From Pseudothermotoga hypogea DSM 11164 = NBRC 106472 (GTDB taxonomy: Bacteria > Thermotogota > Thermotogae > Thermotogales > DSM-5069), in assembly GCF_000816145.1 (NCBI RefSeq), contig NZ_CP007141.1, positions 1,116,001 to 1,180,000 on the forward strand: DNA of 64,000 nucleotides, read 5' to 3'. Shown here piece by piece: positions 1 to 64,000 of this stretch. Numbering within the stretch: the first letter of the stretch is position 1; each line of letters opens with the position of its first letter. The translations under genes and the position numbers were made by a program. Under the pieces are notes generated by a model. That model searched no databases. It was given only the letters and a program-made list of their open reading frames with translations, and was not told the origin of the DNA.

Positions 1-34
1 TCACACAGTTCGCCAGCCTGAGCAGGAACAACCG

Positions 35-1441
35 TTAAGTCTTCTTAGATAGTGTGATCTCGAACTCGTTTGGATCGGGATGGGTGAAGCTCACCTTGAC
101 TTTTTCCCTGTGGGCCGGAACGAGGGCCTTGATTTTCTCCATGTAACCGGAAAAACGCTGGTGGAGGTTTATCTTCACCGAACCATATTGAGACAGATCT
201 ATCTCCTTCAGCGCGTTGGAGAGTCTCTTCAGCACAATCGTGGCGGATAACACTCTGCCTGAACCTTTGCAGATCGGGCACGGTGAGAACAGCAGTTGCT
301 CGCTCGATGGGGTTCTTCTTTTTCTCGTCATCTCGAACAGCCCAAGGCGTGTGAACCCAAGAAGCTCCACGTGCGCTGGGTCTTTCTCAAACGATTCCCG
401 GATCTTTTTGAACAGTCTGTCGTAGTATTCTTTGTTTGGCATTCCGATGAAGTCCACCACCACGATACCACCTATGTTGCGCAATCTCAGCTGTCTGGCA
501 ATCTCTTTCGCGGCCTCCATGTTGATCCTGAAAGCCAGTTCAGCGTGGTTTTTTCCACCGGTGAAACTTGCGGAATTGACGTCGAACACGGTCATGGCTT
601 CCGTCGTGTCGAGCGCCAGATAGCCCCCACTGGGCAGGTCTATCGTACGTCTCTGTAAAAGGTTCAGTTGCTGGTAGATGCTAAAGCGTTCGAAGAGGTC
701 TCCCTCAACGAAGTGCACGACGATGGATTTGCTGATCTTTTTGACCTCCTGCTTGACCAACTCGTAGGCCTTCTCTTCGTTGACGTAAACTTCATCGACA
801 TTCTTGTTCAAGCGTTCTCTCAGAACGTAATCTATCGCCGTGGGTTCTCTTCTCAGCAATTTCACTCTTCTCGACCTTTTGAAACTGGACAGGATCTGCT
901 GCCATTCTTGCCTGAGCGATTGAAGCTCCTCCTCTATGATTTCCATGGGCATACCTTCAGAAGCAGTTCTGATGACGAGACCTTCGTTTTTCTCAAGCTT
1001 TGAAAAGAGTGATCTCAACCTCTCCCTCTCGCGCTGTTCGACGATCTTCTTTGACACACCCCTGACCCGAGACATCGGAAAGTAAACCACGTAACGACCT
1101 GGCAGAGAAAGCTTGCACGTAAGCTGAGGCCCCTTCTGTCCGACAGCGTCGTGTTTGACCTGAACCAAGAGCTTCGAGCCTTCTGCGGGTTGCTTGCCAC
1201 TGAGCACCTGTTGTACGTAAGACTTACCAACATCACTGATCCTGAGAAAGCCATTCTTCCCCTCGCCTATGTCGACGAAGGCTGCGTTCAAGGCGGGTAT
1301 GATCTTCTGTATCACGCCCACGTAGAGGTTCCCGGCTATGGTCTCGTTCTCTTCATCGAAGACCTCTTGAAGCTCACCATCTTCAAGAATAGCGCCACTG
1401 ACGAAATTCTCATGAACGTTTATGATCAGAGCGGTGGGCAC
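35..1441 (-). CDS. rng: Ribonuclease G/E family endoribonuclease
   Basis: Single-strand-specific endoribonuclease of the RNase E/G family, acting in rRNA maturation and mRNA decay in the cytoplasm. An S1-like RNA-binding segment (about residues 36-115) is followed by the catalytic core with the metal-binding aspartates in TVFDVNSASFTGG and VVVDFIGM, and the zinc-link CPICKGSG near residue 390. About 468 aa is RNase G length; there is no long RNase E C-terminal scaffold. I chose the GTG at 1441 because GAGG lies 8 nt before it; a TTG two codons upstream is open but sits only 2 nt from that site. It starts 10 nt after the hibernation-factor gene and is probably cotranscribed with it. Confidence 0.93.
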   Translation of the reverse strand: MPTALIINVHENFVSGAILEDGELQEVFDEENETIAGNLYVGVIQKIIPALNAAFVDIGEGKNGFLRISDVGKSYVQQVLSGKQPAEGSKLLVQVKHDAVGQKGPQLTCKLSLPGRYVVYFPMSRVRGVSKKIVEQRERERLRSLFSKLEKNEGLVIRTASEGMPMEIIEEELQSLRQEWQQILSSFKRSRRVKLLRREPTAIDYVLRERLNKNVDEVYVNEEKAYELVKQEVKKISKSIVVHFVEGDLFERFSIYQQLNLLQRRTIDLPSGGYLALDTTEAMTVFDVNSASFTGGKNHAELAFRINMEAAKEIARQLRLRNIGGIVVVDFIGMPNKEYYDRLFKKIRESFEKDPAHVELLGFTRLGLFEMTRKRRTPSSEQLLFSPCPICKGSGRVLSATIVLKRLSNALKEIDLSQYGSVKINLHQRFSGYMEKIKALVPAHREKVKVSFTHPDPNEFEITLSKKT

Positions 1442-1451
1442 ATTCAATACC

Positions 1452-1973
1452 TCACTCGAAGAATTCGTAAAGGCTCAGTTTTCCATCCTTTCTGAGGAGC
1501 AAGAGATTGATCTCACCCGTCTCGCTGTTTCTGAACAAGAAAAACTGTCTATCCATAGCCTTGAACTGGAGAATGGCTTCCTCCATCGGCATCACGTTCA
1601 AAGGCAGTCTCCTGGTTTCGGCCACTTCTTCCTCGCTTTCCTCCGTTACGCTCGGAATCTCCAGCTGTTTGGGTTCCCTGTGTTTATCTCTGATCGTTGA
1701 TTTGAGTTTCTTGACCTTCTTTTCGAGTGCGTCGCACAGGTTGTCTATCGCCGCGTACAGATCGGGATCTTTCTCCTGAACGACGATCACGTTGCCTCTG
1801 AGATTGATGTTCGCCTTCACCACGTAATTCACTGCGTCCTTTTCGGCTTTGATTTCCGCCGAGACGAGCTCCTCATCCTTGATGACTCTGTCGACCTTCT
1901 CGAGCCTTTTCTCCAGATATTGATGCATGGCAGCTGTGGCTTCAAAGCCTCGCGTCGTGAACCTGTAGTTCAT
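1452..1973 (-). CDS. hpf: Long-form ribosome hibernation promoting factor
   Basis: Binds the 30S decoding region and dimerises ribosomes into inactive 100S particles during stress. The N-terminal S30AE domain (residues 1-100, starting MNYRFTTRGFEAT) and the C-terminal dimerisation domain (about 120-173, with PMEEAILQFKAMDRQFFLF) are both present, which defines the long form. The ATG at 1973 is preceded by GGGAGG with 7 nt spacing; an upstream in-frame TTG would put the ribosome site inside the gene. It lies 4 nt after the upstream membrane-protein gene and 10 nt before rng. Confidence 0.95.
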   Translation of the reverse strand: MNYRFTTRGFEATAAMHQYLEKRLEKVDRVIKDEELVSAEIKAEKDAVNYVVKANINLRGNVIVVQEKDPDLYAAIDNLCDALEKKVKKLKSTIRDKHREPKQLEIPSVTEESEEEVAETRRLPLNVMPMEEAILQFKAMDRQFFLFRNSETGEINLLLLRKDGKLSLYEFFE

Positions 1974-1977
1974 CCAT

Positions 1978-2604
1978 TCACCTCCCAAGAATGTCCTGTC
2001 TGACCTTCAAATAGCACTCGATCGCTTCAAGGTTTTCCTGCATCCTGACAAAGCTGTGACCGTAGAGCGTGACGAGAGAATAGATCAGATAGGACACGTC
2101 GTACGTTTTCGAAAGACATGTCGAAATCTGCACGTCGTTTTCCGAAAAGAACTTTTGTTCCTGACCTTCCAGCGATTTCATCGCAGACAACAGCTGATAC
2201 TCCAGCATAACCAGTCCAGCGAGCAGGAGCAAGAAACCGAACGGAAGAACGAGTGTTACGAACAGACCGGCAACGGATGCCGAAAGTCCAAGGAGCATCC
2301 AAAGTTCATCACCCGTCAAGATCAAAGAGGAGTACTTCGGAAAACGCTCGGCGAGTTGCCGCTGAATCTCTCTGATCGAGCCACGCCACTTGAGAAATCC
2401 AACAAACAACCCAAGCCCACTCACGAACGACAGACCCTGCGTCACACCGAGGAATCTGTTAGCGTAGAGCGACCAGGACGCAACAACGATCACTGAGGCT
2501 ATCAAACCGAGAAAGTTTGCCACGAAGAAAATCAGGCCGCAGTAGACCATCAAATGATGTGATGGTCTCGCCTTAAGATCGAACAGTTCGTTCAACTGTT
2601 TCAC
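1978..2604 (-). CDS. Unknown four-helix membrane protein
   Basis: I do not recognise this 208-aa protein. It shows four hydrophobic stretches (about residues 19-45, 55-70, 100-120 and 120-140) in two hairpins, with a charged loop between the pairs and a soluble C-terminal tail of about 60 residues rich in Glu, Gln and Lys. It starts at GTG 2604, just after the stop of a 56-codon membrane-protein gene, and ends 4 nt before hpf, so it belongs to the cheX-to-rng transcription unit. No catalytic motif is visible. Confidence 0.7.
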   Translation of the reverse strand: MKQLNELFDLKARPSHHLMVYCGLIFFVANFLGLIASVIVVASWSLYANRFLGVTQGLSFVSGLGLFVGFLKWRGSIREIQRQLAERFPKYSSLILTGDELWMLLGLSASVAGLFVTLVLPFGFLLLLAGLVMLEYQLLSAMKSLEGQEQKFFSENDVQISTCLSKTYDVSYLIYSLVTLYGHSFVRMQENLEAIECYLKVRQDILGR

Positions 2605-2607
2605 ACC

Positions 2608-2778
2608 TCATCCCCCCAAAATCCAAAACAGTGTCGACAAAACCAATAATACGACACACAGAATTATCAACCAGACCGATCTCCTCTTGATCTCATCCTG
2701 TGTATCTCTAAAAACACGGAACGCCACAACGAGCAAGATCAGCAAAAGGGACGATAGCACCAAAACAAGAGCGATCAT
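2608..2778 (-). CDS. Small 56-aa membrane protein
   Basis: A short gene starting with ATG at 2778 whose first bases overlap the cheX stop as ATGA, the usual sign of translational coupling. The product begins MIALVLVLSSLLLILLVVAF, has a charged middle (RVFRDTQDEIKRR) and a second hydrophobic segment (VWLIILCVVLLVLSTLFW), so two membrane helices with a short charged turn. The stop at 2608 is 4 bp before the next GTG start. Function unknown; the tight packing is the main evidence that it is real. Confidence 0.65.
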   Translation of the reverse strand: MIALVLVLSSLLLILLVVAFRVFRDTQDEIKRRSVWLIILCVVLLVLSTLFWILGG

Positions 2779-3251
2779 TGTTGACACTTCATCGAGCCCT
2801 TCGTTGCGAGAATGATCTCGGTATCTTCGGCATCAAAAATGCTCGTCAAAAGGTTTATCGCGAGTCCTTCTACGGTCAGCTTGAGGTTCTTTCCCGTAAC
2901 GACGGTTGGTGGACTTATGACGATCCTGCAACCGACCTTCTCAAGGTTCATGGCTAATGCACCAGCGATCATGTTTCCAAGCTCTCCGATCGCACTCATG
3001 GCAAGATCGTCAAGAGCATCGTACTGAAGACCCATCATCTTCGATACGATCTTCAACGCCGTGGTCGGGCTGAAGGAATATATCAAGTTACCGTCCACAC
3101 CACCGCTGAAACCTATCACGGTGACCATGTCGTACTTCGGCTTGATCTCCTTCAGAAGACCTGGCTTTCCAACAGCCGGTGTGACGTTCAACAGGGCCTT
3201 CAGCGTGTTCATAACGGCCGCTATCAGCGCGTTCACGATGCGTGCATCCAC
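2775..3251 (-). CDS. cheX: CheY-P phosphatase CheX
   Basis: Dephosphorylates CheY-P to reset the chemotaxis signal. The 158-aa protein has the CheC/CheX/FliY fold signature with the single catalytic E-x-x-N motif in SAIGELGNMIAG (about residues 87-98); a lone motif and this length fit CheX rather than CheC. The GTG start at 3251 is preceded by GAGGAGG at 8 nt. It follows polA by 13 nt and overlaps the small membrane gene downstream by ATGA. No other chemotaxis gene is in the window. Confidence 0.88.
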   Translation of the reverse strand: MDARIVNALIAAVMNTLKALLNVTPAVGKPGLLKEIKPKYDMVTVIGFSGGVDGNLIYSFSPTTALKIVSKMMGLQYDALDDLAMSAIGELGNMIAGALAMNLEKVGCRIVISPPTVVTGKNLKLTVEGLAINLLTSIFDAEDTEIILATKGSMKCQQ

Positions 3252-3264
3252 CGTTGATACCTCC

Positions 3265-5943
3265 TCATTCCCAGTGTTCGGACAGTTTCACATCCACTTT
3301 CAACGGTACTGACAATTTTACCACCGTTTCCATGATCTCCTTGACCTTTTTTGTAACCAATTCGGCTTCTTCGTTCGGTACCTCAAAAACGAGTTCATCG
3401 TGGACCTGCAGGATCATCTTCGTTCTCAAGCCCTTCTCCTTCAGGAACCTGTGAACTGCGATCATCGCAAGTTTCATTATATCAGCCGCCGTACCCTGTA
3501 TGGGCGTGTTGACCGCGATCCTCTCACCTTCCTGTCGAACCGAGGAATCGGAGGATCTCAGCTGAGGTACCTCACGCTTTCTTCCAAAAAGTGTTCTCAC
3601 GTGCCCATGGGTTTTCGCAAAGGCCACAGTCTTCGTTAAATATTCTCTGACATGTGGGTAGAGCTCGAAGTACTCTTTTATGAAAGCCTCCGCCTGCCGA
3701 TAGGACAGTCCCGTTCGTTGCGACAGACCGTACGGTGAAACACCGTATATGATCGAAAAGTTCACCATTTTTCCTATGGATCTTTCCTCAGGTCCGACGT
3801 CCTCTTCCCTGATGCCGAAGATGCGAGCTGCTGTGAACGTGTGAACGTCCTTGTCCTTAACGAACGCCTCGATGAGGTTCTCATCTTTGCTCATGTGCGC
3901 AAGTACTCTCAACTCGATCTGCGAATAATCCGCGCTCAGAATCTTCCATCCACTCTGCTGTGGCACGACGGCCTTTCTGATTTCCCTGCCTTCCTCCTGC
4001 TTGCTGGGAAGATTTTGCAAGTTTGGATCGCTGCTGCTCAATCTTCCCGTCGCCGTACCAGTTTGATGGAAGCTCGTGTGTATTCTTCCCGTCTTTGGAT
4101 GTACGAGCCTGGGCAACACATCCAGATAAGTGGATTTCAGTTTCTGATATTTCCTGTAAGAAAGTATCAACGGTACAATGGGATGTTCCTCAATCAAATC
4201 TTCCAACACATCGGCCCTCGTGGAGAGTTCACCGCCTGGAGTTTTACCCTTCGGTTTGATCTTGAGCTTTTCGAACAACACGTAGGCCGTTTGCTTCGGA
4301 GAGTTCAGATTGAACACTTCCCCAGCCAGGTCGAATATCTGCCTCGAAAGCTCGTTCATCTTCGCGCTGTACTTGAGAGAGAGATCCTTCAGATAGGAGA
4401 CATCCATGTACACACCCGTGAGTTCCATCTCGGCGAGCACCACTATCAGGGGCATTTCTATCTTCTCCAACACGTCCGTCAGACCCTGCTCGTGCAGTTT
4501 GACGTTCAGAAGCTCGTAAAGTCTTCGCGTCACGTCCGCATCCTCGGCAGAATACTTCGTTGCATCCTGAACGTCAACATCGGCGAAGGTCACGGCACTG
4601 AACAGAGGAGAAGAGCTCTTGACCAGTTCGTCGAAACTCATCATCTTGTAGTTGAGAAACTTCAGGGCGAGTTCGTCGAGTCCGAACCTCTTCTCGTCTG
4701 GATTCAGCAGATACGCCGCGATCATCGTATCGAAGGCTGGCGGGTTCGGCGTGATGCCGTGCGCCATGAAGATGGAATAATCGTACTTGAGGTTCTGTCC
4801 AACGATTTTAATCGTCTTATCCTCGAGTATCGGTTTCAAACCTTTCAGGACCTTCTCCAGCGGCAGGTTGGGACCTCTTCTGTGACCCACAGGCACGTAA
4901 TGACTGCTCTTGTCGGGCAGGGCGACAGATATTCCCACCAAGTGTGCACTGAGTGGATCCAAAGAATCTGTCTCTGTGTCTATCACGACATACTGACTGC
5001 TTTGCATACGCTGCAAGAGCTGCTCGAACTCTTGCTCGGTCAGGATCGCCCTGTAAGGCGTCTGTTCGGGCTGCTGAGCGTAGAGTCCAAGCTCCTTCAT
5101 CAAGCTTGAGAACTCGAGTTCTTTCAGAAATTCAATCAGTTTCTCCTGTTTGAAACCCTCATACCTCAAATCTTCCCAGTTCAGACCAAGTTCCAGATCA
5201 CTCATGAGCGTTACGAGCTTCTTGCTCTTGAAGGCGTCTTCTCTGTGTTGAAGGAGCAACTTGCCCAGCCTGCTGTTTTTATCGATCTTCTCGTATATTT
5301 CCTCGAGACTGCCATACTTCGATATGAGCTCGACTGCCGTCTTCGGGCCGATCCCCTGCACACCGGGCACGTTGTCCACGGTATCTCCAGCCAACGCGAG
5401 CAAGTCCACGATGTGATTGGGTGGCACTTGGAACTTCTCCAGGACCTTCTGCTCGTCGTAGAGCTCCAACTCCGAAATGCCCTTGATGGGTCTCCAGACC
5501 TTTATCTTATCGCTCACAAGCTGAAGAACATCCTTATCGCCGCTGACGATGTGAACCTCTTCGAAACGACTCTCGCCCTTCTTCGCGAGTGTTGCGATCA
5601 CATCGTCTGCCTCACAACCTTCGTACTCGAGCACCTTCACACCCAGCGCTTCGACTCCTCTCTTTATGTAGGGCAACTGTTGCAACATAGCATCCGGCGC
5701 CGGGGCTCTTTGCGCTTTGTATTCGGCGAGCAACTCATGACGGTAGGTCCTCGTCTTCTTGTCCATGGCGAACCCCGCGTAGTCGCCCTCTCTGATGCGT
5801 TCCTTGAGGAACTTGATCATCATGCGCATCAAGCCATATGTGGCATTCGTTGGAATACCATCGCTCGTGCTGAGGGACTGATCTATCGCATAATAAGCCC
5901 TGTACGCCAAGCCAGTACCATCAAAGAGAAACAGTCTTGCCAT
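3265..5943 (-). CDS. polA: DNA polymerase I
   Basis: Replicative repair polymerase that removes Okazaki primers and fills gaps. At 892 aa it has all three domains: an N-terminal 5'-3' exonuclease (MARLFLFDGTGLAYRAYY onward, with LAGDTVDNVPGVQGIGPKTA), a 3'-5' proofreading domain with the intact DTETD motif near residue 320, and a polymerase domain with motif A (DYSQIELRVLAH), motif B (RSIGKMVNFSIIYGVSPYG) and motif C (QVHDELVFEVP). Its start overlaps the end of the upstream AhpD-like gene by 23 bp and it is followed closely by cheX. Confidence 0.98.
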   Translation of the reverse strand: MARLFLFDGTGLAYRAYYAIDQSLSTSDGIPTNATYGLMRMMIKFLKERIREGDYAGFAMDKKTRTYRHELLAEYKAQRAPAPDAMLQQLPYIKRGVEALGVKVLEYEGCEADDVIATLAKKGESRFEEVHIVSGDKDVLQLVSDKIKVWRPIKGISELELYDEQKVLEKFQVPPNHIVDLLALAGDTVDNVPGVQGIGPKTAVELISKYGSLEEIYEKIDKNSRLGKLLLQHREDAFKSKKLVTLMSDLELGLNWEDLRYEGFKQEKLIEFLKELEFSSLMKELGLYAQQPEQTPYRAILTEQEFEQLLQRMQSSQYVVIDTETDSLDPLSAHLVGISVALPDKSSHYVPVGHRRGPNLPLEKVLKGLKPILEDKTIKIVGQNLKYDYSIFMAHGITPNPPAFDTMIAAYLLNPDEKRFGLDELALKFLNYKMMSFDELVKSSSPLFSAVTFADVDVQDATKYSAEDADVTRRLYELLNVKLHEQGLTDVLEKIEMPLIVVLAEMELTGVYMDVSYLKDLSLKYSAKMNELSRQIFDLAGEVFNLNSPKQTAYVLFEKLKIKPKGKTPGGELSTRADVLEDLIEEHPIVPLILSYRKYQKLKSTYLDVLPRLVHPKTGRIHTSFHQTGTATGRLSSSDPNLQNLPSKQEEGREIRKAVVPQQSGWKILSADYSQIELRVLAHMSKDENLIEAFVKDKDVHTFTAARIFGIREEDVGPEERSIGKMVNFSIIYGVSPYGLSQRTGLSYRQAEAFIKEYFELYPHVREYLTKTVAFAKTHGHVRTLFGRKREVPQLRSSDSSVRQEGERIAVNTPIQGTAADIMKLAMIAVHRFLKEKGLRTKMILQVHDELVFEVPNEEAELVTKKVKEIMETVVKLSVPLKVDVKLSEHWE

Positions 5944-6283
5944 TCTTCTCGAGCTCCCTCAGCTCTTGTAGAATTTCCACTGCCTTCCTCAAATGCGGTA
6001 TCACGATCGAACCGCCCACGATCAGCGCAACGTTGAAGATCTCGAAAAATTCCTCGTCGCTCGTTCCGAGCTGGAAGAGTCTGATCATGTGGTACGCTAT
6101 ACAATCGTTGCACCTGAGGACCATCGAGGCCACCAAGCCGAGCATCTCTTTTGTCTTCGTGTCCAGAGCGCCCTTTTCGTACACCTGAGCGTCCAGGTTC
6201 ATGAAACGTTTCGTGTGAAGGTTGCCTTTCTCCTCAATCAACCTGTTCAACTTTGCCCTGTAATCGATGAATTCTTCCACCAT
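5921..6283 (-). CDS. Carboxymuconolactone decarboxylase / AhpD-like protein
   Basis: A 120-aa helical protein of the CMD/AhpD family. The redox or proton-relay motif CNDCIAYH (C-x-x-C-x-x-x-H, about residues 58-65) is intact, which favours an AhpD-like thiol activity over a true gamma-carboxymuconolactone decarboxylase; no aromatic pathway is near. The ATG at 6283 follows the upstream stop directly (TGAATG), and the 3' end overlaps polA. Precise substrate unknown. Confidence 0.85.
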   Translation of the reverse strand: MVEEFIDYRAKLNRLIEEKGNLHTKRFMNLDAQVYEKGALDTKTKEMLGLVASMVLRCNDCIAYHMIRLFQLGTSDEEFFEIFNVALIVGGSIVIPHLRKAVEILQELRELEKNGKTVSL

Positions 6284-6910
6284 TCACGCACCACCAACCT
6301 TCATGGGAAGATCGTGAGAAAAGACAATCCAGTCACACTCTTCAGACATCTTTTTAAGAAACTCCGCCGTGGCATCTTTCTTGTAACCCTTCATGTACTC
6401 GAAATACTCAATCCTGCTGTAACATATATCCCCCGGCATGAGGACTTTACCCATGTTCTCAGTCGTTATCAACAGCGAGATATGCTCGGAGGAATGGTAA
6501 GGAGTGTGGAAGACTTTCACACAGTCGAAGAGCACGTCGCCGTCTTTCAGCGTGTGAACCTGTTTCCAACCTGAGAGCACCATCGTGTAGAACGGTCCGG
6601 CAATTGGACCGAACGAGGCGTAATTTCTCTCTCTGTACTTTTCGTGGACGTGGACCGTGGCGTTTTTGAAAAAGATCGAACAGAAGATGTGATCCATGTG
6701 TACGTGTGAAACTATCAGGTCCGTCACGTCCTCAGGTTTGATATTCTTCTCTTTGAGCGTTCGTTCCAAAGCTTCCCACGATGGAAAACTGCCCGGTTCT
6801 ATGAGTACCGTTCGTTCCTCGTCGCTGAGCAGTGCCACTGTGCAGTAAGGCGACATCACGTACGGTGGAATTCTCATGCTACCGCCAGGTACAAGAACTT
6901 CAAATCTCAT
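6284..6910 (-). CDS. Metallo-beta-lactamase-fold hydrolase
   Basis: A 208-aa member of the MBL superfamily with a complete dinuclear metal site: HVHMDH (H-x-H-x-D-H) followed by HSSEH, PGDICYS and SHDLP. The arrangement resembles small soluble hydrolases of the glyoxalase II / quorum-lactonase type, but the substrate cannot be read from the sequence. The ATG at 6910 with GGGGTGAG upstream is preferred over an in-frame start 20 codons earlier, which would lie inside uppP. It directly precedes the AhpD-like gene. Confidence 0.85.
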   Translation of the reverse strand: MRFEVLVPGGSMRIPPYVMSPYCTVALLSDEERTVLIEPGSFPSWEALERTLKEKNIKPEDVTDLIVSHVHMDHIFCSIFFKNATVHVHEKYRERNYASFGPIAGPFYTMVLSGWKQVHTLKDGDVLFDCVKVFHTPYHSSEHISLLITTENMGKVLMPGDICYSRIEYFEYMKGYKKDATAEFLKKMSEECDWIVFSHDLPMKVGGA

Positions 6911-6915
6911 CGGTC

Positions 6916-7632
6916 TCACCCCAGAAGAAAGCTGAGAAAGGCTATGACAAGACAATAATCGGCGAACCATCTCAACTTTCGAACCAAAACTACCTTCTTC
7001 AAGATCACCAGTGCCACCAAACTGCTGAGAAAAGAAACCAGAAATGCAGGGTTCATCGTCAGAGAAGTTTCCCTGAGCTTCAGCAAAGACGCGCCCAGAA
7101 GAACCGGTATCGCCATGAGGAAAGTGTACGTAACGGATTCTTCTCTTCTGTAGTCAAGCAGAAGCGCGGCGGATAGCACCATCCCGCTGCGTGACACTCC
7201 TGGTAGTATGGCGATCGCTTGGAACAAACCTATCAGAAGTGCATCTCTTGCACTCATGTGATCTAAACTTTTTTCTCCGTCTTTCAAGGAGGACAGAAGT
7301 AGAAAAACGGCCGTGATGACGAAGAAGAACGGCAGGAAACCCACGTTGGAAAACACCGCTTCGACTTGTTCTTCGAAGAACAGGCCAACAAACATGGCGG
7401 GCAAGGTGGAGATGACTAAATTAATCAAAATCTTCCAGTTCTTCAGTGCCCTGAAAATGCCTCGATAAACTAACAATAAAATGGCGAGCAAGCTACCCGC
7501 GTGCAGCATAACAACTGTCTGCAGGTCGATATCGACCTGCAAGAGCTTTGAGAACAGCAAAAGATGACCCGAACTCGACACGGGTAAGAATTCAGTTGCA
7601 CCCTGGACCGCCGCGAGGAACAACTGCTTCAG
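6916..7632 (-). CDS. uppP: Undecaprenyl-diphosphatase UppP (BacA family)
   Basis: Integral membrane phosphatase that recycles undecaprenyl pyrophosphate for cell-wall synthesis. The two signature motifs are present: QGATEFLPVSSSGHL near the N-terminus and GVSRSG near residue 145, with about seven hydrophobic segments. The start is unusual: AAAGGAGG is 7 nt before a CTG at 7632 that overlaps the upstream stop as CTGA, while the first conventional codon, TTG at 7623, is 16 nt away. Starting at CTG gives 238 aa and a normal UppP N-terminus (MKQLFLAAVQGATEF). Confidence 0.93.
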   Translation of the reverse strand: MKQLFLAAVQGATEFLPVSSSGHLLLFSKLLQVDIDLQTVVMLHAGSLLAILLLVYRGIFRALKNWKILINLVISTLPAMFVGLFFEEQVEAVFSNVGFLPFFFVITAVFLLLSSLKDGEKSLDHMSARDALLIGLFQAIAILPGVSRSGMVLSAALLLDYRREESVTYTFLMAIPVLLGASLLKLRETSLTMNPAFLVSFLSSLVALVILKKVVLVRKLRWFADYCLVIAFLSFLLG

Positions 7633-8231
7633 AATCCTTCCTCCTTTGCGATTTTCAAGAACTGGATGCCATGTTCTTTCAGCAATCTTTCTATCTGCTT
7701 TGGTTCGTGAGCGTCGAGCTTTACGGACACGCTTCGGGAACCGTCACGTTTAACCGTGTTCACAGCGAGCACGTTTATGCTGTTCAGCGCGAAAACGTCA
7801 AACACTTTTTTGAGCTCGCCAGGCCTGTCTTCCAACTCGAGCAGGACACGAACGCCGGGCTCGTCCATGGCAGTGATCGCCACGAACGCTTCCAGCACTT
7901 CGGTCAACGTGATCACACCCGTGACCTTCATATCAAAATCCACAACCGCAAGGCAACGTTCCTGTGATTCCCTGAAAGTCAGGGCGGCTTCTTCGATGTA
8001 GCTGTCTTCGTGTGTGAAGAAGTCCGGGAACACGACGTAGTCTTCAACTTTTGATTCGAGCTCAGCGTTGGCGATGTTGTTCTTGTAGACGAAGCCGGTG
8101 AACTTTCCTTCTTCGTCCACGGTGACGCAGTAGTCCGTTTTGTACTTTCTCATCTGACTGAGTGCCTCCTGAACGGTTGATCTAACGCTAATCAGAGGAA
8201 AATCTGTGTTCATCCAGTTTTTCACAAACAA
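7629..8231 (-). CDS. CBS-pair plus ACT domain regulatory protein
   Basis: A 200-aa AcuB-like protein. Two CBS motifs (about residues 5-60 and 65-120) should bind an adenine nucleotide and the C-terminal ACT domain (about 128-195, DEPGVRVLLELEDRPGELKKV) should bind a small ligand such as an amino acid. Such proteins sense energy or amino-acid state, but the target is unknown. TTG at 8231 is the start, with GGGGG 8 nt upstream. It is the first gene left of the candidate origin, and uppP follows with a 4-bp overlap. Confidence 0.85.
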   Translation of the reverse strand: MFVKNWMNTDFPLISVRSTVQEALSQMRKYKTDYCVTVDEEGKFTGFVYKNNIANAELESKVEDYVVFPDFFTHEDSYIEEAALTFRESQERCLAVVDFDMKVTGVITLTEVLEAFVAITAMDEPGVRVLLELEDRPGELKKVFDVFALNSINVLAVNTVKRDGSRSVSVKLDAHEPKQIERLLKEHGIQFLKIAKEEGF

Positions 8232-8279
8232 TCGAATCGCCCCCAGCTTTGAGAAGGTTTTTCCCTACTTCTAAAAAGA

Positions 8280-8763
8280 TTCTACCATTTTCGTAGTAGT
8301 AGTAATAAATATAGCGGTGGTAAGTTTCGTAACGCAAATTTTGCGCTCACGAAGATTCATTATCTAAGATATAAATCTCGCACCGAGGGGGTGGTAGATT
8401 GCGTGGTAAGTTGCGTGGTAAATTTCTCATCCAGAGTGGTAAATTAGTGCTCAAAGTCGCTTGAATTCTAAATCTTTTGGGTGGTAAATTTCTGAAAAAC
8501 GCATGATAAAAGAAAAAGCGAATTTTAGACTATTCTGGTCTAATTTGCATGACATCACTCTATCTATGAAAATAGCAGGCTTTGGAGAAATCTACCACCT
8601 CGAAATGCTCTACTGAAGCCATTTTCAGACGAAATCTACCACTTTTACACATGTTGTGGTGCGTAATCTACCACACAATATGTAGTAGGTGAACTATGCA
8701 TCCAACGTTGTTCTCACTGTGGTAAAATCTATGCGAAAAATGTTGCTCCAAGGTGGTGAACGT
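8280..8763. other. oriC: Candidate replication origin (oriC) with opposed DnaA-box clusters
   Basis: The 534-bp gap between two divergent genes holds at least nine 12-mers close to the Thermotoga DnaA box AAACCTACCACC. Six read leftward (GGTGGTAAGTTT 8316-8327, GGTGGTAGATTG 8390-8401, CGTGGTAAGTTG 8402-8413, CGTGGTAAATTT 8414-8425, AGTGGTAAATTA 8435-8446, GGTGGTAAATTT 8480-8491). Three read rightward (AAATCTACCACC 8588-8599, AAATCTACCACT 8632-8643, TAATCTACCACA 8664-8675). Weaker copies sit at 8280-8291, 8718-8729 and 8752-8763. Between the clusters is an AT-rich 95-bp core with a TTAGAC/GTCTAA inverted repeat (8525-8543). A TAGTAGTAGTAATAA run (8294-8308) lies 7 bp outside the leftmost full box. 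An alternative is a DnaA-titrating or minD-regulating site. Confidence 0.72.
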
Positions 8764-8765
8764 TC

Positions 8766-9581
8766 GTGGCCAAAGTCATCGTTGTTACGTCTGGAAAAGG
8801 CGGGGTTGGCAAAACAACAGTTACGGCCAACCTTGGTTGTACGCTCGCCAAGCTCGGTGACAAAGTGTGCGTGATTGATGCGGACATAGGGCTGAAGAAC
8901 CTGGACGTGGTGCTTGGTCTGGAAAACAGAGTTGTGCACACGCTGCTCGATGTGGTGAACGGTAAGGTCAGTGCTCAGGAAGCTTTGGTGAAGCACAAGC
9001 AGCAACGTAACCTCTATCTGCTGGCGACTTCGCAGGTTGCAACCAAGGAAATGGTTTCACCCGAGGATATGAGGGCCGTCGTGAAAGCGTTGCACCCGCT
9101 TTTCGACTACATCATCATAGATTCCCCGGCGGGGATAGAGAGGGGGTTCAGAAACGCCGTCGCACCGGCCGAACTGGCACTGATAGTCACCACGCCGGAA
9201 CTGCCGGCTCTCTCAGATGCGGACAGGGTCGTTGGTCTGCTGGAGAATCTCGGCTTCGACGAGAAGGCGATGAAGGTGGTGCTGAACAGGTTCAAACCAA
9301 AGATGGTGAGGGCTGGAGAGATGCTCACCGAGCAGGACGTTGCATCGACACTCGCTTTGGAGATCGTCGGCGTTATTCCGGACTGCGAAGACGTAATCAT
9401 TGCCACAAACAAAGGTATACCCGTTGTGCTGAATGGGGATCTTGGTGTGGCAAGAGTCTTCGAGAACGTTGCGAGACGACTCAAGGGGGAAACCATACCG
9501 CTTGATCAGGATCTGGCGCAGGTTCAGGAAAAAGGTTTCTTGACTTTCCTCAGAAATCTTTTCGGCAGGAAGAGGAGCTGA
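8766..9581 (+). CDS. minD: Septum site-determining ATPase MinD
   Basis: Membrane-cycling ATPase that positions the division septum with MinE and MinC. The deviant Walker A motif KGGVGKTT is at residues 11-18, the switch motif DSPAGIERG near 119, and the C-terminus ends in an amphipathic membrane-targeting helix (GFLTFLRNLFGRKR). Length 271 aa is typical. The start is GTG 8766 with AGGTGGTGA upstream. The minE start overlaps its stop by one base, so the two are coupled. No minC is in the window. It is the first gene right of the candidate origin. Confidence 0.97.
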   Translation: MAKVIVVTSGKGGVGKTTVTANLGCTLAKLGDKVCVIDADIGLKNLDVVLGLENRVVHTLLDVVNGKVSAQEALVKHKQQRNLYLLATSQVATKEMVSPEDMRAVVKALHPLFDYIIIDSPAGIERGFRNAVAPAELALIVTTPELPALSDADRVVGLLENLGFDEKAMKVVLNRFKPKMVRAGEMLTEQDVASTLALEIVGVIPDCEDVIIATNKGIPVVLNGDLGVARVFENVARRLKGETIPLDQDLAQVQEKGFLTFLRNLFGRKRS

Positions 9582-9862
9582 TGACGATGTGGTTCTTCGG
9601 CCTCTTCAGCAGAAAGAAGAAGCGAGAGAAGAGTAGGGACACCGCTTACAAAAGATTGGAGGCCATTCTCGAGAGGAGAAGGCCCGTCTCTGTTACGGAG
9701 ATCGTCCCCAAAGCCGAGTTCGAGGAGAACTCAGAGAAGATAAAAGAGAAGATCGTCACCTGGGTGAGTGACACCTTCAAGGTTTCCCCTGAGAGAGTGA
9801 AGGTCGAGTTCGAAGAGCACAACGGCTACATAGTGATCATAACCAACGTCATGTTCGAGTGA
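9581..9862 (+). CDS. minE: Cell division topological specificity factor MinE
   Basis: Stimulates MinD ATPase and drives Min oscillation. The 93-aa protein has an N-terminal membrane-targeting segment (MTMWFFGLFSRKKK), a MinD-contact stretch around residues 18-35 and the C-terminal topological-specificity domain (VKVEFEEHNGYIVIITN). ATG 9581 overlaps the minD stop and has GAGG at 5 nt; a second ATG two codons on is also possible. Identity rests on its place after minD and the domain pattern. Confidence 0.9.
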   Translation: MTMWFFGLFSRKKKREKSRDTAYKRLEAILERRRPVSVTEIVPKAEFEENSEKIKEKIVTWVSDTFKVSPERVKVEFEEHNGYIVIITNVMFE

Positions 9863-9869
9863 GAAAACC

Positions 9870-10271
9870 ATGAAGAGCTTCTCCTTGAGAACGAAACAAC
9901 GGATCGAGATGATCGATGTCACCGATCAGGTTCAACAGATTGTGAGAGAATCGGGCGTCAAAAGCGGTGTTTGTTTCGTGTTCGTGCCACACACCACGGC
10001 CGCCATCACGATCAACGAAGGTGCTGACAGTTCCGTTCGGTTGGACATCATCGAAAAACTTTCCGAGCTCGTCCCCTTCAGGGCAAACTATCACCATTTG
10101 GAAGGCAACAGCGACGCTCACATCAAAGCCAGCTTGATAGGCCCTTCGGTGACGATCCTCATAGAGAACGGAAAACTCGCCCTTGGAACCTGGCAACGCG
10201 TCTTCTTTTGTGAATTCGACGGTCCAAGGGCGAGACAAGTGTTCGTTCAGATCGTCGAGGCCAAGTCTTGA
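9870..10271 (+). CDS. YjbQ / UPF0047 family protein
   Basis: A 133-aa single-domain protein of the YjbQ (UPF0047) family, annotated in some genomes as secondary thiamine-phosphate synthase from weak in vitro activity. Family motifs PHTTAAITINE (about 43-53), HHLEGNSDAHI (about 75-86) and LGTWQ near residue 111 are intact and likely form the conserved His/Asn/Glu site. It starts 7 bp after minE and its last 25 bp overlap the convergent decarboxylase gene. The physiological role is unsettled. Confidence 0.88.
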   Translation: MKSFSLRTKQRIEMIDVTDQVQQIVRESGVKSGVCFVFVPHTTAAITINEGADSSVRLDIIEKLSELVPFRANYHHLEGNSDAHIKASLIGPSVTILIENGKLALGTWQRVFFCEFDGPRARQVFVQIVEAKS

Positions 10272-11386
10272 ACGAAGTAAACTTTTGGTCCAGGAATTCC
10301 GTTGAAGTTCGTGGCGTACTCGACGGTGTAGGCTCCTGCGTTTATGAAGTACACGATATCATCTAAGGTGATGTTGTAAGGGAGCATCGCATCGTCATAT
10401 ACTTTATCGACGCTGTCACACGTCGGGCCGGCCAGCACGAAAGGCATCTTTTGCTCGTCCTCTTTTCCTTCCACAACGATCTCATAACGGAAATTCTCGA
10501 TGGTTTCCATCAGACCGTGAAAGACTCCAGCATCGATGTAAACCCACTCCTCACTTCCGCGCTGGCACCTCAGCAAGACTCTTGTGACCAGTATCGCCGA
10601 ATCTCCAACCATCGAACGCCCCGGCTCGGCGAAGATCTGCAGGTCCTTCACTCCACCGAGATACTCGTTGATCGCCTGCTCAACGATGTTTCCGATTTCA
10701 TCCACGGTCGGTATGGGTTTGACGTGTTTGACGGGTATACCTCCACCTATGTCGAGGACGTTCAGATTGATCCCGTGTAGTTTCTCGGCCCAGTAGAAGA
10801 CGCGTGCCACGCTTTCGATCGCGTTCCACCAGCTCTTCGGATCGTAGTTCTGAGATCCGACGTGGAAGCTCACACCGACTGGTTTCAGTCTCAACCTGGC
10901 TGCCTGCTCAATGAGCTGTACGGCGGTCATGGGATCTGCTCCGAACTTCCTCGAGAGTGGCCAGTCGCTGTGCCTGTTTTCGACAGCGACGCGAATGACC
11001 ACCTGAGATCCCGGAGCGTTCTCTGCTATCTTTTCCAGTTCCATGGGTGAATCGGCCGCGAACAGGTTCAAGCCTATGTCGTAGGCATAGGCGATGTCCT
11101 TTTCCCGCTTGATGGGGTTTGCGAAGATCATCCTGTCAGGTGTAACATTCAGGCTCAAAAGTTTGTTGATTTCACCCACCGATGCCACATCGAAACTGCT
11201 TCCAAGATCTCTGAGTCTCTCGATGATTCTCGGGTGACTGTTGGCCTTCACTGCGTAGAAGATCCTGCAGTCTGGGATGGCGTTTGCAAGTTTTCTGTAG
11301 TTTTCCTCAACTATATCGAGGTCGATCAGTAAAAACGGCGTTTCGAGTTTTTTTGCAGCTTTCCTGACGAGCTCGTTCACCGTCAT
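10247..11386 (-). CDS. Ornithine/lysine decarboxylase (fold III, PLP-dependent)
   Basis: Alanine-racemase-fold amino-acid decarboxylase, most like the eukaryotic-type ornithine/lysine decarboxylases that make putrescine or cadaverine for polyamine synthesis. The PLP lysine is in FYAVKANSHP (about residue 48), the phosphate-binding glycines in DIGGGIP, the EPGRSMV motif follows, and the catalytic cysteine is in GPTCDSVDKV, characteristic of this group rather than of diaminopimelate decarboxylase. Substrate preference is inferred. ATG 11386 overlaps the upstream stop (ATGA), closing the chain that begins at the DUF2225 gene. Confidence 0.82.
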   Translation of the reverse strand: MTVNELVRKAAKKLETPFLLIDLDIVEENYRKLANAIPDCRIFYAVKANSHPRIIERLRDLGSSFDVASVGEINKLLSLNVTPDRMIFANPIKREKDIAYAYDIGLNLFAADSPMELEKIAENAPGSQVVIRVAVENRHSDWPLSRKFGADPMTAVQLIEQAARLRLKPVGVSFHVGSQNYDPKSWWNAIESVARVFYWAEKLHGINLNVLDIGGGIPVKHVKPIPTVDEIGNIVEQAINEYLGGVKDLQIFAEPGRSMVGDSAILVTRVLLRCQRGSEEWVYIDAGVFHGLMETIENFRYEIVVEGKEDEQKMPFVLAGPTCDSVDKVYDDAMLPYNITLDDIVYFINAGAYTVEYATNFNGIPGPKVYFVQDLASTI

Positions 11387-12339
11387 CCTTTCATCCTCAC
11401 TTTTTGTGAGATCTTTTCACAGATTCTTTCAAGAAAATTCCTGTCGTTCTCATCAAAACTGTTCAACACGTGGCTGTCAATATCGAGCTCACCGAGGACC
11501 TCTCCGTTGACAACGATCGGCACCACGATTTCCGATTCGACCTTCGGACTACATGAAAGATAGTTCGTTTCTTTCGACACGTCCTGGACCACGAACGTCA
11601 CTCTGCGTTCGGCCGCCTGACCGCATATGCCTCTTCCGAAAGGAATTCTCACATGTTCTGTTGGCTCCCCAACGAACGGTCCCAGCACGAGTTCGTCGCG
11701 TTTCGAAGGATCGGTGAGATAGAAGCCAACCCAGTTGTAATGGGGTACGTTCTCATAGAGGATTCTGCATACCTGCTCCATCGTTTTTTCGAGTTCTTCG
11801 TGTGCGAGTGCTTCCTCGATCCTGTTCCAGAGTCTTGCAAAAAGCTCCTCTTTCGGAACGTAGTCACCGTACCTTTCGCCTCTCTTAAAGCCAAGCGCGG
11901 CCTGATAGGCAACATAAGCAAGTTCGTCCAGCTTCTTGTTGTTCCAGAGGCTCAAAAGGTCTATCATTATCACCCATTCGCGTTTACCCTTTACCGCGAC
12001 CCAGTCCTTGACGCCAAGCAGGCCGGTCAGCACGATCACGAACTCCTCGCGGCTGAGCTCGAACAGCTCGTGCTTTGCGGTGATCAATTTCGAACAGTGG
12101 TACTTCTGTTCGTGCGAGATCGAGTGCCAGTACTGCATGAGTCTGTCGAGGTTTCGACGCTCCATGTTCTTCAACAATGTGACGATCCATTCCTCAGATA
12201 AGTTCAACGTCTTTTCATACTCGTCTATCAGTGGTTCGTTCTTTGCTCTGTAGATCTTCCAATATTCGAACCATCTGTTCTTGTCGTAGCGCAAGATCTC
12301 GAAAAAATCGTCCGCAATGTTTTGAACGACTTTTCTCAC
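11383..12339 (-). CDS. GAF-domain protein related to free methionine-(R)-sulfoxide reductase
   Basis: The C-terminal 150 residues match the fRMsr/YebR class of GAF proteins, which reduce free methionine-R-sulfoxide: GPFVGEPTEHVRIPFGRGICG, then NYLSCSPKVESEIVVPI. The cysteine in GICG and the one in LSCS (the catalytic position) are present, but the first family cysteine (usually ACVRIP) is His here. The N-terminal 165 residues are an all-helical region I cannot place, absent from ordinary single-domain enzymes of about 160 aa. ATGA overlaps join it to the Rrf2 gene and the decarboxylase. It may be an enzyme or a redox or ligand sensor. Confidence 0.75.
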   Translation of the reverse strand: MRKVVQNIADDFFEILRYDKNRWFEYWKIYRAKNEPLIDEYEKTLNLSEEWIVTLLKNMERRNLDRLMQYWHSISHEQKYHCSKLITAKHELFELSREEFVIVLTGLLGVKDWVAVKGKREWVIMIDLLSLWNNKKLDELAYVAYQAALGFKRGERYGDYVPKEELFARLWNRIEEALAHEELEKTMEQVCRILYENVPHYNWVGFYLTDPSKRDELVLGPFVGEPTEHVRIPFGRGICGQAAERRVTFVVQDVSKETNYLSCSPKVESEIVVPIVVNGEVLGELDIDSHVLNSFDENDRNFLERICEKISQKVRMKG

Positions 12340-12752
12340 GTGTCCTCCCTCCCGCAGGCAGCGAGCAGATCACGGAGCGTAACACTCATGAGTGTTTCTT
12401 TAATGCAGCTCATCAATCTGTCCCAGATCATGTTCTTGATCACGCAGCTTTCCCTATCGTCACAGTTACAGATATCTGGATCGCACTTCACGATCTTGTC
12501 CAACTCATCCACCGCCGTCACGATATCGTACGCGGTGATCTGAGACGGATCCTTGGCGAGTTCGTAGCCTCCTTTTCTTCCACGTCTCGCCTTCACGATA
12601 CCGGCTTTTCGCAGTTGCAGCACGATCTTTTCAGCGAACTCTTTCGGCACGTTCGCACCTTGGGAAACTTTCGTGAGAGAGGTCAGTTCCCCACATCCGC
12701 CGATCGAAAGAAGTATCTTGAAAGCGTACTCACTCTTAACGGTGATGCCCAA
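12336..12752 (-). CDS. Rrf2-family transcriptional regulator with cluster-type cysteines
   Basis: Winged-helix DNA-binding regulator of the Rrf2 family (IscR, NsrR, CymR relatives), about 138 aa. The recognition helix region reads KEFAEKIVLQLRKAGIVKARRGRKGGY. A cysteine group, CDPDICNCDDRESC (about residues 104-117), resembles the Fe-S ligand loop of IscR/NsrR, so it may sense iron-sulfur or redox state. TTG 12752 with GAGG at 8 nt is the likely start; a GTG three codons earlier overlaps the upstream stop as GTGA and is also possible. The adjacent GAF protein is a plausible functional partner. Confidence 0.85.
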   Translation of the reverse strand: MGITVKSEYAFKILLSIGGCGELTSLTKVSQGANVPKEFAEKIVLQLRKAGIVKARRGRKGGYELAKDPSQITAYDIVTAVDELDKIVKCDPDICNCDDRESCVIKNMIWDRLMSCIKETLMSVTLRDLLAACGREDT

Positions 12753-12757
12753 AAAGA

Positions 12758-14473
12758 TCACCTCATCTTCGACGTGACGAGATAAACGTCAACTTCCTCA
12801 CGCATGTTCTGCAAAGCTTGCTTTGGATTGTTGACGTAGACGTCGACGATGTTGCCTTTTATGAGAAGTCCGGTATCCTCGACCACGAAGAGACCGAAAT
12901 TGGGCTTGTCCGCGAACTGCGGTATATACACGATACTACCTAAGGGAATGACGGAAGGATCCGCAGCTAAGGTCCTCCACTCTTTCGGGATCGTACCGAG
13001 CGCAGTGATACGAAAAGTTGGATGTTCCGGCAACTTCCCATCGTCCCATTCGGAGTAGAACGTGGCTTCAAACCTGCCGACGTATTTGAGAAGGATGCGC
13101 AGAGGATCTTTCGGCTCTCCGTCTATCCATATCTCGAAGTGGAACAGATTGTTCACCATTCCTATAACCTGGCCCCTGCTGACCCAGCTGTTCGCGGTCA
13201 CGTTCAGCGTCGAGAGGTTTCCGTACACCGCGAGTACACCGTTTCCATGGTCGATGCGCACATGATAGCCCTTCTCATCCTGAAGGATGCTCACGATTCT
13301 CCCGGGCAGAATAGAGAACACGCGAGAACCACTCTGCAGGCTGATTGTTATACCCGTTGTGACGCCACCGCTTGCAGGCCGACCGAACGTCGAGACCACA
13401 TCCTCCAAACTCAGAGGCTTCTCCAACGGATAAGCGAAGAGGGAGCTTCTGTCCATGATGGGAATCTTTATCCTCTGACCCACGAGCAGTTTGTTGGGAT
13501 CCTGTATATTGTTCAGTTCCATGATGAGTCTGAGCTTGTCCTGTCCAAGGCCATAAGCGCGCATGATGCTCGAGAGCGTGTCGTTGGGTTTCACCACGTA
13601 GGTTATGTACTCCTGATCGAGTCTCAGAAACCTTTCTCTATCGTATTCCCTCACAGTACCGCGCAACGTCTCCAGCTCCAGGCTGAGCTGTCTGACCAGT
13701 GCGGTCGTGTTGGCGATGTAGGTCTGAAGGTCCGCGGGGCTTGCAACGATCTGCTTTGAGGAAAACTCTTCGAATTTTCTCTCCATCTCGCGCTTCAAGT
13801 TGATCTCGATTTCCTGCATTCTCGATCTCACCTGGAAGAGCTCTCGCTCGATCGCTGATACGTTCACGATGGTCGCCTGCGGAGTCGTTGACAGCGTGTC
13901 GAAGGCCTTCTCGAGGGCATTCAACCTCGATGAAAGTTCGATCAGTTCGCCTATCTGGTTCGAAATCGAGGTTAGATTGTTCTCCAAGCTGCTCAATCTT
14001 TTAGCCGTTTCCTCCGCGTTGACTTGCGACAGAAGTTCCTCGGTACTTCTGACGAACCTTTCGTAAGCGATTTGCTGTTGTTTTTGTGCCGTTTCTAAGT
14101 CCGAGATCTTGTAAATGAGCTGGCGTATGTCGGAAACGTTCAGTGCCACGGACAGCTGGTTGAAACGCATCTCGAGGGAAGTGATACGCGCCAGGATCTG
14201 GTTCACATCGTCCTGCGAGACTGTTGGTATGCTCCTCTGTTCACTGATCAATCTTTTTGCAGTTGTCAATTCGTCGGAGATCTTCTTCACATCGCTCTGA
14301 AGACTCTCGACCGCTTTCTGGTTCGAATAAACGCTCCTCTCGAGTGCCGCGAGTCTGTATTCGAAATCGTCGAGTTTTCTGTTGATCTGTGCCAGGATAT
14401 CTTGATTGTACTGCGAACAGGCAAAAGGTAGCATCGCTATCGATAGGATCAAGAGCCATCTTAGAGTTTTCAT
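12758..14473 (-). CDS. Lipoprotein with coiled coil, LysM, M23-like and 3D domains
   Basis: A 571-aa cell-wall-associated protein. The N-terminus is a lipoprotein-type signal (MKTLRWLLILSIAML, then a Cys in PFACSQ). Residues 25-290 are heptad-rich coiled coil, 290-338 a LysM peptidoglycan-binding domain (VVKPNDTLSSIM), and 355-465 an M23/LytM-like beta domain that seems to lack the usual H-x-x-x-D metal ligands. About 485-567 is a 3D (RlpA/MltA-type double-psi barrel) domain with VEDTGLLIKGNIVDVYV. It is probably structural or regulatory in the envelope rather than a peptidase. ATG 14473 overlaps the upstream stop (ATGA). Confidence 0.8.
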   Translation of the reverse strand: MKTLRWLLILSIAMLPFACSQYNQDILAQINRKLDDFEYRLAALERSVYSNQKAVESLQSDVKKISDELTTAKRLISEQRSIPTVSQDDVNQILARITSLEMRFNQLSVALNVSDIRQLIYKISDLETAQKQQQIAYERFVRSTEELLSQVNAEETAKRLSSLENNLTSISNQIGELIELSSRLNALEKAFDTLSTTPQATIVNVSAIERELFQVRSRMQEIEINLKREMERKFEEFSSKQIVASPADLQTYIANTTALVRQLSLELETLRGTVREYDRERFLRLDQEYITYVVKPNDTLSSIMRAYGLGQDKLRLIMELNNIQDPNKLLVGQRIKIPIMDRSSLFAYPLEKPLSLEDVVSTFGRPASGGVTTGITISLQSGSRVFSILPGRIVSILQDEKGYHVRIDHGNGVLAVYGNLSTLNVTANSWVSRGQVIGMVNNLFHFEIWIDGEPKDPLRILLKYVGRFEATFYSEWDDGKLPEHPTFRITALGTIPKEWRTLAADPSVIPLGSIVYIPQFADKPNFGLFVVEDTGLLIKGNIVDVYVNNPKQALQNMREEVDVYLVTSKMR

Positions 14474-15126
14474 TTCTCGAGAGAAACCTCCTGCCATTCT
14501 TGTCTGGCTTGCTTCACATAGATCGAGTCGCTCTTTGAGAACCTCCTGAACATTTCGGAAAACCAGCGAACCGATTCTCTTCTGTTCCCAAGGCGTTTTT
14601 CGATCTCACCGAGGTAAAAGAGCGCAGCGATTTGGCGATCTTCCGAAAGATCTTCTTCGGTGTAGCTTTTTAAAAACAGCTCCTTCGCTCGTTCCAGGGC
14701 CTTCTTCTCCTCGTCTGGAGCGCCCGCGTCCCTGTAGAGCCATGCCAGCTTTAACAGGCTCTCAGCGGCACGAAACAACTTTTCCCTCGCAACGTACATC
14801 ACGGCGGCGATGTTGTACTGAACGGCGGCGTCTCGAACCTTTTTGCTTTCGCTCAGATCGATTTCGATCTGCTCCAGCTTCTCGTGCATCCTGGCGATGG
14901 TTTCTGCTTGGGAAGATGTCAGATTCTCGAAATCGTCCTCGAACGATGTGTACAAACACTTCGGACAGCTCACCAGCTGAAACATGAGCGCGTTCACACC
15001 ATCATAGATGGGCTTCAGGTCTGATTCTCGATTCTTGATCCTGATGGCGTCACTGAAGATCCTGACCGCCTCGAACTGGCTCTTGCACACGGGACAAACG
15101 TATCTTTTACGCCAAAAGGTCCGCAA
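14470..15126 (-). CDS. DUF2225 zinc-ribbon/TPR-like protein
   Basis: A 218-aa protein of the DUF2225 family, function unknown. The N-terminus has two CxxC pairs likely to bind zinc (CPVCKSQF and SCPKCLYTSF); the rest is helical with TPR-like repeats (ALERAKELFLKSY, AALFYLGEIEKRLGN). TTG 15126 with GGAGG at 8 nt is chosen; longer in-frame starts would lie inside ftsY. It lies between ftsY and the envelope lipoprotein gene. Confidence 0.8.
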   Translation of the reverse strand: MRTFWRKRYVCPVCKSQFEAVRIFSDAIRIKNRESDLKPIYDGVNALMFQLVSCPKCLYTSFEDDFENLTSSQAETIARMHEKLEQIEIDLSESKKVRDAAVQYNIAAVMYVAREKLFRAAESLLKLAWLYRDAGAPDEEKKALERAKELFLKSYTEEDLSEDRQIAALFYLGEIEKRLGNRRESVRWFSEMFRRFSKSDSIYVKQARQEWQEVSLEK

Positions 15127-15169
15127 GCTTTCATCCTCCGAATGTCCGAAAGGATTATACTCCCATTTC

Positions 15170-16051
15170 TCAAGACAGTAACGCCTCAACGAACTGCTTC
15201 GCATCGAAAGGTTTGAGATCATCCACGCTCTCACCGACACCGATGAATTTGATCGGTAGAGAAAGCTCGTGCTTTATGGCCAGCGCGATGCCTCCCTTGG
15301 CCGTTCCATCGAGCTTCGTGATGACGATACCAGTCACGTTCACCATCTCTTTGAAGATCCTTGCCTGCATTAGACCGTTCTGACCCGTCGTCGCATCTAT
15401 GACGAGCAGCACTTCGTGTGGAGCACCGTCGACGAGTTTCGCAACGACCCTGTGTATCTTTCTGAGCTCCTCCATGAGATTCTTTTTGGTGTGCAGTCTT
15501 CCCGCTGTGTCTATGATCACGATGTCTTTAGACTTCGATTTTGCGTGGTTCACCGCATCGTAAGCGACCGCAGCTGGATCACTGCCTTCCTCGTGTGCGA
15601 TCACGGTGCAATTGATCCTCTCACCCCAGACTTTGAGTTGCTCGATCGCGGCGGCCCTGAACGTGTCAGCGGCGGCCATCACAACGCTCTTGCCCATGGC
15701 CTGAAACTGAGAAGCCAGCTTCGCAACGGTTGTGGTCTTGCCAGAGCCGTTCACTCCCACCACGCTTATCACGCTCGGTGAGCCTGTCAAGTTCAGTGCG
15801 GTGTCGGCTTCCAGCAGTTCGACAAGGATCTTCTTCAGAGAAACGATCGGATCGTCCGGTCTTTCTTGCTTGAGCTTTTCTATGATCCATGTCGTGGTTT
15901 GGTGTCCAACGTCGGCGGCGATGAGCAGTTCCTCGAGCTCTTGAAGCATCTCTTCGTCGATTCTACCTACTTTGAGAAGTTGCTTTATTCCATCGAAGAA
16001 AGACTTCCTCGTTTTTTCGAGTCCCTTTTTCAGTCTCTCGAAGAATCCCAT
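15170..16051 (-). CDS. ftsY: Signal recognition particle receptor FtsY
   Basis: SRP-family GTPase that docks ribosome-SRP complexes at the membrane. The N domain (residues 1-85, MGFFERLKKGLEKTRKSF) is short, without the acidic A domain of E. coli. The G domain has the P-loop GVNGSGKTTT, DTAGRLHTKKNLMEEL and TKLDGTAKGG. Length 293 aa is normal for Thermotogales. It begins 3 nt after proS and belongs to the same operon. Confidence 0.97.
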   Translation of the reverse strand: MGFFERLKKGLEKTRKSFFDGIKQLLKVGRIDEEMLQELEELLIAADVGHQTTTWIIEKLKQERPDDPIVSLKKILVELLEADTALNLTGSPSVISVVGVNGSGKTTTVAKLASQFQAMGKSVVMAAADTFRAAAIEQLKVWGERINCTVIAHEEGSDPAAVAYDAVNHAKSKSKDIVIIDTAGRLHTKKNLMEELRKIHRVVAKLVDGAPHEVLLVIDATTGQNGLMQARIFKEMVNVTGIVITKLDGTAKGGIALAIKHELSLPIKFIGVGESVDDLKPFDAKQFVEALLS

Positions 16052-16054
16052 GTT

Positions 16055-17779
16055 TCATCTACCTCTCTGCGGATCGTAGGAATCGAGCATGTTCACGCAC
16101 GTCTGGACGACTTTTGAGACGTCCGCCTCGATCCTGGTTTGATTTTTCTCGTTCCTCAGCTTCAACTCGACAAAGCCATCCTGCAGAGACTTTCCAACGG
16201 TGATCCTGAGCGGGAAACCTATCAGGTCGGCATCTTTGAACTTCATGCCCGGCGATATCTCTCGATCGTCGAGAAGGGCTTCGATTCCTTTGTTGTTCAG
16301 TTCTCTGTACAGAGACTCGGCGAACTTCTTTTGTCTCTCATCGTTCATCGAAACGACGGTCACGATGACCTCATAAGGCGCGATGGACCTTGGCCAGATG
16401 ATCCCATCTTCATCGTTGAGCTGTTCCACAACGGCGGCCATTGTCCTGGAAACACCCCAGCCGTAGCAACCCATTATGAACGGCTTGAGATTGCCCTCTC
16501 TGTCCATGTAGTACGCACCCATGGACTGAGAGTACTTCGTACCGAGCTTGAAGACGTGTCCCAGCTCGATGCCCTTCATCGCCTGCAGAGGTTTTCCGCA
16601 CACGGGACAAGGGTCGTTCTCGACGACGAGCACCAGATCCGTGTAATGATCTGGATTGAAATCTCTTCCAACGTTGGCGTTCACGTAGTGGTAGTCTTCC
16701 TTCATGCCACCAACGACCACGTTCTTCAGATGCCTCACACCGTGGTCAGCGACGATGGGCACGTTCACGCCCACCGGTCCTACAAATCCTATGGGCACTT
16801 TGAAGGTCTCGAAAACTTCGTCTGGAGTGGCAAGCCTCAAAGACTGGTCCTTCATGAAAACCTTCAACTTCTCCACGTTCAGTTCCCTGTCACCCTGGAT
16901 CAGCGCCATGACGAAACCGTTTCTGCCGACGAACAAAAGCGACTTAACGATCCTCTTCGGCTCGACGGACAAAAAGTCCGCCACCTGCTGGACAGTGCGC
17001 ACGTTCGGCGTGTGAACGAGCTGGATTAGCTTTTCGTCCTCCTCGATTTTTTCGTACTCGCCTCTGTAGGGTGCCTGCTCGTCACTGGAGGAATAACCAC
17101 AGCTGTTACACCTGAGCAGGTTCGTTTCACCAACCTGCGCGAAACTGACGAACTCGTGCGATTGACTTCCACCGATCGCGCCACTTGCCGCCTCGACGAT
17201 CATGTATTTCAGATTGATCCTTTCTACGATCTTACTGTAGGCATCGCTGCAGGCCTTGTATGCTTCATCCAGAGATTCTTCGCTGTCGTGGAAACTGTAA
17301 CCATCCTTCATGATGAACTCTCTGGCACGCAGTAGTCCAAACCTCGGTCTGATCTCGTCTCTGTACTTGGGACCTATTTGGTACAGAAAAAGCGGAAGTT
17401 GTTTGTAAGAACGAACCTCATCCTTGACGAGGAAAGTGACCATCTCTTCGTGTGTGGGGCCCAGCGCGAAGTCTCTGCCGTGCCTGTCTTTGAGCTTCAT
17501 CATCTCATCCCCATAATCATCCCAGCGCCCCGTCATCTGCCACAGCTCCGCAGGGTGAATGATGGGCATGGAGATCTCTTGAGCACCGATCTTGTTCATC
17601 TCTTCCCTTACGATGTTCTCTATTTTCGAAAGTGTTCTCTTCGCCAGCGGCAGGTACGTATAAACCCCGGCAGCCGCCTTCCTGATGAACCCCGCCCTGT
17701 ACAAGAGTGCGTGGCTCACGACCTCCGCGTCTGCGGGAGCTTCTTTGACCGTTGGAGCGTAAAGTTGTGAGAATCTCAC
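16055..17779 (-). CDS. proS: Prolyl-tRNA synthetase (bacterial type)
   Basis: Class II synthetase charging tRNA-Pro. At about 574 aa it is the bacterial form with the class II core (motif 2 around [21 protein letters not shown]), an inserted editing domain (about 235-385) and a C-terminal anticodon-binding domain ([18 protein letters not shown]). GTG 17779 is used because GGAGG lies 8 nt upstream; the GTG three codons earlier overlaps the ribosome site. It appears to be the first gene of the proS-ftsY run. Confidence 0.97.
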
Positions 17780-17904
17780 AGTCCACACCTCCGATTCTTA
17801 CAGTTCCTTGATTGTATTCTATCGTGTGCGAGAGCTCGGGGTCACATGACTTCATCACGATTCAGTTAATTCGATTTGACCTGTCTCTCACCTTGCCGGA
17901 CATA

Positions 17905-18831
17905 ATAAAATTGGGGGAATATCGAAAGAAGCGGTTAGGTCCAATTCTATAGAGCAATTACTTTCACTTCTGAAGAAGAACTATGGACCCAATTGGTATG
18001 ACAAAGTGAGCGTCCAAATCGATGAATTTTCTGGTCAAGTAGAAATCATAGTGGGACCTCAGAAGGCCGTCGGTATTCCTAGCCAGAGCTCAGCCTTTTG
18101 GAAGAACAATACGTAGAAACAATCGTACGAGTCATCATGTCCGAAGACAAGATGACCGCAAGTGTCATGATAATTCCTGGATTCAAGAGGGTCATGCCCA
18201 CGGTTGAAGAGATCAAACAGGCTCTGTCTGATGCGAAGGTCGTCTACGGAATAGACGAAGGTGCCATCGAGAAAATTGTGAAGGAACAGAGGATCTTTTC
18301 CGAGATACCAGTTGCCTTTGGGAAGAAACCGATTCTACCCAAAGACGCATCCGTCGAATTTCTCTTCCCAGCCAGCGGTTTCGTTCTGGAAAAACCTCAG
18401 GAAGGCGAGTCGGTGGATCCCGCATCGCTCTACAAGATATTCACGTGTAACAAGGGCGATGTACTTGCGATCAAGAGGAAAGCTTTCGAAGGTGAAGATC
18501 GTTTAACAGTGACCGGTGAACTCGTCAAGGTTCAAGAACCAAAAGACGTTAACCTGGCGAGTTTCATAGGAGAAAACCTTCGCTTGTCACCAGATGGGAT
18601 GCAGATCCTTGCCAACTGCGATGGTCAACCGTACTGAAAGATTCGAAGGTGTATAAGAGAACTGCTCGTGATCGACAAAGATCTTGGCTACGATACGGGA
18701 AACATCGACTTCAACGGGAGTGTTGTGATAAGGAAAAATGCGGAGGGACCGTTCAAGGTTCGGGTGAAGGCCGATCTTCTGATACTCGGAGTTCTTGGCG
18801 AGATACATGAAGATTGTGGTGGCTCGCTCAA
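17905..18831 (+). pseudogene. Truncated, decayed fapA / DUF342 gene ending at the CRISPR array
   Basis: Three collinear pieces of a FapA (DUF342) polymerisation-type protein. From 18098 a reading frame gives VETIVRVIMSEDKMTAS, DAKVVYGIDEGAIEKIV, then a TGA at 18635-18637. The same frame resumes with LLVIDKDLGYDTGNIDFNGS, the DUF342 signature. Upstream, 17905-18098 is open in another frame (KKNYGPNWYDKVSVQIDE), consistent with a base lost in the T run at 18096-18099. Both flanks of the TGA suggest a deletion and a compensating insertion. Coding similarity stops at 18831, one base before the first CRISPR repeat, so the C-terminal half of a normally 450 aa or longer protein is gone. Confidence 0.75.
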
Positions 18832-21800
18832 GTTTCCATTCCTCATAGATTCGATCGAAACCCATCCGCTTTACGAAGTAATTCAAAGTGCCACTGATGT
18901 TTCCATTCCTCATAGATTCGATTGAACATGTATACCAGTTTACATACCCGTAATATAGGAACCGGTTTCCATTCCTCATAGATTCGATTGAACGAGAATC
19001 GTGTTCGCGTTATTACAAAGTCGATCCTCGGGTTTCCATTCCTCATAGATTCGATTGAACTCAGTCGTTCTATACCACGAATCTATCAATTCTTGCGAGG
19101 TTTCCATTCCTCATAGATTCGATTGAACTGGATTGTCACTCTACTCACACGTCCCAGCGGTGTTAGTTTCCATTCCTCATAGATTCGATTGAACGAGGTG
19201 TACCACAGCTTTAAAGTTTTCTTCGTCACAGGTTTCCATTCCTCATAGATTCGATTGAACTATGCCCGAAGACATCATCACACCCCCTTAAAAGGGGTTT
19301 CCATTCCTCATAGATTCGATTGAACAGCTTTGAGACATCGCCTTTCAAAAAGAAGTCCCAAGTTTCCATTCCTCATAGATTCGATTGAACCCGATTCCCC
19401 AGTTGTATGCAAGAACTGCGAGGATAGTTTCCATTCCTCATAGATTCGATTGAACACCACACTCCCTTCAGGTGCGTTGTCGGGTGTGAGAGGTTTCCAT
19501 TCCTCATAGATTCGATTGAACTAACCACAAGAAGCGTTTACGTGCCCACTAACCTATGTTTCCATTCCTCATAGATTCGATTGAACTCTTCGTGAAGGAA
19601 AACGCGCTCATTTGAACTCGGCGTTTCCATTCCTCATAGATTCGATTGAACGCGTCCGCGATATTCGAGAGCATCGCCTCGGAAACAGTTTCCATTCCTC
19701 ATAGATTCGATTGAACATCACCGCGTGAAGTAACTCGTGAAAGAGGGTTTGGGTTTCCATTCCTCATAGATTCGATTGAACAAGTGATAAGAACCGAACT
19801 CGACGAAGATGGAAGAACGGTTTCCATTCCTCATAGATTCGATTGAACGGTGAGAAGCTGGGAGTATTTCGTGAGGAGGGAAAGCAGTTTCCATTCCTCA
19901 TAGATTCGATTGAACGTCGTGTGACCGCCTCTATCAGTGTCGCGGATATCAGTTTCCATTCCTCATAGATTCGATTGAACTTGAAGTGAGCGTGGGAGTT
20001 TGCCCATCATTGTAAGGTGTTTCCATTCCTCATAGATTCGATTGAACGAGTATCCTGATCTTGAGTTCTGGAAAGAATTCTTGTTTCCATTCCTCATAGA
20101 TTCGATTGAACTCGTAAATGGTATGGTGGAGTACTTGCGCCAAATGGGTTTCCATTCCTCATAGATTCGATTGAACTTGTAGCTTCGTTCGTCTTCACAA
20201 AAGATGTGGCATGAGTTTCCATTCCTCATAGATTCGATTGAACCAGGTCGCAAATCGTCATACGCCAGACTAACCCTGGTTTCCATTCCTCATAGATTCG
20301 ATTGAACTTTCTAACCTTTCTACTTTTTCTACTCTCTTAAGAGGTTTCCATTCCTCATAGATTCGATTGAACTCCTTTGCACTTAAATATTTGAATCTGC
20401 GGTGAAAAGTTTCCATTCCTCATAGATTCGATTGAACGCTATCACTTCCTTTCCTCACGACTACACGTTCTCTCGTTTCCATTCCTCATAGATTCGATTG
20501 AACTGGAACCCTCGTTCTTTCATTATCTCGACCAATCGTGTTTCCATTCCTCATAGATTCGATTGAACGAGAACCGGCACACGTTCGGGCAACAACGGAT
20601 ACAAGTTTCCATTCCTCATAGATTCGATTGAACCCGATAGCGTTTTGAGATACGAGGTCAACTGATCCGAGTTTCCATTCCTCATAGATTCGATTGAACG
20701 AGTACGAGCAAAAGCACAATGAAGGCTTTGTGAACGGTTTCCATTCCTCATAGATTCGATTGAACTATTTGGACGGAGGGATAGGCATGCCAAAACAAAA
20801 CTAGTTTCCATTCCTCATAGATTCGATTGAACTTGAAGAGTTTTTGAATGAGCTGGAGATGTGGTATCCAGTTTCCATTCCTCATAGATTCGATTGAACA
20901 TGAGAAATTCGCCTTCGCTCGGTTCGTTAGATATGGTTTCCATTCCTCATAGATTCGATTGAACGAATACGATCCTGCAAAGCACAAGATAAACGTCCTC
21001 GGTTTCCATTCCTCATAGATTCGATTGAACTTCCTCTCTTTCAAGCTCGTCAACATTGCTACCTTGTTTCCATTCCTCATAGATTCGATTGAACCGAGAT
21101 ATGTACAAAATGATGAACACCGTCGAATTCCGGTTTCCATTCCTCATAGATTCGATTGAACTCGCTCCGCTTCCGATGCGCATTCGCTCGCGTACGCGTT
21201 TCCATTCCTCATAGATTCGATTGAACTTTGCTCCAGCTCTTCAAAACTTGTCGCTTGCGAAAGTTTCCATTCCTCATAGATTCGATTGAACTCAAACCGC
21301 TTACAAAGCTCAATCGGAATATCATAAGTTTCCATTCCTCATAGATTCGATTGAACAAATATCTATGGCCCTGAGAGCGTCTTCCTCAGGAAGTTTCCAT
21401 TCCTCATAGATTCGATTGAACCAAGAATGAAGCTTGTCGACAGGAGCCAACTACCGAGTTTCCATTCCTCATAGATTCGATTGAACATCTTGAGCAACGA
21501 ACTGGAATGTGATTTCGTAAGCTGTTTCCATTCCTCATAGATTCGATTGAACTTCAATTAAGAGAAAAAGGACTTTCCTGGCGAAGAATGTTTCCATTCC
21601 TCATAGATTCGATTGAACATATTCAGCTTCTGGTTCTCTTTTTCCACCACCACAGTTTCCATTCCTCATAGATTCGATTGAACTGAAACGACACAAAATC
21701 AACATCCTCACACGGTGCGGTTTCCATTCCTCATAGATTCGATTGAACACGTCTCCGATATCTACGTGGGAGATTCTATTCAACTGTTTCCATTCCTCAT

Positions 21801-23908
21801 AGATTCGATTGAACGTGTTCGCGGAATAGTTAGATAGCGAGATGTTTCCGTTTCCATTCCTCATAGATTCGATTGAACTATTCAAGCTGCTTCTTATATT
21901 CCTCTGTGTCAACTCGTTTCCATTCCTCATAGATTCGATTGAACGGAGGGGGAACATGAAAGTCTCTTTAGAAACGTTGGAGTTTCCATTCCTCATAGAT
22001 TCGATTGAACATGATCGCGAACACGTCCTGAAGCAAAGGAAAGTCCTGTTTCCATTCCTCATAGATTCGATTGAACCCCGCAGTTCCGTCGTCGGGAGTG
22101 ATCGTTAGGCCTTGTTTCCATTCCTCATAGATTCGATTGAACCGTATTTGGGTCTATTTCAAGGATCTGTGTAGCATTAGTTTCCATTCCTCATAGATTC
22201 GATTGAACTTTTAGCAAACTGTTCGAGCACGCGCGTTAGTCCGAGTTTCCATTCCTCATAGATTCGATTGAACATTTCAAGGATCTGTGTAGCATGAGAA
22301 GGAATGGCAGTTTCCATTCCTCATAGATTCGATTGAACGTCTCCCCCACCACGTTCCACGAACACGTCTAAATCGGTTTCCATTCCTCATAGATTCGATT
22401 GAACTGGACAACAGCTAAGGAACCCGTTCTCCAGCGCAGTGTTTCCATTCCTCATAGATTCGATTGAACGATCACCATAGAGAGTGGACTCGAGCTTTTC
22501 AACTGGTTTCCATTCCTCATAGATTCGATTGAACTTCCGTTGCTTGAAGATGTTTTCGCAATCATCTCAAGTTTCCATTCCTCATAGATTCGATTGAACT
22601 CTCGTAAAAATAGGCATCTTTACTGCACAGGAACAAGTTTCCATTCCTCATAGATTCGATTGAACTTTCAAAGCCCGCATCAAAGCGGGCTTTTCTTTTG
22701 TTGTTTCCATTCCTCATAGATTCGATTGAACATTTCAAGGATCTGTGTAGCATGAGAAGGAATGGCAGTTTCCATTCCTCATAGATTCGATTGAACCGTA
22801 TATTCCCAGCCGTAGACGGTACCGATTCTGGAAGTTTCCATTCCTCATAGATTCGATTGAACCGGAACTGCCAAGTGGGTTGGTGGAGTTTTAGCTCCGT
22901 TTCCATTCCTCATAGATTCGATTGAACCTTATCCGCGGCGGTGTAATCCACGTGTCCTCGCCCGGTTTCCATTCCTCATAGATTCGATTGAACCCTTCAC
23001 TTCCTGCCATGTTGCTTTGAGTTTATTTTGTTTCCATTCCTCATAGATTCGATTGAACTTGGGATCCGGAAGCGAAGTCTCCGGCAGGAGCAATGTTTCC
23101 ATTCCTCATAGATTCGATTGAACTAGTGCATAGTGCATACTTTCCACGGGATAACTATTGTTTCCATTCCTCATAGATTCGATTGAACGTGTTATTTGGC
23201 TGAACACGAACAACGTATCCGCGAGTTTCCATTCCTCATAGATTCGATTGAACCAAGCGTCGGCGAACTCATTAACACATACGTTGCTGGTTTCCATTCC
23301 TCATAGATTCGATTGAACTTAATCTGCTCGATATTTGCTTGTATTTTCTCGGGTGGTTTCCATTCCTCATAGATTCGATTGAACCGGGTTTAAGGAACTG
23401 TACAGGTGGCTGAACGGAAAGTTTCCATTCCTCATAGATTCGATTGAACTTAGAGAGGGGGAGAAAGTATGAGGAGTTTCAAGATGTTTCCATTCCTCAT
23501 AGATTCGATTGAACGGCATACAGCGGAGATACGGAACTGTGTAATATGCTTGTTTCCATTCCTCATAGATTCGATTGAACAACATTTTTGAATGCGAAGG
23601 AAATCTACACAAGAGAGTTTCCATTCCTCATAGATTCGATTGAACGAAACGAGCCGGTAGCGGTTGCGTACAAGAGAGAGCTGTTTCCATTCCTCATAGA
23701 TTCGATTGAACTCTTTTCGGCAATAAGAAGCGGAGTGGTTGATTTTTGTTTCCATTCCTCATAGATTCGATTGAACCGTTTAGATAGCCGATTAGCTCTG
23801 AACCTTTCTCCTTAGTTTCCATTCCTCATAGATTCGATTGAACTAAGAAAGTTGTAGACACAGCAACCGAGACGTGGATGTTTCCATTCCTCATAGATTC
23901 GATTGAAC
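18832..23908 (-). CRISPR. CRISPR array, 78 repeats and 77 spacers (type I-B)
   Basis: Direct repeats of 29 bp begin GTTTCCATTC and end CGATTGAAC on the plus strand. The complement ends in GGAAAC, the usual 3' handle end, so transcription is leftward. Spacers are 36-38 nt. Repeat starts run from 18832 and 18899 to 23815 and 23880 (hand count). All repeats look identical except the leftmost (18832-18861), which is 30 nt and ends GATCGAAAC; a degenerate end repeat marks the leader-distal, oldest end. The spacers at 22274-22309 and 22732-22767 are identical, and the one at 22143-22179 shares 22 nt with them. One spacer (22666-22702) contains a hairpin terminator. The adjacent cas operon is type I-B. 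Confidence 0.99.
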
Positions 23909-24342
23909 CCATAGATATTATATAATAACGGATCTTCATAATAAGGGGTACGCTGGGTTTGACTTAGCTCGAAGAACCATCATTTTTGCGATTTTGTCCA
24001 CGAGTCCTGATAAAACATCGCGTCGACTTTCAGTAGGAATCTCCTGAGTTTTTCCCTCTATCGAAGGTCCATTTGTCTCAAAACACTCTTGCAAGCCTTT
24101 CGTTAACATTTGTCCAGGATGATTGTGAAATTTCACAAATAAACGGATAACCACACCAAAAGATGAATACTATCATCTTACATCCCCAATTAACTTTGCT
24201 CTTTCACAAATGATTAATAATCTAACACTGCGTCTGTCAAGAGCTTCAGTAAAGAGCATTTACGATTAGGAATCGTAGGTTTTGCTATTCCAAGTTAAAG
24301 CACTATTAATTCAATATGACCACACACCTGAGAATCAATAAG
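23909..24342 (-). promoter_or_regulatory. CRISPR leader region
   Basis: AT-rich 434 bp between the newest repeat and cas3, positioned as the leader on the strand that is transcribed. Reading leftward, TATAAT (complement of 23920-23926) lies about 11 bp before the first repeat and could be the pre-crRNA -10 box; no convincing -35 is seen. A perfect 7-bp inverted repeat TACGATT-AGG-AATCGTA occurs at 24261-24277. A 72-codon open frame (23936-24154) overlaps it but has no recognisable features. Confidence 0.7.
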
Positions 24343-26580
24343 TCAGAACATGAGTACGGATGAACTTCTCTGGAATCCTGTTTGGTCGTTATACCAATGC
24401 GATAGATTGTCCCTTGTCACGACGACGAAACCGTTTTCAACTATCAGCGCCGATGTGAGTTCCTCTCGGCTCATTCGAACGTCTATGGTGTACAGAGCCA
24501 TCTTCTGAAGTATTCTCTTTATCGATGACAGTTTGTCGAATTTTCCAAGACCGTGATCTTTGTTCATTATCGAGTTGAGCTCTTCCCTGAGCTGAACTGC
24601 GAAGTCATCGTACTCGACATAGACTGGTACCGATTGGGCTCCATCTTCGATGAGATGAAAGTTGGAGATCTCTTCGAATTTTAGCGTTTTGAAACTATTG
24701 ATGAGATTTTTCTTGTCGGTGTTACCTCGATTATCAACTTTCTGAAAGTATTCTTGAACCAGATCAGAGAATTCTCTTTCCTCACAGACTTGCCGATTTG
24801 ACGTAACCTCCTTGGTGATACCCAATAGCATGGAATCGTACACATAGGAGGCCAGGCTTCTTTTGTTTTCGCTTTTTTTCACGACGTAGACATTAACTTC
24901 CCCCATTCGATTCTCGAAGTGTCTGTTACATCGTCCAGCTGCTTGTATGATGCTGTCAAGTGGAGCGTCGTCTCTGATCACCTTGTCAAAAGATATATCC
25001 ACACCAGCTTCGATAACCTGGGTGCTCACACAAATCAAAGGTCCCCGATCAATCTGCTTCATTCTCCTTAACCTCTCCAATCTCTGTTTCGGTATGACAT
25101 TCGATGATAAGTAGAACAATTGGTCGAATTTGAACCGTTTCAGGACGTACTCGAAGATCTCCCTCGAGTGCTTTATTGTATTTAGAATGATGAGCAGTTT
25201 CTGCCCGAGCCTCAAAGCTTCTTTCACATTTTCTTCTACAACATCAAAGAATTCTTCGTACCCCACCTCTCCATGAAAGTGTATTCTTGTACGATTGAGA
25301 TCAACACCGTAGTTTTCTTTCACTATGCTCGTGGCGTTCTTCAATAGAGCCGGTCGAGTCGCTGTAGACAGAATCACAACACTACCGAACTCCGTGAGCT
25401 CGGATAGTATTCGGGAGATTGGTTCCCAATATTTGTGAGGTATCGATTGAACTTCGTCCAGGATGATTACTGAGTTCAAAAGTTTGTAAAAGAAGGGAAT
25501 TCGTCTATTCGTGAACAACGATTCAAAGAGCGATACGAACGTCGTGATCACCATCTGTGTGTGCCAGCATTCTACTATTACACGTTGTATCGATGATTGT
25601 TCGTACTCTCTGCTTGAAAACAAAGGATCCGCCAGATGGTGGTAAGGTAAAAGTACAGTGGCATCGTGGTCAACACCGTCGAGTATCTTGTACATCAATT
25701 CCATTGTCTGGTCTATTATGTTTATGAAAGGCAGCGCGTAAACAATTAAGGTGTCTTTTTTCGCAAGAGAAAGGGCGACCTTTATATTTGCCAAGGTCTT
25801 ACCTAAACCTGTTGGGGCGGTTATTGAAAGAATTTTGCTATCGATTCTACTCAGCGATCGATCTATCTCCTCGTGGAATCTCTGACGCAATGAGTACATG
25901 GGATTATCCTTTGCTATATTCCTGATGTAACCTTGAACGAGATCCAACGTGATCTTTGGTTCTATTTCTACGATCATATCCTTGAGTGCGGCATCCTCTT
26001 TGTCGGAACTGACCAAAATGGAAATCAGTGTGTGCAACAGTATGTAGTCTTTCATCGTGAAATCTGTAAAGAAACTGAGTTTCGAAATCTGACTTTGAAC
26101 TTTTCTGCATATCGCCTTGACATCAAAATTCATCAAATTCGTGCCTGTTTCTTTCTCAAACCACTCAATAAGGCTTGGAGGAACGGAGCGAAATTGTTTC
26201 TCAAGCTCGCTCGGATTTTCTTCTACAAATCCGAAATTCGGGAGATGACCATGGTGGTATCTGACAGCGAAATAACCAAAGACCGCAAGTTTGGACTCAA
26301 ATCCATTACCCAGTAGAGTTTGATACGTCACTAAAGAGGAAAGGGGGGCATGCGTCGTATGCCCCCTGCCCGGATGCAGAATATAATTTTGAAATTCGTT
26401 CGATGCCTTCCCAAAGTCATGACATAGCGCACAAAGTTGAACCAATCGAACAGCGCTCTCTTTGTTGATTCCAAATGGTTCCCATCGAATCAATTCAGCT
26501 TTCTTAGTGGCTCTTTCAGCCGTACCAATGAGATGATCTAACAAGAGTCTATCTGGGTGAGACTTCAGTCTATCCAGCAT
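24343..26580 (-). CDS. cas3: CRISPR nuclease-helicase Cas3
   Basis: Recruited by Cascade to unwind and degrade target DNA. The 745-aa protein fuses an HD nuclease domain (CHDFGK at residues 53-58 and a THAPLSS segment) to a superfamily 2 helicase with Walker A APTGLGKT (255-262), a DEVQ box near 375, STATRP, and motif VI AAGRCNRH. It is the last cas gene before the leader, starting with a 16-bp overlap into cas5. All nuclease and helicase motifs look intact, so interference is probably functional. Confidence 0.96.
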   Translation of the reverse strand: MLDRLKSHPDRLLLDHLIGTAERATKKAELIRWEPFGINKESAVRLVQLCALCHDFGKASNEFQNYILHPGRGHTTHAPLSSLVTYQTLLGNGFESKLAVFGYFAVRYHHGHLPNFGFVEENPSELEKQFRSVPPSLIEWFEKETGTNLMNFDVKAICRKVQSQISKLSFFTDFTMKDYILLHTLISILVSSDKEDAALKDMIVEIEPKITLDLVQGYIRNIAKDNPMYSLRQRFHEEIDRSLSRIDSKILSITAPTGLGKTLANIKVALSLAKKDTLIVYALPFINIIDQTMELMYKILDGVDHDATVLLPYHHLADPLFSSREYEQSSIQRVIVECWHTQMVITTFVSLFESLFTNRRIPFFYKLLNSVIILDEVQSIPHKYWEPISRILSELTEFGSVVILSTATRPALLKNATSIVKENYGVDLNRTRIHFHGEVGYEEFFDVVEENVKEALRLGQKLLIILNTIKHSREIFEYVLKRFKFDQLFYLSSNVIPKQRLERLRRMKQIDRGPLICVSTQVIEAGVDISFDKVIRDDAPLDSIIQAAGRCNRHFENRMGEVNVYVVKKSENKRSLASYVYDSMLLGITKEVTSNRQVCEEREFSDLVQEYFQKVDNRGNTDKKNLINSFKTLKFEEISNFHLIEDGAQSVPVYVEYDDFAVQLREELNSIMNKDHGLGKFDKLSSIKRILQKMALYTIDVRMSREELTSALIVENGFVVVTRDNLSHWYNDQTGFQRSSSVLMF

Positions 26581-27263
26581 ATGTTTTCGCCCAGCTCCTT
26601 TATCCTGTAGACTTGCTCAACGTAATGTACCAGCTTTATGGGTGTTGCGTTCTTCTCGACCCAGTAAGAGGCAAAAGCCGTGGGTGTTCGTTCATTGTCC
26701 ATGTTCAACGTCATTCGTTCCTTGATGAACAATTGTCCCTTTTGTGGAAATATTTTTGTGCCATCCAAGACCTTTATCACAGTGTGCACTTCCAACGGGG
26801 TGGATACAGGCTCAGCGTCGAAAGAACCCACGTAGCTGAAGTTCGCTATCATTTGTGCTTGACCAAGGTAGGGTGTGAAAACGCTGATCTTGTTCTTCAG
26901 GCAGTATTGGAGCTCTTCGTATTTACCGAACTCCGAAACATATATTCTGTAAGCTGGGTTTTTGATCAACTCCAAGACTATCTGAATTCTCGCGTGTTTC
27001 TGGCCACTCTTTGTTTCAACGTAATTCGTCGCTATGTTGATCTTCTTGATCGGATTCAACAGCTTTACAGCAAAGTGCGCATCATCGAAAGTCCTCAGAT
27101 GTTCACTGCTCTCGGTAGTATCGTTTTGTATGCCAAGTATGGCTCCCAGAAGACCGCATATCGCAGTTCTGGGGGGGAAGGAATACGAAGTCGAGCTGGT
27201 CGTTGTGTAGCTTCTTCTGAAGAGAGCGTATTTTCCGAAAACGTCAAAAACTAAAACTTTCAT
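26565..27263 (-). CDS. cas5: Cascade subunit Cas5 (type I-B)
   Basis: RAMP-fold protein that binds the 5' handle of crRNA and caps the Cas7 filament. The N-terminus MKVLVFDVFGKYALFRRSY and the SFPPRTAICGLLGAILG motif are typical of Cas5 of the Cas5h/Tneap type. Length 232 aa. ATG 27263 overlaps the cas7 stop (ATGA). Processing of pre-crRNA is left to the separate Cas6 in this operon. Confidence 0.95.
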   Translation of the reverse strand: MKVLVFDVFGKYALFRRSYTTTSSTSYSFPPRTAICGLLGAILGIQNDTTESSEHLRTFDDAHFAVKLLNPIKKINIATNYVETKSGQKHARIQIVLELIKNPAYRIYVSEFGKYEELQYCLKNKISVFTPYLGQAQMIANFSYVGSFDAEPVSTPLEVHTVIKVLDGTKIFPQKGQLFIKERMTLNMDNERTPTAFASYWVEKNATPIKLVHYVEQVYRIKELGENICWID

Positions 27264-28144
27264 GGCAAATTCACTACCTCAATGTTCATCCTTTCGAGTA
27301 CCTCGTTGATTTTTACTGGTGCATTGTTCTTCAACACTGTGAGTCGGTCGCTCTGTTTCAGTTCGACCCTTTTTATTAGGTCCTTGCTTTGATCAAGTTT
27401 TTCTAAGAGTTTGTCAATTTTCAATTGAATTTCCGAGATATCTCTGATGCTCTTTTCATCGACGCTGCTTTGAATCTCCAAGTAAGAGTCAAGTTCACCG
27501 ATATGGTATTTCACATTTTCTTTGTAAACCACTCTCATCAGAAGGCGTGGGTTGTGTTCCATTTTTGAACGTGTGATGAGATTCTTTGTCCCGTCCCAAA
27601 TGGCCTTGAGGAGTTTTTGAAGGTCTTCCTCGGTCGCGTTTGTGATTTTTGCTGCGGTTTCGTTCGCAACACCGTAGAAAGCTATAAGTGCGTAGGGTAT
27701 CAGATACTCTTCTCTGAAACTTCTCTGTTGTGCCTGATCCTGGCTCGTGAACGCTGCCGTGCCCTGTTGGAATACCACCTTGACTGCGTGAAGTGATGTA
27801 CCTGGCCTGAACTGCACTGGACCAGTGTAGGACGTGTCGGCCTGTTTCGATATCGGAATCACTGCGCCAAACAATCTGACGTCCAGACATTTCAACGCGT
27901 CCTCTTTCTTTTCGATCTTAAGCTCTTCACGACGCTTATCAGGGCTCACCGCCTCACCAGATACCCAAATTGTCTCTCCCCATGACAACCATTCGTCCCT
28001 TATTGTTCTTTTGAGTCTGACATCAGTTACGATGCATCTTTCCGTTTCTTCGTCAATCCGTGGTTTGTTCTCGTCGAGTGGGTCTCCGTTTGGATTCGCC
28101 CATTTCACATCGTACAAGAAGAGAATTTCAGACCTATTGTTCAT
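27260..28144 (-). CDS. cas7: Cascade backbone subunit Cas7 (Csh2)
   Basis: Forms the helical backbone that holds the crRNA spacer. The 294-aa protein begins MNNRSEILFLYDVKWANPNG, and the PNGDP element with DENKPRIDEETERCIVTDVR is the hallmark of the Csh2/Cst2-type Cas7 family. ATG 28144 is the start, with GAGGTGGAG upstream; a longer open frame would begin inside cas8b. The gene overlaps the cas8b stop by 11 bp and cas5 by 4 bp. Confidence 0.95.
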   Translation of the reverse strand: MNNRSEILFLYDVKWANPNGDPLDENKPRIDEETERCIVTDVRLKRTIRDEWLSWGETIWVSGEAVSPDKRREELKIEKKEDALKCLDVRLFGAVIPISKQADTSYTGPVQFRPGTSLHAVKVVFQQGTAAFTSQDQAQQRSFREEYLIPYALIAFYGVANETAAKITNATEEDLQKLLKAIWDGTKNLITRSKMEHNPRLLMRVVYKENVKYHIGELDSYLEIQSSVDEKSIRDISEIQLKIDKLLEKLDQSKDLIKRVELKQSDRLTVLKNNAPVKINEVLERMNIEVVNLP

Positions 28145-28541
28145 TCTGCTCCACCTCCTCGACTTCGATCTTGAAAGGTTCCTTGTTCGAGTAAGCCAAC
28201 CCAAGGGTGAAAACGAAGTTCAGTTCATCGATCGTGATGTTTTTTTCTCCAGCCGACAAGTAGTACTCCGCCGCAACCTTCATGATAAGATCAGTCCTTT
28301 GCCCGTAACTTTTGTACTGCTCAAGCTTGTTTCGGATTTCTGGCAGAAGACCTTGAACATCCCGCATGTTCATCTTCAGTCCCTTAAGTTTGTTGAAGAA
28401 CGGTGCTGCTTGTCTTTTCGCGTACTGAACCGCTAAGACTTTCCCTGCGAGCACCCCTGTCAAGAAAACTGCCTTTTTCCAAGGTTCATTGAAAAATTCC
28501 GGGTACCTTTGGAAGAACTCGCTCACTTCGCTACTAACCAC
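28134..28541 (-). CDS. cas11b: Internal in-frame small subunit Cas11b within cas8b
   Basis: Inside cas8b, AAAGGAGGGT (complement of 28548-28557) is followed after 8 nt by GTG at 28541-28539, in frame at codon 446. Translation from there gives a 135-aa helical protein (starting VVSSEVSEFFQRYPEF) that ends with the cas8b stop. Independent translation of a small subunit from within cas8 is established for several type I systems, including I-B. Here the ribosome site is as strong as those of the true genes around it. The product itself is inferred. Confidence 0.75.
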   Translation of the reverse strand: MVSSEVSEFFQRYPEFFNEPWKKAVFLTGVLAGKVLAVQYAKRQAAPFFNKLKGLKMNMRDVQGLLPEIRNKLEQYKSYGQRTDLIMKVAAEYYLSAGEKNITIDELNFVFTLGLAYSNKEPFKIEVEEVEQNEQ

Positions 28542-29876
28542 TGATTCACCCTCCTTTCTCAGATGGAAAACCTCTATTTGGCTTAGAAACAAAACAGCTG
28601 CAAAGCTCAGATAAGTCAGCGTACGCCAGTGAAAATTCCTTGTCTGCTTTGAATCTATTTCTTGTACAGCCTTTCTGATTTTTCGCATACAGTACCACAG
28701 GAATCTTTGCAGGTTGTAACTCTCACCGTGAAAGATCGATCTAATTAACTGAAGGTAATCTTTTCTCGCTTCACTCTTTGATGTTGGTTTCTCGTACAAG
28801 TCCCACAACAAGCCGAGAGTCGGTTCAGGCACATTTTCAACAGCAATCCTCTTCGCAGCTTCTTTTCTTTCGGTGACCAGTTTTCTAAGTCTTGTGGGAG
28901 AGACCTCTGTCAGATGCAACTCTATTCTCTGCTGGTTCTTGTTTATTTCCATGAAGAGAAAGTCATAATGAACGAATGGATCTTCGTCGGCAAGAGCTTC
29001 TTCGATTTCTTCCTCATTCCTGGCGAAGTCTTTCAATGTCTTGGAGTTTTCCTTCACTCTTTCTATCACGCGACTCAGAATCGAGTCGTTTTTGTGCATC
29101 AATGAAGGTATCAACCAGATGGTCCTCCCAAGAAAGTTGAACGTGAGGTCTCTGGTCACGATGTTTGCCCCGTTCTGCAGATCTGTTTTACATTCCTCGC
29201 AGATCGGCAGGACTTTTACAGCCCCCTCGATCTTCAAGCTTGGGGAGAATCCTGGTTTATCGAACGTTGCGAATTTGAAGACTTCGTTGACAGTCGCGGA
29301 AACAAGTCTGGATTTGCCACAAAAATGGCACGTACCTTGAACCCCTGTGCTCGTTGCCTTCTCGAGCGCCCTTTTTATGAAGACCTCCTTGAAGGGTTCG
29401 TATTCGGCAGGCATCATTTCCTGACCATTTTTTATCAAGATTATGGTCAAGTAAGTGCCTTTTTCTTCCATAGTCATGAGTTGTTTTTCTAAGTCTTCGA
29501 CTATCTGCAAATGATTCTTTTCAAAAAGCTTGACAAAATCTCTCAAGACCTCCTCGTCCTCGAAGAACCTTCTGAACTTTCGCAAGGCTTTCTCAATGGC
29601 TTCTTTTATTTTTTCCAGACTCTTGCCGCTCACGGTCAAGTTCACTGTAGGTGATTTCCCTGACACTTGTCCCAGCTGGTCGGTGTAAAGCAACAGATGT
29701 GCTTGGTCTGGTCCTGGTGTCTCGAGCGCCACAACACCTTTGTACTCTAACGGTTCTAAGCTGACGAGTAAAGCCAATCCCTTGTCCTGCTTCACTGCCT
29801 TTGTAAAGTTTCGATAATACTCTGACTGCCTCATCAAACGTCCAATCTCAATAACCTTTGTCAACACATGTTTCAC
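28134..29876 (-). CDS. cas8b: Cascade large subunit Cas8b (Csh1)
   Basis: Large subunit that recognises the PAM and recruits Cas3. The 580-aa protein is of the TM1802/Csh1 type with a zinc-finger pair CHFCGK (Cys183, Cys186) and CEEC (Cys226, Cys229). The C-terminal 135 residues are helical, like the Cas11 small subunit, and an internal start precedes them. It lies 6 nt after cas2 and overlaps cas7. Confidence 0.93.
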   Translation of the reverse strand: MKHVLTKVIEIGRLMRQSEYYRNFTKAVKQDKGLALLVSLEPLEYKGVVALETPGPDQAHLLLYTDQLGQVSGKSPTVNLTVSGKSLEKIKEAIEKALRKFRRFFEDEEVLRDFVKLFEKNHLQIVEDLEKQLMTMEEKGTYLTIILIKNGQEMMPAEYEPFKEVFIKRALEKATSTGVQGTCHFCGKSRLVSATVNEVFKFATFDKPGFSPSLKIEGAVKVLPICEECKTDLQNGANIVTRDLTFNFLGRTIWLIPSLMHKNDSILSRVIERVKENSKTLKDFARNEEEIEEALADEDPFVHYDFLFMEINKNQQRIELHLTEVSPTRLRKLVTERKEAAKRIAVENVPEPTLGLLWDLYEKPTSKSEARKDYLQLIRSIFHGESYNLQRFLWYCMRKIRKAVQEIDSKQTRNFHWRTLTYLSFAAVLFLSQIEVFHLRKEGESVVSSEVSEFFQRYPEFFNEPWKKAVFLTGVLAGKVLAVQYAKRQAAPFFNKLKGLKMNMRDVQGLLPEIRNKLEQYKSYGQRTDLIMKVAAEYYLSAGEKNITIDELNFVFTLGLAYSNKEPFKIEVEEVEQNEQ

Positions 29877-29882
29877 CCCCTA

Positions 29883-30146
29883 TCAGTACATGAAGCTGGT
29901 TGAGCCCTTTTCTTGACCAAGTACTTCGACTGTGACCAGAGTCTTGTCACTAATGATGTAGAATCTGACAGAATCTCTCGATCTTTCAATGTTTTCCTGA
30001 AGCTCTAATTTCAGTTTCTCGAATTTAGCTTGTGTTATCTCTCCTTCAAAAACGGAGTTTTGAACCCAGTTCAGATATTTTCTACATACTTTTAAGATCT
30101 TTCCGACGCGTTCCTGCTCGATGTCGTACGTGACTATCACGTACAT
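29883..30146 (-). CDS. cas2: CRISPR adaptation protein Cas2
   Basis: Small ferredoxin-fold protein that bridges two Cas1 dimers in the spacer-integration complex. The 87-aa product starts MYVIVTYDIEQERVGKILK with the conserved Asp in YDI, and ends in the usual beta strands (RFYIISDKTLVTVEVLG). ATG 30146 with GGGGAT upstream is preferred over a start nine codons earlier. It sits between cas1 and cas8b; 73 bp without a gene separate it from cas1. Confidence 0.96.
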   Translation of the reverse strand: MYVIVTYDIEQERVGKILKVCRKYLNWVQNSVFEGEITQAKFEKLKLELQENIERSRDSVRFYIISDKTLVTVEVLGQEKGSTSFMY

Positions 30147-30219
30147 GGTTATCCCCAATAGTTGTGTCCACACTTAACTGACGGATCAATCTTAGGATTT
30201 TCGACACCCAACTCTCTGC

Positions 30220-31203
30220 TCACCCGAGATATGGCTCGTATTCCTCATCTTCCAAGATGTGTTTTTCGATTTTGTAGGCTTCCATCCTGATCAGTGAACG
30301 ATAAGAAACCTGTCTCTTCAGCTTTGCATGGTGGATGGTGTCTTGAAGTCTTTCTTCAAACGTCTGAACCAAGAGTTTTTTCGCACTCTCTTTCATGGAT
30401 ATGCCGCCGGCTATTTGATGGAAATCTGTTGGTTTGATCTGCTTTCTGTTGACGAGTGTGAGTATCATTCTGTCCACGAGAACAGGTTTGAAGATCTCAG
30501 CTATGTCGAGATTCAAGGTGAATCTTCTGTTGTTGGTACTGTGCAAATAGCCGATCCTTGGGTCCAAGTGAGTCCTGTATATCTGTGACAAGACCGTGGT
30601 GTAGAGTAAGCTGTTCGCGAAGCTCATGAGTGCATTCAGCTCGTTCTCTGGTGGTCTCTTGGTTCGAGAGCCAAATTGAAAATGCTCTGATTTTATCATT
30701 CGGTCAAAACAACTGTAGTAGATCTCGCGTGCGTTACCTTCGAGAGCCATCAACTGATTCACTTCTGAGCACAGAATCAGATTTTCAACGTGATTTCTTA
30801 TACTTTGAATTCTTTCAGCAAACTGATCGTCATCGTTGTACTTCTTCAAGGTGTTGATGATGTTACACAGTGCGCCTTTGACGAACATCCTTGCGAGCAA
30901 AAGTCGCTTCTCGCTGTTAAGGTAGTGTTCGGCCTGTTTGAGTATCACAAGGCCTGAGTTGAGAAATTCCCTTGGATAATAGCTTCCAACGTAGTAGCCG
31001 AAATGATTGAAAAAGTGAACTATTATCTGTTTCTCGGTCAAAAACTCCAGCAGTCTTTTGTTCAAATCGACTTCGGAAAAGATGTTAATCTCTGAAACGT
31101 TTTCTACTGGTATATGTCTTTTTCCATCCTTGGTTTCAAGTAAGATGGTGTTTTCCTTGCGCTTCAGAATACCATCTGAAAAAATGTATATCGGTTCTGC
31201 CAT
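30220..31203 (-). CDS. cas1: CRISPR integrase Cas1
   Basis: Metal-dependent integrase that inserts new spacers next to the leader. The 327-aa protein has the catalytic Glu in LEGNAREIYY (about 155-164), the His in GYLHSTNNRRFTLNLDIAEI (about 220) and the Asp/Glu in that same stretch, as in the Cas1b subtype of type I-B. It follows cas4 by 9 nt and precedes cas2. Confidence 0.97.
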   Translation of the reverse strand: MAEPIYIFSDGILKRKENTILLETKDGKRHIPVENVSEINIFSEVDLNKRLLEFLTEKQIIVHFFNHFGYYVGSYYPREFLNSGLVILKQAEHYLNSEKRLLLARMFVKGALCNIINTLKKYNDDDQFAERIQSIRNHVENLILCSEVNQLMALEGNAREIYYSCFDRMIKSEHFQFGSRTKRPPENELNALMSFANSLLYTTVLSQIYRTHLDPRIGYLHSTNNRRFTLNLDIAEIFKPVLVDRMILTLVNRKQIKPTDFHQIAGGISMKESAKKLLVQTFEERLQDTIHHAKLKRQVSYRSLIRMEAYKIEKHILEDEEYEPYLG

Positions 31204-31212
31204 AGGATCACC

Positions 31213-31713
31213 TCAAGACCAGCAGAATTCTTGATAACCGCACTTGGAACAAAAGGATGACCGTCTCCGCTGAGGGGGTTTCGGTAAAGAAATTATCTCT
31301 TCTGCCTTCTTGATAGCTTCATTCAGTTCCGTTGACGATTGCTCATCAAGTACGACTGTTATTTGCTTTTTCTCCTTGGGGATGAGTATCTTCCCGACAG
31401 CCTGGACCCCTCTCTTTTTAATTTCCGACAGATAGTAGAGCAGCTGGACTCGAGCACCCTTAAGGAACTTTGAGGATTTTTTGATCTCACCGACCACAAC
31501 CATTTCCCCTTGCTCATAGATCATGTCGATCTTGATGCCCGGCAGGGATATTTCTCTGATTCGATTGTTCTTGTAACTCTCTGTGTGTATCAGTCTTCCT
31601 ATTTCTATGAAAGGGTTGTACTGGTCTGGTTCTATCTGGTGAGCTATCAACCACGCTTCTCTCTCACACACAGTTGAACTCAGCAAAACTGTGCCCGTGA
31701 TCGTGTGGTTCAC
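31213..31713 (-). CDS. cas4: CRISPR adaptation exonuclease Cas4
   Basis: RecB-like nuclease with an Fe-S cluster that trims prespacers and fixes PAM-side orientation. The 166-aa protein has an N-terminal Cys (TVCEREAW, residue 16), nuclease residues in GIKIDMIYE and VVVGEIKKSSK, QLLYYL, and the three C-terminal cysteines in SFCSKCGYQEFC. GTG 31713 overlaps the cas6 stop (GTGA). The Cas4-Cas1-Cas2 order is typical of I-B. Confidence 0.95.
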   Translation of the reverse strand: MNHTITGTVLLSSTVCEREAWLIAHQIEPDQYNPFIEIGRLIHTESYKNNRIREISLPGIKIDMIYEQGEMVVVGEIKKSSKFLKGARVQLLYYLSEIKKRGVQAVGKILIPKEKKQITVVLDEQSSTELNEAIKKAEEIISLPKPPQRRRSSFCSKCGYQEFCWS

Positions 31714-32492
31714 CCCCGATTGATTTCAAAAATTTTCTTGAGCGGTACTTCAGAAACCATAGGTGCTACCATTCCGAATCCAAGGCTGTTTCTTTCGCCG
31801 AACCCTACTTCGTAACCAAGCTTTATCAATCTACTATCACCCCTCACCTTGAATGGAAAGACTGCGCCCTTTATCTTTATGCCTCGTATATCTATGAGCT
31901 TTGTGATCCTGTTACGTCTTTTTATGTAATCCCAGTCAGGTTCTATCGTGATCGAAGCATCGATCGCTTCTCCGTAAAAGGCCTCATATTTCTTGATCAA
32001 ATTCTTATTGAGCACTTGTTCAAACTGCTCATCGCTTGGCAAAAGGTATTTGTGATACAATTTGCCGTTTCGTTCAATGGGAACACTCACCACGAGCGGG
32101 GAGAGCATGAAGAATTCTGCGTACCCTTCGAAGCTTGGCTCCTGCAAAAGATTGATCTGTTCGATCGGAAAAACTGTGCCCTCAATTTCTATCTGTGGAA
32201 CTTGTATGAGAGACGAGAAGAAGTTCGTGATGAACTCCTCACTCACCGACGATATGTACCATCTCCCCATCGCAGGCCATATCAAGAGTGAATCAAATCT
32301 CACGGCCGACCTTTCAAAAAACAGTTGTGAGAACGTGAAAAGCTTGAATCCTTTATATCCCTTCTCGTGTAAGAAAGATTCGAAATCACGATCAACATGC
32401 ATCAACCTTTTGTAGACAAAGGAACAAAGCTGGTAATGATAGTTTATGGGAATGGAACAGGTGTAAGTCCTGAACACGATTTCTAACCTCAC
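31710..32492 (-). CDS. cas6: CRISPR pre-crRNA endoribonuclease Cas6
   Basis: Cleaves the repeat to release crRNAs with an 8-nt 5' handle. The 260-aa RAMP protein has the C-terminal glycine-rich loop GYEVGFGERNSLGFGMV and an N-terminal VRLEIVFRTYTCSIPINYHY region in which a His could be catalytic. GTG 32492 with GGGGGG 6 nt upstream is preferred over a TTG six codons earlier. It is the first gene of the operon. Confidence 0.92.
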   Translation of the reverse strand: MRLEIVFRTYTCSIPINYHYQLCSFVYKRLMHVDRDFESFLHEKGYKGFKLFTFSQLFFERSAVRFDSLLIWPAMGRWYISSVSEEFITNFFSSLIQVPQIEIEGTVFPIEQINLLQEPSFEGYAEFFMLSPLVVSVPIERNGKLYHKYLLPSDEQFEQVLNKNLIKKYEAFYGEAIDASITIEPDWDYIKRRNRITKLIDIRGIKIKGAVFPFKVRGDSRLIKLGYEVGFGERNSLGFGMVAPMVSEVPLKKIFEINRG

Positions 32493-32850
32493 GTCAGGCC
32501 CCCCATTCAAAACTTTACAGGATACATTCAGACATAAATTTCACCTGAACTATTTCCTTCGTTATAATAACATACGAGGCTTATCATGAGTCGCGGTTGA
32601 GTGTGATCGTAGTGAACGCACCAGATCAAGGTCATGACTGATCGTTTCGTTCATAAACTTACCCGTGAACGTGTAAAAATGGGTTGAACATGCTTAAAGG
32701 GTTGGTAATCTGAGCAAATGATACAATTAGAAAACGGTTTGGAGTGTTGTTGCTTTTCTTTGCTAAAGTGTGATGGTCAGCCCAAGACTGCGTTTTGTTT
32801 TTGTCGGACGTTCTTCACGAACATTTGAAACGAGTGAAGGAGTGTTGCGT
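32493..32850. promoter_or_regulatory. Divergent intergenic region, cas operon and GGDEF gene
   Basis: 358 bp without a gene between leftward cas6 and the rightward GGDEF gene. Rightward, TTTCAC (32539-32544), 18 bp, TATAAT (32563-32568) could be a promoter with a long leader; a TACAAT at 32722-32727 is another possible -10. Leftward, the same AT-rich block at 32561-32570 reads TTATTATAAC and may serve the cas operon. No clear operator or structured RNA is seen. Confidence 0.4.
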
Positions 32851-33909
32851 GTGTCAAAGTTTGAAACCTGCGTGGAGATACTCCAGTACTTAGGTGAGAT
32901 CGCTTCGAAACTTCTGAGTGGGCAAACCGAAAATGTCTATCAAGATGTCTTGGAAAAGGCCATGAAGATCGTGCCTGGAGCTCAGGCTGGATCGATTCTT
33001 GTGAGAGAGAATGATCGATTCGTGTACGTCGCGGCGGTGGGGTATGAACTTGAGGAGCTTCAGAAAGTGAGCTTCACCGTCGAAGAGGAGGAAGAATGGG
33101 TTGGTAGGGATAGAAGCTACGCAATAGTCTTAAGGGAAGACATAGAGAGATTCGATGAAGCCTTACTCAAATCTGATAAACGTGTAGGTATTTTGGCAAA
33201 TTTCGGTGGAATAAAAAAGATCAAAGCAACATTGATCATACCTGTGAGAATCAAAAACGAGCTCGCGTTGGTGCTGAACCTTGACAACTTTGAAAGGAGC
33301 GATGCTTTCAACGAGGATTCGATCGTCCTGGCCAAGGTCTTGGCTAACGTGCTCGGAATCATCTTCAACAGGCTCGAGCTCGAAAATCAACTCAGAGTGA
33401 AGAACCAGTTGTTAGAGTACATGTCGTACCACGATACTCTCACCAATCTTCCAAACAGAAGGTTGCTTGAGGAGTTCGCCGAAAAGATGCTCAAGCTGGC
33501 TAAGAGAGAGAACAAACCTTTGAGCATCCTTTTCATGGACCTTGACAAGTTCAAACCGATCAACGATACGTATGGGCACCAGGTGGGAGACGAAGTTATG
33601 AAATTGGTTGCGGCCAGACTCGAAAGGTTCACGAGATCCAACGATATGGTCTCACGGTTCGGTGGAGATGAATTCGTGATCTCAGCGTACGATTGTTCGA
33701 AGCAAGATGCAAAAGCATTTGCCGAGAGGCTCATCAAAGCGATGGAAGAACCGATGAAAATCGATCAATTAACGCTTCAACTGAGCGCTTCTGTAGGTAT
33801 CGCGACGTTTCCGGAAGATGGCGATGAACTGACCAAGTTGATTCGTGTTGCAGACGAAAGGCTCTACATGGCGAAGAAGAGTGGATCGAAGATCGTCACA
33901 CAAGGCTAA
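32851..33909 (+). CDS. GAF-GGDEF diguanylate cyclase
   Basis: Probable c-di-GMP synthase, 352 aa. An N-terminal GAF-like sensory domain (about residues 10-170) leads through a short helix to a GGDEF domain with the intact active-site motif FGGDEF and, five residues earlier, RSND, a product-inhibition I-site of the R-x-x-D type. No transmembrane segment is seen, so the enzyme is cytoplasmic. GTG 32851 has AAGGAG at 8 nt; the open frame extends 27 codons further but without a ribosome site. The gene ends 1 bp from the convergent flippase gene. Confidence 0.87.
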   Translation: MSKFETCVEILQYLGEIASKLLSGQTENVYQDVLEKAMKIVPGAQAGSILVRENDRFVYVAAVGYELEELQKVSFTVEEEEEWVGRDRSYAIVLREDIERFDEALLKSDKRVGILANFGGIKKIKATLIIPVRIKNELALVLNLDNFERSDAFNEDSIVLAKVLANVLGIIFNRLELENQLRVKNQLLEYMSYHDTLTNLPNRRLLEEFAEKMLKLAKRENKPLSILFMDLDKFKPINDTYGHQVGDEVMKLVAARLERFTRSNDMVSRFGGDEFVISAYDCSKQDAKAFAERLIKAMEEPMKIDQLTLQLSASVGIATFPEDGDELTKLIRVADERLYMAKKSGSKIVTQG

Positions 33910-33910
33910 A

Positions 33911-34930
33911 CTAAGACTTCTTATTTTTCATCCACCCCAGCTCGTGCGCCGTGGTCAAACCACCAACGATGATGTTCAAATAGTACGTGAAGAAGCGCCA
34001 CACCAAAAGTGCCGCCACGGTCTTCGGACCGAACAAGAACTTGAAGAACAGCGTGTAAACCCCCTCGGACGCACCGGTTGCGCCCGGGGTGGGAACGAAA
34101 GAGGCAACCAAGAACACGACCAGTTGCGTCATGGCGACGTTGAAATACGAACTTGTGATGTTCAAAGATCTCGCCACGAAGTAGGTGACGGAGATCTTCG
34201 CCACTACCTCGAGCAGGGCCATGAGCAGGGCAAGAACACTGATCAAAGGATTCTTTGCAGACTGTGTCATGCAGTCGTGAAAAAGTCTTGTTTGTTCGAG
34301 CAACTTTTGCTGAAAGAGTTCCTTCCTCTTGACGATCCTCAAAGAGACGAAGAGTTTCGAGACCTTCGAAATCGTTTTCTCCGCCAAGGACCTGTTCAGC
34401 GTGAAAAGAAACAGTAAGAAGAGCACGAACCCGTTCAAAGCGAAGCCGAAGAACGCGAGCAAAGCAAGGTTCGAGATCCTCTTCGCAAACATCGAGTATG
34501 CTCTGAGCAGCCCAAAGACGCTCGCGCCCGTCACGACGATCTGGTAGAAAAGAAAGCGCGATACGAGCATAGCCGTGGCTTGTCCATATTCAACACCTCT
34601 TTTTCCAAGAAACGCGATCTGTGCGGGTTGTCCACCCGTGGAGAAGGGTGTTATCGCGGAGAAGAACCTTCCAACGAGCGTGTTTTTGAACAGATAGATG
34701 AGTGATACCTTGGCCTTGTACGAACGGGCGAACAGCCATACAGTCAACGTCTCGGAGAACCAGTCGAACAGAACGAGTAGCAGTATCGCAAAGATCCATT
34801 CAAAAGAGATTCTCTTCATAGCGTCGAGCGTCGCTCTCAAATCAGTGAAACCTGCGATCAGAAAAACGATGAGCAGACTCGCCAGAAGAATTAAGGTAGC
34901 CTTTGTGAGGTTACTCAACTTTTTCGCCAT
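33911..34930 (-). CDS. LPG synthase-type flippase domain membrane protein (UPF0104)
   Basis: A 339-aa integral membrane protein with about eight helices and the family signatures FFSAITPFSTGGQPAQIAFL and PTPGATGASEG seen in the transmembrane part of lysylphosphatidylglycerol synthase and in AglD/UPF0104 proteins. The catalytic soluble domain of MprF is absent, so it is likely a lipid or glycolipid translocase or an accessory to polar-lipid synthesis. It overlaps the end of the upstream glycosyltransferase gene by 16 bp, suggesting that they work on the same lipid. Confidence 0.8.
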   Translation of the reverse strand: MAKKLSNLTKATLILLASLLIVFLIAGFTDLRATLDAMKRISFEWIFAILLLVLFDWFSETLTVWLFARSYKAKVSLIYLFKNTLVGRFFSAITPFSTGGQPAQIAFLGKRGVEYGQATAMLVSRFLFYQIVVTGASVFGLLRAYSMFAKRISNLALLAFFGFALNGFVLFLLFLFTLNRSLAEKTISKVSKLFVSLRIVKRKELFQQKLLEQTRLFHDCMTQSAKNPLISVLALLMALLEVVAKISVTYFVARSLNITSSYFNVAMTQLVVFLVASFVPTPGATGASEGVYTLFFKFLFGPKTVAALLVWRFFTYYLNIIVGGLTTAHELGWMKNKKS

Positions 34931-35931
34931 TTTCTCAGCACGTCCTCATACACCGTTTTGAGTTTCCGTCCAACGACGATCAGATCCCTCTCGAGAGCAG
35001 TTTTTCTCGCTTCCTGACCAAGATCCCTCGCAAGATCTCTGTCCTCAACGAGTCTTCGTATCGCCGCTTCGAAATCTTCGTTGCTCTCTGCCTTGAGACA
35101 ATTTACACCATTTTGCAACCAACCCTCGTAGACCGGTATATCTCTCACAACGACGGCACATTCGCACGACAAAGCTTCCAGCACCGCAATCCCTTCGTTT
35201 TCCTCGTATGAGGGGAAAAAGAAAACATCGGCAGCAGAATATGCCCCCACGAGCTCTTCCTGAGGCATGAAACCAGGAAACAGGACGTTCGGAGGAGGAT
35301 TCTTCAAGAGCTTTTTGACATCTCTCGGCAAGAGGGAAGCAATAGCTTTTGAACCAATCCACACGAAGTGATACTCCTTCAATTTCCTCGCAACTTCGAC
35401 AAAGTCGTGAATTCCTTTTCTCCTGAACGGCAGTGCGACGCACAGAACGATTGGTCCTGTCAAGCTTAGCTTCTTTCTGAACTGTTTTGCCCTGTCTTCG
35501 TCCCTTCTGAAGAACTCGGTATCCACGCCGTTCGATACGACCGCTCCGGGCACTCTCACACCGTAGCCCCTCACGATCTTCTCAGTGTAAGGTGTTGGGA
35601 ACAACAAGAAGTTCGCTTTCGAGTAGATCCTGCTCAGAGAGAACCTTGCGTATCTGGAGTACACGTTGCTGAAGAGGAAACTGTTCCTTATGTCTTCAGC
35701 GGTGGTATGGACGTGCCAAATAACAGGGATGTTCCTCGATCGACAACTGCTGGCCAGAAATCTTGCCCCAGGTCCAACGGTGTTGATGTGTGCCAAATCG
35801 TACTCGTCATCTATATCGAGCGTGAAGTCAACGTTTGCTCTCTTCAACGCCTCCATTTGATGTTTCAATGCGATACCGATCCCAGACCTCGACAGAAGCC
35901 TTTTCGCTTCCGCATAGAGTAGAACTTTCAT
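34915..35931 (-). CDS. GT4-family glycosyltransferase
   Basis: A 338-aa GT-B retaining glycosyltransferase. The C-terminal nucleotide-sugar domain has FFPSYEENEGIAVLEALSC, the E-x7-E signature of GT4, and the N-terminal part has WHVHTTAEDIRNSF and an acceptor-side Rossmann fold. Its coupling to the flippase-like gene favours a glycolipid product, but no substrate can be named. ATG 35931. Confidence 0.85.
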   Translation of the reverse strand: MKVLLYAEAKRLLSRSGIGIALKHQMEALKRANVDFTLDIDDEYDLAHINTVGPGARFLASSCRSRNIPVIWHVHTTAEDIRNSFLFSNVYSRYARFSLSRIYSKANFLLFPTPYTEKIVRGYGVRVPGAVVSNGVDTEFFRRDEDRAKQFRKKLSLTGPIVLCVALPFRRKGIHDFVEVARKLKEYHFVWIGSKAIASLLPRDVKKLLKNPPPNVLFPGFMPQEELVGAYSAADVFFFPSYEENEGIAVLEALSCECAVVVRDIPVYEGWLQNGVNCLKAESNEDFEAAIRRLVEDRDLARDLGQEARKTALERDLIVVGRKLKTVYEDVLRKWRKS

Positions 35932-35943
35932 GCCTTCCTCCCC

Positions 35944-35972
35944 TTGAAATGCTCCAACACAAATGGTACAAT
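35944..35972 (+). promoter_or_regulatory. Promoter of tRNA-Val
   Basis: TTGAAA (35944-35949), 17-bp spacer, TACAAT (35967-35972), 14 bp before the mature 5' end of the tRNA. The spacing and both boxes fit a primary sigma promoter. Confidence 0.75.
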
Positions 35973-35986
35973 TTTTCTTGCGAGCT

Positions 35987-36061
35987 GGGTGCGTAGCTCA
36001 GAGGGAGAGCGCTTCCCTCACGAGGAAGAGGCCGCAGGTTCGATTCCTGCCGCACCCACCA
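35987..36061 (+). tRNA. tRNA-Val (anticodon CAC)
   Basis: A complete cloverleaf. Acceptor GGGTGCG pairs with CGCACCC, the D arm is GCTC-AGAGGGA-GAGC, the anticodon stem CTTCC/GGAAG encloses the loop CTCACGA (anticodon CAC, reading GUG), and the T arm is GCAGG-TTCGATT-CCTGC. Discriminator A is followed by an encoded CCA. It is 75 nt, ending 2 bp before the convergent recG stop. Confidence 0.97.
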
Positions 36062-36063
36062 TT

Positions 36064-38433
36064 TTATCCCACCTTCACCAGTTTCAATCTCTCGCCGTAG
36101 ATTTTTTCAATTTTTTCGATGAGAGCCTTGAACCTGTCAAGATTTTTCATCACGAACTCGGCATCTTCTCTCGCTCTGAAAAGAAGTTGTTTGTCCCTTA
36201 TCAGATCGGCCACTTTCAGATCTGGCAGTCCGTGCTGTCTCAGACCGAGTATTTCGCCCGGCCCTCTGAGTTTCATATCGTACTCGGCAACTTCGAAACC
36301 GTTCTTGGTGCTGGCGAAATATTTGAGCCTCTCCAGCGCCTCTTCCTCCACGTTGCCCACGACTAAGAAACAGTAACCTTGCCTGTCACTCCTGCCGATC
36401 CTTCCACGGAGCTGGTGAAGCTGTGCCAGGCCAAACCTTTCTGGGTTCTCGATGACCATCACTGTCGCGTTCGGCACATCTATTCCCACCTCGATGACCG
36501 TCGTGGAGACGAGTATGTCGAAGTCGCCACGTGCAAACTTTTCCATCACCGCGTCTTTCTCCTGTTGACTCATCCTACCGTGCAACAGACCCACCCTCAG
36601 ATCTTTGAAAACCTCGTTCGACAACTTCTCGTACATCTGAGTCGCTGCCTTCACCTGCAACTTGTCCGATTCCTCTATGAGTGGATAAACTATGAACGCT
36701 TGATTGCCATCCTCCACTTCTTTTCTGACGAAGTCGAACACTTGATCGATCTTGGTCACACTCACCAGAATCGTTTTGACATCCTTCCTTCCCGGTGGCA
36801 TCTCATCGATGATCGTCAGGTCAAGATCGCCGTAGACGGCCAGCGCGAGGGTTCTCGGTATGGGTGTTGCCGTCATGACGAGGGTGTCCACCGCGGCGCC
36901 TTTACTGATCAGAGCTTCTCTCTGCCTGACGCCGAATCTGTGCTGCTCGTCTATGACAACCAGTCCCAGGTTGTCGAACTCGACGTCTTCCTGAATCAGC
37001 GTATGGGTACCTATGACGACGGAAAGCTCTCCGCTTCTCAACAGTCTCTTGATCCTCTCCTTCTCGCCTTTGTTCGTCTCACCCAACAGCAACGCCGTCT
37101 TGATGCCCAAGTTCTCAAAGCTCGGAGCCATCCTCCTGTAATGTTGAGTTGCAAGGATAGAGGTTGGCGCCATGACGGCCGCTTGAAAACCGGCCTCGAA
37201 GTTGTCGATGATCGCAAGCTGCGCCACCACGGTCTTGCCACAACCAACGTCACCCTGGAGTAACCTGCTCATGGGACGCGTCGAACGAAGATCTTGCCTT
37301 ATTTCTTCGTGGGCTCTTTTCTGTGCGTTCGTCAGCTGGAAAGGTAGCTTCTTCAAAAACTCCTGTGCGAGCTTTCCCTCTATTTTTTTCGCCACACCGC
37401 CGATGCTGTCCAGTGTGTGTCTCGAAAACAGCATCGCAAGTTGTAGATAGAGCAGTTCTTCGTAGGCGAGTCTCTCTCTGGACTTTTCGAGCTGGTACGT
37501 CGTCTTTGGAAAGTGCATCCCGTACAGTGCAATGGCCAAGTCGATGAGTTTTCTTCTTTCGGTGAGCTCGAGGGGTAATTCGTCTTGAACGATGGCAACG
37601 CAATCTATGTTTTGCCGAACTATCCTACGAAATTCTTTCTGGCTCATACCCTCGGTGAGCGGATAGACAGGTAGTATCTCAAGCGCGCTCGAGTTCTCAA
37701 CCAGTTCCACCTCGGGGTTGACGATCTCCAGGCCCCCAAACATGCCTTTCTTCACGGTCCCGGTCACGTACACTTCTTTGCCCTTGAGAGTTTGAAGCTG
37801 TCTGTAAATGAACTCCTGGTTGAACCACTTCAACAGAACATGGTGTATTCCGTCTGCGAGTACCGCCGCCACGATCTTCATGCCCGAAACGCTTTTCATC
37901 TCCACGCTCGATATTTTTCCTCTCGTGGTGACTTTTTCGCCTAACAACAGGTCCTTCAAAGATATCACTCTGCGCCGATCTTCATAATCTCGCGGAAAGT
38001 AAAACACCAGATCCCTCAAGCTGTTTATCTCAAGCTTGCGAAGTAGCTTTTCCCTTCTTGGTCCAACGCCTCGTGCAGACTTTATGTCCAGCGAGAGCTG
38101 CTTTGCTTGAGACGGGTCAGGTTTTGCGAAGAAATGCCAGGATCTGTACCTTTCGATCATGCCCAAAGCGTTGGTCAGACGCTTGAGGGCACGTTCTTTC
38201 GGAAGTTCCACGGTTGGTTTCAGATAGTCGATGAGTTGATCCAATTTTTCGCGTGCATCGGCATCGTCCAACAGTGGATCTTGTAGGAGCTCTCGTGATT
38301 GATCGATCCACCCAGATAGTTCCTCCAGCGAGGTTCGACTGTCGAGGACATTCATGATGAGTTCCTCGAGGTCCTTGAGGAACTCTTCAACGAGAATGGG
38401 GCGCGTGGATAGAGGTTCTCGTGCTTTTTTCAT
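36064..38433 (-). CDS. recG: ATP-dependent DNA helicase RecG
   Basis: Branch-migration helicase that reverses stalled replication forks. The 789-aa protein has an N-terminal extension (about 110 residues) as known in Thermotoga RecG. It is followed by the wedge/OB domain (RGVGPRREKLLRKLEI, FPRDYEDRR) and the helicase core with LLQGDVGCGKTVVAQLA, DEQHRFGVRQREAL, ATPIPRTLAL and QLRGRIGRSDRQGYC. It lies downstream of hpt and overlaps a small open frame at its start. Confidence 0.97.
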   Translation of the reverse strand: MKKAREPLSTRPILVEEFLKDLEELIMNVLDSRTSLEELSGWIDQSRELLQDPLLDDADAREKLDQLIDYLKPTVELPKERALKRLTNALGMIERYRSWHFFAKPDPSQAKQLSLDIKSARGVGPRREKLLRKLEINSLRDLVFYFPRDYEDRRRVISLKDLLLGEKVTTRGKISSVEMKSVSGMKIVAAVLADGIHHVLLKWFNQEFIYRQLQTLKGKEVYVTGTVKKGMFGGLEIVNPEVELVENSSALEILPVYPLTEGMSQKEFRRIVRQNIDCVAIVQDELPLELTERRKLIDLAIALYGMHFPKTTYQLEKSRERLAYEELLYLQLAMLFSRHTLDSIGGVAKKIEGKLAQEFLKKLPFQLTNAQKRAHEEIRQDLRSTRPMSRLLQGDVGCGKTVVAQLAIIDNFEAGFQAAVMAPTSILATQHYRRMAPSFENLGIKTALLLGETNKGEKERIKRLLRSGELSVVIGTHTLIQEDVEFDNLGLVVIDEQHRFGVRQREALISKGAAVDTLVMTATPIPRTLALAVYGDLDLTIIDEMPPGRKDVKTILVSVTKIDQVFDFVRKEVEDGNQAFIVYPLIEESDKLQVKAATQMYEKLSNEVFKDLRVGLLHGRMSQQEKDAVMEKFARGDFDILVSTTVIEVGIDVPNATVMVIENPERFGLAQLHQLRGRIGRSDRQGYCFLVVGNVEEEALERLKYFASTKNGFEVAEYDMKLRGPGEILGLRQHGLPDLKVADLIRDKQLLFRAREDAEFVMKNLDRFKALIEKIEKIYGERLKLVKVG

Positions 38434-38539
38434 AGATCACACCGATTCTCGCCTTGATCAACTGATCCAGGCAGATGAGGAGCATCGAAACGATCAGAGC
38501 TAAAACTATACTTGCGGTGATCATGAAAGCCTTCTTCAT
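38387..38539 (-). CDS. Possible small membrane protein between hpt and recG
   Basis: ATG 38539 overlaps the hpt stop as ATGA and opens a 50-codon frame. The product begins MKKAFMITASIVLALIVSML, one membrane helix, followed by a polar tail (LDQLIKARIGVIYEKST). The last 47 bp overlap the recG start in another frame, which weakens the case, but without it the 102 bp between hpt and recG would be empty. No known family. Confidence 0.45.
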   Translation of the reverse strand: MKKAFMITASIVLALIVSMLLICLDQLIKARIGVIYEKSTRTSIHAPHSR

Positions 38540-39054
38540 GTGTTCTTCAGGTATCCTATGTATGGAAGGTTTCTGTACTTTTCTTCGTAATCCAGACCAT
38601 AACCGATCAAAAAGACATCCTGCACTTTGAAGCCCACGAAGTCGATGGGAATACCGTGCTGGTATTTCTCCTTCTCGACGAGAGTGGCCACTTTCAGATC
38701 GGCTGGCCTGTACTTTTTCAAGTAATTCAGAATATACCTCAGCGTGTTGCCCGTGTCGACTATGTCCTCCACGACGAGCACGTACTTGTCCTGGAGTGGT
38801 TCATCCACCCAGGATTTGACCCTGATCCTGCCGGTAGATTCGGTGCCCGCGTAACTTGAGACGTGCACGAAGGAGTAGTTCACGTGCATGTTCAGATTCA
38901 GCATGAGCTCGCTGAAAAAATGGATTGAACCTTTCAGAACACAGATGGCATGAAGCGTTTCGGTCTTGTCCTTGTAGTAATTCTCAATCTCCTTCGCGAG
39001 CTGTTTGATACGCTCTTTGATGATCTTTTCATCGAGCAGGACTTCTACACTCAC
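38536..39054 (-). CDS. hpt: Hypoxanthine phosphoribosyltransferase
   Basis: Purine-salvage enzyme converting hypoxanthine or guanine with PRPP to IMP or GMP. The 172-aa protein has the PRPP-binding motif VLVVEDIVDTGNTLRYIL, the flexible loop with VHVSSYAGTESTGRIRV, and the C-terminal VDFVGFKVQDVFLIGYGLDY base-binding segment. GTG 39054 has GGAGG at 6 nt. It is upstream of recG in the same orientation. Confidence 0.95.
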   Translation of the reverse strand: MSVEVLLDEKIIKERIKQLAKEIENYYKDKTETLHAICVLKGSIHFFSELMLNLNMHVNYSFVHVSSYAGTESTGRIRVKSWVDEPLQDKYVLVVEDIVDTGNTLRYILNYLKKYRPADLKVATLVEKEKYQHGIPIDFVGFKVQDVFLIGYGLDYEEKYRNLPYIGYLKNT

Positions 39055-39067
39055 AGAGAGCCTCCTT

Positions 39068-39700
39068 TCAGATGGATGGAACGTAAACGACTGCTCGATG
39101 AGATTTTACCTCTTCTGTGAGTTCGAAGGCGCTTTCCGACAATCTTTTAACGTTCGTGAATAATTTCAGGAAATCCTCGACAGGCCTCAGATCGAACTTG
39201 ATGTATTTGGTTTTGTAATGCATGGGAACCACGACGTTTGGTTGCAAGTGTTCGACGATCTTTTTGGCTTCTTCGGGACCAACGGTGAAGGTGCCTCCGA
39301 CAGGGATCAACAGCACGTTCACTTGACCGATCTGTTCAACCTGCTGAGGATTCAGCACGTGACCAAGGTCTCCCAAGTGTGCCACAGTCCAATCCGAAAA
39401 TTCGAACACGAACACGATGTTTGTGCCCCTTCTGCTTCCGCCGGCTTCGTCGTGGAAGCTCTTCACGCCCTTGATTCTCAGTTTCTTGAAACTGTACTCT
39501 CCCAGTTCCTTGATGAGTTGGAAATCTCCTTTGAGCAAATGATGTGCGTTGTGGTCAAAGTGTTGATGGCTCTCCGTGACGATGTCGACAGAAACGTTCG
39601 GTACTTTGTAGCCAACGGAACTGTCGAACGGGTCTGTCAGGATACGGATGTCCTGATGCTCGATGAGAAAACAGGCGTGTCCAAACCATGTGAGCTTCAC
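39068..39700 (-). CDS. UlaG-like metallo-beta-lactamase-fold protein
   Basis: A 210-aa MBL-fold protein of the UPF0173/UlaG-like group, which includes putative metal-dependent hydrolases. The N-terminus is MKLTWFGHACFLIEH, the metal motif SHQHFDHN, then HLGDLGH and VVPMHYKT. The substrate is unknown. GTG 39700 has GAGGGGGG upstream. A -10 like TATAAT (complement of 39721-39726) lies just ahead, so this gene probably begins the hpt-recG transcription unit. Confidence 0.82.
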   Translation of the reverse strand: MKLTWFGHACFLIEHQDIRILTDPFDSSVGYKVPNVSVDIVTESHQHFDHNAHHLLKGDFQLIKELGEYSFKKLRIKGVKSFHDEAGGSRRGTNIVFVFEFSDWTVAHLGDLGHVLNPQQVEQIGQVNVLLIPVGGTFTVGPEEAKKIVEHLQPNVVVPMHYKTKYIKFDLRPVEDFLKLFTNVKRLSESAFELTEEVKSHRAVVYVPSI

Positions 39701-39874
39701 AACGTTCCCCCCTCGATTCGATTATAACAGGATGTTTCATGCTCATCCATCGAAAGTGGACTGGTAGCAGTTAAATGATACGAGCGCTATACAATTTATA
39801 TGCGAAAACATTATGATATAGAAATTCTTTTGTTGATATGGAATATAGTCCTAAGCAAATTTTTTCCAGACCCC

Positions 39875-39903
39875 TTGACAGGTTGTTGTCACCTCAATAT
39901 AAT
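39875..39903 (+). promoter_or_regulatory. Consensus sigma-A promoter of dnaK
   Basis: TTGACA (39875-39880), 17-bp spacer, TATAAT (39898-39903), matching the consensus at all twelve positions. It implies a leader of about 25 nt before the dnaK ATG. I looked for a CIRCE operator around it and saw none. Confidence 0.9.
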
Positions 39904-39934
39904 GGAAGTGGAAACGATCCAGGAGGTGGAAAGA

Positions 39935-41710
39935 ATGAGTGATAGGGAATTCGTTGTGGGTATCGACCTTGGAACGACCAACTCTGTAATAGCGTGGATG
40001 AAGCCAGATGGCTCGATAGAGGTCATACCGAACGCCGAAGGAAGCAGACTCACTCCTTCCATTGTGGCGTTCACGAAAACGGGTGAAATACTGGTTGGAG
40101 AACCCGCCAAGAGACAGATGATTCTCAACTCCGAAAGGACGATCAAATCCATAAAGCGCAAAATGGGTTCGGACTACAAAGTCAGGATAGACGACAAAGA
40201 ATACACGCCACAACAGATCAGCGCGTACATACTCATGAAGATGAAGAAGGACGCCGAACAGTACCTGGGTGGCAAGATCAAGAAGGCGGTCATCACGTGT
40301 CCTGCGTACTTCAACGACGCCCAGAGACAAGCGACCAAGGAAGCCGGCCAGATAGCTGGTTTCGAGGTGTTGAGGATCATCAACGAACCGACAGCCGCTG
40401 CGCTCGCTTACGGTCTCGATAAAAAGAAGGAACAGAAAGTACTCGTCTACGACCTGGGCGGTGGCACGTTCGACGTTTCGATACTCGAGATCAGCGAAGG
40501 TGTCATACAGGTCATAGCCACGAGTGGTAACAACCATCTCGGTGGCGACGATTTCGACCAGAGGATCATCGACTGGCTTGCAGAAGAGTTCAAGAAACAG
40601 CATGGTATAGACCTGAGGGAAGACAAGCAGGCGTTGCAAAGACTCAGAGACGCTGCGGAAAAGGCCAAGATCGAACTTTCGACCAAGCTTGAGACTGACA
40701 TAAGCTTGCCGTACATCACCGCAACGAGTTCTGGACCACTGCATTTGGAAACCAGATTGACCAGGGCGCTTTACGAATCACTCGTGAAAGACCTCGTCGA
40801 GATGACAAAAGGTCCGATCGAAAGGGCTTTGAACGATGCGAAGCTCTCGCCCAGAGATATTGACGAAATCATACTCGTTGGTGGAATGACCAGAACTCCG
40901 ATGGTCCAGAGGCTGATCTACGAGATCTTCGGAAAAGAACCGAACAAGAGCGTGAATCCAGACGAAGCGGTCGCGATCGGTGCGGCAATACAGGCAGCCA
41001 TACTCGCCGGCAGTGCCAAGGAAAAGGACATCGTTCTGGTCGACGTCACCCCGCTGACGCTCGGTATAGAAGTGAAAGGCGGGCTCATGGAACCCATCAT
41101 ACCACGCAACACGACGATACCCGTGAGAAAAAGCAAGATCTTCACCACGGCCGAGGACTTCCAGACTGAAGTGGAGATCAGAGTCTACCAGGGCGAACGA
41201 GCCATGGCGAGGGACAACATATTCCTCGGAAGTTTCAGGCTCGTGGACATACCGCCAGCACCAAGGGGAGTGCCACAGATAGAGGTGACCTTCGACATAG
41301 ACAGCGACGGTATCGTGCACGTCTCGGCGAAAGATCTGGCGTCCAACAAAGAACAATCCATGGTGGTCACAGGTCGGCACAAGCTCAGAGAAGACGAGAT
41401 CAAAAAGATGATCGAGGAAGCTCAGAGATACGAAGAACAAGACAGGAGGAAACGTGAAGAGGTCGAACTCAAGAACAAAGCAGACGATCTTGCTTACAGT
41501 GTGAACAAGACACTGAAAGAACATGCAGATAAGTTGCCACAGGATCTAAAAGACAGGCTCGAGAATCTCATAAAGGATCTGAGGGATGCGATCAACCGCG
41601 ACGACATAGCAAAGGTCAAACTGCTGTTCGACGATCTCCAGCGCGAGAGCATGAAGATAGGCCAGTATCTGTACGAAAGCGTGCGTAAACAAGAACCGGG
41701 TGCTCAATGA
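39935..41710 (+). CDS. dnaK: Chaperone DnaK (Hsp70)
   Basis: ATP-driven chaperone for folding and disaggregation. The 591-aa protein has the ATPase domain ([54 protein letters not shown]), the linker, the substrate-binding beta domain ([20 protein letters not shown]) and a helical lid. It lacks the 24-residue insertion of proteobacterial DnaK. ATG 39935 has AGGAGGTGG upstream; the frame is open further back but the promoter lies inside that extension. grpE, dnaJ and hrcA are not adjacent here. Confidence 0.98.
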
Positions 41711-41751
41711 AAAATCAAATAAAACCCTGACCTGTGAAAGGAGGGATGTGT

Positions 41752-42198
41752 ATGTTGCTCGAAAGACGCGAGGACTTCTTCAGACCGTTCAGAGAACTTC
41801 AGAGGGAGATCGACAGACTCTTTGAAGACTTCTTCACTCCGAGTCTGAGAAGAAGCGCAGATGTCTACCGTTTCACGCCAGACATCGACGTGTACGAGAC
41901 GGAGAAAGAGCTGGTCATCGAGGCTGAGATCCCAGGAATGGACAGAAAAGACATCACCGTAAAAGTCGAGGACAACGTGCTCAAGATCTCCGGTGAGAAG
42001 AAGCTCGAGCGCGAGCACAAAGACAGGAACTACAGAGTCTTCGAAAGGTCCTACGGAAAATTCGAAAGGTGCATGGTCCTGCCCGACTACGTCGATACCG
42101 AAAAGATCAAGGCAAAGTATGAAAACGGAGTTCTCACCATCACGATCCCGAAACGCGAGGAAGTGAAGGCGAAGGTCGTGGATGTGAAAGTCGAGTGA
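41752..42198 (+). CDS. Small heat-shock protein Hsp20
   Basis: ATP-independent holdase of the alpha-crystallin family, 148 aa. The crystallin domain spans about residues 38-140 (TPDIDVYETEKELVIEAEIP, ENGVLTITIPK), with the C-terminal I/V-x-I/V-like tail KAKVVDVKVE. ATG 41752 has GGAGG at 7 nt. It follows dnaK by 41 bp and precedes a terminator-like hairpin and the Clp ATPase, forming a heat-stress cluster. Confidence 0.95.
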   Translation: MLLERREDFFRPFRELQREIDRLFEDFFTPSLRRSADVYRFTPDIDVYETEKELVIEAEIPGMDRKDITVKVEDNVLKISGEKKLEREHKDRNYRVFERSYGKFERCMVLPDYVDTEKIKAKYENGVLTITIPKREEVKAKVVDVKVE

Positions 42199-42205
42199 GA
42201 TACGA

Positions 42206-42229
42206 GGGGCGGGCAACCGCCCCTTAATT
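42206..42229 (+). terminator. Hairpin between hsp20 and the Clp gene
   Basis: GGGGCGG-GCAA-CCGCCCC followed by TTAATTTT. The stem is strong and the T tract imperfect, so it is likely a partial terminator that lowers expression of the downstream Clp gene, or a 3'-end stabiliser. Confidence 0.65.
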
Positions 42230-42247
42230 TTCAAGGAGGTGAAATCC

Positions 42248-44470
42248 TTGATAGACTTCAAAGACTACACGGAGAGCGCGCAGAGAGTGCTCGGAGCTGT
42301 ACAGGACATACTCAGCAGGTACGCCCAGAATCAGATGTCTTCCGAGCACATCCTGCTCGCCATACTCGAAGACGGTGACAACGCTGCCGTCGACATACTG
42401 AGAAAGATAGGCGTTAACATAGACTCTTTGAGGGACGAAACGTCCTCGTTTGTGAGTAAATACGGCATGCGATCGCACAACCCTTACGGTCATGGTCAAA
42501 TTTCTCAGATCTACATAACCCCCGATGCCAGGCACGTGTTGGAAGAAGCTAAAAGAGAAGCTCGCAGAATGGGAGATGAAAAGGTCGGAACGGACCATCT
42601 GCTACTGGGAATGATCCTCTCGCCCAGTTCGATGACTTACAGATTGTTGACGCGTTACGGTGTCACACCCGACAAGGTGTACGAGGCCATAAGGGATCTC
42701 AGAACGAGCGGCAAAACCGTAGAGGATGAAAACGTCGATGTCCTCTTCAAGTTCACAGAGGACCTCACGCGCATGGCGAAGGAAGGAAAGCTTTTACCAG
42801 TGATAGGCAGGGAAAAAGAGATACAGAGAGTGATACAGATACTCGGAAGAAAGTTCAAGAACAATCCTGTTCTCATAGGCGATCCAGGTGTTGGAAAAAC
42901 CGCGATTGTCGAGGGACTCGCACAAAAGATAGTCAAAGGTGAGGTTCCAGGCTTTTTGAAGAACAAGAAGTTGCTCAAGCTCGACATGGGAAGGATCATT
43001 GCGGGTACGAAGTTCCGCGGTGAATTCGAAGAGCGGATGAAGAAACTCATCGATGCGCTGAAGAAAAACTCGGCCCAGTATATTCTCTTCATCGACGAGC
43101 TCCACACGGTGGTGGGAGCGGGCGCAGCAGAAGGTGCTGTGGACGCAGCGAACTTGCTCAAGCCAGAGTTGGCGCGTGGCGAGATGCAGGTGATTGGAGC
43201 AACCACGATCAACGAGTACAGGAAATACGTTGAGAAGGACAAGGCGCTCGCACGGAGGTTTCAACCCGTGATGGTCGGTGAACCGAGCGTCGAAGAGACG
43301 ATAGAAATTCTTAAAGGCATCAAGAAAGAGTTCGAGAAGCATCACGGCGTGACGATAACGGATGAGGCGCTCGTCGCAGCGGCGAAACTTGGTGCGAGGT
43401 ACATCACCGACAGGTTCTTGCCAGACAAGGCGATCGACTTGATCGACGAAGCGGCCGCCATGAAGAGATTGTCGGAGGATCAAAAGATAGTCGACGAGAA
43501 CGAAATAGCGAAGGTCGTCGAACAGTGGACAGGCATACCGGTTTCGAGAATGATGGAATCTGAGCGTGAAAAGTTGATGCATCTCGAGGAACTGTTGCAC
43601 AGAAGAGTCGTTGATCAGGAAGACGCAGTCTCAACCGTCGCCAGGACGATAAGAAAGGCACGTGCGGGACTCAAGGATCCGAAGAGGCCTTCGGGAGTGT
43701 TTCTGTTCCTCGGGCCTACCGGTGTTGGTAAAACTGAACTTGCCAAGGCGCTCGCCGAGGTGCTGTTCGGAACGGAAGACGCACTGATCAGGATCGACAT
43801 GAGTGAGTACACCGAGAAACATTCTGTCAGCAGACTCATAGGTGCGCCACCTGGCTATGTCGGTTACGAAGAGGGTGGTCAACTCACCGAAGCGGTTCGC
43901 AGAAGGCCTTACAGCGTGATCCTACTGGATGAGATAGAGAAGGCGCATCCCGAAGTTTTCAACGTGCTGTTGCAGGTCTTCGACGATGGAAGGCTCACGG
44001 ATGGCAAGGGCAACACGGTCGATTTCAGAAACACGATCATCATAATGACAAGCAACATAGCGAGTCAGCAGATACTCGATGCGCTCGAAGAGGGCATAAC
44101 GAACCTGACGGGCTTGATCGAAGATGAGATGAGGAGACACTTCAAACCCGAGTTCATCAACAGGATCGACGCGGCCATAATTTTCAAGCCACTGACTCTG
44201 GAACACATGAAGAAGATCGTCGAGCTACAGCTGAAGAGGCTCGAAGAGAGAATCAGGGAGCAGAAGAGAAACATCGTTTTCACCGAGGCGGCGAAGGAGT
44301 ACCTTGCCAACAGGGGATATCTTCCCGCGCTGGGAGCAAGGCCTCTGAGAAGGATCATAGAGAACGAGGTCGAATCGATCCTGGCGGACAAGATCATCTC
44401 TGGCGAGTTCGCGGAAGGTGAAACCTTGACGATCGACGCGGACGAATACGGGGTGATATTCAAAAAATGA
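42248..44470 (+). CDS. Clp/Hsp100 AAA+ ATPase without a middle domain
   Basis: Class 1 Hsp100 unfoldase of 740 aa: Clp_N repeats (about 1-145), D1 with GDPGVGKTAIVEGLAQ and FIDELHTVVGAG, and D2 with GPTGVGKTELAKALAE and LLDEIEKAHPEV, plus the D2-small domain. D1 and D2 are joined by about 40 residues (EDQKIVDENEIAKVVEQWTG), so the ClpB coiled coil and the ClpC UVR domain are both missing; this is a ClpA/ClpC-like layout. A TGL tripeptide near the ClpP-loop position is ambiguous. TTG 42248 has AAGGAGG at 8 nt. Confidence 0.9.
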   Translation: MIDFKDYTESAQRVLGAVQDILSRYAQNQMSSEHILLAILEDGDNAAVDILRKIGVNIDSLRDETSSFVSKYGMRSHNPYGHGQISQIYITPDARHVLEEAKREARRMGDEKVGTDHLLLGMILSPSSMTYRLLTRYGVTPDKVYEAIRDLRTSGKTVEDENVDVLFKFTEDLTRMAKEGKLLPVIGREKEIQRVIQILGRKFKNNPVLIGDPGVGKTAIVEGLAQKIVKGEVPGFLKNKKLLKLDMGRIIAGTKFRGEFEERMKKLIDALKKNSAQYILFIDELHTVVGAGAAEGAVDAANLLKPELARGEMQVIGATTINEYRKYVEKDKALARRFQPVMVGEPSVEETIEILKGIKKEFEKHHGVTITDEALVAAAKLGARYITDRFLPDKAIDLIDEAAAMKRLSEDQKIVDENEIAKVVEQWTGIPVSRMMESEREKLMHLEELLHRRVVDQEDAVSTVARTIRKARAGLKDPKRPSGVFLFLGPTGVGKTELAKALAEVLFGTEDALIRIDMSEYTEKHSVSRLIGAPPGYVGYEEGGQLTEAVRRRPYSVILLDEIEKAHPEVFNVLLQVFDDGRLTDGKGNTVDFRNTIIIMTSNIASQQILDALEEGITNLTGLIEDEMRRHFKPEFINRIDAAIIFKPLTLEHMKKIVELQLKRLEERIREQKRNIVFTEAAKEYLANRGYLPALGARPLRRIIENEVESILADKIISGEFAEGETLTIDADEYGVIFKK

Positions 44471-44496
44471 GGGGCCAGCGCCCCTCATTTTATTTG
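44462..44496. terminator. Bidirectional intrinsic terminator
   Basis: AATGAGGGGC-CAGC-GCCCCTCATT (44466-44489) with a T-rich tail on the plus strand and six A on the other side. It can end both the rightward Clp gene and the leftward LacI-family gene, whose last codons it overlaps. Confidence 0.85.
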
Positions 44497-45492
44497 CTTC
44501 ACAGAGGCTCTCTCAATGAAGTGCGCCTTCAGGACAGTTTTTGCGGGTCTGGAGCCGTGCATCAAAAGATCCATCATCATGGTCGCCGCGATCAAGCCCA
44601 TCTGCTCTGGTTCCTGAGCCACGCACGTGATCGGTGGATCGAATATCTCGTTCCAGTAAGAGTCGTCGAATGAGACCACGGAAATGTCTTCGGGCACTTT
44701 CACGTTCAGCTCTTTCACCGCCTTCATAACTCCGAGCATCATGAGGTTGTTGCAGACGATCAGTGACGTTGGTTTGTCTTCGAGTTGAAACAGTTTCTTC
44801 GCTGCCTGGTACGCACCTTCCTGAGTTGAATGGCCATCTAAGATCCACTCTTCCTTAACCAGCATCCCGAGTTCGTCACAGCACTTCAGTATGCCTGAAA
44901 GGCGCATTTTGCCAGTGTAGGAGCGTGATCTGAGAGTGATGACACCGAGGCTCCTGTGACCTTTCTCGTACACGTAACGCACGAGTTCCGCAACTCCACC
45001 CTCGTTGTCTGTTATCACGTAACTCGTCTCAAGATTCGGAACGATCCTGTCGAAAAAGACCAGCGGCACGTTCGAGTCCACGATTTTTTTGTAAATGGAT
45101 CTGTTGCCACCGGAGTCGGTGGGGGCGGCGAGGATGCCTTCCACTCTCTGACTCAGGAGTGTTCTGAGATTCTCTTCTTCCTTTTCGGTATTCTCGTCCG
45201 TCGAACACAACAGCAGGTGATACCCCAGCGGGTAGAACACCCTCTCCATGCCACGCAGAATTTGCGCAAAGAAGGGATTAGAAACGTCTGGGATCAGAAC
45301 TCCGATGATCTTCGTCTTTCCCTTCCTCAAACCAACGGCGGCAAGGTCTGGGGAATATCCCTTCATTCTGGCGAATTCCAGGATTCTGTTCCGCAACTCT
45401 TCGCTCACGCCGGGTTTTCCGTTCAACGCCCGCGACACTGTGGAAACGTTAACTCCAAGCTCTCTCGCTATGTCTTTGAGAGTAACCTTCAG
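44485..45492 (-). CDS. LacI-family transcriptional regulator
   Basis: Sugar-responsive repressor, 335 aa: an N-terminal helix-turn-helix and hinge (VTLKDIARELGVNVSTVSRA), then a periplasmic-binding-protein-like ligand domain (IIGVLIPDVSNPFFAQILRG). The first ordinary start codon is a GTG inside the recognition helix and would destroy the domain. The frame is closed by TGA three codons before the domain, leaving CTG 45492 (GGGGTG at 7 nt) as the only sensible start. It is divergent from the fucose-isomerase/TRAP operon and probably controls it. Confidence 0.9.
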   Translation of the reverse strand: MKVTLKDIARELGVNVSTVSRALNGKPGVSEELRNRILEFARMKGYSPDLAAVGLRKGKTKIIGVLIPDVSNPFFAQILRGMERVFYPLGYHLLLCSTDENTEKEEENLRTLLSQRVEGILAAPTDSGGNRSIYKKIVDSNVPLVFFDRIVPNLETSYVITDNEGGVAELVRYVYEKGHRSLGVITLRSRSYTGKMRLSGILKCCDELGMLVKEEWILDGHSTQEGAYQAAKKLFQLEDKPTSLIVCNNLMMLGVMKAVKELNVKVPEDISVVSFDDSYWNEIFDPPITCVAQEPEQMGLIAATMMMDLLMHGSRPAKTVLKAHFIERASVKQIK

Positions 45493-45827
45493 GACCGTTC
45501 ACCCCTGTTTTCGTGTTCAAGATTATTCTACATCATAGTACCTTCACTGTTGCACGACAGAGGACCACAGTTCAGTTACGCTGACGAAATGAGTTCTAAC
45601 ACCAGAGCGTTGTGGAGACTCTTCATCTTGGTGATCACCCGGCGCTACAGACGAACAGCGGGCACTTTCATCTCGTTTTGTCCGAAAAGTTCGAATAAGT
45701 CTTTAAACCTCGCCGTCGCTCTCTTTTTCTCGCTCTCTCTCGGCTTGACTTGTGGTCTTGAGAAAGACTATACTATGCGTGGGTTACGCAAACGAATGCG
45801 TTGCGTTATACCTAAGGGGGAGTTAAC
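45493..45827 (+). promoter_or_regulatory. Promoter and LacI-type operator of the sugar operon
   Basis: Promoter TTGACT (45745-45750), 18 bp, TATACT (45769-45774). Just downstream, ACGCAA-9 bp-TTGCGT (45786-45806) is an inverted repeat where a bound repressor would block initiation. A GGGGG ribosome site precedes GTG 45828. The part from 45493 to about 45740 holds nothing I can identify. Confidence 0.65.
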
Positions 45828-47243
45828 GTGAAAAGAAAGGTAGGGCTCTTAACCTTTTCAGACGGCAGGGACTACGTGAACAAGGACCTCGTGGAGATAA
45901 ACGCACGCTTCGAACAGGCCGTCGTTGAAGCGCTGAATTCGACTGGAGAGGTCGAGGTCATCAGGGCGGAGCGAATTGTTGATAAACCATCGGTAGCAAA
46001 GGAAGAAGCGCTGAAGCTTCGTGACAAAGGAGCACAGATGACCATATTCCATTATGCGGTTTGGGCGTTTCCACACTTCAGCGTCATCGCGAGCAAGTTC
46101 GCACCGGGCCCGTTCTTGCTTTTCGGCAACGTGAACCCCAAATATCCCGGCATGGTGGGTATGCTGGCTGCGGCGGGTGCGCTCGAGCAGGACGGAACGC
46201 AAACGTACAGAATGTGGGGCGATCCAAAAGATCCAAAGGTTTTGAAAAAACTCATGGCCTTCATAAGGGCTGCGACGGCCAGGAACATGCTCAAAGGTCA
46301 ACGTTATGGAATGTTCGGTGGTCGTTCCATGGGTATGTACACGGCGGTGCCGAACGTCGATCTGTGGAACAAACTGTTCGGCATCGACGTCGAACACATA
46401 GACCAGCTCGAGATAATCGAAAAAAGCAAGAAAGTTCCAGATTCAGTCGCGGAACATGCGAGAGAATGGCTCGAGAAACATGCGAAAAAGATCCATTACG
46501 ATGGAAAACAACTCACACCAGAGAAACTACAGTTGCAAATCAAGAGTTACTACGCGCTCAGAAAAATGGCCGAAGATCTCGAACTCGACTTCATCGGTGT
46601 AAAGGCTCAACCTGAGCTCACCGAGCACTTCGTTACTATGGACGTGGCTGAAGCGTTCCTGAACGATCCTTACGACTGGGACGGTCCCAAAGAACCATTG
46701 GTCTGTGCAACGGAAGCAGATTCGGATGGTGCTCTGACGATGCAGATCTTCAAACTCATCTCGAGCCAGCCGGTACTCTTTGCTGATGTTCGACACTATG
46801 ACAGTGATGACAATTTCTTCGATCTCTGCAATTCCGGTCAACACGCAACGTTCTTTGCGGCGAGATCCTACGATCCTGTGGTGAACCTCGCCAAGGTGGA
46901 GTTCTATCCGGAAAGCTTTTACTTCCCAGCGGGTGGGGCGTCTGTACGCCACATAGCCGCACCCGGCGAAGTCACACTCGCCCGTTTGACGAGGAAAGAC
47001 GGCCGTTACGTGATGAGGATCATCAAAGGAGAGTTTCTGGACTTTGGTGAGGAAAAGAACGAGGAAAAGGCTCGCGCGACACAGATCGAATGGCCACACG
47101 CTTTCGCGAGGCTGAAGGTATCCGCCGAGGAATTCCTGTCGAGCTACAGCTCCAACCACATACACGGCGTGTACGGTGATTATGTCGAAGAACTCGTGCA
47201 TTTCTGTAAGCTCTCAGGCATAGATTTCGTGGTCTACGCGTGA
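45828..47243 (+). CDS. L-fucose isomerase-like sugar isomerase
   Basis: A 471-aa protein of the L-fucose/L-arabinose isomerase superfamily, which interconvert aldoses and ketoses with Mn2+. The C-terminal part has the candidate metal or catalytic residues (TEADSDGAL, NSGQHATFF, FYFPAGGASVRHIAAPGEV, SSNHIHGVYGDY). It is shorter than E. coli FucI (591 aa) and is of the fucose-isomerase-related type, so the real substrate may differ. It is the first gene of an operon with TRAP transport and two DapA-family enzymes. Confidence 0.82.
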   Translation: MKRKVGLLTFSDGRDYVNKDLVEINARFEQAVVEALNSTGEVEVIRAERIVDKPSVAKEEALKLRDKGAQMTIFHYAVWAFPHFSVIASKFAPGPFLLFGNVNPKYPGMVGMLAAAGALEQDGTQTYRMWGDPKDPKVLKKLMAFIRAATARNMLKGQRYGMFGGRSMGMYTAVPNVDLWNKLFGIDVEHIDQLEIIEKSKKVPDSVAEHAREWLEKHAKKIHYDGKQLTPEKLQLQIKSYYALRKMAEDLELDFIGVKAQPELTEHFVTMDVAEAFLNDPYDWDGPKEPLVCATEADSDGALTMQIFKLISSQPVLFADVRHYDSDDNFFDLCNSGQHATFFAARSYDPVVNLAKVEFYPESFYFPAGGASVRHIAAPGEVTLARLTRKDGRYVMRIIKGEFLDFGEEKNEEKARATQIEWPHAFARLKVSAEEFLSSYSSNHIHGVYGDYVEELVHFCKLSGIDFVVYA

Positions 47244-47270
47244 AACATTCTCTCAAGGGGAGGGGTTTTC

Positions 47271-48257
47271 ATGAGGAAACTGCTGTTAGTTTTAGCTCTG
47301 ATGATCACTCTGACAGCGCTCGCGGCTCCGAAGTATGTCCTCAGATTCAACACCGTCGCGGCGCCAACACAACCTCAGGTCCTGGCGATGCAGAAGTTCG
47401 CCGAGATCGTCGAAGAACTGAGCGGTGGAGCCATCAAAGTGGAAGTCTACCACTCAGGACAGCTTGGAGATCAAAAAACGGCCCTGCTCGCCGTGATGCG
47501 CGGAGATTTGGAAATGGCTGGAGATGGTGCTCCTTCTTGGTTCGCTGATCTCGGTGCGATGCCCGAGTTTGGAGTGTTCGAAGCAGCCTACGTTTTCAAA
47601 GATCTGGACCACATGTATAGGGTCATGACGAGCAAGATGGTTCAGGACATGTTCGACAAGCTCGCGCAGAAGACTGGCCTCAGGGTTCTGGACGTTTGGT
47701 ATCTCGGAACCAGACAGCTCAACTTGGTTGAGAAAGTGGGACCAGTGAAAAGACCGGAAGATCTGAAAGGTGTCAAGCTGAGAATGCCCAACAACAAGAC
47801 CTTCCTTGACATGGGCCGTGCGCTCGGTGCAACACCAACGCCCATGGCGTTTGGTGAAGTCTACATGGCGCTCAAGACCGGCACGATCGATGGACAAGAC
47901 AACCCACTGCCCACGGACTTGGCCGCGAAATTCGTCGAGGTCACCAAGTACATAGTCCTGACGGACCATCAGATCGGTATGATCTGTCCTGTGATCAACG
48001 AAAAACTGTGGCAGAGCATGCCCGAAGAATACCGCGTTTACATCAAGAAAGCCATGGAAGTCGCCAGAACCTTAATGAACTACACGGTGCTCGAACAGGA
48101 AGCCAAATTGTTGAAGCTCTTCGTCGAACAGTACAACATGGAGATCATCGTTCCAGACAAAGCAGCCTTCATAGAGAATGCGAAAAAGTACTACAGCCAG
48201 CCCGAATTCGACAAAGCTTGGGGTCCCGGGATGTACGAAAAGATTCAGAACATGTGA
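47271..48257 (+). CDS. dctP: TRAP transporter substrate-binding protein DctP
   Basis: Exported binding protein of 328 aa that delivers an organic or sugar acid to the DctQM permease. The signal peptide is MRKLLLVLALMITLTALAA. DctP-family signatures include GVKLRMPNNKTF with the carboxylate-binding Arg, and GEVYMALKTGTIDGQDNPL. The Arg implies a carboxylate ligand, such as a sugar acid. A strong hairpin follows the stop. Confidence 0.95.
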   Translation: MRKLLLVLALMITLTALAAPKYVLRFNTVAAPTQPQVLAMQKFAEIVEELSGGAIKVEVYHSGQLGDQKTALLAVMRGDLEMAGDGAPSWFADLGAMPEFGVFEAAYVFKDLDHMYRVMTSKMVQDMFDKLAQKTGLRVLDVWYLGTRQLNLVEKVGPVKRPEDLKGVKLRMPNNKTFLDMGRALGATPTPMAFGEVYMALKTGTIDGQDNPLPTDLAAKFVEVTKYIVLTDHQIGMICPVINEKLWQSMPEEYRVYIKKAMEVARTLMNYTVLEQEAKLLKLFVEQYNMEIIVPDKAAFIENAKKYYSQPEFDKAWGPGMYEKIQNM

Positions 48258-48262
48258 TCTTT

Positions 48263-48292
48263 GACCGCTGGACGTTTGTCCAGCGGTCCTTT
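48263..48292 (+). terminator. Hairpin between dctP and dctQ
   Basis: Perfect 11-bp inverted repeat GACCGCTGGAC-GTTT-GTCCAGCGGTC followed by CTTT. Too few T for full termination; likely reduces read-through or protects the dctP mRNA 3' end so that binding protein exceeds permease. Confidence 0.7.
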
Positions 48293-48305
48293 AAGGGTGA
48301 GCGAT

Positions 48306-48812
48306 GTGAAAGTCTTGAAAAAGATCAAAGACATCTTTCAGATACACGTTCCAGCGGTGTGCGTTCTGATACTGTTTTTGAGCATGTTCAGCCAAGTTGT
48401 TCTGCGCTACGTTTTCCGTCATCCTTCGCCTGAAGCTTTCGAGATCTCATCTTACTCGTTCGTGTGGAGCGTTCTGCTCGGTGCCGCCTTAGCGAACAGG
48501 TACAAAAATCACATAAAATTCGACATCATATACAACAAATTTCCAAGAAAAGCACAGATCGTTACAGACGTCTTCTTCGATGTCTTTTTCAGCTCGCTCT
48601 TGATCATCTCGCTCAAACCAGTCGTTTCACAGGCTCTATGGTATAAGATCATAAGATCTGAAGTGCTCGGTATTCCTTGGACTTATTTGGCTTTGTGTCT
48701 TCCCATCGCGATGGTGCTCATGATCATCGACAATGTTCGGTTCATCTTTCTAAACCTGAGAGAACTTTTCTTCAGAGAGCCTTACAAAATGGAGGAAAGA
48801 CCGTGGCGCTGA
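48306..48812 (+). CDS. dctQ: TRAP transporter small permease DctQ
   Basis: Four-helix membrane subunit of 168 aa, with helices near residues 12-33, 45-63, 88-108 and 125-148 and the family stretch EAFEISSYSFVWSVLLGAA. GTG 48306, with AAGGGTGAG upstream, replaces a longer frame that begins inside the hairpin. Overlaps dctM by 10 bp. Confidence 0.93.
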   Translation: MKVLKKIKDIFQIHVPAVCVLILFLSMFSQVVLRYVFRHPSPEAFEISSYSFVWSVLLGAALANRYKNHIKFDIIYNKFPRKAQIVTDVFFDVFFSSLLIISLKPVVSQALWYKIIRSEVLGIPWTYLALCLPIAMVLMIIDNVRFIFLNLRELFFREPYKMEERPWR

Positions 48813-50098
48813 CGATCTTTTTGATCATCTTCGCTGGAACTTTCGCTTTGGGTTATCCGATCGCCTTCGGTATGCTCGCTGCAGGTATCGTTTATCTGAT
48901 CATGAAGGGTCTCAGCTTAGCCAACGTGCTGGACATGCTGGTCATAGGTTTTTCCAATCAAACTACCTTGATAGCCGTTCCACTGTTCATACTCGCGGCA
49001 AACATCATGAACGACACGGAGATAACCCAAAGGCTTTTTGACTTTGTGAGAAAGGCTTTCGGCAGGTTCAGAGGTTCGTTAGGTTATGCGAACATAGCTG
49101 CGAGTGTGATCTTCGCCGGAATGACCGGTTCACAGCTCGCAGACGTCGCCGGCCTTGGAAAGATAGAGATCAAAGCCATGATGGACGCCGGTTACGATGG
49201 TCCCTTTTCCTGTGCAGTCACCGCAGCCTCGGCAACCATAGGACCGATCATTCCACCGAGCATTCCCATGGTTCTGTATTCTTTGATTTCCGGAGCTTCG
49301 CTGGGTTATCTTTTCATAGGTGGTCTTATCCCAGGTCTTTTGCTCGCAGGTCTTGAAATGGTTCTGGTATACGTCCTCGCCCGTGTGAGGAACTATCCGG
49401 TGGAAGGTAAAGTGCCCACATCACAGATTGCAAAATCTTTCCTGATGGCTTTGCCCGCGATGTTCGCTCCTGTCGTTTTGCTCCTTGGCATGTACACTGG
49501 CGTCTTCACCGCGACGGAGGCTGCGGCCATAGTTGTGGCGTACTCCATAATAGTGAGTGTTCTGATCTACCGCACACTGGGTTGGAAGAAACTCTACAAG
49601 ATCTTGATCAAGAGCGCTGAGGACATTGGTTATGTGAGTATCATGGTCGCGGCGGCTCAACTCGTCAGCTATGTGGTAACGAGGGAGAGGCTCGCGATAA
49701 GGCTCACCGAAGCTTTAGTAAACGCAGGTTTGGCATCGAAACCGTTGTTGCTTCTGGCTTCAGTCAACGTTCTGTATTTCATTCTCGGTATGTTCATCGA
49801 CGCATCTGTGACGATACTCGTGGTGATTCCGCTCCTGCTTCCAGTGGTACAGGCTGCAGGGATCGATCTGGTTCATTTCGGTGTGTTGAGCGTGTTCAAC
49901 ATCATGATAGGTCTCGACACGCCACCCTATGCTCAGACAGCGTTCATCACGAGCGCGATCAGTGGAACACCCGTGAAAGACGTCTTCAAGGAGATGTTGA
50001 AGTACTGGATACCGATAGAGATCGCCGCGCTGATCATAATAACCTACTTTCCAGATACCGTGTTGTTTTTGCCGAGACTTTTAGGCTATGGGAGATGA
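48803..50098 (+). CDS. dctM: TRAP transporter large permease DctM
   Basis: Twelve-helix sodium-coupled permease of 431 aa. Signatures include GMTGSQLADVAGLGKIEIKAM, TAASATIGPIIPPSIPMV and the C-terminal NIMIGLDTPPYAQTAF. GTG 48803 has GGAGG 7 nt upstream; the frame extends leftward into dctQ but only as overlap. Followed after 6 bp by the first DapA-like gene. Confidence 0.96.
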   Translation: MALTIFLIIFAGTFALGYPIAFGMLAAGIVYLIMKGLSLANVLDMLVIGFSNQTTLIAVPLFILAANIMNDTEITQRLFDFVRKAFGRFRGSLGYANIAASVIFAGMTGSQLADVAGLGKIEIKAMMDAGYDGPFSCAVTAASATIGPIIPPSIPMVLYSLISGASLGYLFIGGLIPGLLLAGLEMVLVYVLARVRNYPVEGKVPTSQIAKSFLMALPAMFAPVVLLLGMYTGVFTATEAAAIVVAYSIIVSVLIYRTLGWKKLYKILIKSAEDIGYVSIMVAAAQLVSYVVTRERLAIRLTEALVNAGLASKPLLLLASVNVLYFILGMFIDASVTILVVIPLLLPVVQAAGIDLVHFGVLSVFNIMIGLDTPPYAQTAFITSAISGTPVKDVFKEMLKYWIPIEIAALIIITYFPDTVLFLPRLLGYGR

Positions 50099-50104
50099 GA
50101 GTAC

Positions 50105-51016
50105 ATGAGAAACTTCGAGAGGTTCGGTCGAATACTGATTCCCATGATCACACCATTTCACAGCGACGACCAATCAGTCGATTACAGAACTGCCAGAAAA
50201 GTTGCGAGGTATTTGAAAGAACACAAACTGTGCGACTCGATCATCGTCGCGGGCACCACCGGAGAATTCCATTCCCTGACAAAAGAAGAGCGCATAAGAC
50301 TTTTTGCGGAGATAAAAGATGAAATCGGAAGTGAACTGCCTTTGATCGCGGGAGTTGGAGCTGTTTCGACCAAAGAAGTGATCGAATACGTTCGAGAGGC
50401 GGAGAGGCTCGGTTACGACGCCGTCATGGTCGTCACGCCATACTACTGTAAACCTGAGCAGGAAGGCATCTTCGAGCACTACAAAATGATAGCGCAGAGC
50501 ACACAATTACCCGTCATGGTGTACAACATTCCTCTGTTCACGGGCGTGAACCTCGCACCCGAAACGTTGGCAAAGCTTTCTGAAATAGAGAATATCTTTG
50601 CCATAAAGGACGAGGCGGGGATCAATCCCCTGCAGACCACCGACTACATCTTGGCAACGAAAGGTGAGATTCCAGTTTACTCAGGTGACGATACGATGGT
50701 CCTGCAAGTATTGCTCCAAGGTGGAGTCGGCGTCGTGAGTGGAGGTTCGCACGTCGTAGGCGATCTGATGAGAAAATCCATAGAATCGTTCCTCGAAGGA
50801 GACGTCGAAGCAGCGAGAAAAACGTTCTTTTCGATGTACGAACTCTTCGTCGCCTTCAAAGGAGAAGGCAGGACGAATCCGACACCACTCGTCAAGGCTG
50901 CGTTCGAGCTGGTCAGCGATCTTCCAACATCTATGCCGAGGCTTCCGTTGAAACCAGCCACAAAGTCGGAACTGGAAAGACTCAAGGTCGTGCTGAAGAA
51001 ACTTGGAAAGATCTGA
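50105..51016 (+). CDS. DapA-family aldolase/dehydratase 1
   Basis: A 303-aa class I aldolase of the DHDPS/N-acetylneuraminate lyase superfamily. It has the pyruvate-binding GTTGEFHSLTKEER, the Tyr of VMVYNIPLFTGVN and the Schiff-base Lys in FAIKDEAG. Because it sits in a sugar-uptake operon, a 2-keto-3-deoxy sugar-acid aldolase or dehydratase is more likely than lysine synthesis. ATG 50105. Confidence 0.88.
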   Translation: MRNFERFGRILIPMITPFHSDDQSVDYRTARKVARYLKEHKLCDSIIVAGTTGEFHSLTKEERIRLFAEIKDEIGSELPLIAGVGAVSTKEVIEYVREAERLGYDAVMVVTPYYCKPEQEGIFEHYKMIAQSTQLPVMVYNIPLFTGVNLAPETLAKLSEIENIFAIKDEAGINPLQTTDYILATKGEIPVYSGDDTMVLQVLLQGGVGVVSGGSHVVGDLMRKSIESFLEGDVEAARKTFFSMYELFVAFKGEGRTNPTPLVKAAFELVSDLPTSMPRLPLKPATKSELERLKVVLKKLGKI

Positions 51017-51029
51017 AGGAGGATTTCAC

Positions 51030-51935
51030 ATGAAGAGACTTCACGGTGTGACAGTCGCCGCTTTGACTCCCATGAACGAAGATGGTTCGAAGGTGGATCA
51101 TGCGGTGATCAAGGACTATGTAGATTTTCTCGTAGAAAAGGGTGTGAACGGCATCTTCGCGCTCGGTACGACGGGTGAAGGACTTTTATTATCGATCGAA
51201 GAACGAAAGAAAGCACTCGAAAGTTTTGTGAGGGCAGTCGATGGTAGAGTCGTTCTGATAGCACACTGTGGTGCGCTGAGGATCGATGAAGTGAGAGATC
51301 TTCTTTTACACGCCAGATCGGTCGGCGCGGATGGGGCATCGATCGTTTCACCCTTCTACTACAGATACAGACCAGAAGAACTGGTGGAGTTCTTCTTGAA
51401 ATGCAGCAAAGACATCGAAGACTTCCCCATATACCTCTACAACATACCCGCGCTCACGAACAACTGGATCAGTGCGGAGATCGCCACAAAGGTGCACAAA
51501 GAAAGACCCAACGTCGTTGGCATCAAGGACAGCTCGCAAGACCTTTTGCACGTGCTTTCGCTGATCAACGATACACCCGAGAGCTTCGATGTGGTCGTTG
51601 GTTCCGACAGAGCCTTTCTGACGGTCCTTCAAATGGGCGCGAAAGGTTGCGTCTCTGGACCTGGGGCAGTCTTTCCAGAGTTCTTCGTGCAGCTTTACAG
51701 GCAGTTCCAATCGAAAGATTTGGAGTCTGCGAGAGAAACACAAAAGAAACTGACAAAAGTCTCGCTCACGATTTTGGACGGTGCGAGCATTCCCGTGCTC
51801 AAGATGGTCTTGAACTGGCGAGGGGTCAAAGCTGGAGGCTGCCGCGCCCCATTGAAGTTCCTGCCGGAAGACCAGGCACGGCAGCTGAGAGAGCGTCTGG
51901 AGAAAGTCTTGGAGGAAGTCGGGCTCAACCTCTGA
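51030..51935 (+). CDS. DapA-family aldolase/dehydratase 2
   Basis: A 301-aa paralogue-type member of the same superfamily, with GTTGEGLLLSIEERK, YLYNIPALTNNW and the Schiff-base Lys in VVGIKDSSQDLLHV. The two proteins differ clearly in sequence, so they probably act on different stereoisomers or successive steps. ATG 51030 has AAGGAGG upstream. Ends in an 11-bp convergent overlap with the cupin gene. Confidence 0.88.
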   Translation: MKRLHGVTVAALTPMNEDGSKVDHAVIKDYVDFLVEKGVNGIFALGTTGEGLLLSIEERKKALESFVRAVDGRVVLIAHCGALRIDEVRDLLLHARSVGADGASIVSPFYYRYRPEELVEFFLKCSKDIEDFPIYLYNIPALTNNWISAEIATKVHKERPNVVGIKDSSQDLLHVLSLINDTPESFDVVVGSDRAFLTVLQMGAKGCVSGPGAVFPEFFVQLYRQFQSKDLESARETQKKLTKVSLTILDGASIPVLKMVLNWRGVKAGGCRAPLKFLPEDQARQLRERLEKVLEEVGLNL

Positions 51936-52281
51936 CCCGTGGTATCTTGAACACCCACTGCAGATAGAAACTATCCACGATCGTTCTGTGGGCAACGCCT
52001 GCGGGGATCAACAGGATGTCTCCCTCTGTGAGCTCGATCTCTTGTTCAACCTTCATCTCGTTGCTCCTCAGCTCGCCCACAGATACTTCGTCGATCTGTC
52101 CTGAAAGTTCACCGAGCTGAACTTTCGCTCTGCCTTCGAGAACGACATAGAGATCGTGCCAGTCTCTGTGAATCTCCGCCTTACCAACGGAAGGACTTTC
52201 GAACTTGATCTTTCTTGCCTGCAATCCCTCGATCAAAGGAGTCAGTTTTTCTGCCGAACTCATCTTGATCGGTTCGTCCAT
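51925..52281 (-). CDS. Cupin-domain protein
   Basis: A 118-aa single-cupin protein. Motif 1 is KAEIHRDWHDLYVVLEGRA and motif 2 GDILLIPAGVAHRT, giving a plausible His/Asp/His metal site. Such small cupins may be isomerases, epimerases or sensors; the location after the sugar operon, convergent, may be coincidental. ATG 52281 has GGAGG at 7 nt and replaces a frame 24 codons longer. Confidence 0.8.
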   Translation of the reverse strand: MDEPIKMSSAEKLTPLIEGLQARKIKFESPSVGKAEIHRDWHDLYVVLEGRAKVQLGELSGQIDEVSVGELRSNEMKVEQEIELTEGDILLIPAGVAHRTIVDSFYLQWVFKIPRVRG

Positions 52282-52367
52282 GCTCTCACCTCCATCGCTT
52301 GAAACGTATTGTATCATCATATTTTTTGATAGAATTTGATCGAAAAAACTCATGGGGGTGATGAAAG

Positions 52368-53291
52368 TTGAAGGGGAGAAGCTGGCTGATTTTATGTCTC
52401 ACCACGATCACGTTAGTTCTGCTCAGCTCCTGTGCGCTCAATCTCTTTGCGAATTTTGAACTGAGAAACTTGCTCACAAGCGGAACAGTTGAGCAAAGGC
52501 TTGAGGCTGCGTCGAGTGCTCTTTCTGGTGGCAACTACGATGCTGCGATCGCACTGGCTGCTTCTGTGATCAACGAAAAGTTGGGGCTCGATCTAAAGAT
52601 CGAAGATCTGGAAAAACTGCTCGATTCAGCGTCCACCGTCTACGATTTGGCTCGAGCGATTCAAAGTGCCACGGTCACAGAGGATCTGTTCGATGCAGTG
52701 AAAATTTTGGTTGAAGCCGTTGCGTTCAAAACGGAGAAGGACATCTCGAGCCTCGCGGACGAGGTGATTGAGATCCTGCAGGAGCTCGGTATCGATCTTG
52801 GTTTCACCAAGAGCAAATCGAACGGTTCAGACTTCTGGGCGGAGTTCGAAACCAACGCTGGAACGATCGTGAAGTTCCTCGCAGAGACGTTCGATGGAAG
52901 ATACACTCTCAAACTTCTCACCAGTGGTTACTACTTCATCGCGAAGAATTCCACTGATAACACTCTCCCAGCGGTGTTGTGCTCCTTCTACGACATCGGT
53001 TACATGTTCAACTTGCTCCTGGACATCGATGACGATGGCAACGTCACAGACGAGAAGTTCGTCAAAGATGTCATAAGCAAACCTGCTTCTATCGTGGAAT
53101 TCTCACAGCAAGCGACGAGCGGGTTGTACAAAGATAGAGAAGACTGTCTTGAATTCATCTGGGCTTACGGAATATTGCAAGAGATGTTCGAAATTCTCGA
53201 TATTCAAGCGACCTTCGTGACCCTCGATGCGACGACTCTTTCTGAGAAAGAACACATCTCGGATATCTTCGACATCTTGTTTGGAGAGTGA
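52368..53291 (+). CDS. Predicted lipoprotein of unknown function
   Basis: A 307-aa exported protein with a lipoprotein signal ending in the lipobox LLSSC (residues 18-22), then largely alpha-helical sequence (EQRLEAASSALSGGNYDAAI). No family is recognised. TTG 52368 has GGGGGTGA upstream. It ends 6 bp before the barrel-protein gene and is probably cotranscribed; both may belong to the outer sheath (toga). Confidence 0.7.
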   Translation: MKGRSWLILCLTTITLVLLSSCALNLFANFELRNLLTSGTVEQRLEAASSALSGGNYDAAIALAASVINEKLGLDLKIEDLEKLLDSASTVYDLARAIQSATVTEDLFDAVKILVEAVAFKTEKDISSLADEVIEILQELGIDLGFTKSKSNGSDFWAEFETNAGTIVKFLAETFDGRYTLKLLTSGYYFIAKNSTDNTLPAVLCSFYDIGYMFNLLLDIDDDGNVTDEKFVKDVISKPASIVEFSQQATSGLYKDREDCLEFIWAYGILQEMFEILDIQATFVTLDATTLSEKEHISDIFDILFGE

Positions 53292-53297
53292 TGAGAG

Positions 53298-54359
53298 ATG
53301 AGAAGAACACTGTCATTTTTGCTCACGTTGCTCGTCTTGCTCGCCTTCTCCTACCAGTGGGAGAGCTGGCCTGGCTTCTTCAAACCCATGAAGAATTCGG
53401 CGATGGGTGGAACATACGTCACGACGGCGGAAGGCATCGAATCTCTGTTGCTCAACCCCGCGCTCTTCGAAGCTGGCGGTGCTGTTGGATTGAATCTGAA
53501 CATGTCGGACAACGTCGTAACGATAGCACCCAAACTCTTTGAACTATTGAAAGATCCCAGCAAAATCACCCAACTCGCCACAGACACAGAGTTTCTCAGA
53601 GCCGTGCAAGGTGTTCACAGCTATGGCCTGGATCTCTACGGCGGTTACGGAACGAACGTGGTTTGGGCAAACGTTGGAGGTCTTGGAGCCTTTCAAACAG
53701 AAGTTTTCTGGAATCTTTCGCTCACGAACTTAACCCAAGTTGAGCTCGGCGCGTGGGCAAGTTATTTCGGCATGGTCGGAGGTTCTTTGAAATTGACGAG
53801 AGATTTGAAGATAGGTCTTTCTGTGGGTTTTGGAATGGCAGGAACGCTCATACCTGCGACTGGTACGTCTTATCCAGCGACGGTCAACGTCTTGGACGAA
53901 AATTCTCTGAACGCCGTTGTTCCCGATGTTTCCAAGCTGTTCAGTTACATCGATACACCGTTCTTCGTGTTCAACGTTGGTGCTCTCTACAGATGGAACG
54001 ATCTCTCTTTGGGTGTGGCCTTTCATTACAATTCGAAAAACGTGCTGAACAGCGCTCCTTCACAGGTTCTGTCGGCCGGTGTATCTTACGATCTGAAGAT
54101 ACTGAAGCTGGCCTTTGAAGTGGAGGATGTTTTGAACACACAAAAGACCTTCTACAGAAAGATGAACCTCGGTCTGGAGAGCGATTTTGGATTTCTCAAA
54201 CTCTACGCGGGTTTACACGCAGGTTGGCTCACCGGTGGTCTGAAGCTCGATGTGCCTTTCTTCAACGTGGCTTTCAGCACGTACGTGGTGGAGTTCTCAC
54301 CGAACGCAGGATTGATGGGAGAAAGAAAATACACGTTGAGCTTTTCCGCCAGGTTCTGA
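53298..54359 (+). CDS. Outer-membrane beta-barrel protein (PorV/TraF-like)
   Basis: A 353-aa exported protein: signal peptide MRRTLSFLLTLLVLLAFS, then AMGGTYVTTAEGIESLLLNPA, the signature of OmpP1/PorV/TraF-type barrels. It has alternating amphipathic strands through the rest and a C-terminal aromatic (SFSARF) typical of outer-membrane barrels. Thermotogales have an outer toga, so an outer-sheath protein fits. Confidence 0.78.
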   Translation: MRRTLSFLLTLLVLLAFSYQWESWPGFFKPMKNSAMGGTYVTTAEGIESLLLNPALFEAGGAVGLNLNMSDNVVTIAPKLFELLKDPSKITQLATDTEFLRAVQGVHSYGLDLYGGYGTNVVWANVGGLGAFQTEVFWNLSLTNLTQVELGAWASYFGMVGGSLKLTRDLKIGLSVGFGMAGTLIPATGTSYPATVNVLDENSLNAVVPDVSKLFSYIDTPFFVFNVGALYRWNDLSLGVAFHYNSKNVLNSAPSQVLSAGVSYDLKILKLAFEVEDVLNTQKTFYRKMNLGLESDFGFLKLYAGLHAGWLTGGLKLDVPFFNVAFSTYVVEFSPNAGLMGERKYTLSFSARF

Positions 54360-54362
54360 AAG

Positions 54363-54390
54363 AAAAGGGGCCTTTCGGCCCCTTTTCATT
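54363..54390. terminator. Bidirectional intrinsic terminator
   Basis: AAAAGGGGCC-TTTC-GGCCCCTTTT (54363-54386), a 10-bp perfect stem with T-rich ends on both strands, placed between the convergent barrel and aminopeptidase genes. Confidence 0.85.
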
Positions 54391-55744
54391 CGAGTTTTTC
54401 GAGCAAGGCTTTGTAGGCTCTGTAAGTTTCAAAAAGATCTGCCTTCGAAACCAGCTCGAACGGTGAGTGCATCCCAAGCAGAGCTGGTCCCATGTCCAAA
54501 ACGCAAGCACCCTTCTCTGCCAAGAACTTCGCTACCGTTCCGCCACCACCACGGTCTACCTTACCGAGCGTTGCCACCTGCCAAGCGATCTTTTCTTCGT
54601 TCAAGACCTTCCTCACCTTCGCCACGAACTCCGCGTGCGCCTCGCTCGCGCCAGACTTCCCCCTGCTTCCGGTGTATCTGACCAATCCCACACCGTATCC
54701 GAGCTTCGCCGCGTTCTGAACATCGTGAACGTCTTTGAACATGGGATCCACGCCTGGACAGACATCGGCAGAGATCACGTTGGTTTTCGCGAACAGTTCG
54801 TCTATGCCGAGGGATGTATCGGTGCAACCTTGTACTTTCAGAATCTTCTTGAGGAACAGTACGTAGAAGCTTGCCTTCGCTGCTGCGTTGCCTTCGCTGC
54901 CTATCTCTTCCCTGTCGAACAGGATCACACCGCAGGAACGTTTTGCTCCTTCTGCCTCGATGAGCGCTCTCAAAGCGGTGTAACCATACACGCGATCGTC
55001 GTGACCGTAAGCGCCCAGCAGGCTTTCGTCCAAACCGACGCTTCGAGCCTTCAACGCTGGAACAAGTTGAAACTCCGCGCTCACGAAATCTTCCTCTTCG
55101 ATGCCGTAGCGTTCCTTGAGGATCTTCAGAACATGTATTTTCACAGCCTCTTTCTCCTGACCTGCCAGAGGTATTGTTCCGAGAATCACGGAAAGTTTCT
55201 CCGCGTCGAACTTCTGACTCACCAGCCCGTCCTCTTTGTCGAGGTGTGGGAGAAGGTCAGGTATGACAAAAACGGGATCTTCACCACACTGGCCCAGGTG
55301 GATTTCAACCACTTCTCCGTTTGCCTTCACCACGAAACCGTGAAGCTCCAGAGGCAAGCTGAACCATTGGTACTTCTTCACACCGCCGTAGTAGTGCGTG
55401 CGCGCTAAAGCGACGTTTTCTTCTTCGAAGATCGGTTGAGGCTTGAGATCCAACCTGGGTGAATCTATGTGTGCTACCACCAGGTTCAAGCCGTCTTGAA
55501 GTTTGCCGACCAACCTCACTGCTACGAGTGATTTTGCCCTGTTCACGGCGTAAACTTTGTCCTGAGTTCCATCGAAATGCTCGATATCCACAAAACCAGC
55601 TTCTTTAAGCATCTTTTCAGCTTCCCAGATCACCATGCGTTCGGTTCTGGCCGTGTTCATGAAATCTGCGTACTGCCTGCTGAACTGCTCAATCTCAGCT
55701 CTGTCATGCGTGCGCCAAACATTTTTCATCTTGAACTTCAACAC
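54386..55744 (-). CDS. M18-family aspartyl aminopeptidase
   Basis: Dinuclear metal aminopeptidase of 452 aa that removes N-terminal Asp/Glu. The family motifs AHIDSPRLDLKP, LFDREEIGS, DVHDVQNAAKLGYG, GGGGTVAKFLAEKG and GMHSPFELVS give the metal ligands (His, Asp, Glu). GTG 55744 with AGGAGG 7 nt upstream is the start. Divergent from the flagellin gene. Confidence 0.93.
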   Translation of the reverse strand: MLKFKMKNVWRTHDRAEIEQFSRQYADFMNTARTERMVIWEAEKMLKEAGFVDIEHFDGTQDKVYAVNRAKSLVAVRLVGKLQDGLNLVVAHIDSPRLDLKPQPIFEEENVALARTHYYGGVKKYQWFSLPLELHGFVVKANGEVVEIHLGQCGEDPVFVIPDLLPHLDKEDGLVSQKFDAEKLSVILGTIPLAGQEKEAVKIHVLKILKERYGIEEEDFVSAEFQLVPALKARSVGLDESLLGAYGHDDRVYGYTALRALIEAEGAKRSCGVILFDREEIGSEGNAAAKASFYVLFLKKILKVQGCTDTSLGIDELFAKTNVISADVCPGVDPMFKDVHDVQNAAKLGYGVGLVRYTGSRGKSGASEAHAEFVAKVRKVLNEEKIAWQVATLGKVDRGGGGTVAKFLAEKGACVLDMGPALLGMHSPFELVSKADLFETYRAYKALLEKLE

Positions 55745-55821
55745 GATTCCACCTCCTGATTTTTCATCTCACTTTCAATATTTTACGGCAAGTGGTAAAA
55801 TTTGTTGTGGGAGGAAAACAC

Positions 55822-56625
55822 ATGAGGATCAACGAGGTCAGTGGTATGTGGGCGATACGTCAGTTGCAGCTGCTCTCAGGCCAGCAATCTGGCTTGATCG
55901 GTCAGCTTTCGCGTGCCACGATACCTTTCAATCAGGACGTTTCCTCCTCTGCGATCGCCGAAAGGTTGAAGGCGCAGATCAGCGGTTATCAAAGAGCCAT
56001 GTACGAATCGCACAACGCTATAGGAATGCTTTCCACTGCCGAGGCGGGCCTGGGATCGATCCATTCTGCTCTGAACAGGCTCAGGGAGCTCGCCGTTCAG
56101 GCCTCGAACTCCACGCTCAGCGATTCTGAAAGGTCTGCACTACAAGAAGAATACTCCCAACTGTTGCAACAGATCAACGCGACGTCCCAGAACGTCAGTT
56201 ACAACAACATCAGAGTTCTCGCAGGAGAAGTCACGAACTTCAGCGTTCAAACTGGACCGAACGAAGGTCAGAGGATGACTATCACGCTCCCCGCCGTAGA
56301 CAGCGAAAGGTTGGGCCTTTCCAATACGAACGTCACTAACATCGAGAACGCTCAACGAGCACTCGAAGCGATCGATCGGGCAACCGAAAGCGTTTCGAGA
56401 ACGCGCTCTTATATTGGAGCGACCACGAACAGATTGCTTTCTGCAATCAACGAGATGAGTGGTACGATGATCAATTTGACTTCGAGCGTGAGCAGACTCA
56501 CCGACACAGATTTTGCCAGAAGCACGATGGAACTCTTCAGAACCCAGCTTTTACAGCAATCTTCTTTGATCAACCTGATCCACTCGAACGTGTCACGTCA
56601 GAGTGTTCTGAGACTGCTTCGGTGA
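55822..56625 (+). CDS. Minimal flagellin
   Basis: Flagellar filament subunit, 267 aa. The N-terminal D0/D1 helices include IGMLSTAEAGLGSIHSALNR and LRELAVQASNSTLSDSER, and the C-terminal helices end TDTDFARSTMELF, SVLRLLR. The D2/D3 outer domains are absent. The N-terminus differs from canonical flagellins (MRINEVSGMWAIRQLQ), so this could be a minor or variant flagellin. ATG 55822 has GGGAGG upstream. No other flagellar gene is nearby. Confidence 0.88.
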   Translation: MRINEVSGMWAIRQLQLLSGQQSGLIGQLSRATIPFNQDVSSSAIAERLKAQISGYQRAMYESHNAIGMLSTAEAGLGSIHSALNRLRELAVQASNSTLSDSERSALQEEYSQLLQQINATSQNVSYNNIRVLAGEVTNFSVQTGPNEGQRMTITLPAVDSERLGLSNTNVTNIENAQRALEAIDRATESVSRTRSYIGATTNRLLSAINEMSGTMINLTSSVSRLTDTDFARSTMELFRTQLLQQSSLINLIHSNVSRQSVLRLLR

Positions 56626-56794
56626 ACTCACAGGTATCGAGCACGGACTCTCAGTTCACGGCAAGCTCGGGTCGGAGAGCAACTTTTTCAATCTTTGAAA
56701 GTCGCAGCAACGAGGACCAACCCCTATCCCACTCTTGCGTGTATGGACCGCGGCCATTAGTCGATTAGAAGAGGCAAATTCTCGAATCAGGATA

Positions 56795-57199
56795 TCAAAT
56801 GGAACCGCTCCGATACTCCGTTCTGAACTTGATGATCGTCGTTGACTGGAAAGTTGCCCCCGTCGGCTCGATCACACAACCTGCAGGAAGCGTGAGAAGA
56901 TAGACCGTGTTTGGCTTCAATCTCTCGAGAGGCCTTATCTCAAGCTGAGTTTCATAACTGATGAGCTTTTGTATCTGCACAGTTTGTCCAGCCTCCGTCT
57001 TCAGCACGATCTGCTCCCAGTTCGGTCCCTGCGAGATCTTCTTGTTGAACCTGACGTACAGGAAAGAATTCAGAGCAACGTTCTCTTCTGAATCTCTCGG
57101 TGAAGTCCAAAAGATCTCTGGAGGACTCGCGACAGAACCTGTGGTGAAAGAGAGGACGTAAACCTGTTGCATCGGATTGCCTTGCAGATCGACAAGACC
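56795..57199 (-). pseudogene. Severed C-terminal part of an Ig-like domain protein
   Basis: The frame from GLVDLQGNPMQQVYVLSFTTG to FRTEYRSGSI encodes the end of one Big_5 (bacterial Ig-like) domain and one complete further domain (PPEIFWTSPRDSEENVALNS onward). It continues the gene at 57426-59759, separated by a structured insertion. About 20 residues that should link the two halves are missing. An ATG at 57263-57261 inside the insertion could in principle start it, but no signal peptide would be present. Confidence 0.7.
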
Positions 57200-57470
57200 T
57201 TGGCACTCCCAATCCCCTGAAGGGGATAGGATTCTTAGCAGCTCTTTAGGCTGCCTTCCATGGAGCATTTGATACTCCATGGCCACAGAGGTGTGGTTTA
57301 AACCTTACACCTCTGGCGGGTGCCAATCCCGCTACTACTTGGGACTTCTTCCCAAGATACCTATGCCAAATGGCATAGTTCCCGTGTTACAATGATAACA
57401 CAAGTGCTAATAAAAATCAAGCCCCTTACCCATTCGCCTGAAGAAGAAGGGCTTGCGGGGCAGTATTTTC
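57200..57470 (-). mobile_element. Hairpin-rich insertion resembling an IS200/IS605 tnpB 3' end with omega-RNA
   Basis: About 270 bp with consecutive perfect stems (plus-strand arms): CCCCTGAAGGGG, CCATGGAG/CTCCATGG (8 bp), CAGAGGTGT/ACACCTCTG (9 bp), GCGGG/CCCGC, CTTGGGA/TCCCAAG and TATGCCA/TGGCATA. Read leftward it starts with a coding-like tail (TENTAPQALLLQANG, stop TAA at 57428-57426), then hairpins, and finishes with AATCC-hairpin-GGGAG. This layout resembles the end of a tnpB gene, its reRNA/omega-RNA and the right end of an IS605-type element. No transposase and no left end is seen, so it is probably a remnant. A HEARO-type RNA is an alternative. Boundaries are approximate. Confidence 0.5.
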
Positions 57471-59759
57471 TGTCAGGGTGTCGAACTCGACTCTCGAATC
57501 GAAGCTCACAGGATTGTTGTTCACCTTCACACTCATCTGTGAGAAGTTGGTTCCTTTCTTCATCCCCTCTGAAAAGATTATCCAGACAACTTGATCGCGG
57601 TACACGTTTGTCGCACCGTTGGGTGGAAAACTTTTGACGATCTGTGGAGGAACTGCGGACGTGAAAGAGAAGCTGTGCGCGAGGTTCGGGGCGTCGGTTT
57701 GCGAATCGAGGACCGCGTGTTGCGGTACCGTTACGCTGTAATCCTTGTTGATCTCAAGGTTTTGACGTGGTCTTATTACCAACGAGGCACCACTGATGCT
57801 TTTATCTATCGCAACGATTTGGTTGGAAGACTTCAACTGTACGTTGTTGAAAGCCGGACCCGGTTTGATATTTCTGTCGAACCGAATCACTATGGATTTG
57901 CTCGTTGGCACATCCCGTTGTTTGTCCGCTGGATCGGTTGAAACAACCTTCACGAAGGATGCAGTTTTGAAATTCAGTGAGAAGGCTAAGTTCGGATTTC
58001 CGCTGGAATCCTTCAACGCACCGCTTTGAATTTCCAGAACGTACGGTTGATCGACCGCCAGTGGGGAACTGAAGGATACGGTGAGTTCGTTGTTGCTCAA
58101 GCTGACGTTCGCACCTTTACTGGCGTCGGTCACGTACTCACCGGTAGACTTTTTCAAAACGATGGCATCCCTTCGAACCAACGTGCAGGTTTTGTTGAAA
58201 ACAAACTTGATCGATGGTTTGATGGGCACGTTGCTTTCGCCGTTTCTGATCGAAGTATTCACGACGATGAGTGGTGAACCGGTCGTGAAAGTGAGACGAA
58301 ATTCGTTCAGGTTTCCAACATTTGAACTGTCTCTGAAGGCGTTCTGCTGAACGATCAACTCGTAGAGTGTGTTACCTTCCAGTGAGTTTCTCGGTGAGAG
58401 AGTGACTGTAGAGCCTTGGATGCTCACATTTGTGGGGACACTCTGATTCGTTCCAACCTTCCGTAACAAGATCTTTGAACCATCGTAGCCAGACACGTTC
58501 GAACTCAAAGACAGTTTTATCTGTGGCTGTAAACTCACTTCAGTGGAGCCATCTTTCAAAGAAGAATCGAGAACTTCTGGGGACCTTGGACCTCTGTAGT
58601 GTAAGAGCGCGGGCCCTATCTTCAGTCCACGGTTTCCATTGAGGTCCCCTTCGACTGTACCATCGGTGTAAAAGCTCAAGACGCTGTGGGCGAGACCGGC
58701 CGCGGCTACGGTTGCCTTCAGCCTCAACCACAGATGAACCCGGTCAGTGTAGGGAAGCTGGAGGTTCTCGAAGATGAGCGTTGAAGCTTTGGCAATTTTT
58801 TCATCGATTTCGAACAGCGTCGCGACCAACTTCATCGATTCGAGCGCGAATTTCAAATATCCAGCCTGGCTCATCTCGACCACATCGATGATGATATCCG
58901 TAATACCACTCGCATAGTTTTGGAGCAAATCTTGAATGTAACCTTCGGTGCTGTGACTAACAGATTTGAACAATAGTTGAACCTTAGATTTTGAAAGGAC
59001 TTGGTTAATGGAGAATCCTTGTCCCAATCCAGCCGCTATCGCAACGCTGTAACCACCTTGACCGGTCCAACCCTCGCCGACCACGTTGATGGTACCGGCG
59101 TACGCAACGTCGAAGTAGACGTCAGGATTGCTCGAAAATCCCGCCGGAACGCTGGGCTTGGAAAAGCTTCTGAATATCACGTAGTCGATGGATGCCTTTT
59201 GTGGAGCACCCCAACCCCAGATGGTTCCAAGGCCCGCCGCGTGCATCCAAACTTTGCCAGTCGAAAAAGCGTCGTAAGCACTATAGGAAACTTTACCTTC
59301 ATAGTGGAGTGGCTGAAACGCGTCGTTGACGGTGCAGTTGAAAGCTCTTGCGTGAGATAGTTTCGTGATCAATCTCGGGTTGCTGTTGGGCTTGGAAAGG
59401 CGGACCTCGATGAACCTCAGGGATGTTCTGTGAGGAAGTATCAAATAGGCGGTGTGCCAACCTGTTAAGTTGTCGATGTTGTCGTTCTCACGACCACAGC
59501 GAAAGGCTGCCACGGGTCTGTCCGAACCATCGTAGCAGATGAATGTGACCCTGTCGTTTGCCACAGAGCCTGGGGAAGAAACACCGTACCAGCGCAGTTC
59601 AACGGCTTCGAAGAAATTCTGCTCCAAGGTGAGCCTGTAGCGAGATTCATCCTTGCTTTCCATGAGCACTTGCCAGTTGTTGAAGGTGAGCTCAGCAGCG
59701 CAGAGAAAGGATAACAGACACGAAATCATCAGCCACAGGAGTTGAATCCTGATCTTCAC
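57426..59759 (-). CDS. Secreted Big_5 (Ig-like) repeat protein, truncated
   Basis: Signal peptide (MKIRIQLLWLMISCLLSFLC), about 390 residues of unidentified beta-rich sequence, then three Big_5/SbsA-type Ig-like domains with the N-P-x-x-G-x-x-x-V pattern (SLKDGSTEVSLQPQ, TDPADKQRDVPTSKS, PPNGATNVYRDQ) and part of one more. The last domain breaks after SRVEFDTL and is replaced by about 16 residues (TENTAPQALLLQANG) from the insertion. It may still be exported, but its normal C-terminus lies in the severed piece. Probably a cell-surface protein; function unknown. Confidence 0.8.
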   Translation of the reverse strand: MKIRIQLLWLMISCLLSFLCAAELTFNNWQVLMESKDESRYRLTLEQNFFEAVELRWYGVSSPGSVANDRVTFICYDGSDRPVAAFRCGRENDNIDNLTGWHTAYLILPHRTSLRFIEVRLSKPNSNPRLITKLSHARAFNCTVNDAFQPLHYEGKVSYSAYDAFSTGKVWMHAAGLGTIWGWGAPQKASIDYVIFRSFSKPSVPAGFSSNPDVYFDVAYAGTINVVGEGWTGQGGYSVAIAAGLGQGFSINQVLSKSKVQLLFKSVSHSTEGYIQDLLQNYASGITDIIIDVVEMSQAGYLKFALESMKLVATLFEIDEKIAKASTLIFENLQLPYTDRVHLWLRLKATVAAAGLAHSVLSFYTDGTVEGDLNGNRGLKIGPALLHYRGPRSPEVLDSSLKDGSTEVSLQPQIKLSLSSNVSGYDGSKILLRKVGTNQSVPTNVSIQGSTVTLSPRNSLEGNTLYELIVQQNAFRDSSNVGNLNEFRLTFTTGSPLIVVNTSIRNGESNVPIKPSIKFVFNKTCTLVRRDAIVLKKSTGEYVTDASKGANVSLSNNELTVSFSSPLAVDQPYVLEIQSGALKDSSGNPNLAFSLNFKTASFVKVVSTDPADKQRDVPTSKSIVIRFDRNIKPGPAFNNVQLKSSNQIVAIDKSISGASLVIRPRQNLEINKDYSVTVPQHAVLDSQTDAPNLAHSFSFTSAVPPQIVKSFPPNGATNVYRDQVVWIIFSEGMKKGTNFSQMSVKVNNNPVSFDSRVEFDTLTENTAPQALLLQANG

Positions 59760-59889
59760 AACACCACCCCCTTGAGACTTTCACACCTCAAAAGAGTGTT
59801 TTTCCATTGGAAGTGTGCAACTCTGGGATTAGAAAGCGATTAGAACATAGGTGTTGATACTCCGATGGGGACATTTTTGATTCGTGGTT

Positions 59890-61185
59890 TCAACAACCGA
59901 TTCGCATCAGAATGTTTTTCAGCAAAAGCTTCAGACTCTCGAGTGAAAGGTGTGTTCTTCCTATCTGAAAGTTTTTCTCCACGATCTCTGAAAGCCGCTT
60001 CGGATCACAGAGCAATTCTTTCAATCTTTCTGCAGCATCGTCCAACCTCTGAACGTCGACTCTGTACAAACCCTCGTTCTCGTCGTAATGAGCAGTATCA
60101 CCGAGCGAGATGAACTGGAAACCTAAAGACGCGATGTCGCTTTTGTAGACGGGATATTCGAACACGACGAGTGGTTTTCTCGCAAAAACGGCCTCGATGA
60201 GCTGATTACCCCAGCCTTCGAGTAAGGACGTGTACGTGATGACATCGCAGATGGCGTACATGTCCCAGAGTGAGTAGTATTTCCTGTCGTTCACGAACCT
60301 CTCCGATCTGACCATTTCGAACGCGAAGTGAGTTTCGTAAGGCATGCTTTCAGCTTTCTTCAAGATCTTTCGATAGTACTCTTGAGATTCGGTTTCTGGG
60401 AAACCCGCCAAGACGAAGTGGACCTTTTTCTCGACTTTTTCGTTCAAGCACGCCACGAAGTCCATCGCTATCTCTATGGCCTTCCTTGGAACGATCCTGG
60501 TGGCATGCAGTACCACAAGATCGTCTTCAAATATATCAAGAGCGGATCTGAGATCTCTGTTGTACTCATCGATTTGCCAAGCAGGTTGGTTGAAGTCGAA
60601 CACGTTCGGTACAACAACAGAATCGATATTCTTTCTTCGCCTCAGTTCTTCTTGCGCGAGCCTGTTGATCGTCACGTGGAGAATGAGTTCATCTTTCGGG
60701 GGGAAGTATTCTTCGAGTATCCTCTTCACGTACTCGCACTGAGGCGTTGAGTATCTTTCCCTCTCCCAGTAGAAATCGTGGTGATGGGCTATGACTTTCA
60801 AATTCTTTTCTCTCACGAAATTTGCAAGTGCGACTGCGGCGGCCAGGTTGAATCCGAGCGAGAAGATGTTGTTGACGATGAGAAGATCCAGCTTGGGTAA
60901 CTTCTCTCTCAGTTCAGCTTCGATTCTGCCAGCGTAGTTCTCGAACATCTCCTGGAAGGTCCGCTCGCTTACGGTCAACTTTTCAAATGCGTTCTTGTGG
61001 ATCTGCAGGTTCGTGGCATCGTTCATCGAAAGGAAACGTATCTGTATGCCACCAGCTTGATCGAACTCTCCAGCCACGTAGATCACTTCGTGCCCCATTT
61101 CTTCGAGCACTTTCTTCCATTTCTCCATCTCCAGAGAGACCCCATCTGTGAAACCAGCCCTGAAGTGGACCAGAGCGATCTTCAT
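59890..61185 (-). CDS. GT4-family glycosyltransferase
   Basis: A 431-aa GT-B glycosyltransferase starting MKIALVHFRAGFTDGVSLEM, with LVVLHATRIVPRKAIEIAMDF as the donor-side Rossmann entry and YTSLLEGWGNQLIEAVFARK as the GT4 E-x7-E-like motif. ATG 61185 overlaps the RpiR stop (ATGA). Grouping with a GH38-type hydrolase and a second glycosyltransferase suggests a small glycoside such as a glycosylglycerate solute rather than a cell-wall polymer; this is inference. Confidence 0.82.
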   Translation of the reverse strand: MKIALVHFRAGFTDGVSLEMEKWKKVLEEMGHEVIYVAGEFDQAGGIQIRFLSMNDATNLQIHKNAFEKLTVSERTFQEMFENYAGRIEAELREKLPKLDLLIVNNIFSLGFNLAAAVALANFVREKNLKVIAHHHDFYWERERYSTPQCEYVKRILEEYFPPKDELILHVTINRLAQEELRRRKNIDSVVVPNVFDFNQPAWQIDEYNRDLRSALDIFEDDLVVLHATRIVPRKAIEIAMDFVACLNEKVEKKVHFVLAGFPETESQEYYRKILKKAESMPYETHFAFEMVRSERFVNDRKYYSLWDMYAICDVITYTSLLEGWGNQLIEAVFARKPLVVFEYPVYKSDIASLGFQFISLGDTAHYDENEGLYRVDVQRLDDAAERLKELLCDPKRLSEIVEKNFQIGRTHLSLESLKLLLKNILMRIGC

Positions 61186-62009
61186 CTCTTCTCTTCCTCG
61201 TATCTCTTTGGCCTTAGAACTTCAGACAAACCGTTCAGATGTTCTTCTTTTTCCGAGTATATCTTTTTGAGAATCGTTCTGAAGAGTATCTCGACCACCA
61301 CCAACTCACCCAAGTTTCCCCTGAGAAACTCGTGCTTCTCAAACCTCGCGGTGGGGCTGTAGAGGACCATGTCGGCAACCGAAGCCAAGGGTGAACCTAT
61401 GCCCGCCGTGATGGCCACGGTCTTGGCTCCCACGTCCTTCGCCACCTGTGTGGACTTCACGGTGTCTCTAATGTTACCGCTGTGGCTGACCGATACGACC
61501 AGATCTCTGTCGCAAAGGCTTGTCGCAACGATCACTTGCACATGCGGATCGTTGTAGTAGAAGGAGGGAAAACCAAGCAGTGAGAACAAAAGGCTTCCGT
61601 ACTCCGCTGCGACCGCAGACAGCCCCACACCAAAAAAGATCGTTTTTTGAGACTGGATCACCCACTCTGCAACCTTTTCGACGTCTTCCTTTTTCAGCGT
61701 CGAGGGCAAGCGATCTATGAAGGACCTCATCTGATCTATGTACTCAACGAAAGCGTCCTTGGGGCTGGTTGGATAGATTCTCGCACCACTGATCTGCTTC
61801 GTGAGTTCGATCTTGAAGGACTGGTACCCATCGAACTTCAGCTTTCTGACCAGCCTGTAGATCGTTGTCTCGCTGACACCGACGATCCTCGCAAATTCGG
61901 TTATCGAGTAGTGAATCACGTCGTCGGGTCTTTCGAGAATGTAAGAAGCCACTTTCTTTTCAGATTCGCTGAGCCTGTCGTACATTCCAAGCAAACTGTC
62001 AAGTATCAA
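61182..62009 (-). CDS. RpiR-family regulator with SIS domain
   Basis: A 275-aa transcriptional regulator with an N-terminal RpiR helix-turn-helix (YSITEFARIVGVSETTIYRL) and a C-terminal SIS sugar-phosphate-binding domain (SVSHSGNIRDTV, AITAGIGSPLASVADMVL). It likely senses a phosphosugar and controls this operon. TTG 62009 with GGAGATGG upstream; it overlaps the preceding glycosyltransferase gene by 11 bp and the next one by ATGA. Confidence 0.9.
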   Translation of the reverse strand: MILDSLLGMYDRLSESEKKVASYILERPDDVIHYSITEFARIVGVSETTIYRLVRKLKFDGYQSFKIELTKQISGARIYPTSPKDAFVEYIDQMRSFIDRLPSTLKKEDVEKVAEWVIQSQKTIFFGVGLSAVAAEYGSLLFSLLGFPSFYYNDPHVQVIVATSLCDRDLVVSVSHSGNIRDTVKSTQVAKDVGAKTVAITAGIGSPLASVADMVLYSPTARFEKHEFLRGNLGELVVVEILFRTILKKIYSEKEEHLNGLSEVLRPKRYEEEKR

Positions 62010-63183
62010 CGAACCATCTCCTTTTGAACGGTTCTTTCAGCCGTATGAAGAGTTGAAGTTGAGATTCTATCAGTTTTTCTGCCTCGGCGCTGTCCATGTC
62101 CTTGGTTTTCTCGACGAAGTCCGCAACGCGCGCAAAGTAGAACGGCAAAAGATCCAGAACGATTTCCTCGCTCCTTTCTCTTTTGTATGCTAACGCGAAC
62201 TCGTAGACAGTTTCAACCCATTGTTCTACGTCCAGTGTGCCGTTTTTGAGTATCGATTCGAGAAGTTCTCTTCGCAACGATGCTCTGACCGGCATCCTCT
62301 CTCTCAAAGTTTTGCTCGCCTTTTCTTTCAAGTTTTTCAAGTCCACAACGATCTCTTCGACTCGCTGTGCGGGTTGTTCACCGTAGATTTCTGTGTCGAT
62401 CAGATCGTTAACGTTTTTCCATCTGTCCTGATATTCGATCATGAGCTCGAAGAGCGTTTGCACGACCTGAACGAACATTCCTTGAAGTTGTTTACCAGGG
62501 TCTTTCACGTCGTGAACCTTGGCACCGAGTGCCGCCTGAACGGGCAACTTTTCCAACTCGTTGATCGCCGTCGTCGTCATCCATATGTCGATACCAAAGC
62601 GCGCGACATTGCTTTGCCAGACCTTCTCAGGCTTGCTCAAAAAGACTTGGATCAATTTCGAACCCACGGCGAAGTCTCCACCTATCGGCTGACGCACCTT
62701 CACACCGTAGAGCGCTGAAGTTAGCGGATAACACACGTTGTTCGTGATGGTACCATCGTACTTGTGTCTCAAGTACAGCGGTGTCACGTAGTTGGTTCTG
62801 TCTTCGAGTATGGGTCTCGCCATGCGTTCTATCCACCAAGGTTCAACGCTCCTGAGGTCCGAATCGAGCATTATGAAAACCTTGGCCCTTGCCTTGTGCG
62901 CAGTCTCAAACAGTGCCCTGACGGCACTTCCCTTTCCGGGGATACCTCTATATCTCAGTGAAAACTTCGGAACTTCAAAAGTATCGCTGGCCAGAAAGGC
63001 TTCCACAGTTCCGTCCGTTGAGCCTCCGTCCGAGTTCACGATGAGGCCTTTGAGTCCCAACTTTTTGATACCTTCCGCGGCCGTTCGTGCGACGTGGGCT
63101 ATGGTGGTCGCATTGTTGAAGCTCGGTATACCCACCACGACGTCGCACTTTTCAACCTGTGGAATATCGTTGTGATACTTCAT
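61999..63183 (-). CDS. GT-A glycosyltransferase, candidate glycosylglycerate synthase
   Basis: A 394-aa GT2/GT81-like enzyme with NSDGGSTDGTVEAFL, the metal-binding DSD in FIMLDSDLRS and the acceptor-side VRQPIGGDFAVG. The extended helical C-terminus (about residues 270-394) is reminiscent of glucosyl- and mannosylglycerate synthases. Product not proven. ATG 63183 overlaps the hydrolase stop (ATGA). Confidence 0.75.
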   Translation of the reverse strand: MKYHNDIPQVEKCDVVVGIPSFNNATTIAHVARTAAEGIKKLGLKGLIVNSDGGSTDGTVEAFLASDTFEVPKFSLRYRGIPGKGSAVRALFETAHKARAKVFIMLDSDLRSVEPWWIERMARPILEDRTNYVTPLYLRHKYDGTITNNVCYPLTSALYGVKVRQPIGGDFAVGSKLIQVFLSKPEKVWQSNVARFGIDIWMTTTAINELEKLPVQAALGAKVHDVKDPGKQLQGMFVQVVQTLFELMIEYQDRWKNVNDLIDTEIYGEQPAQRVEEIVVDLKNLKEKASKTLRERMPVRASLRRELLESILKNGTLDVEQWVETVYEFALAYKRERSEEIVLDLLPFYFARVADFVEKTKDMDSAEAEKLIESQLQLFIRLKEPFKRRWFVDT

Positions 63184-64000
63184 GTTGGACCCTCCTTCAG
63201 AAGTTCGACGATGTAGTCGTAGATTCTTTTCTCTGCACGAAGTTCGTTGAGCTTTCTCATCAGACGCTTTGATACCTTTCCCCGATTCAACGCGAGAGAA
63301 ACTATCAGTTCGAGCAACGTTCTTTTCTTGCTCAGTAGCTCATGCTTGCTCATATGGTATTCGCGCGAGTTCTTCTTCAAACCTTTCAGAATCTCTTCGA
63401 GTTGCTCGATCTCTTCTTCGATGATTTCGATCTTTTCCTTCATCTGCTCAAGCTCATGCTCTGTGATCTTTTTGAACACGAACTGCGGGAATCTCAAAGA
63501 GCTGAGTATCTCAACTTCAGCTCGATCATCACCACTGGGGAAAACCACGTCGATTGGAATCGTGCTTATTTGACTTGGCTTCAAACCATGCATCGGTTTG
63601 GAGTAAGGGTTGTAGACCAACAGTTCGCTGTTCTCGACGCAGATCCAAGGAAGTGAACCAGAAAAGAATTTCAGAGATTCCAAACCACGATCATCTCGTT
63701 TATTCACGGAAAGAAGCATCGGTGGATCGTCGAACAGGTTGAACCACTTGAAAAACTCTTCGGACCGCACATCCGTGTTCAGATCACAGATAGCGAGTTC
63801 GAAATCGATCGTTCCCTCACATCTGGCATCTGGAACGTACATCAAGGGTCCCGCATCGCCCGTTCGACCTCTCACGTTGTTCTTTGCGACCCATTCGACA
63901 CTTCTGATCAGATCTATCTTTATGTCGCCTTCTTCATCCACCTCGTACTGATGCACACCCTTCGCCATCACGGCCAGAGTTTTTTCACCTTGAAGAGCGA
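63180..64000 (-). CDS. GH38-type alpha-mannosidase / mannosylglycerate hydrolase, C-terminal part
   Basis: The gene runs off the right edge; the visible frame (at least 270 residues) is the C-terminal beta domain of a GH38 glycosidase: AKGVHQYEVDEEGDIKIDLI, RSVEWVAKNNVRGRTGDAGP, PDARCEGTIDFELAI. Related proteins (MngB-type) cleave mannosylglycerate or glucosylglycerate conjugates. The final 70 residues form a charged coiled coil (ITEHELEQMKEKIEIIEEEI). First gene visible in the four-gene operon. Confidence 0.75.
   Translation of the reverse strand, partial: ALQGEKTLAVMAKGVHQYEVDEEGDIKIDLIRSVEWVAKNNVRGRTGDAGPLMYVPDARCEGTIDFELAICDLNTDVRSEEFFKWFNLFDDPPMLLSVNKRDDRGLESLKFFSGSLPWICVENSELLVYNPYSKPMHGLKPSQISTIPIDVVFPSGDDRAEVEILSSLRFPQFVFKKITEHELEQMKEKIEIIEEEIEQLEEILKGLKKNSREYHMSKHELLSKKRTLLELIVSLALNRGKVSKRLMRKLNELRAEKRIYDYIVELLKEGPT

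Follow-up and report, generated by a model that had tools for sequence, protein, structure and literature searches.

The 3′ quarter of cas8b in the type I-B operon of Pseudothermotoga hypogea very probably constitutes a nested, in-frame cas11b gene, from whose internal start the small subunit of the complex would be made. We consider this reading, drawn from sequence and structure prediction, well supported because the internal initiation signal is conserved, the segment is predicted to be a helical fold behind a linker, one lineage carries it as a split gene and no other cas11 was found. An earlier note on this DNA had proposed a cas11 hidden inside cas8b, and each of its computable checks (conservation of the internal start in related cas8b genes, the fold compared with known Cas11 and the lack of a separate cas11) gave a result in favour of that proposal. 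Positions refer to the window, the whole stretch of 64,000 nucleotides that was analysed, unless indicated otherwise.

A complete type I-B operon with no separate cas11

The cas genes, identified by profile except for cas4, which was assigned by position, are arranged in the order cas6-(cas4)-cas1-cas2-cas8b-cas7-cas5-cas3, followed by a CRISPR array of 78 repeats:

31710..32510, minus strand: cas6 (TIGR01877, 2e-43)
31213..31713, minus strand: probable cas4, by position and a C-terminal cysteine cluster
30220..31203, minus strand: cas1b (TIGR03641, 9e-133)
29883..30173, minus strand: cas2 (PF09827, 3e-25)
28134..29876, minus strand: cas8b (TM1802/Csh1; TIGR02556, 6e-81; PF09484, 2e-111)
27260..28144, minus strand: cas7 (Csh2; TIGR02590, 3e-97)
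26565..27263, minus strand: cas5b (TIGR02592, 8e-42)
24343..26580, minus strand: cas3 (HD and helicase; TIGR01587, TIGR01596)
18832..23908, no strand assigned: CRISPR array, 78 repeats of 29 nt (GTTTCCATTCCTCATAGATTCGATTGAAC), period 64-68

The operon is complete but for a separate cas11. The cas7 ATG at 28144 overlaps the stop shared by cas8b and cas11b, with the cas7 Shine-Dalgarno (SD) sequence GAGGAGGTG at 28160-28152, and since the genes overlap from cas8b to cas3 there is no room for an additional one. If the small subunit were encoded at another place in the genome, there would be parallels in types I-A and I-E and in a split I-B lineage (see below), all of which use separate genes. We nevertheless regard this as the least probable of all explanations, a negligible one, given the lack of free space in the operon and the fact that, with all 2.17 Mb of the genome searched by profile, the sole cas11-like match was the segment inside cas8b. 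The absence of a separate cas11, which the earlier note had claimed for the operon, thus extends to the genome as judged by profile search. A second weak TIGR02556 match (genome positions 312500-312826) was rejected as a chance zinc-ribbon match because the ORF that it overlaps is thymidine kinase-like.

In the CRISPR array, an identical repeat-spacer-repeat unit occurs twice, at 22245-22338 and 22703-22796, 458 nt apart, which suggests an internal duplication within the array.

An internal Shine-Dalgarno sequence and start codon in cas8b

Large subunit and small-subunit segment form one open frame of 581 codons without an internal stop, and the segment has no ORF of its own; a nested cas11b of this kind is missed by annotation pipelines. 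The relevant elements are:

28134..28541, minus strand: putative cas11b segment encoding 135 aa, in frame within the 3′ end of cas8b
28539..28541, minus strand: GTG as candidate internal start (codon 446 in the longest ORF, 443 in the likelier Cas8b)
28548..28557, minus strand: internal SD sequence AAAGGAGGGT, duplex energy -15.1

The numbering of the internal codon depends on where cas8b itself begins. The first possible start, GTG 29876, has no SD, while GTG 29867 is preceded by its own SD GGGGGTG (-11.5 kcal/mol), the start region reading GGGGGTGAAACAT-GTG. Since the first GTG lies inside the apparent SD of the second, Cas8b probably comprises 577 aa, with the internal start at codon 443, and GTG 29867 is the likely real start. 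The prediction of a near-perfect SD placed 8 nt before an in-frame GTG at codon 446 was right for the ORF starting at 29876. On the minus strand, 28557-28539 reads AAAGGAGGGTGAATCAGTG, in which the GTG (28541-28539) is in frame with cas8b, the SD stretch ahead of it is AAAGGAGG, and 8 nt separate the last G of GGAGG from the GTG. Translation from this codon would proceed over 135 codons to the TAG at 28136-28134 and yield a product of 15.66 kDa; the length of 135 residues stated in the earlier note was correct.

The strength of the site was assessed by scoring the pairing to the anti-SD ACCUCCUUUC ahead of each in-frame ATG, GTG or TTG well inside long ORFs. With a background composed of the window and twenty 20-kb samples (464 kb, about 21% of the genome, 257 long ORFs), the cas8b site at -15.1 ranked first among 6436 internal in-frame start codons. 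This top rank alone is weak evidence, because synonymous-codon permutation of cas8b, which kept the protein and codon usage, produced -15.1 or better in 11.4% of trials; when the internal start codon was also kept, an equal SD energy was obtained in 4% of trials. Such energies are frequent in the permutations because Arg-Lys-Glu-Gly codons are SD-like anyway. Local RNA folding showed an average structure at the internal start for cas8b, with no special openness.

An alternative is that the segment serves solely as C-terminal domain of Cas8b, in a Cascade without free small subunits, and that the SD-like sequence arose by chance or acts as a ribosome pause. The permutation result in cas8b alone (P = 0.11) is compatible with this, as is the inactivity of the corresponding Thermotoga maritima site in E. 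coli. We consider it very improbable, however, in view of the conservation of SD plus start across species, of the stand-alone cas11 genes in a sister lineage and of the T. maritima Cascade, for which Cas11 had to be supplied separately (PMC13199841). The initiation signal at 28541 is therefore best read as a candidate start of Cas11b, being both the strongest of the 6436 sampled and conserved in relatives.

Conservation of the internal signal among relatives

Homologues were collected throughout the Thermotogota and from GTDB genomes searched with the Cas11-segment alignment. The latter contributed sequences from Aminicenantes, Aquificales, Nitrospirae, Candidatus Loosdrechtia (Planctomycetes), Thermodesulfobacterium, Acididesulfobacter, a gammaproteobacterial MAG and Methanosarcinales archaea, while a scan of viral contigs found no relatives. 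The nearest named relative over the Cas11 segment is an uncultured Pseudothermotoga MAG (68% identical).

In 41 of the 45 fused cas8b genes, the strongest internal SD/start of the gene falls in one and the same window of the alignment, whereas 12.7% would be expected there from the density of start codons; relatedness was left uncorrected and a few near-duplicate loci are included, so that the figure is usable as a proportion and not as a binomial P. Three of the four misses are archaeal loci with only a weak signal. In the fourth, from Aquificaceae, a stronger chance site occurs elsewhere, yet a signal is kept at the expected place. The internal start codon may be ATG, GTG or TTG, and the SD core is found in each of the three codon phases (21, 14 and 7 loci). 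Consistently, the peptides encoded over SD and start vary widely (RKEGES-V, KKEEVS-M, REVKGD-V, QGGAK-M, KGGED-M and SGEVE-M). The place of the SD is thus constant while its phase and the encoded residues change, which points to selection on the RNA signal rather than on the protein. We regard this cross-species conservation, as read from the alignments, as decisive; it is independent of the encoded residues and answers positively whether the internal site is kept in related cas8b genes.

Two loci, L026 (G059, same genus) and L041 (G086), carry frame shifts or stops in the N-terminal part of cas8b while the cas11b segment and its SD/start are intact; the breaks may reflect either decay or sequencing error.

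Predicted structure of the nested segment

The Cas11 segment was modelled as the 134 residues after the start, with 19 sequences. The model is an all-helical bundle of seven helices and no strands (pLDDT 88.9, pTM 0.85), in line with the helical product anticipated from the sequence. Foldseek returned no significant match with this model. When Foldseek-ranked chains were aligned with VIA-align, the best six were all type I-C Cas8c (Z 5.9-4.3, the next, unrelated row scoring 3.6), with alignments of up to 106 residues at 3.2-4.9 Å, all running through the C-terminal part of Cas8c. This part is identical to Cas11c (PMC7684278). For the full-length Cas8b model (pLDDT 84), Z reaches 16 against Cas8c; in the same search, residues 448-568 of the model align with a separate chain, of 112 residues, in a type I-C Cascade (Z 6.8), probably Cas11c as judged by its length and the entry title. 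The comparison with known Cas11 folds suggested in the earlier note therefore leads to Cas8c C-termini and to this chain, with structural Z-scores for the segment (4.3-6.8, all below 8) that are moderate, helical bundles being easily matched. The type I-B structure 8H67 was absent among the matches listed for the Cas11 segment alone. By sequence, the PDB gave nothing for full-length Cas8b and only chance matches for the Cas11 profile.

Ahead of the bundle, the model of the 577-aa form places a coil between helices 413-430 and 447-454:

28530..28577, minus strand: predicted linker between two domains of Cas8b (coil with a pLDDT dip; residues 431-446 in the 577-aa form)

Both the SD and the internal GTG fall within this predicted linker, which would explain why an SD is tolerated there in any frame.

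A linker predicted to be flexible could also be a target of proteolysis, in which case Cas11b would be cut from Cas8b and the SD-like stretch would be incidental. In Clostridium thermocellum and Methanococcus maripaludis, small pieces of Cas8b were indeed first interpreted as fragmentation, as cited in PMC11899642. Proteolysis, however, would give no reason for an SD in three phases and a start codon to be maintained at a single site. In Haloferax, the product disappeared when the internal Met was mutated (PMC11899642), and split relatives possess a full separate gene for the segment. Cleavage thus appears highly unlikely as the source of Cas11b, and translation from the internal GTG is the reading that we retain.

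Split cas8b and cas11b genes in Thermotogota

Six Thermotogota loci, L035-L040 (G002, G010, G012, G047, G049, G006), have a large subunit that ends at the point of the internal start, and an independent ORF with an SD of its own encodes the segment (134-161 aa). In five of them the start of cas11b overlaps the cas8b stop (ATGA), preceded by GGAGGT in four cases and GGGGGT in one; in the sixth it lies 25 nt downstream. No SD/start comparable to that of the fused genes was detected near the end of the large-subunit part in the split loci. A seventh candidate, cut by a contig end, is outside this count, and an apparent split in G076 was rejected, as it reflects a contig end and not a split of the gene.

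In a tree of the large-subunit part, all split forms group in one clade (support 100/100), and two genomes, G010 and G012, carry both fused and split type I-B loci. Evenly balanced, in our judgement, is the proposal that cas8b underwent fission or fusion in Thermotogota exactly at the internal cas11 start, leaving a split clade, nested genes in the others and some genomes with both. If so, the split clade could tell whether the C-terminal domain of Cas8b, as opposed to free Cas11 copies, is dispensable. That this clade is new is judged only from a limited search of the literature, and the PADLOC profile PDLC01518 already captures the small gene.

This profile, of 134 positions, is labelled as a Cas8b large subunit. 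In L035 and L036 it aligns over its full length with the stand-alone small subunit (E about 1e-54), and for this reason looks mislabelled.

Proposed synthesis and role of Cas11b

Full-length Cas8b would be translated from GTG 29867, while other ribosomes would enter or re-initiate at the strong SD in the linker, start at GTG 28541 and make the 135-aa Cas11b. The higher predicted strength of the internal SD (-15.1, compared to -11.5 for that of Cas8b) would fit a need for more Cas11b than Cas8b. The belly of the type I-B Cascade would then be built from several free Cas11b copies aligned with the C-terminal domain of a single Cas8b, to which they are identical, and would hold the non-target DNA strand in the R-loop, as in the Synechocystis complex (PMC11096372). 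In this scheme we infer actual initiation at 28541, as well as the copy number and function of Cas11b and its need for interference.

Such an arrangement would be a clear case of one gene lying inside another, with an SD occurring in three phases and in several phyla, placed in a tolerant linker, and with the same point serving as a gene boundary in one lineage. It also implies that, when a cas8b of this group is recoded or expressed in a foreign host, production of Cas11b must be checked.

Comparison with known systems

Internal translation of Cas11 has been found in types I-D, I-B and I-C, and McBride 2020, according to PMC9123187 and PMC7684278, reported it for about 23% of CRISPR-Cas systems. 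Internal Cas11b translation in Haloferax has been shown by mutation of the internal Met (PMC11899642), and an internal Cas11 start has already been proposed for T. maritima cas8b1 (PMC13199841, 2026). As internal Cas11 translation is thus published for the Cas8b family, the P. hypogea case is not a discovery of a new kind; what it adds is the strength of the site, the three-phase conservation and the split clade. It resembles Cas11b, Cas11c and Cas11d of types I-B, I-C and I-D in that the large-subunit gene would also be read from an in-frame start in its 3′ part and the predicted helical product would equal the C-terminus of the large subunit (PMC7684278; PMC9123187; PMC11899642). We see no mechanistic difference from them, only organism and signal strength being different.

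A close parallel is T. maritima I-B1 Cas8b1/Cas11 (TM1802), with an orthologous gene, an aligned internal start and Cas11 segments about 46% identical (L021). We recognised the locus L021/L022 as T. maritima-type by mass: with TTG at the aligned site, the calculated masses of Cas8b and Cas11 are 62.70 and 15.08 kDa, compared to published values of 62.7 and 15.1 kDa (PMC13199841). In E. coli, no Cas11 could be detected from the T. maritima internal site, which consists of AAAGGGGGG and TTG, and Cas11 therefore had to be expressed separately for reconstitution (PMC13199841). A good SD thus does not guarantee use, at least in E. coli. Unlike T. maritima, P. hypogea combines AAAGGAGGGT with GTG, a stronger predicted signal, and its site is a better candidate for obtaining Cas11b from the native gene.

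The earlier note goes slightly too far in stating that type I-B complexes need the small subunit. This statement agrees with the importance of Cas11b for effective interference in Haloferax, but both the Haloferax and the Synechocystis Cascade assemble without a small subunit (PMC11899642). T. maritima Cas8b, for its part, did not co-purify without Cas11 (PMC13199841).

The type I-B Cascade of Synechocystis PCC 6714 (PDB 8H67) contains three free copies of Cas11b (PMC11096372) and has an internal ribosome-binding site, as is predicted for our case. The two large subunits differ in type, Cmx8/Myxan in Synechocystis and Csh1/TM1802 in P. hypogea, and the fold match of 8H67 with the full-length Cas8b model is weak (304 residues, Z 4.3). 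Type I-C Cas8c (Z 16) appears to be a much nearer structural neighbour of the Csh1/TM1802-type model (28137-29867) than the Synechocystis protein is.

Follow-up and report, generated by a model that had tools for sequence, protein, structure and literature searches.

Palindrome-associated transposable elements (PATEs) were defined in Haloquadratum walsbyi, in a report whose sections on these elements describe some of them as fused ends of IS605-type transposons (PMC3119063). Similarly, a PATE-like sequence of approximately 271 nt, composed of the hairpin portion of the left end (28 nt), the last 58 nt of tnpB and the whole 160-nt right end, is presented in the part of another report that deals with Halanaerobium hydrogeniformans (PMC7290912). 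PATEs are already known, and the element described here, which interrupts a surface-protein gene of Pseudothermotoga hypogea DSM 11164, is a further PATE and, as a gene disruption, ordinary. It lies in a stretch of 64,000 nucleotides (contig NZ_CP007141.1, positions 1,116,001 to 1,180,000), here called the window, in which all positions are numbered from the first letter unless stated otherwise.

Results

An interrupted gene for a secreted surface protein

The original prediction, made from the sequence letters, proposed that a gene for an Ig-like surface protein is split by the structured remnant of an insertion sequence of the IS200/IS605 family. The split was confirmed: the gene, which encodes a secreted protein with Big_5 domains, lies on the minus strand, starts at 59759, breaks off at 57475 and picks up again at 57199, beyond an insert of 276 bp (57200-57475, minus strand; 272 bp plus the target TGAC). 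The list of open reading frames (ORFs) gives a frame of 777 codons (57426-59759, minus strand) and one of 163 codons (56795-57286, minus strand), and Pfam recognises four Big_5 stretches in the first half and one in the second, versus five in the uninterrupted homologue, which was found, as had been suggested, in a relative of the same genus (G004), where the ortholog constitutes a single frame of 918 codons. At the protein level, matches to the Big_5 protein were detected in two of 101 genomes, namely its own (G000) and that of this relative, and an additional contig search confirmed no further orthologs. Nothing is inserted at the corresponding site of the relative, nor does its genome contain any match to the element. 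The insert is indeed strongly structured, the region 57190-57480 folding at -126.5 kcal/mol versus -89.4 +/- 5.1 kcal/mol for 200 shuffled sequences (z -7.25), none of which reached so low a value, and its assignment to the IS200/IS605 family was borne out by strong similarity to IS605 copies of its own genome. The features of the locus are collected in Table 1.

By eye, the neighbour of the split gene (window 55792-56625) is flagellin-like and lies on the other strand. Elsewhere in the window, positions 19001-33000 have a G+C content of 41-46% versus approximately 50% around them, and perhaps represent acquired DNA.

Table 1. Features of the interrupted gene and of the inserted element (window positions).
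Feature	Position	Strand	Basis
5' part of secreted Big_5 protein gene, host	57476..59759	-	ORF; Pfam Big_5 x4; 52% identity to G004 protein, residues 2-762
3' part of Big_5 protein gene, host	56795..57199	-	Pfam Big_5; alignment to G004 protein
Miniature IS605 element (PATE), 272 bp	57200..57471	-	four copies in own genome; ends of full-length IS
TGAC, putative host target tetranucleotide left of element	57472..57475	-	at left of 13/13 tabulated copies; encodes host residues in two rejoined empty sites
Left end (LE) including TGAC	57388..57475	-	window LE 85-88% identical to LE of nine longer copies
Left subterminal hairpin, putative TnpA recognition structure	57418..57455	-	sequence and alignment
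LE read in host-gene frame: tail TENTAPQALLLQANG and stop	57426..57475	-	ORF; translation comparison
Last 45 tnpB codons and stop codon	57246..57383	-	tblastn, TnpB residues 396-440, 89% identity, E 4e-27
Right end (RE)	57200..57372	-	94-97% identical to RE of nine longer own-genome copies; mostly 73-90% in other genomes
Putative omegaRNA scaffold, multibranched, closed by TTGGCA/TGCCAA	57200..57330	-	fold z -7.09; covariation
Right subterminal hairpin	57208..57232	-	sequence, fold, covariation (helix 6)
Host bases directly 3' of element, would-be omegaRNA guide	57180..57199	-	position only

The insert is a miniature derivative of a resident IS605

Judged on its sequence, the insert is a PATE, a miniature IS200/IS605 derivative of the resident IS605, in which an intact LE is fused to the 173-nt RE of a 1736-bp element, including the last 45 codons of tnpB. 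Subterminal palindromes are present, whereas the ends (AGAAAA... and ...TCAA) do not form inverted repeats. TGAC occurs on the left only, none of 13 right flanks beginning with it, so that a target-site duplication is lacking. The 276 bp are too short for a transposase, and the last 45 codons are the sole relation to TnpB that was found, while the ends are akin to those of an IS605-type transposon whose proteins belong to Y1_Tnp and OrfB_IS605. Additionally, the element is present in multiple copies of more than 90% identity, the four copies being 93-100% identical to that of the window. In the left hairpin a C-G pair of the window copy and of M2 is replaced by T-A in M3 and M4, with pairing maintained.

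The tail ending in QANG, with which the first half of the host protein terminates, had been taken for the end of a TnpB. This proved mistaken, as the tail TENTAPQALLLQANG comes from translation of the LE in the host frame; the TnpB of the resident family ends in VSNAPWKAA, and those residues are encoded deeper in the insert, in the same frame as the tail and beyond three stop codons. The case illustrates that the end of an insertion sequence can be mistaken for the tail of a protein.

Copies in the same genome

A search of the genome with the 276 bp and short flanks returned 28 matches. Four copies, including that of the window, cover the element fully (273-276 bp including TGAC) within unrelated flanks; the other three, of 273, 275 and 276 bp, lie in unrelated places, and the miniature form is therefore older than the insertion studied here. 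Most of the remaining matches are the ends of longer copies, and one is an isolated RE piece of 47 bp. Nine longer copies resemble the miniature at both ends, in the LE (its bases 1-88) and in the RE (its bases 104-276). Copies F5, F7 and F10 (1736-1737 bp including TGAC) carry both tnpA and tnpB, complete or nearly so, the open tnpA frame comprising 109 codons in F7 versus 135 in F5 and F10, and the proteins of F5 score as Y1_Tnp (3.4e-40), OrfB_IS605 and Cas12f1-like_TNB. Copies F9, F12, F13 and F14 lack tnpA, F6 and F11 have other internal deletions, and F8 has no LE in the stretch examined.

These copies bear on the history that had originally been proposed, in which a full IS605 inserted and a single deletion in place then took away the left end together with most of tnpB and approximately 60 bp of the host gene. 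Host bases have indeed been lost and only the last 45 codons of tnpB remain, and to that extent the proposal stands; however, the left end is present (element bases 1-85 are 85% identical to the left end of F5), and the identical internal structure recurs in the three miniatures elsewhere, so that it was not within this gene that tnpA and most of tnpB were deleted. Decay of a full element in place was rejected on the latter ground, and we regard it as very improbable. The favoured reading is that the element arrived as a miniature.

Comparison of the insert with right ends of the resident IS605, another of the suggested checks, gave 94-97% identity to the nine longer copies for the window's RE, and 95-98% to the full-length copies for the RE of the miniatures, versus 81-88% between the LEs of the four miniatures and those of the nine longer copies. 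Given this lower LE identity, the direct parent of the miniature may belong to another subfamily. The mismatch is not claimed as proof of a chimera, since the LE is less conserved than the RE between species too. All 15 LE-bearing copies recovered in this genome, miniature or not, keep at least approximately 146 nt of the RE.

By eye, M3 (L003:1501-1779) sits within an apparent WD-repeat gene, which it interrupts at a P-D-G motif. Two further miniatures, forming a second and diverged pair, are present at genome positions 647077-647303 and 1709231-1709473 (L047, L048); their RE is 75-77% identical to that of the window copy, and the right-end RNA region is kept.

Target site and recombination between copies

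In the 13 tabulated copies AGAAAATA is preceded by TGAC, and 12 of them end in TCAA, the window copy alone ending in CCAA; these counts are biased, the strings having served as anchors for finding the ends. The reassorted flanks of some copies support the ends independently. The left flank of F7 and the right flank of F10 together form one uninterrupted frame that matches a whole gene of another genome (G003), and the left flank of F6 and the right flank of F7 form a radical-SAM gene (Pfam score 29.1, just below the cut-off of 29.5) that is whole in G001 (L086). At both rejoined sites the frame is exactly kept, TGAC encodes a host residue and every host base is retained; the two checkable sites thus show clean insertion that neither duplicates nor deletes host sequence. 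As each of these flank pairs restores a gene, recombination takes place between the copies, and a segment of approximately 72 kb bounded by them seems to have been moved in this way. The left flank of F10 with the right flank of F6 forms no evident gene. The reassorted copies F6, F7 and F10 are located at G000:C1:704977-706714, 778902-780532 and 1747823-1749561.

Host bases lost beside the insert

The loss in the window is an exception to this clean pattern. In the alignment, the protein of the relative has 22 residues between EFDT and GLVD (IFLTPTSILPANTLVTVFIPKN), and the loss amounts to 18 codons and one base (55 bp) if CTGAC of the window is matched to CTGACA of the relative, to 51 bp if the terminal CCAA is also counted as host, and to approximately 61 bp if the CTGAC/CTGACA match is not made. 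The prediction that some 20 residues are missing is consequently well matched by an estimate of about 18-22 residues (51-61 bp), which is based on a single ortholog of 52% identity. The window flanks, when joined without the insert, are out of frame, and the loss is therefore no simple in-frame indel.

The right terminus of the window copy may itself have been trimmed or mutated, given its CCAA. The loss could have come about if two copies had inserted a short distance apart in the gene and then recombined, so that one copy disappeared along with the intervening 51-61 bp. Copies of this genome do recombine, as the reassorted flanks indicate, and neither end of the window copy falls short by more than four bases; a second TGAC just before GGTCTT, however, is unprovable in the ancestor, and the relative has GAAC there. 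We hold this course to be a serious candidate, with a little less than an even chance. A plain deletion starting four bases inside the right end, by which the last four bases (TCAA) were trimmed and CCAA is host sequence, explains the unique terminus equally, and the data do not decide between the two.

An IStron is an IS605 element that contains a group I intron. Were the insert a self-splicing element of this kind, an intact mRNA would still be obtained from the gene, and the insert's sense orientation and strong structure would be in keeping with this. However, the Rfam models of group I introns give no match even with the threshold relaxed to E<=10, and taking out the insert neither restores the frame nor makes good the approximately 20 missing residues, so that self-splicing merits hardly any credence. 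Indeed, no Rfam family matches the insert at gathering scores, and matches at E<=10 are at chance level. Insertion of a PATE with accompanying loss of host bases remains the preferred explanation.

The right end as a putative omegaRNA scaffold

The last 131 nt of the element fold at -68.5 kcal/mol versus -40.6 +/- 3.9 kcal/mol in shuffled sequences (z -7.09). When the structure derived from the window was placed on 30 RE sequences of this and other genomes, namely those reaching near both ends, 93.7% of cells were paired versus 36-44% when the structure was slid along. Of 56 pairs, 15 had changed on both sides versus a mean of 6.0 in shuffled alignments, none of 500 being as high, a result that is supportive rather than proof as the rows are related and the structure was taken from the first row; the number of further pair types was unremarkable (76 of 500 shuffles as high). 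Most of the folded stretch also encodes the C-terminus of TnpB in the longer copies. Four rows end in GGTC instead of TCAA (L059, L060, L061 and L065), and have a corresponding A-to-C substitution in the opposite strand of the closing stem, the closing pair thereby changing from A-U to C-G. The TCAA to CCAA change of the window copy converts a G-U of the closing stem to G-C; CCAA may also lower cleavage by the transposase. These folds and substitutions make it probable that the right end kept by the miniature is a scaffold for a TnpB guide RNA (omegaRNA), with its end at the border of the element.

Host bases following an omegaRNA scaffold serve as its guide. A genome search with TGAC and the 20 would-be guide bases gave no other site within three mismatches.

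Related elements in other genomes

DNA matches to the element were found in 21 of 101 genomes, its own included, most of these matches being REs of related IS605 elements with 73-90% identity. A genome of another family (G011) contains a miniature of 292 bp (L070:170-461; G011:C34:9269-9560) that also keeps the right-end RNA region; its internal junction is different and it holds another piece of tnpB, and it therefore arose separately. In G003 the LE/RE pair that was found is shorter and does not start with TGAC.

Discussion

The history that we consider highly probable is that a PATE inserted beside TGAC in the Big_5 surface-protein gene, in the sense direction. Lacking a transposase of its own, it would have depended for its movement on Y1 transposase (TnpA) supplied in trans by full-length resident IS605 copies. 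Approximately 51-61 bp of the host gene are missing beside it, most likely through recombination of two nearby copies or a plain deletion at the right-hand border, during or after insertion, and the right end that was brought in is probably an omegaRNA scaffold.

On the model of its right end, the PATE could act in trans as the source of a guide for TnpB. Taken further, it might be a guide-only selfish element, whose omegaRNA, with approximately 20 host bases from its right side, arms the TnpB of the full-length copies to cut empty alleles, such that the gene-less element is retained and copied back; we put this forward tentatively, as the less probable outcome. If true, selection on the guide RNA, and not just on the transposase hairpins, would set the minimum size of a PATE. 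The locus lends itself well to testing the view that the TnpB guide RNA is purposely kept by miniature IS605 elements. A search of the open-access literature, a scope that gives it little weight, found no paper on miniature IS605 elements with a TnpB guide RNA.

Relative to the full-length IS605 copies F5, F7 and F10 of its own genome, the miniature has the ends and the TGAC/TCAA junctions in common and differs by the absence of tnpA and most of tnpB. It resembles the PATEs of H. walsbyi, as portrayed in the sections devoted to them, in lacking terminal inverted repeats, in its near-terminal palindromes, in the absence of target duplication, in a length that accommodates no transposase and in being multi-copy; those PATEs are archaeal, however, and the same sections are silent on tnpB 3' ends and on guide RNA (PMC3119063). 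The layout given in the corresponding part of the Halanaerobium report is nearly that of the window element, although that sequence is single-copy, whereas here there are four copies with a longer LE and 45 tnpB codons (PMC7290912). Finally, TnpB omegaRNA systems such as that of ISDra2 are the subject of other reports (PMC8612924, PMC10278001). In these systems a structured RNA runs over the 3' end of tnpB to the right end and is followed by host bases, and likewise the folded stretch here reaches the element border; unlike in those systems, the putative scaffold is carried here without a tnpB of its own.
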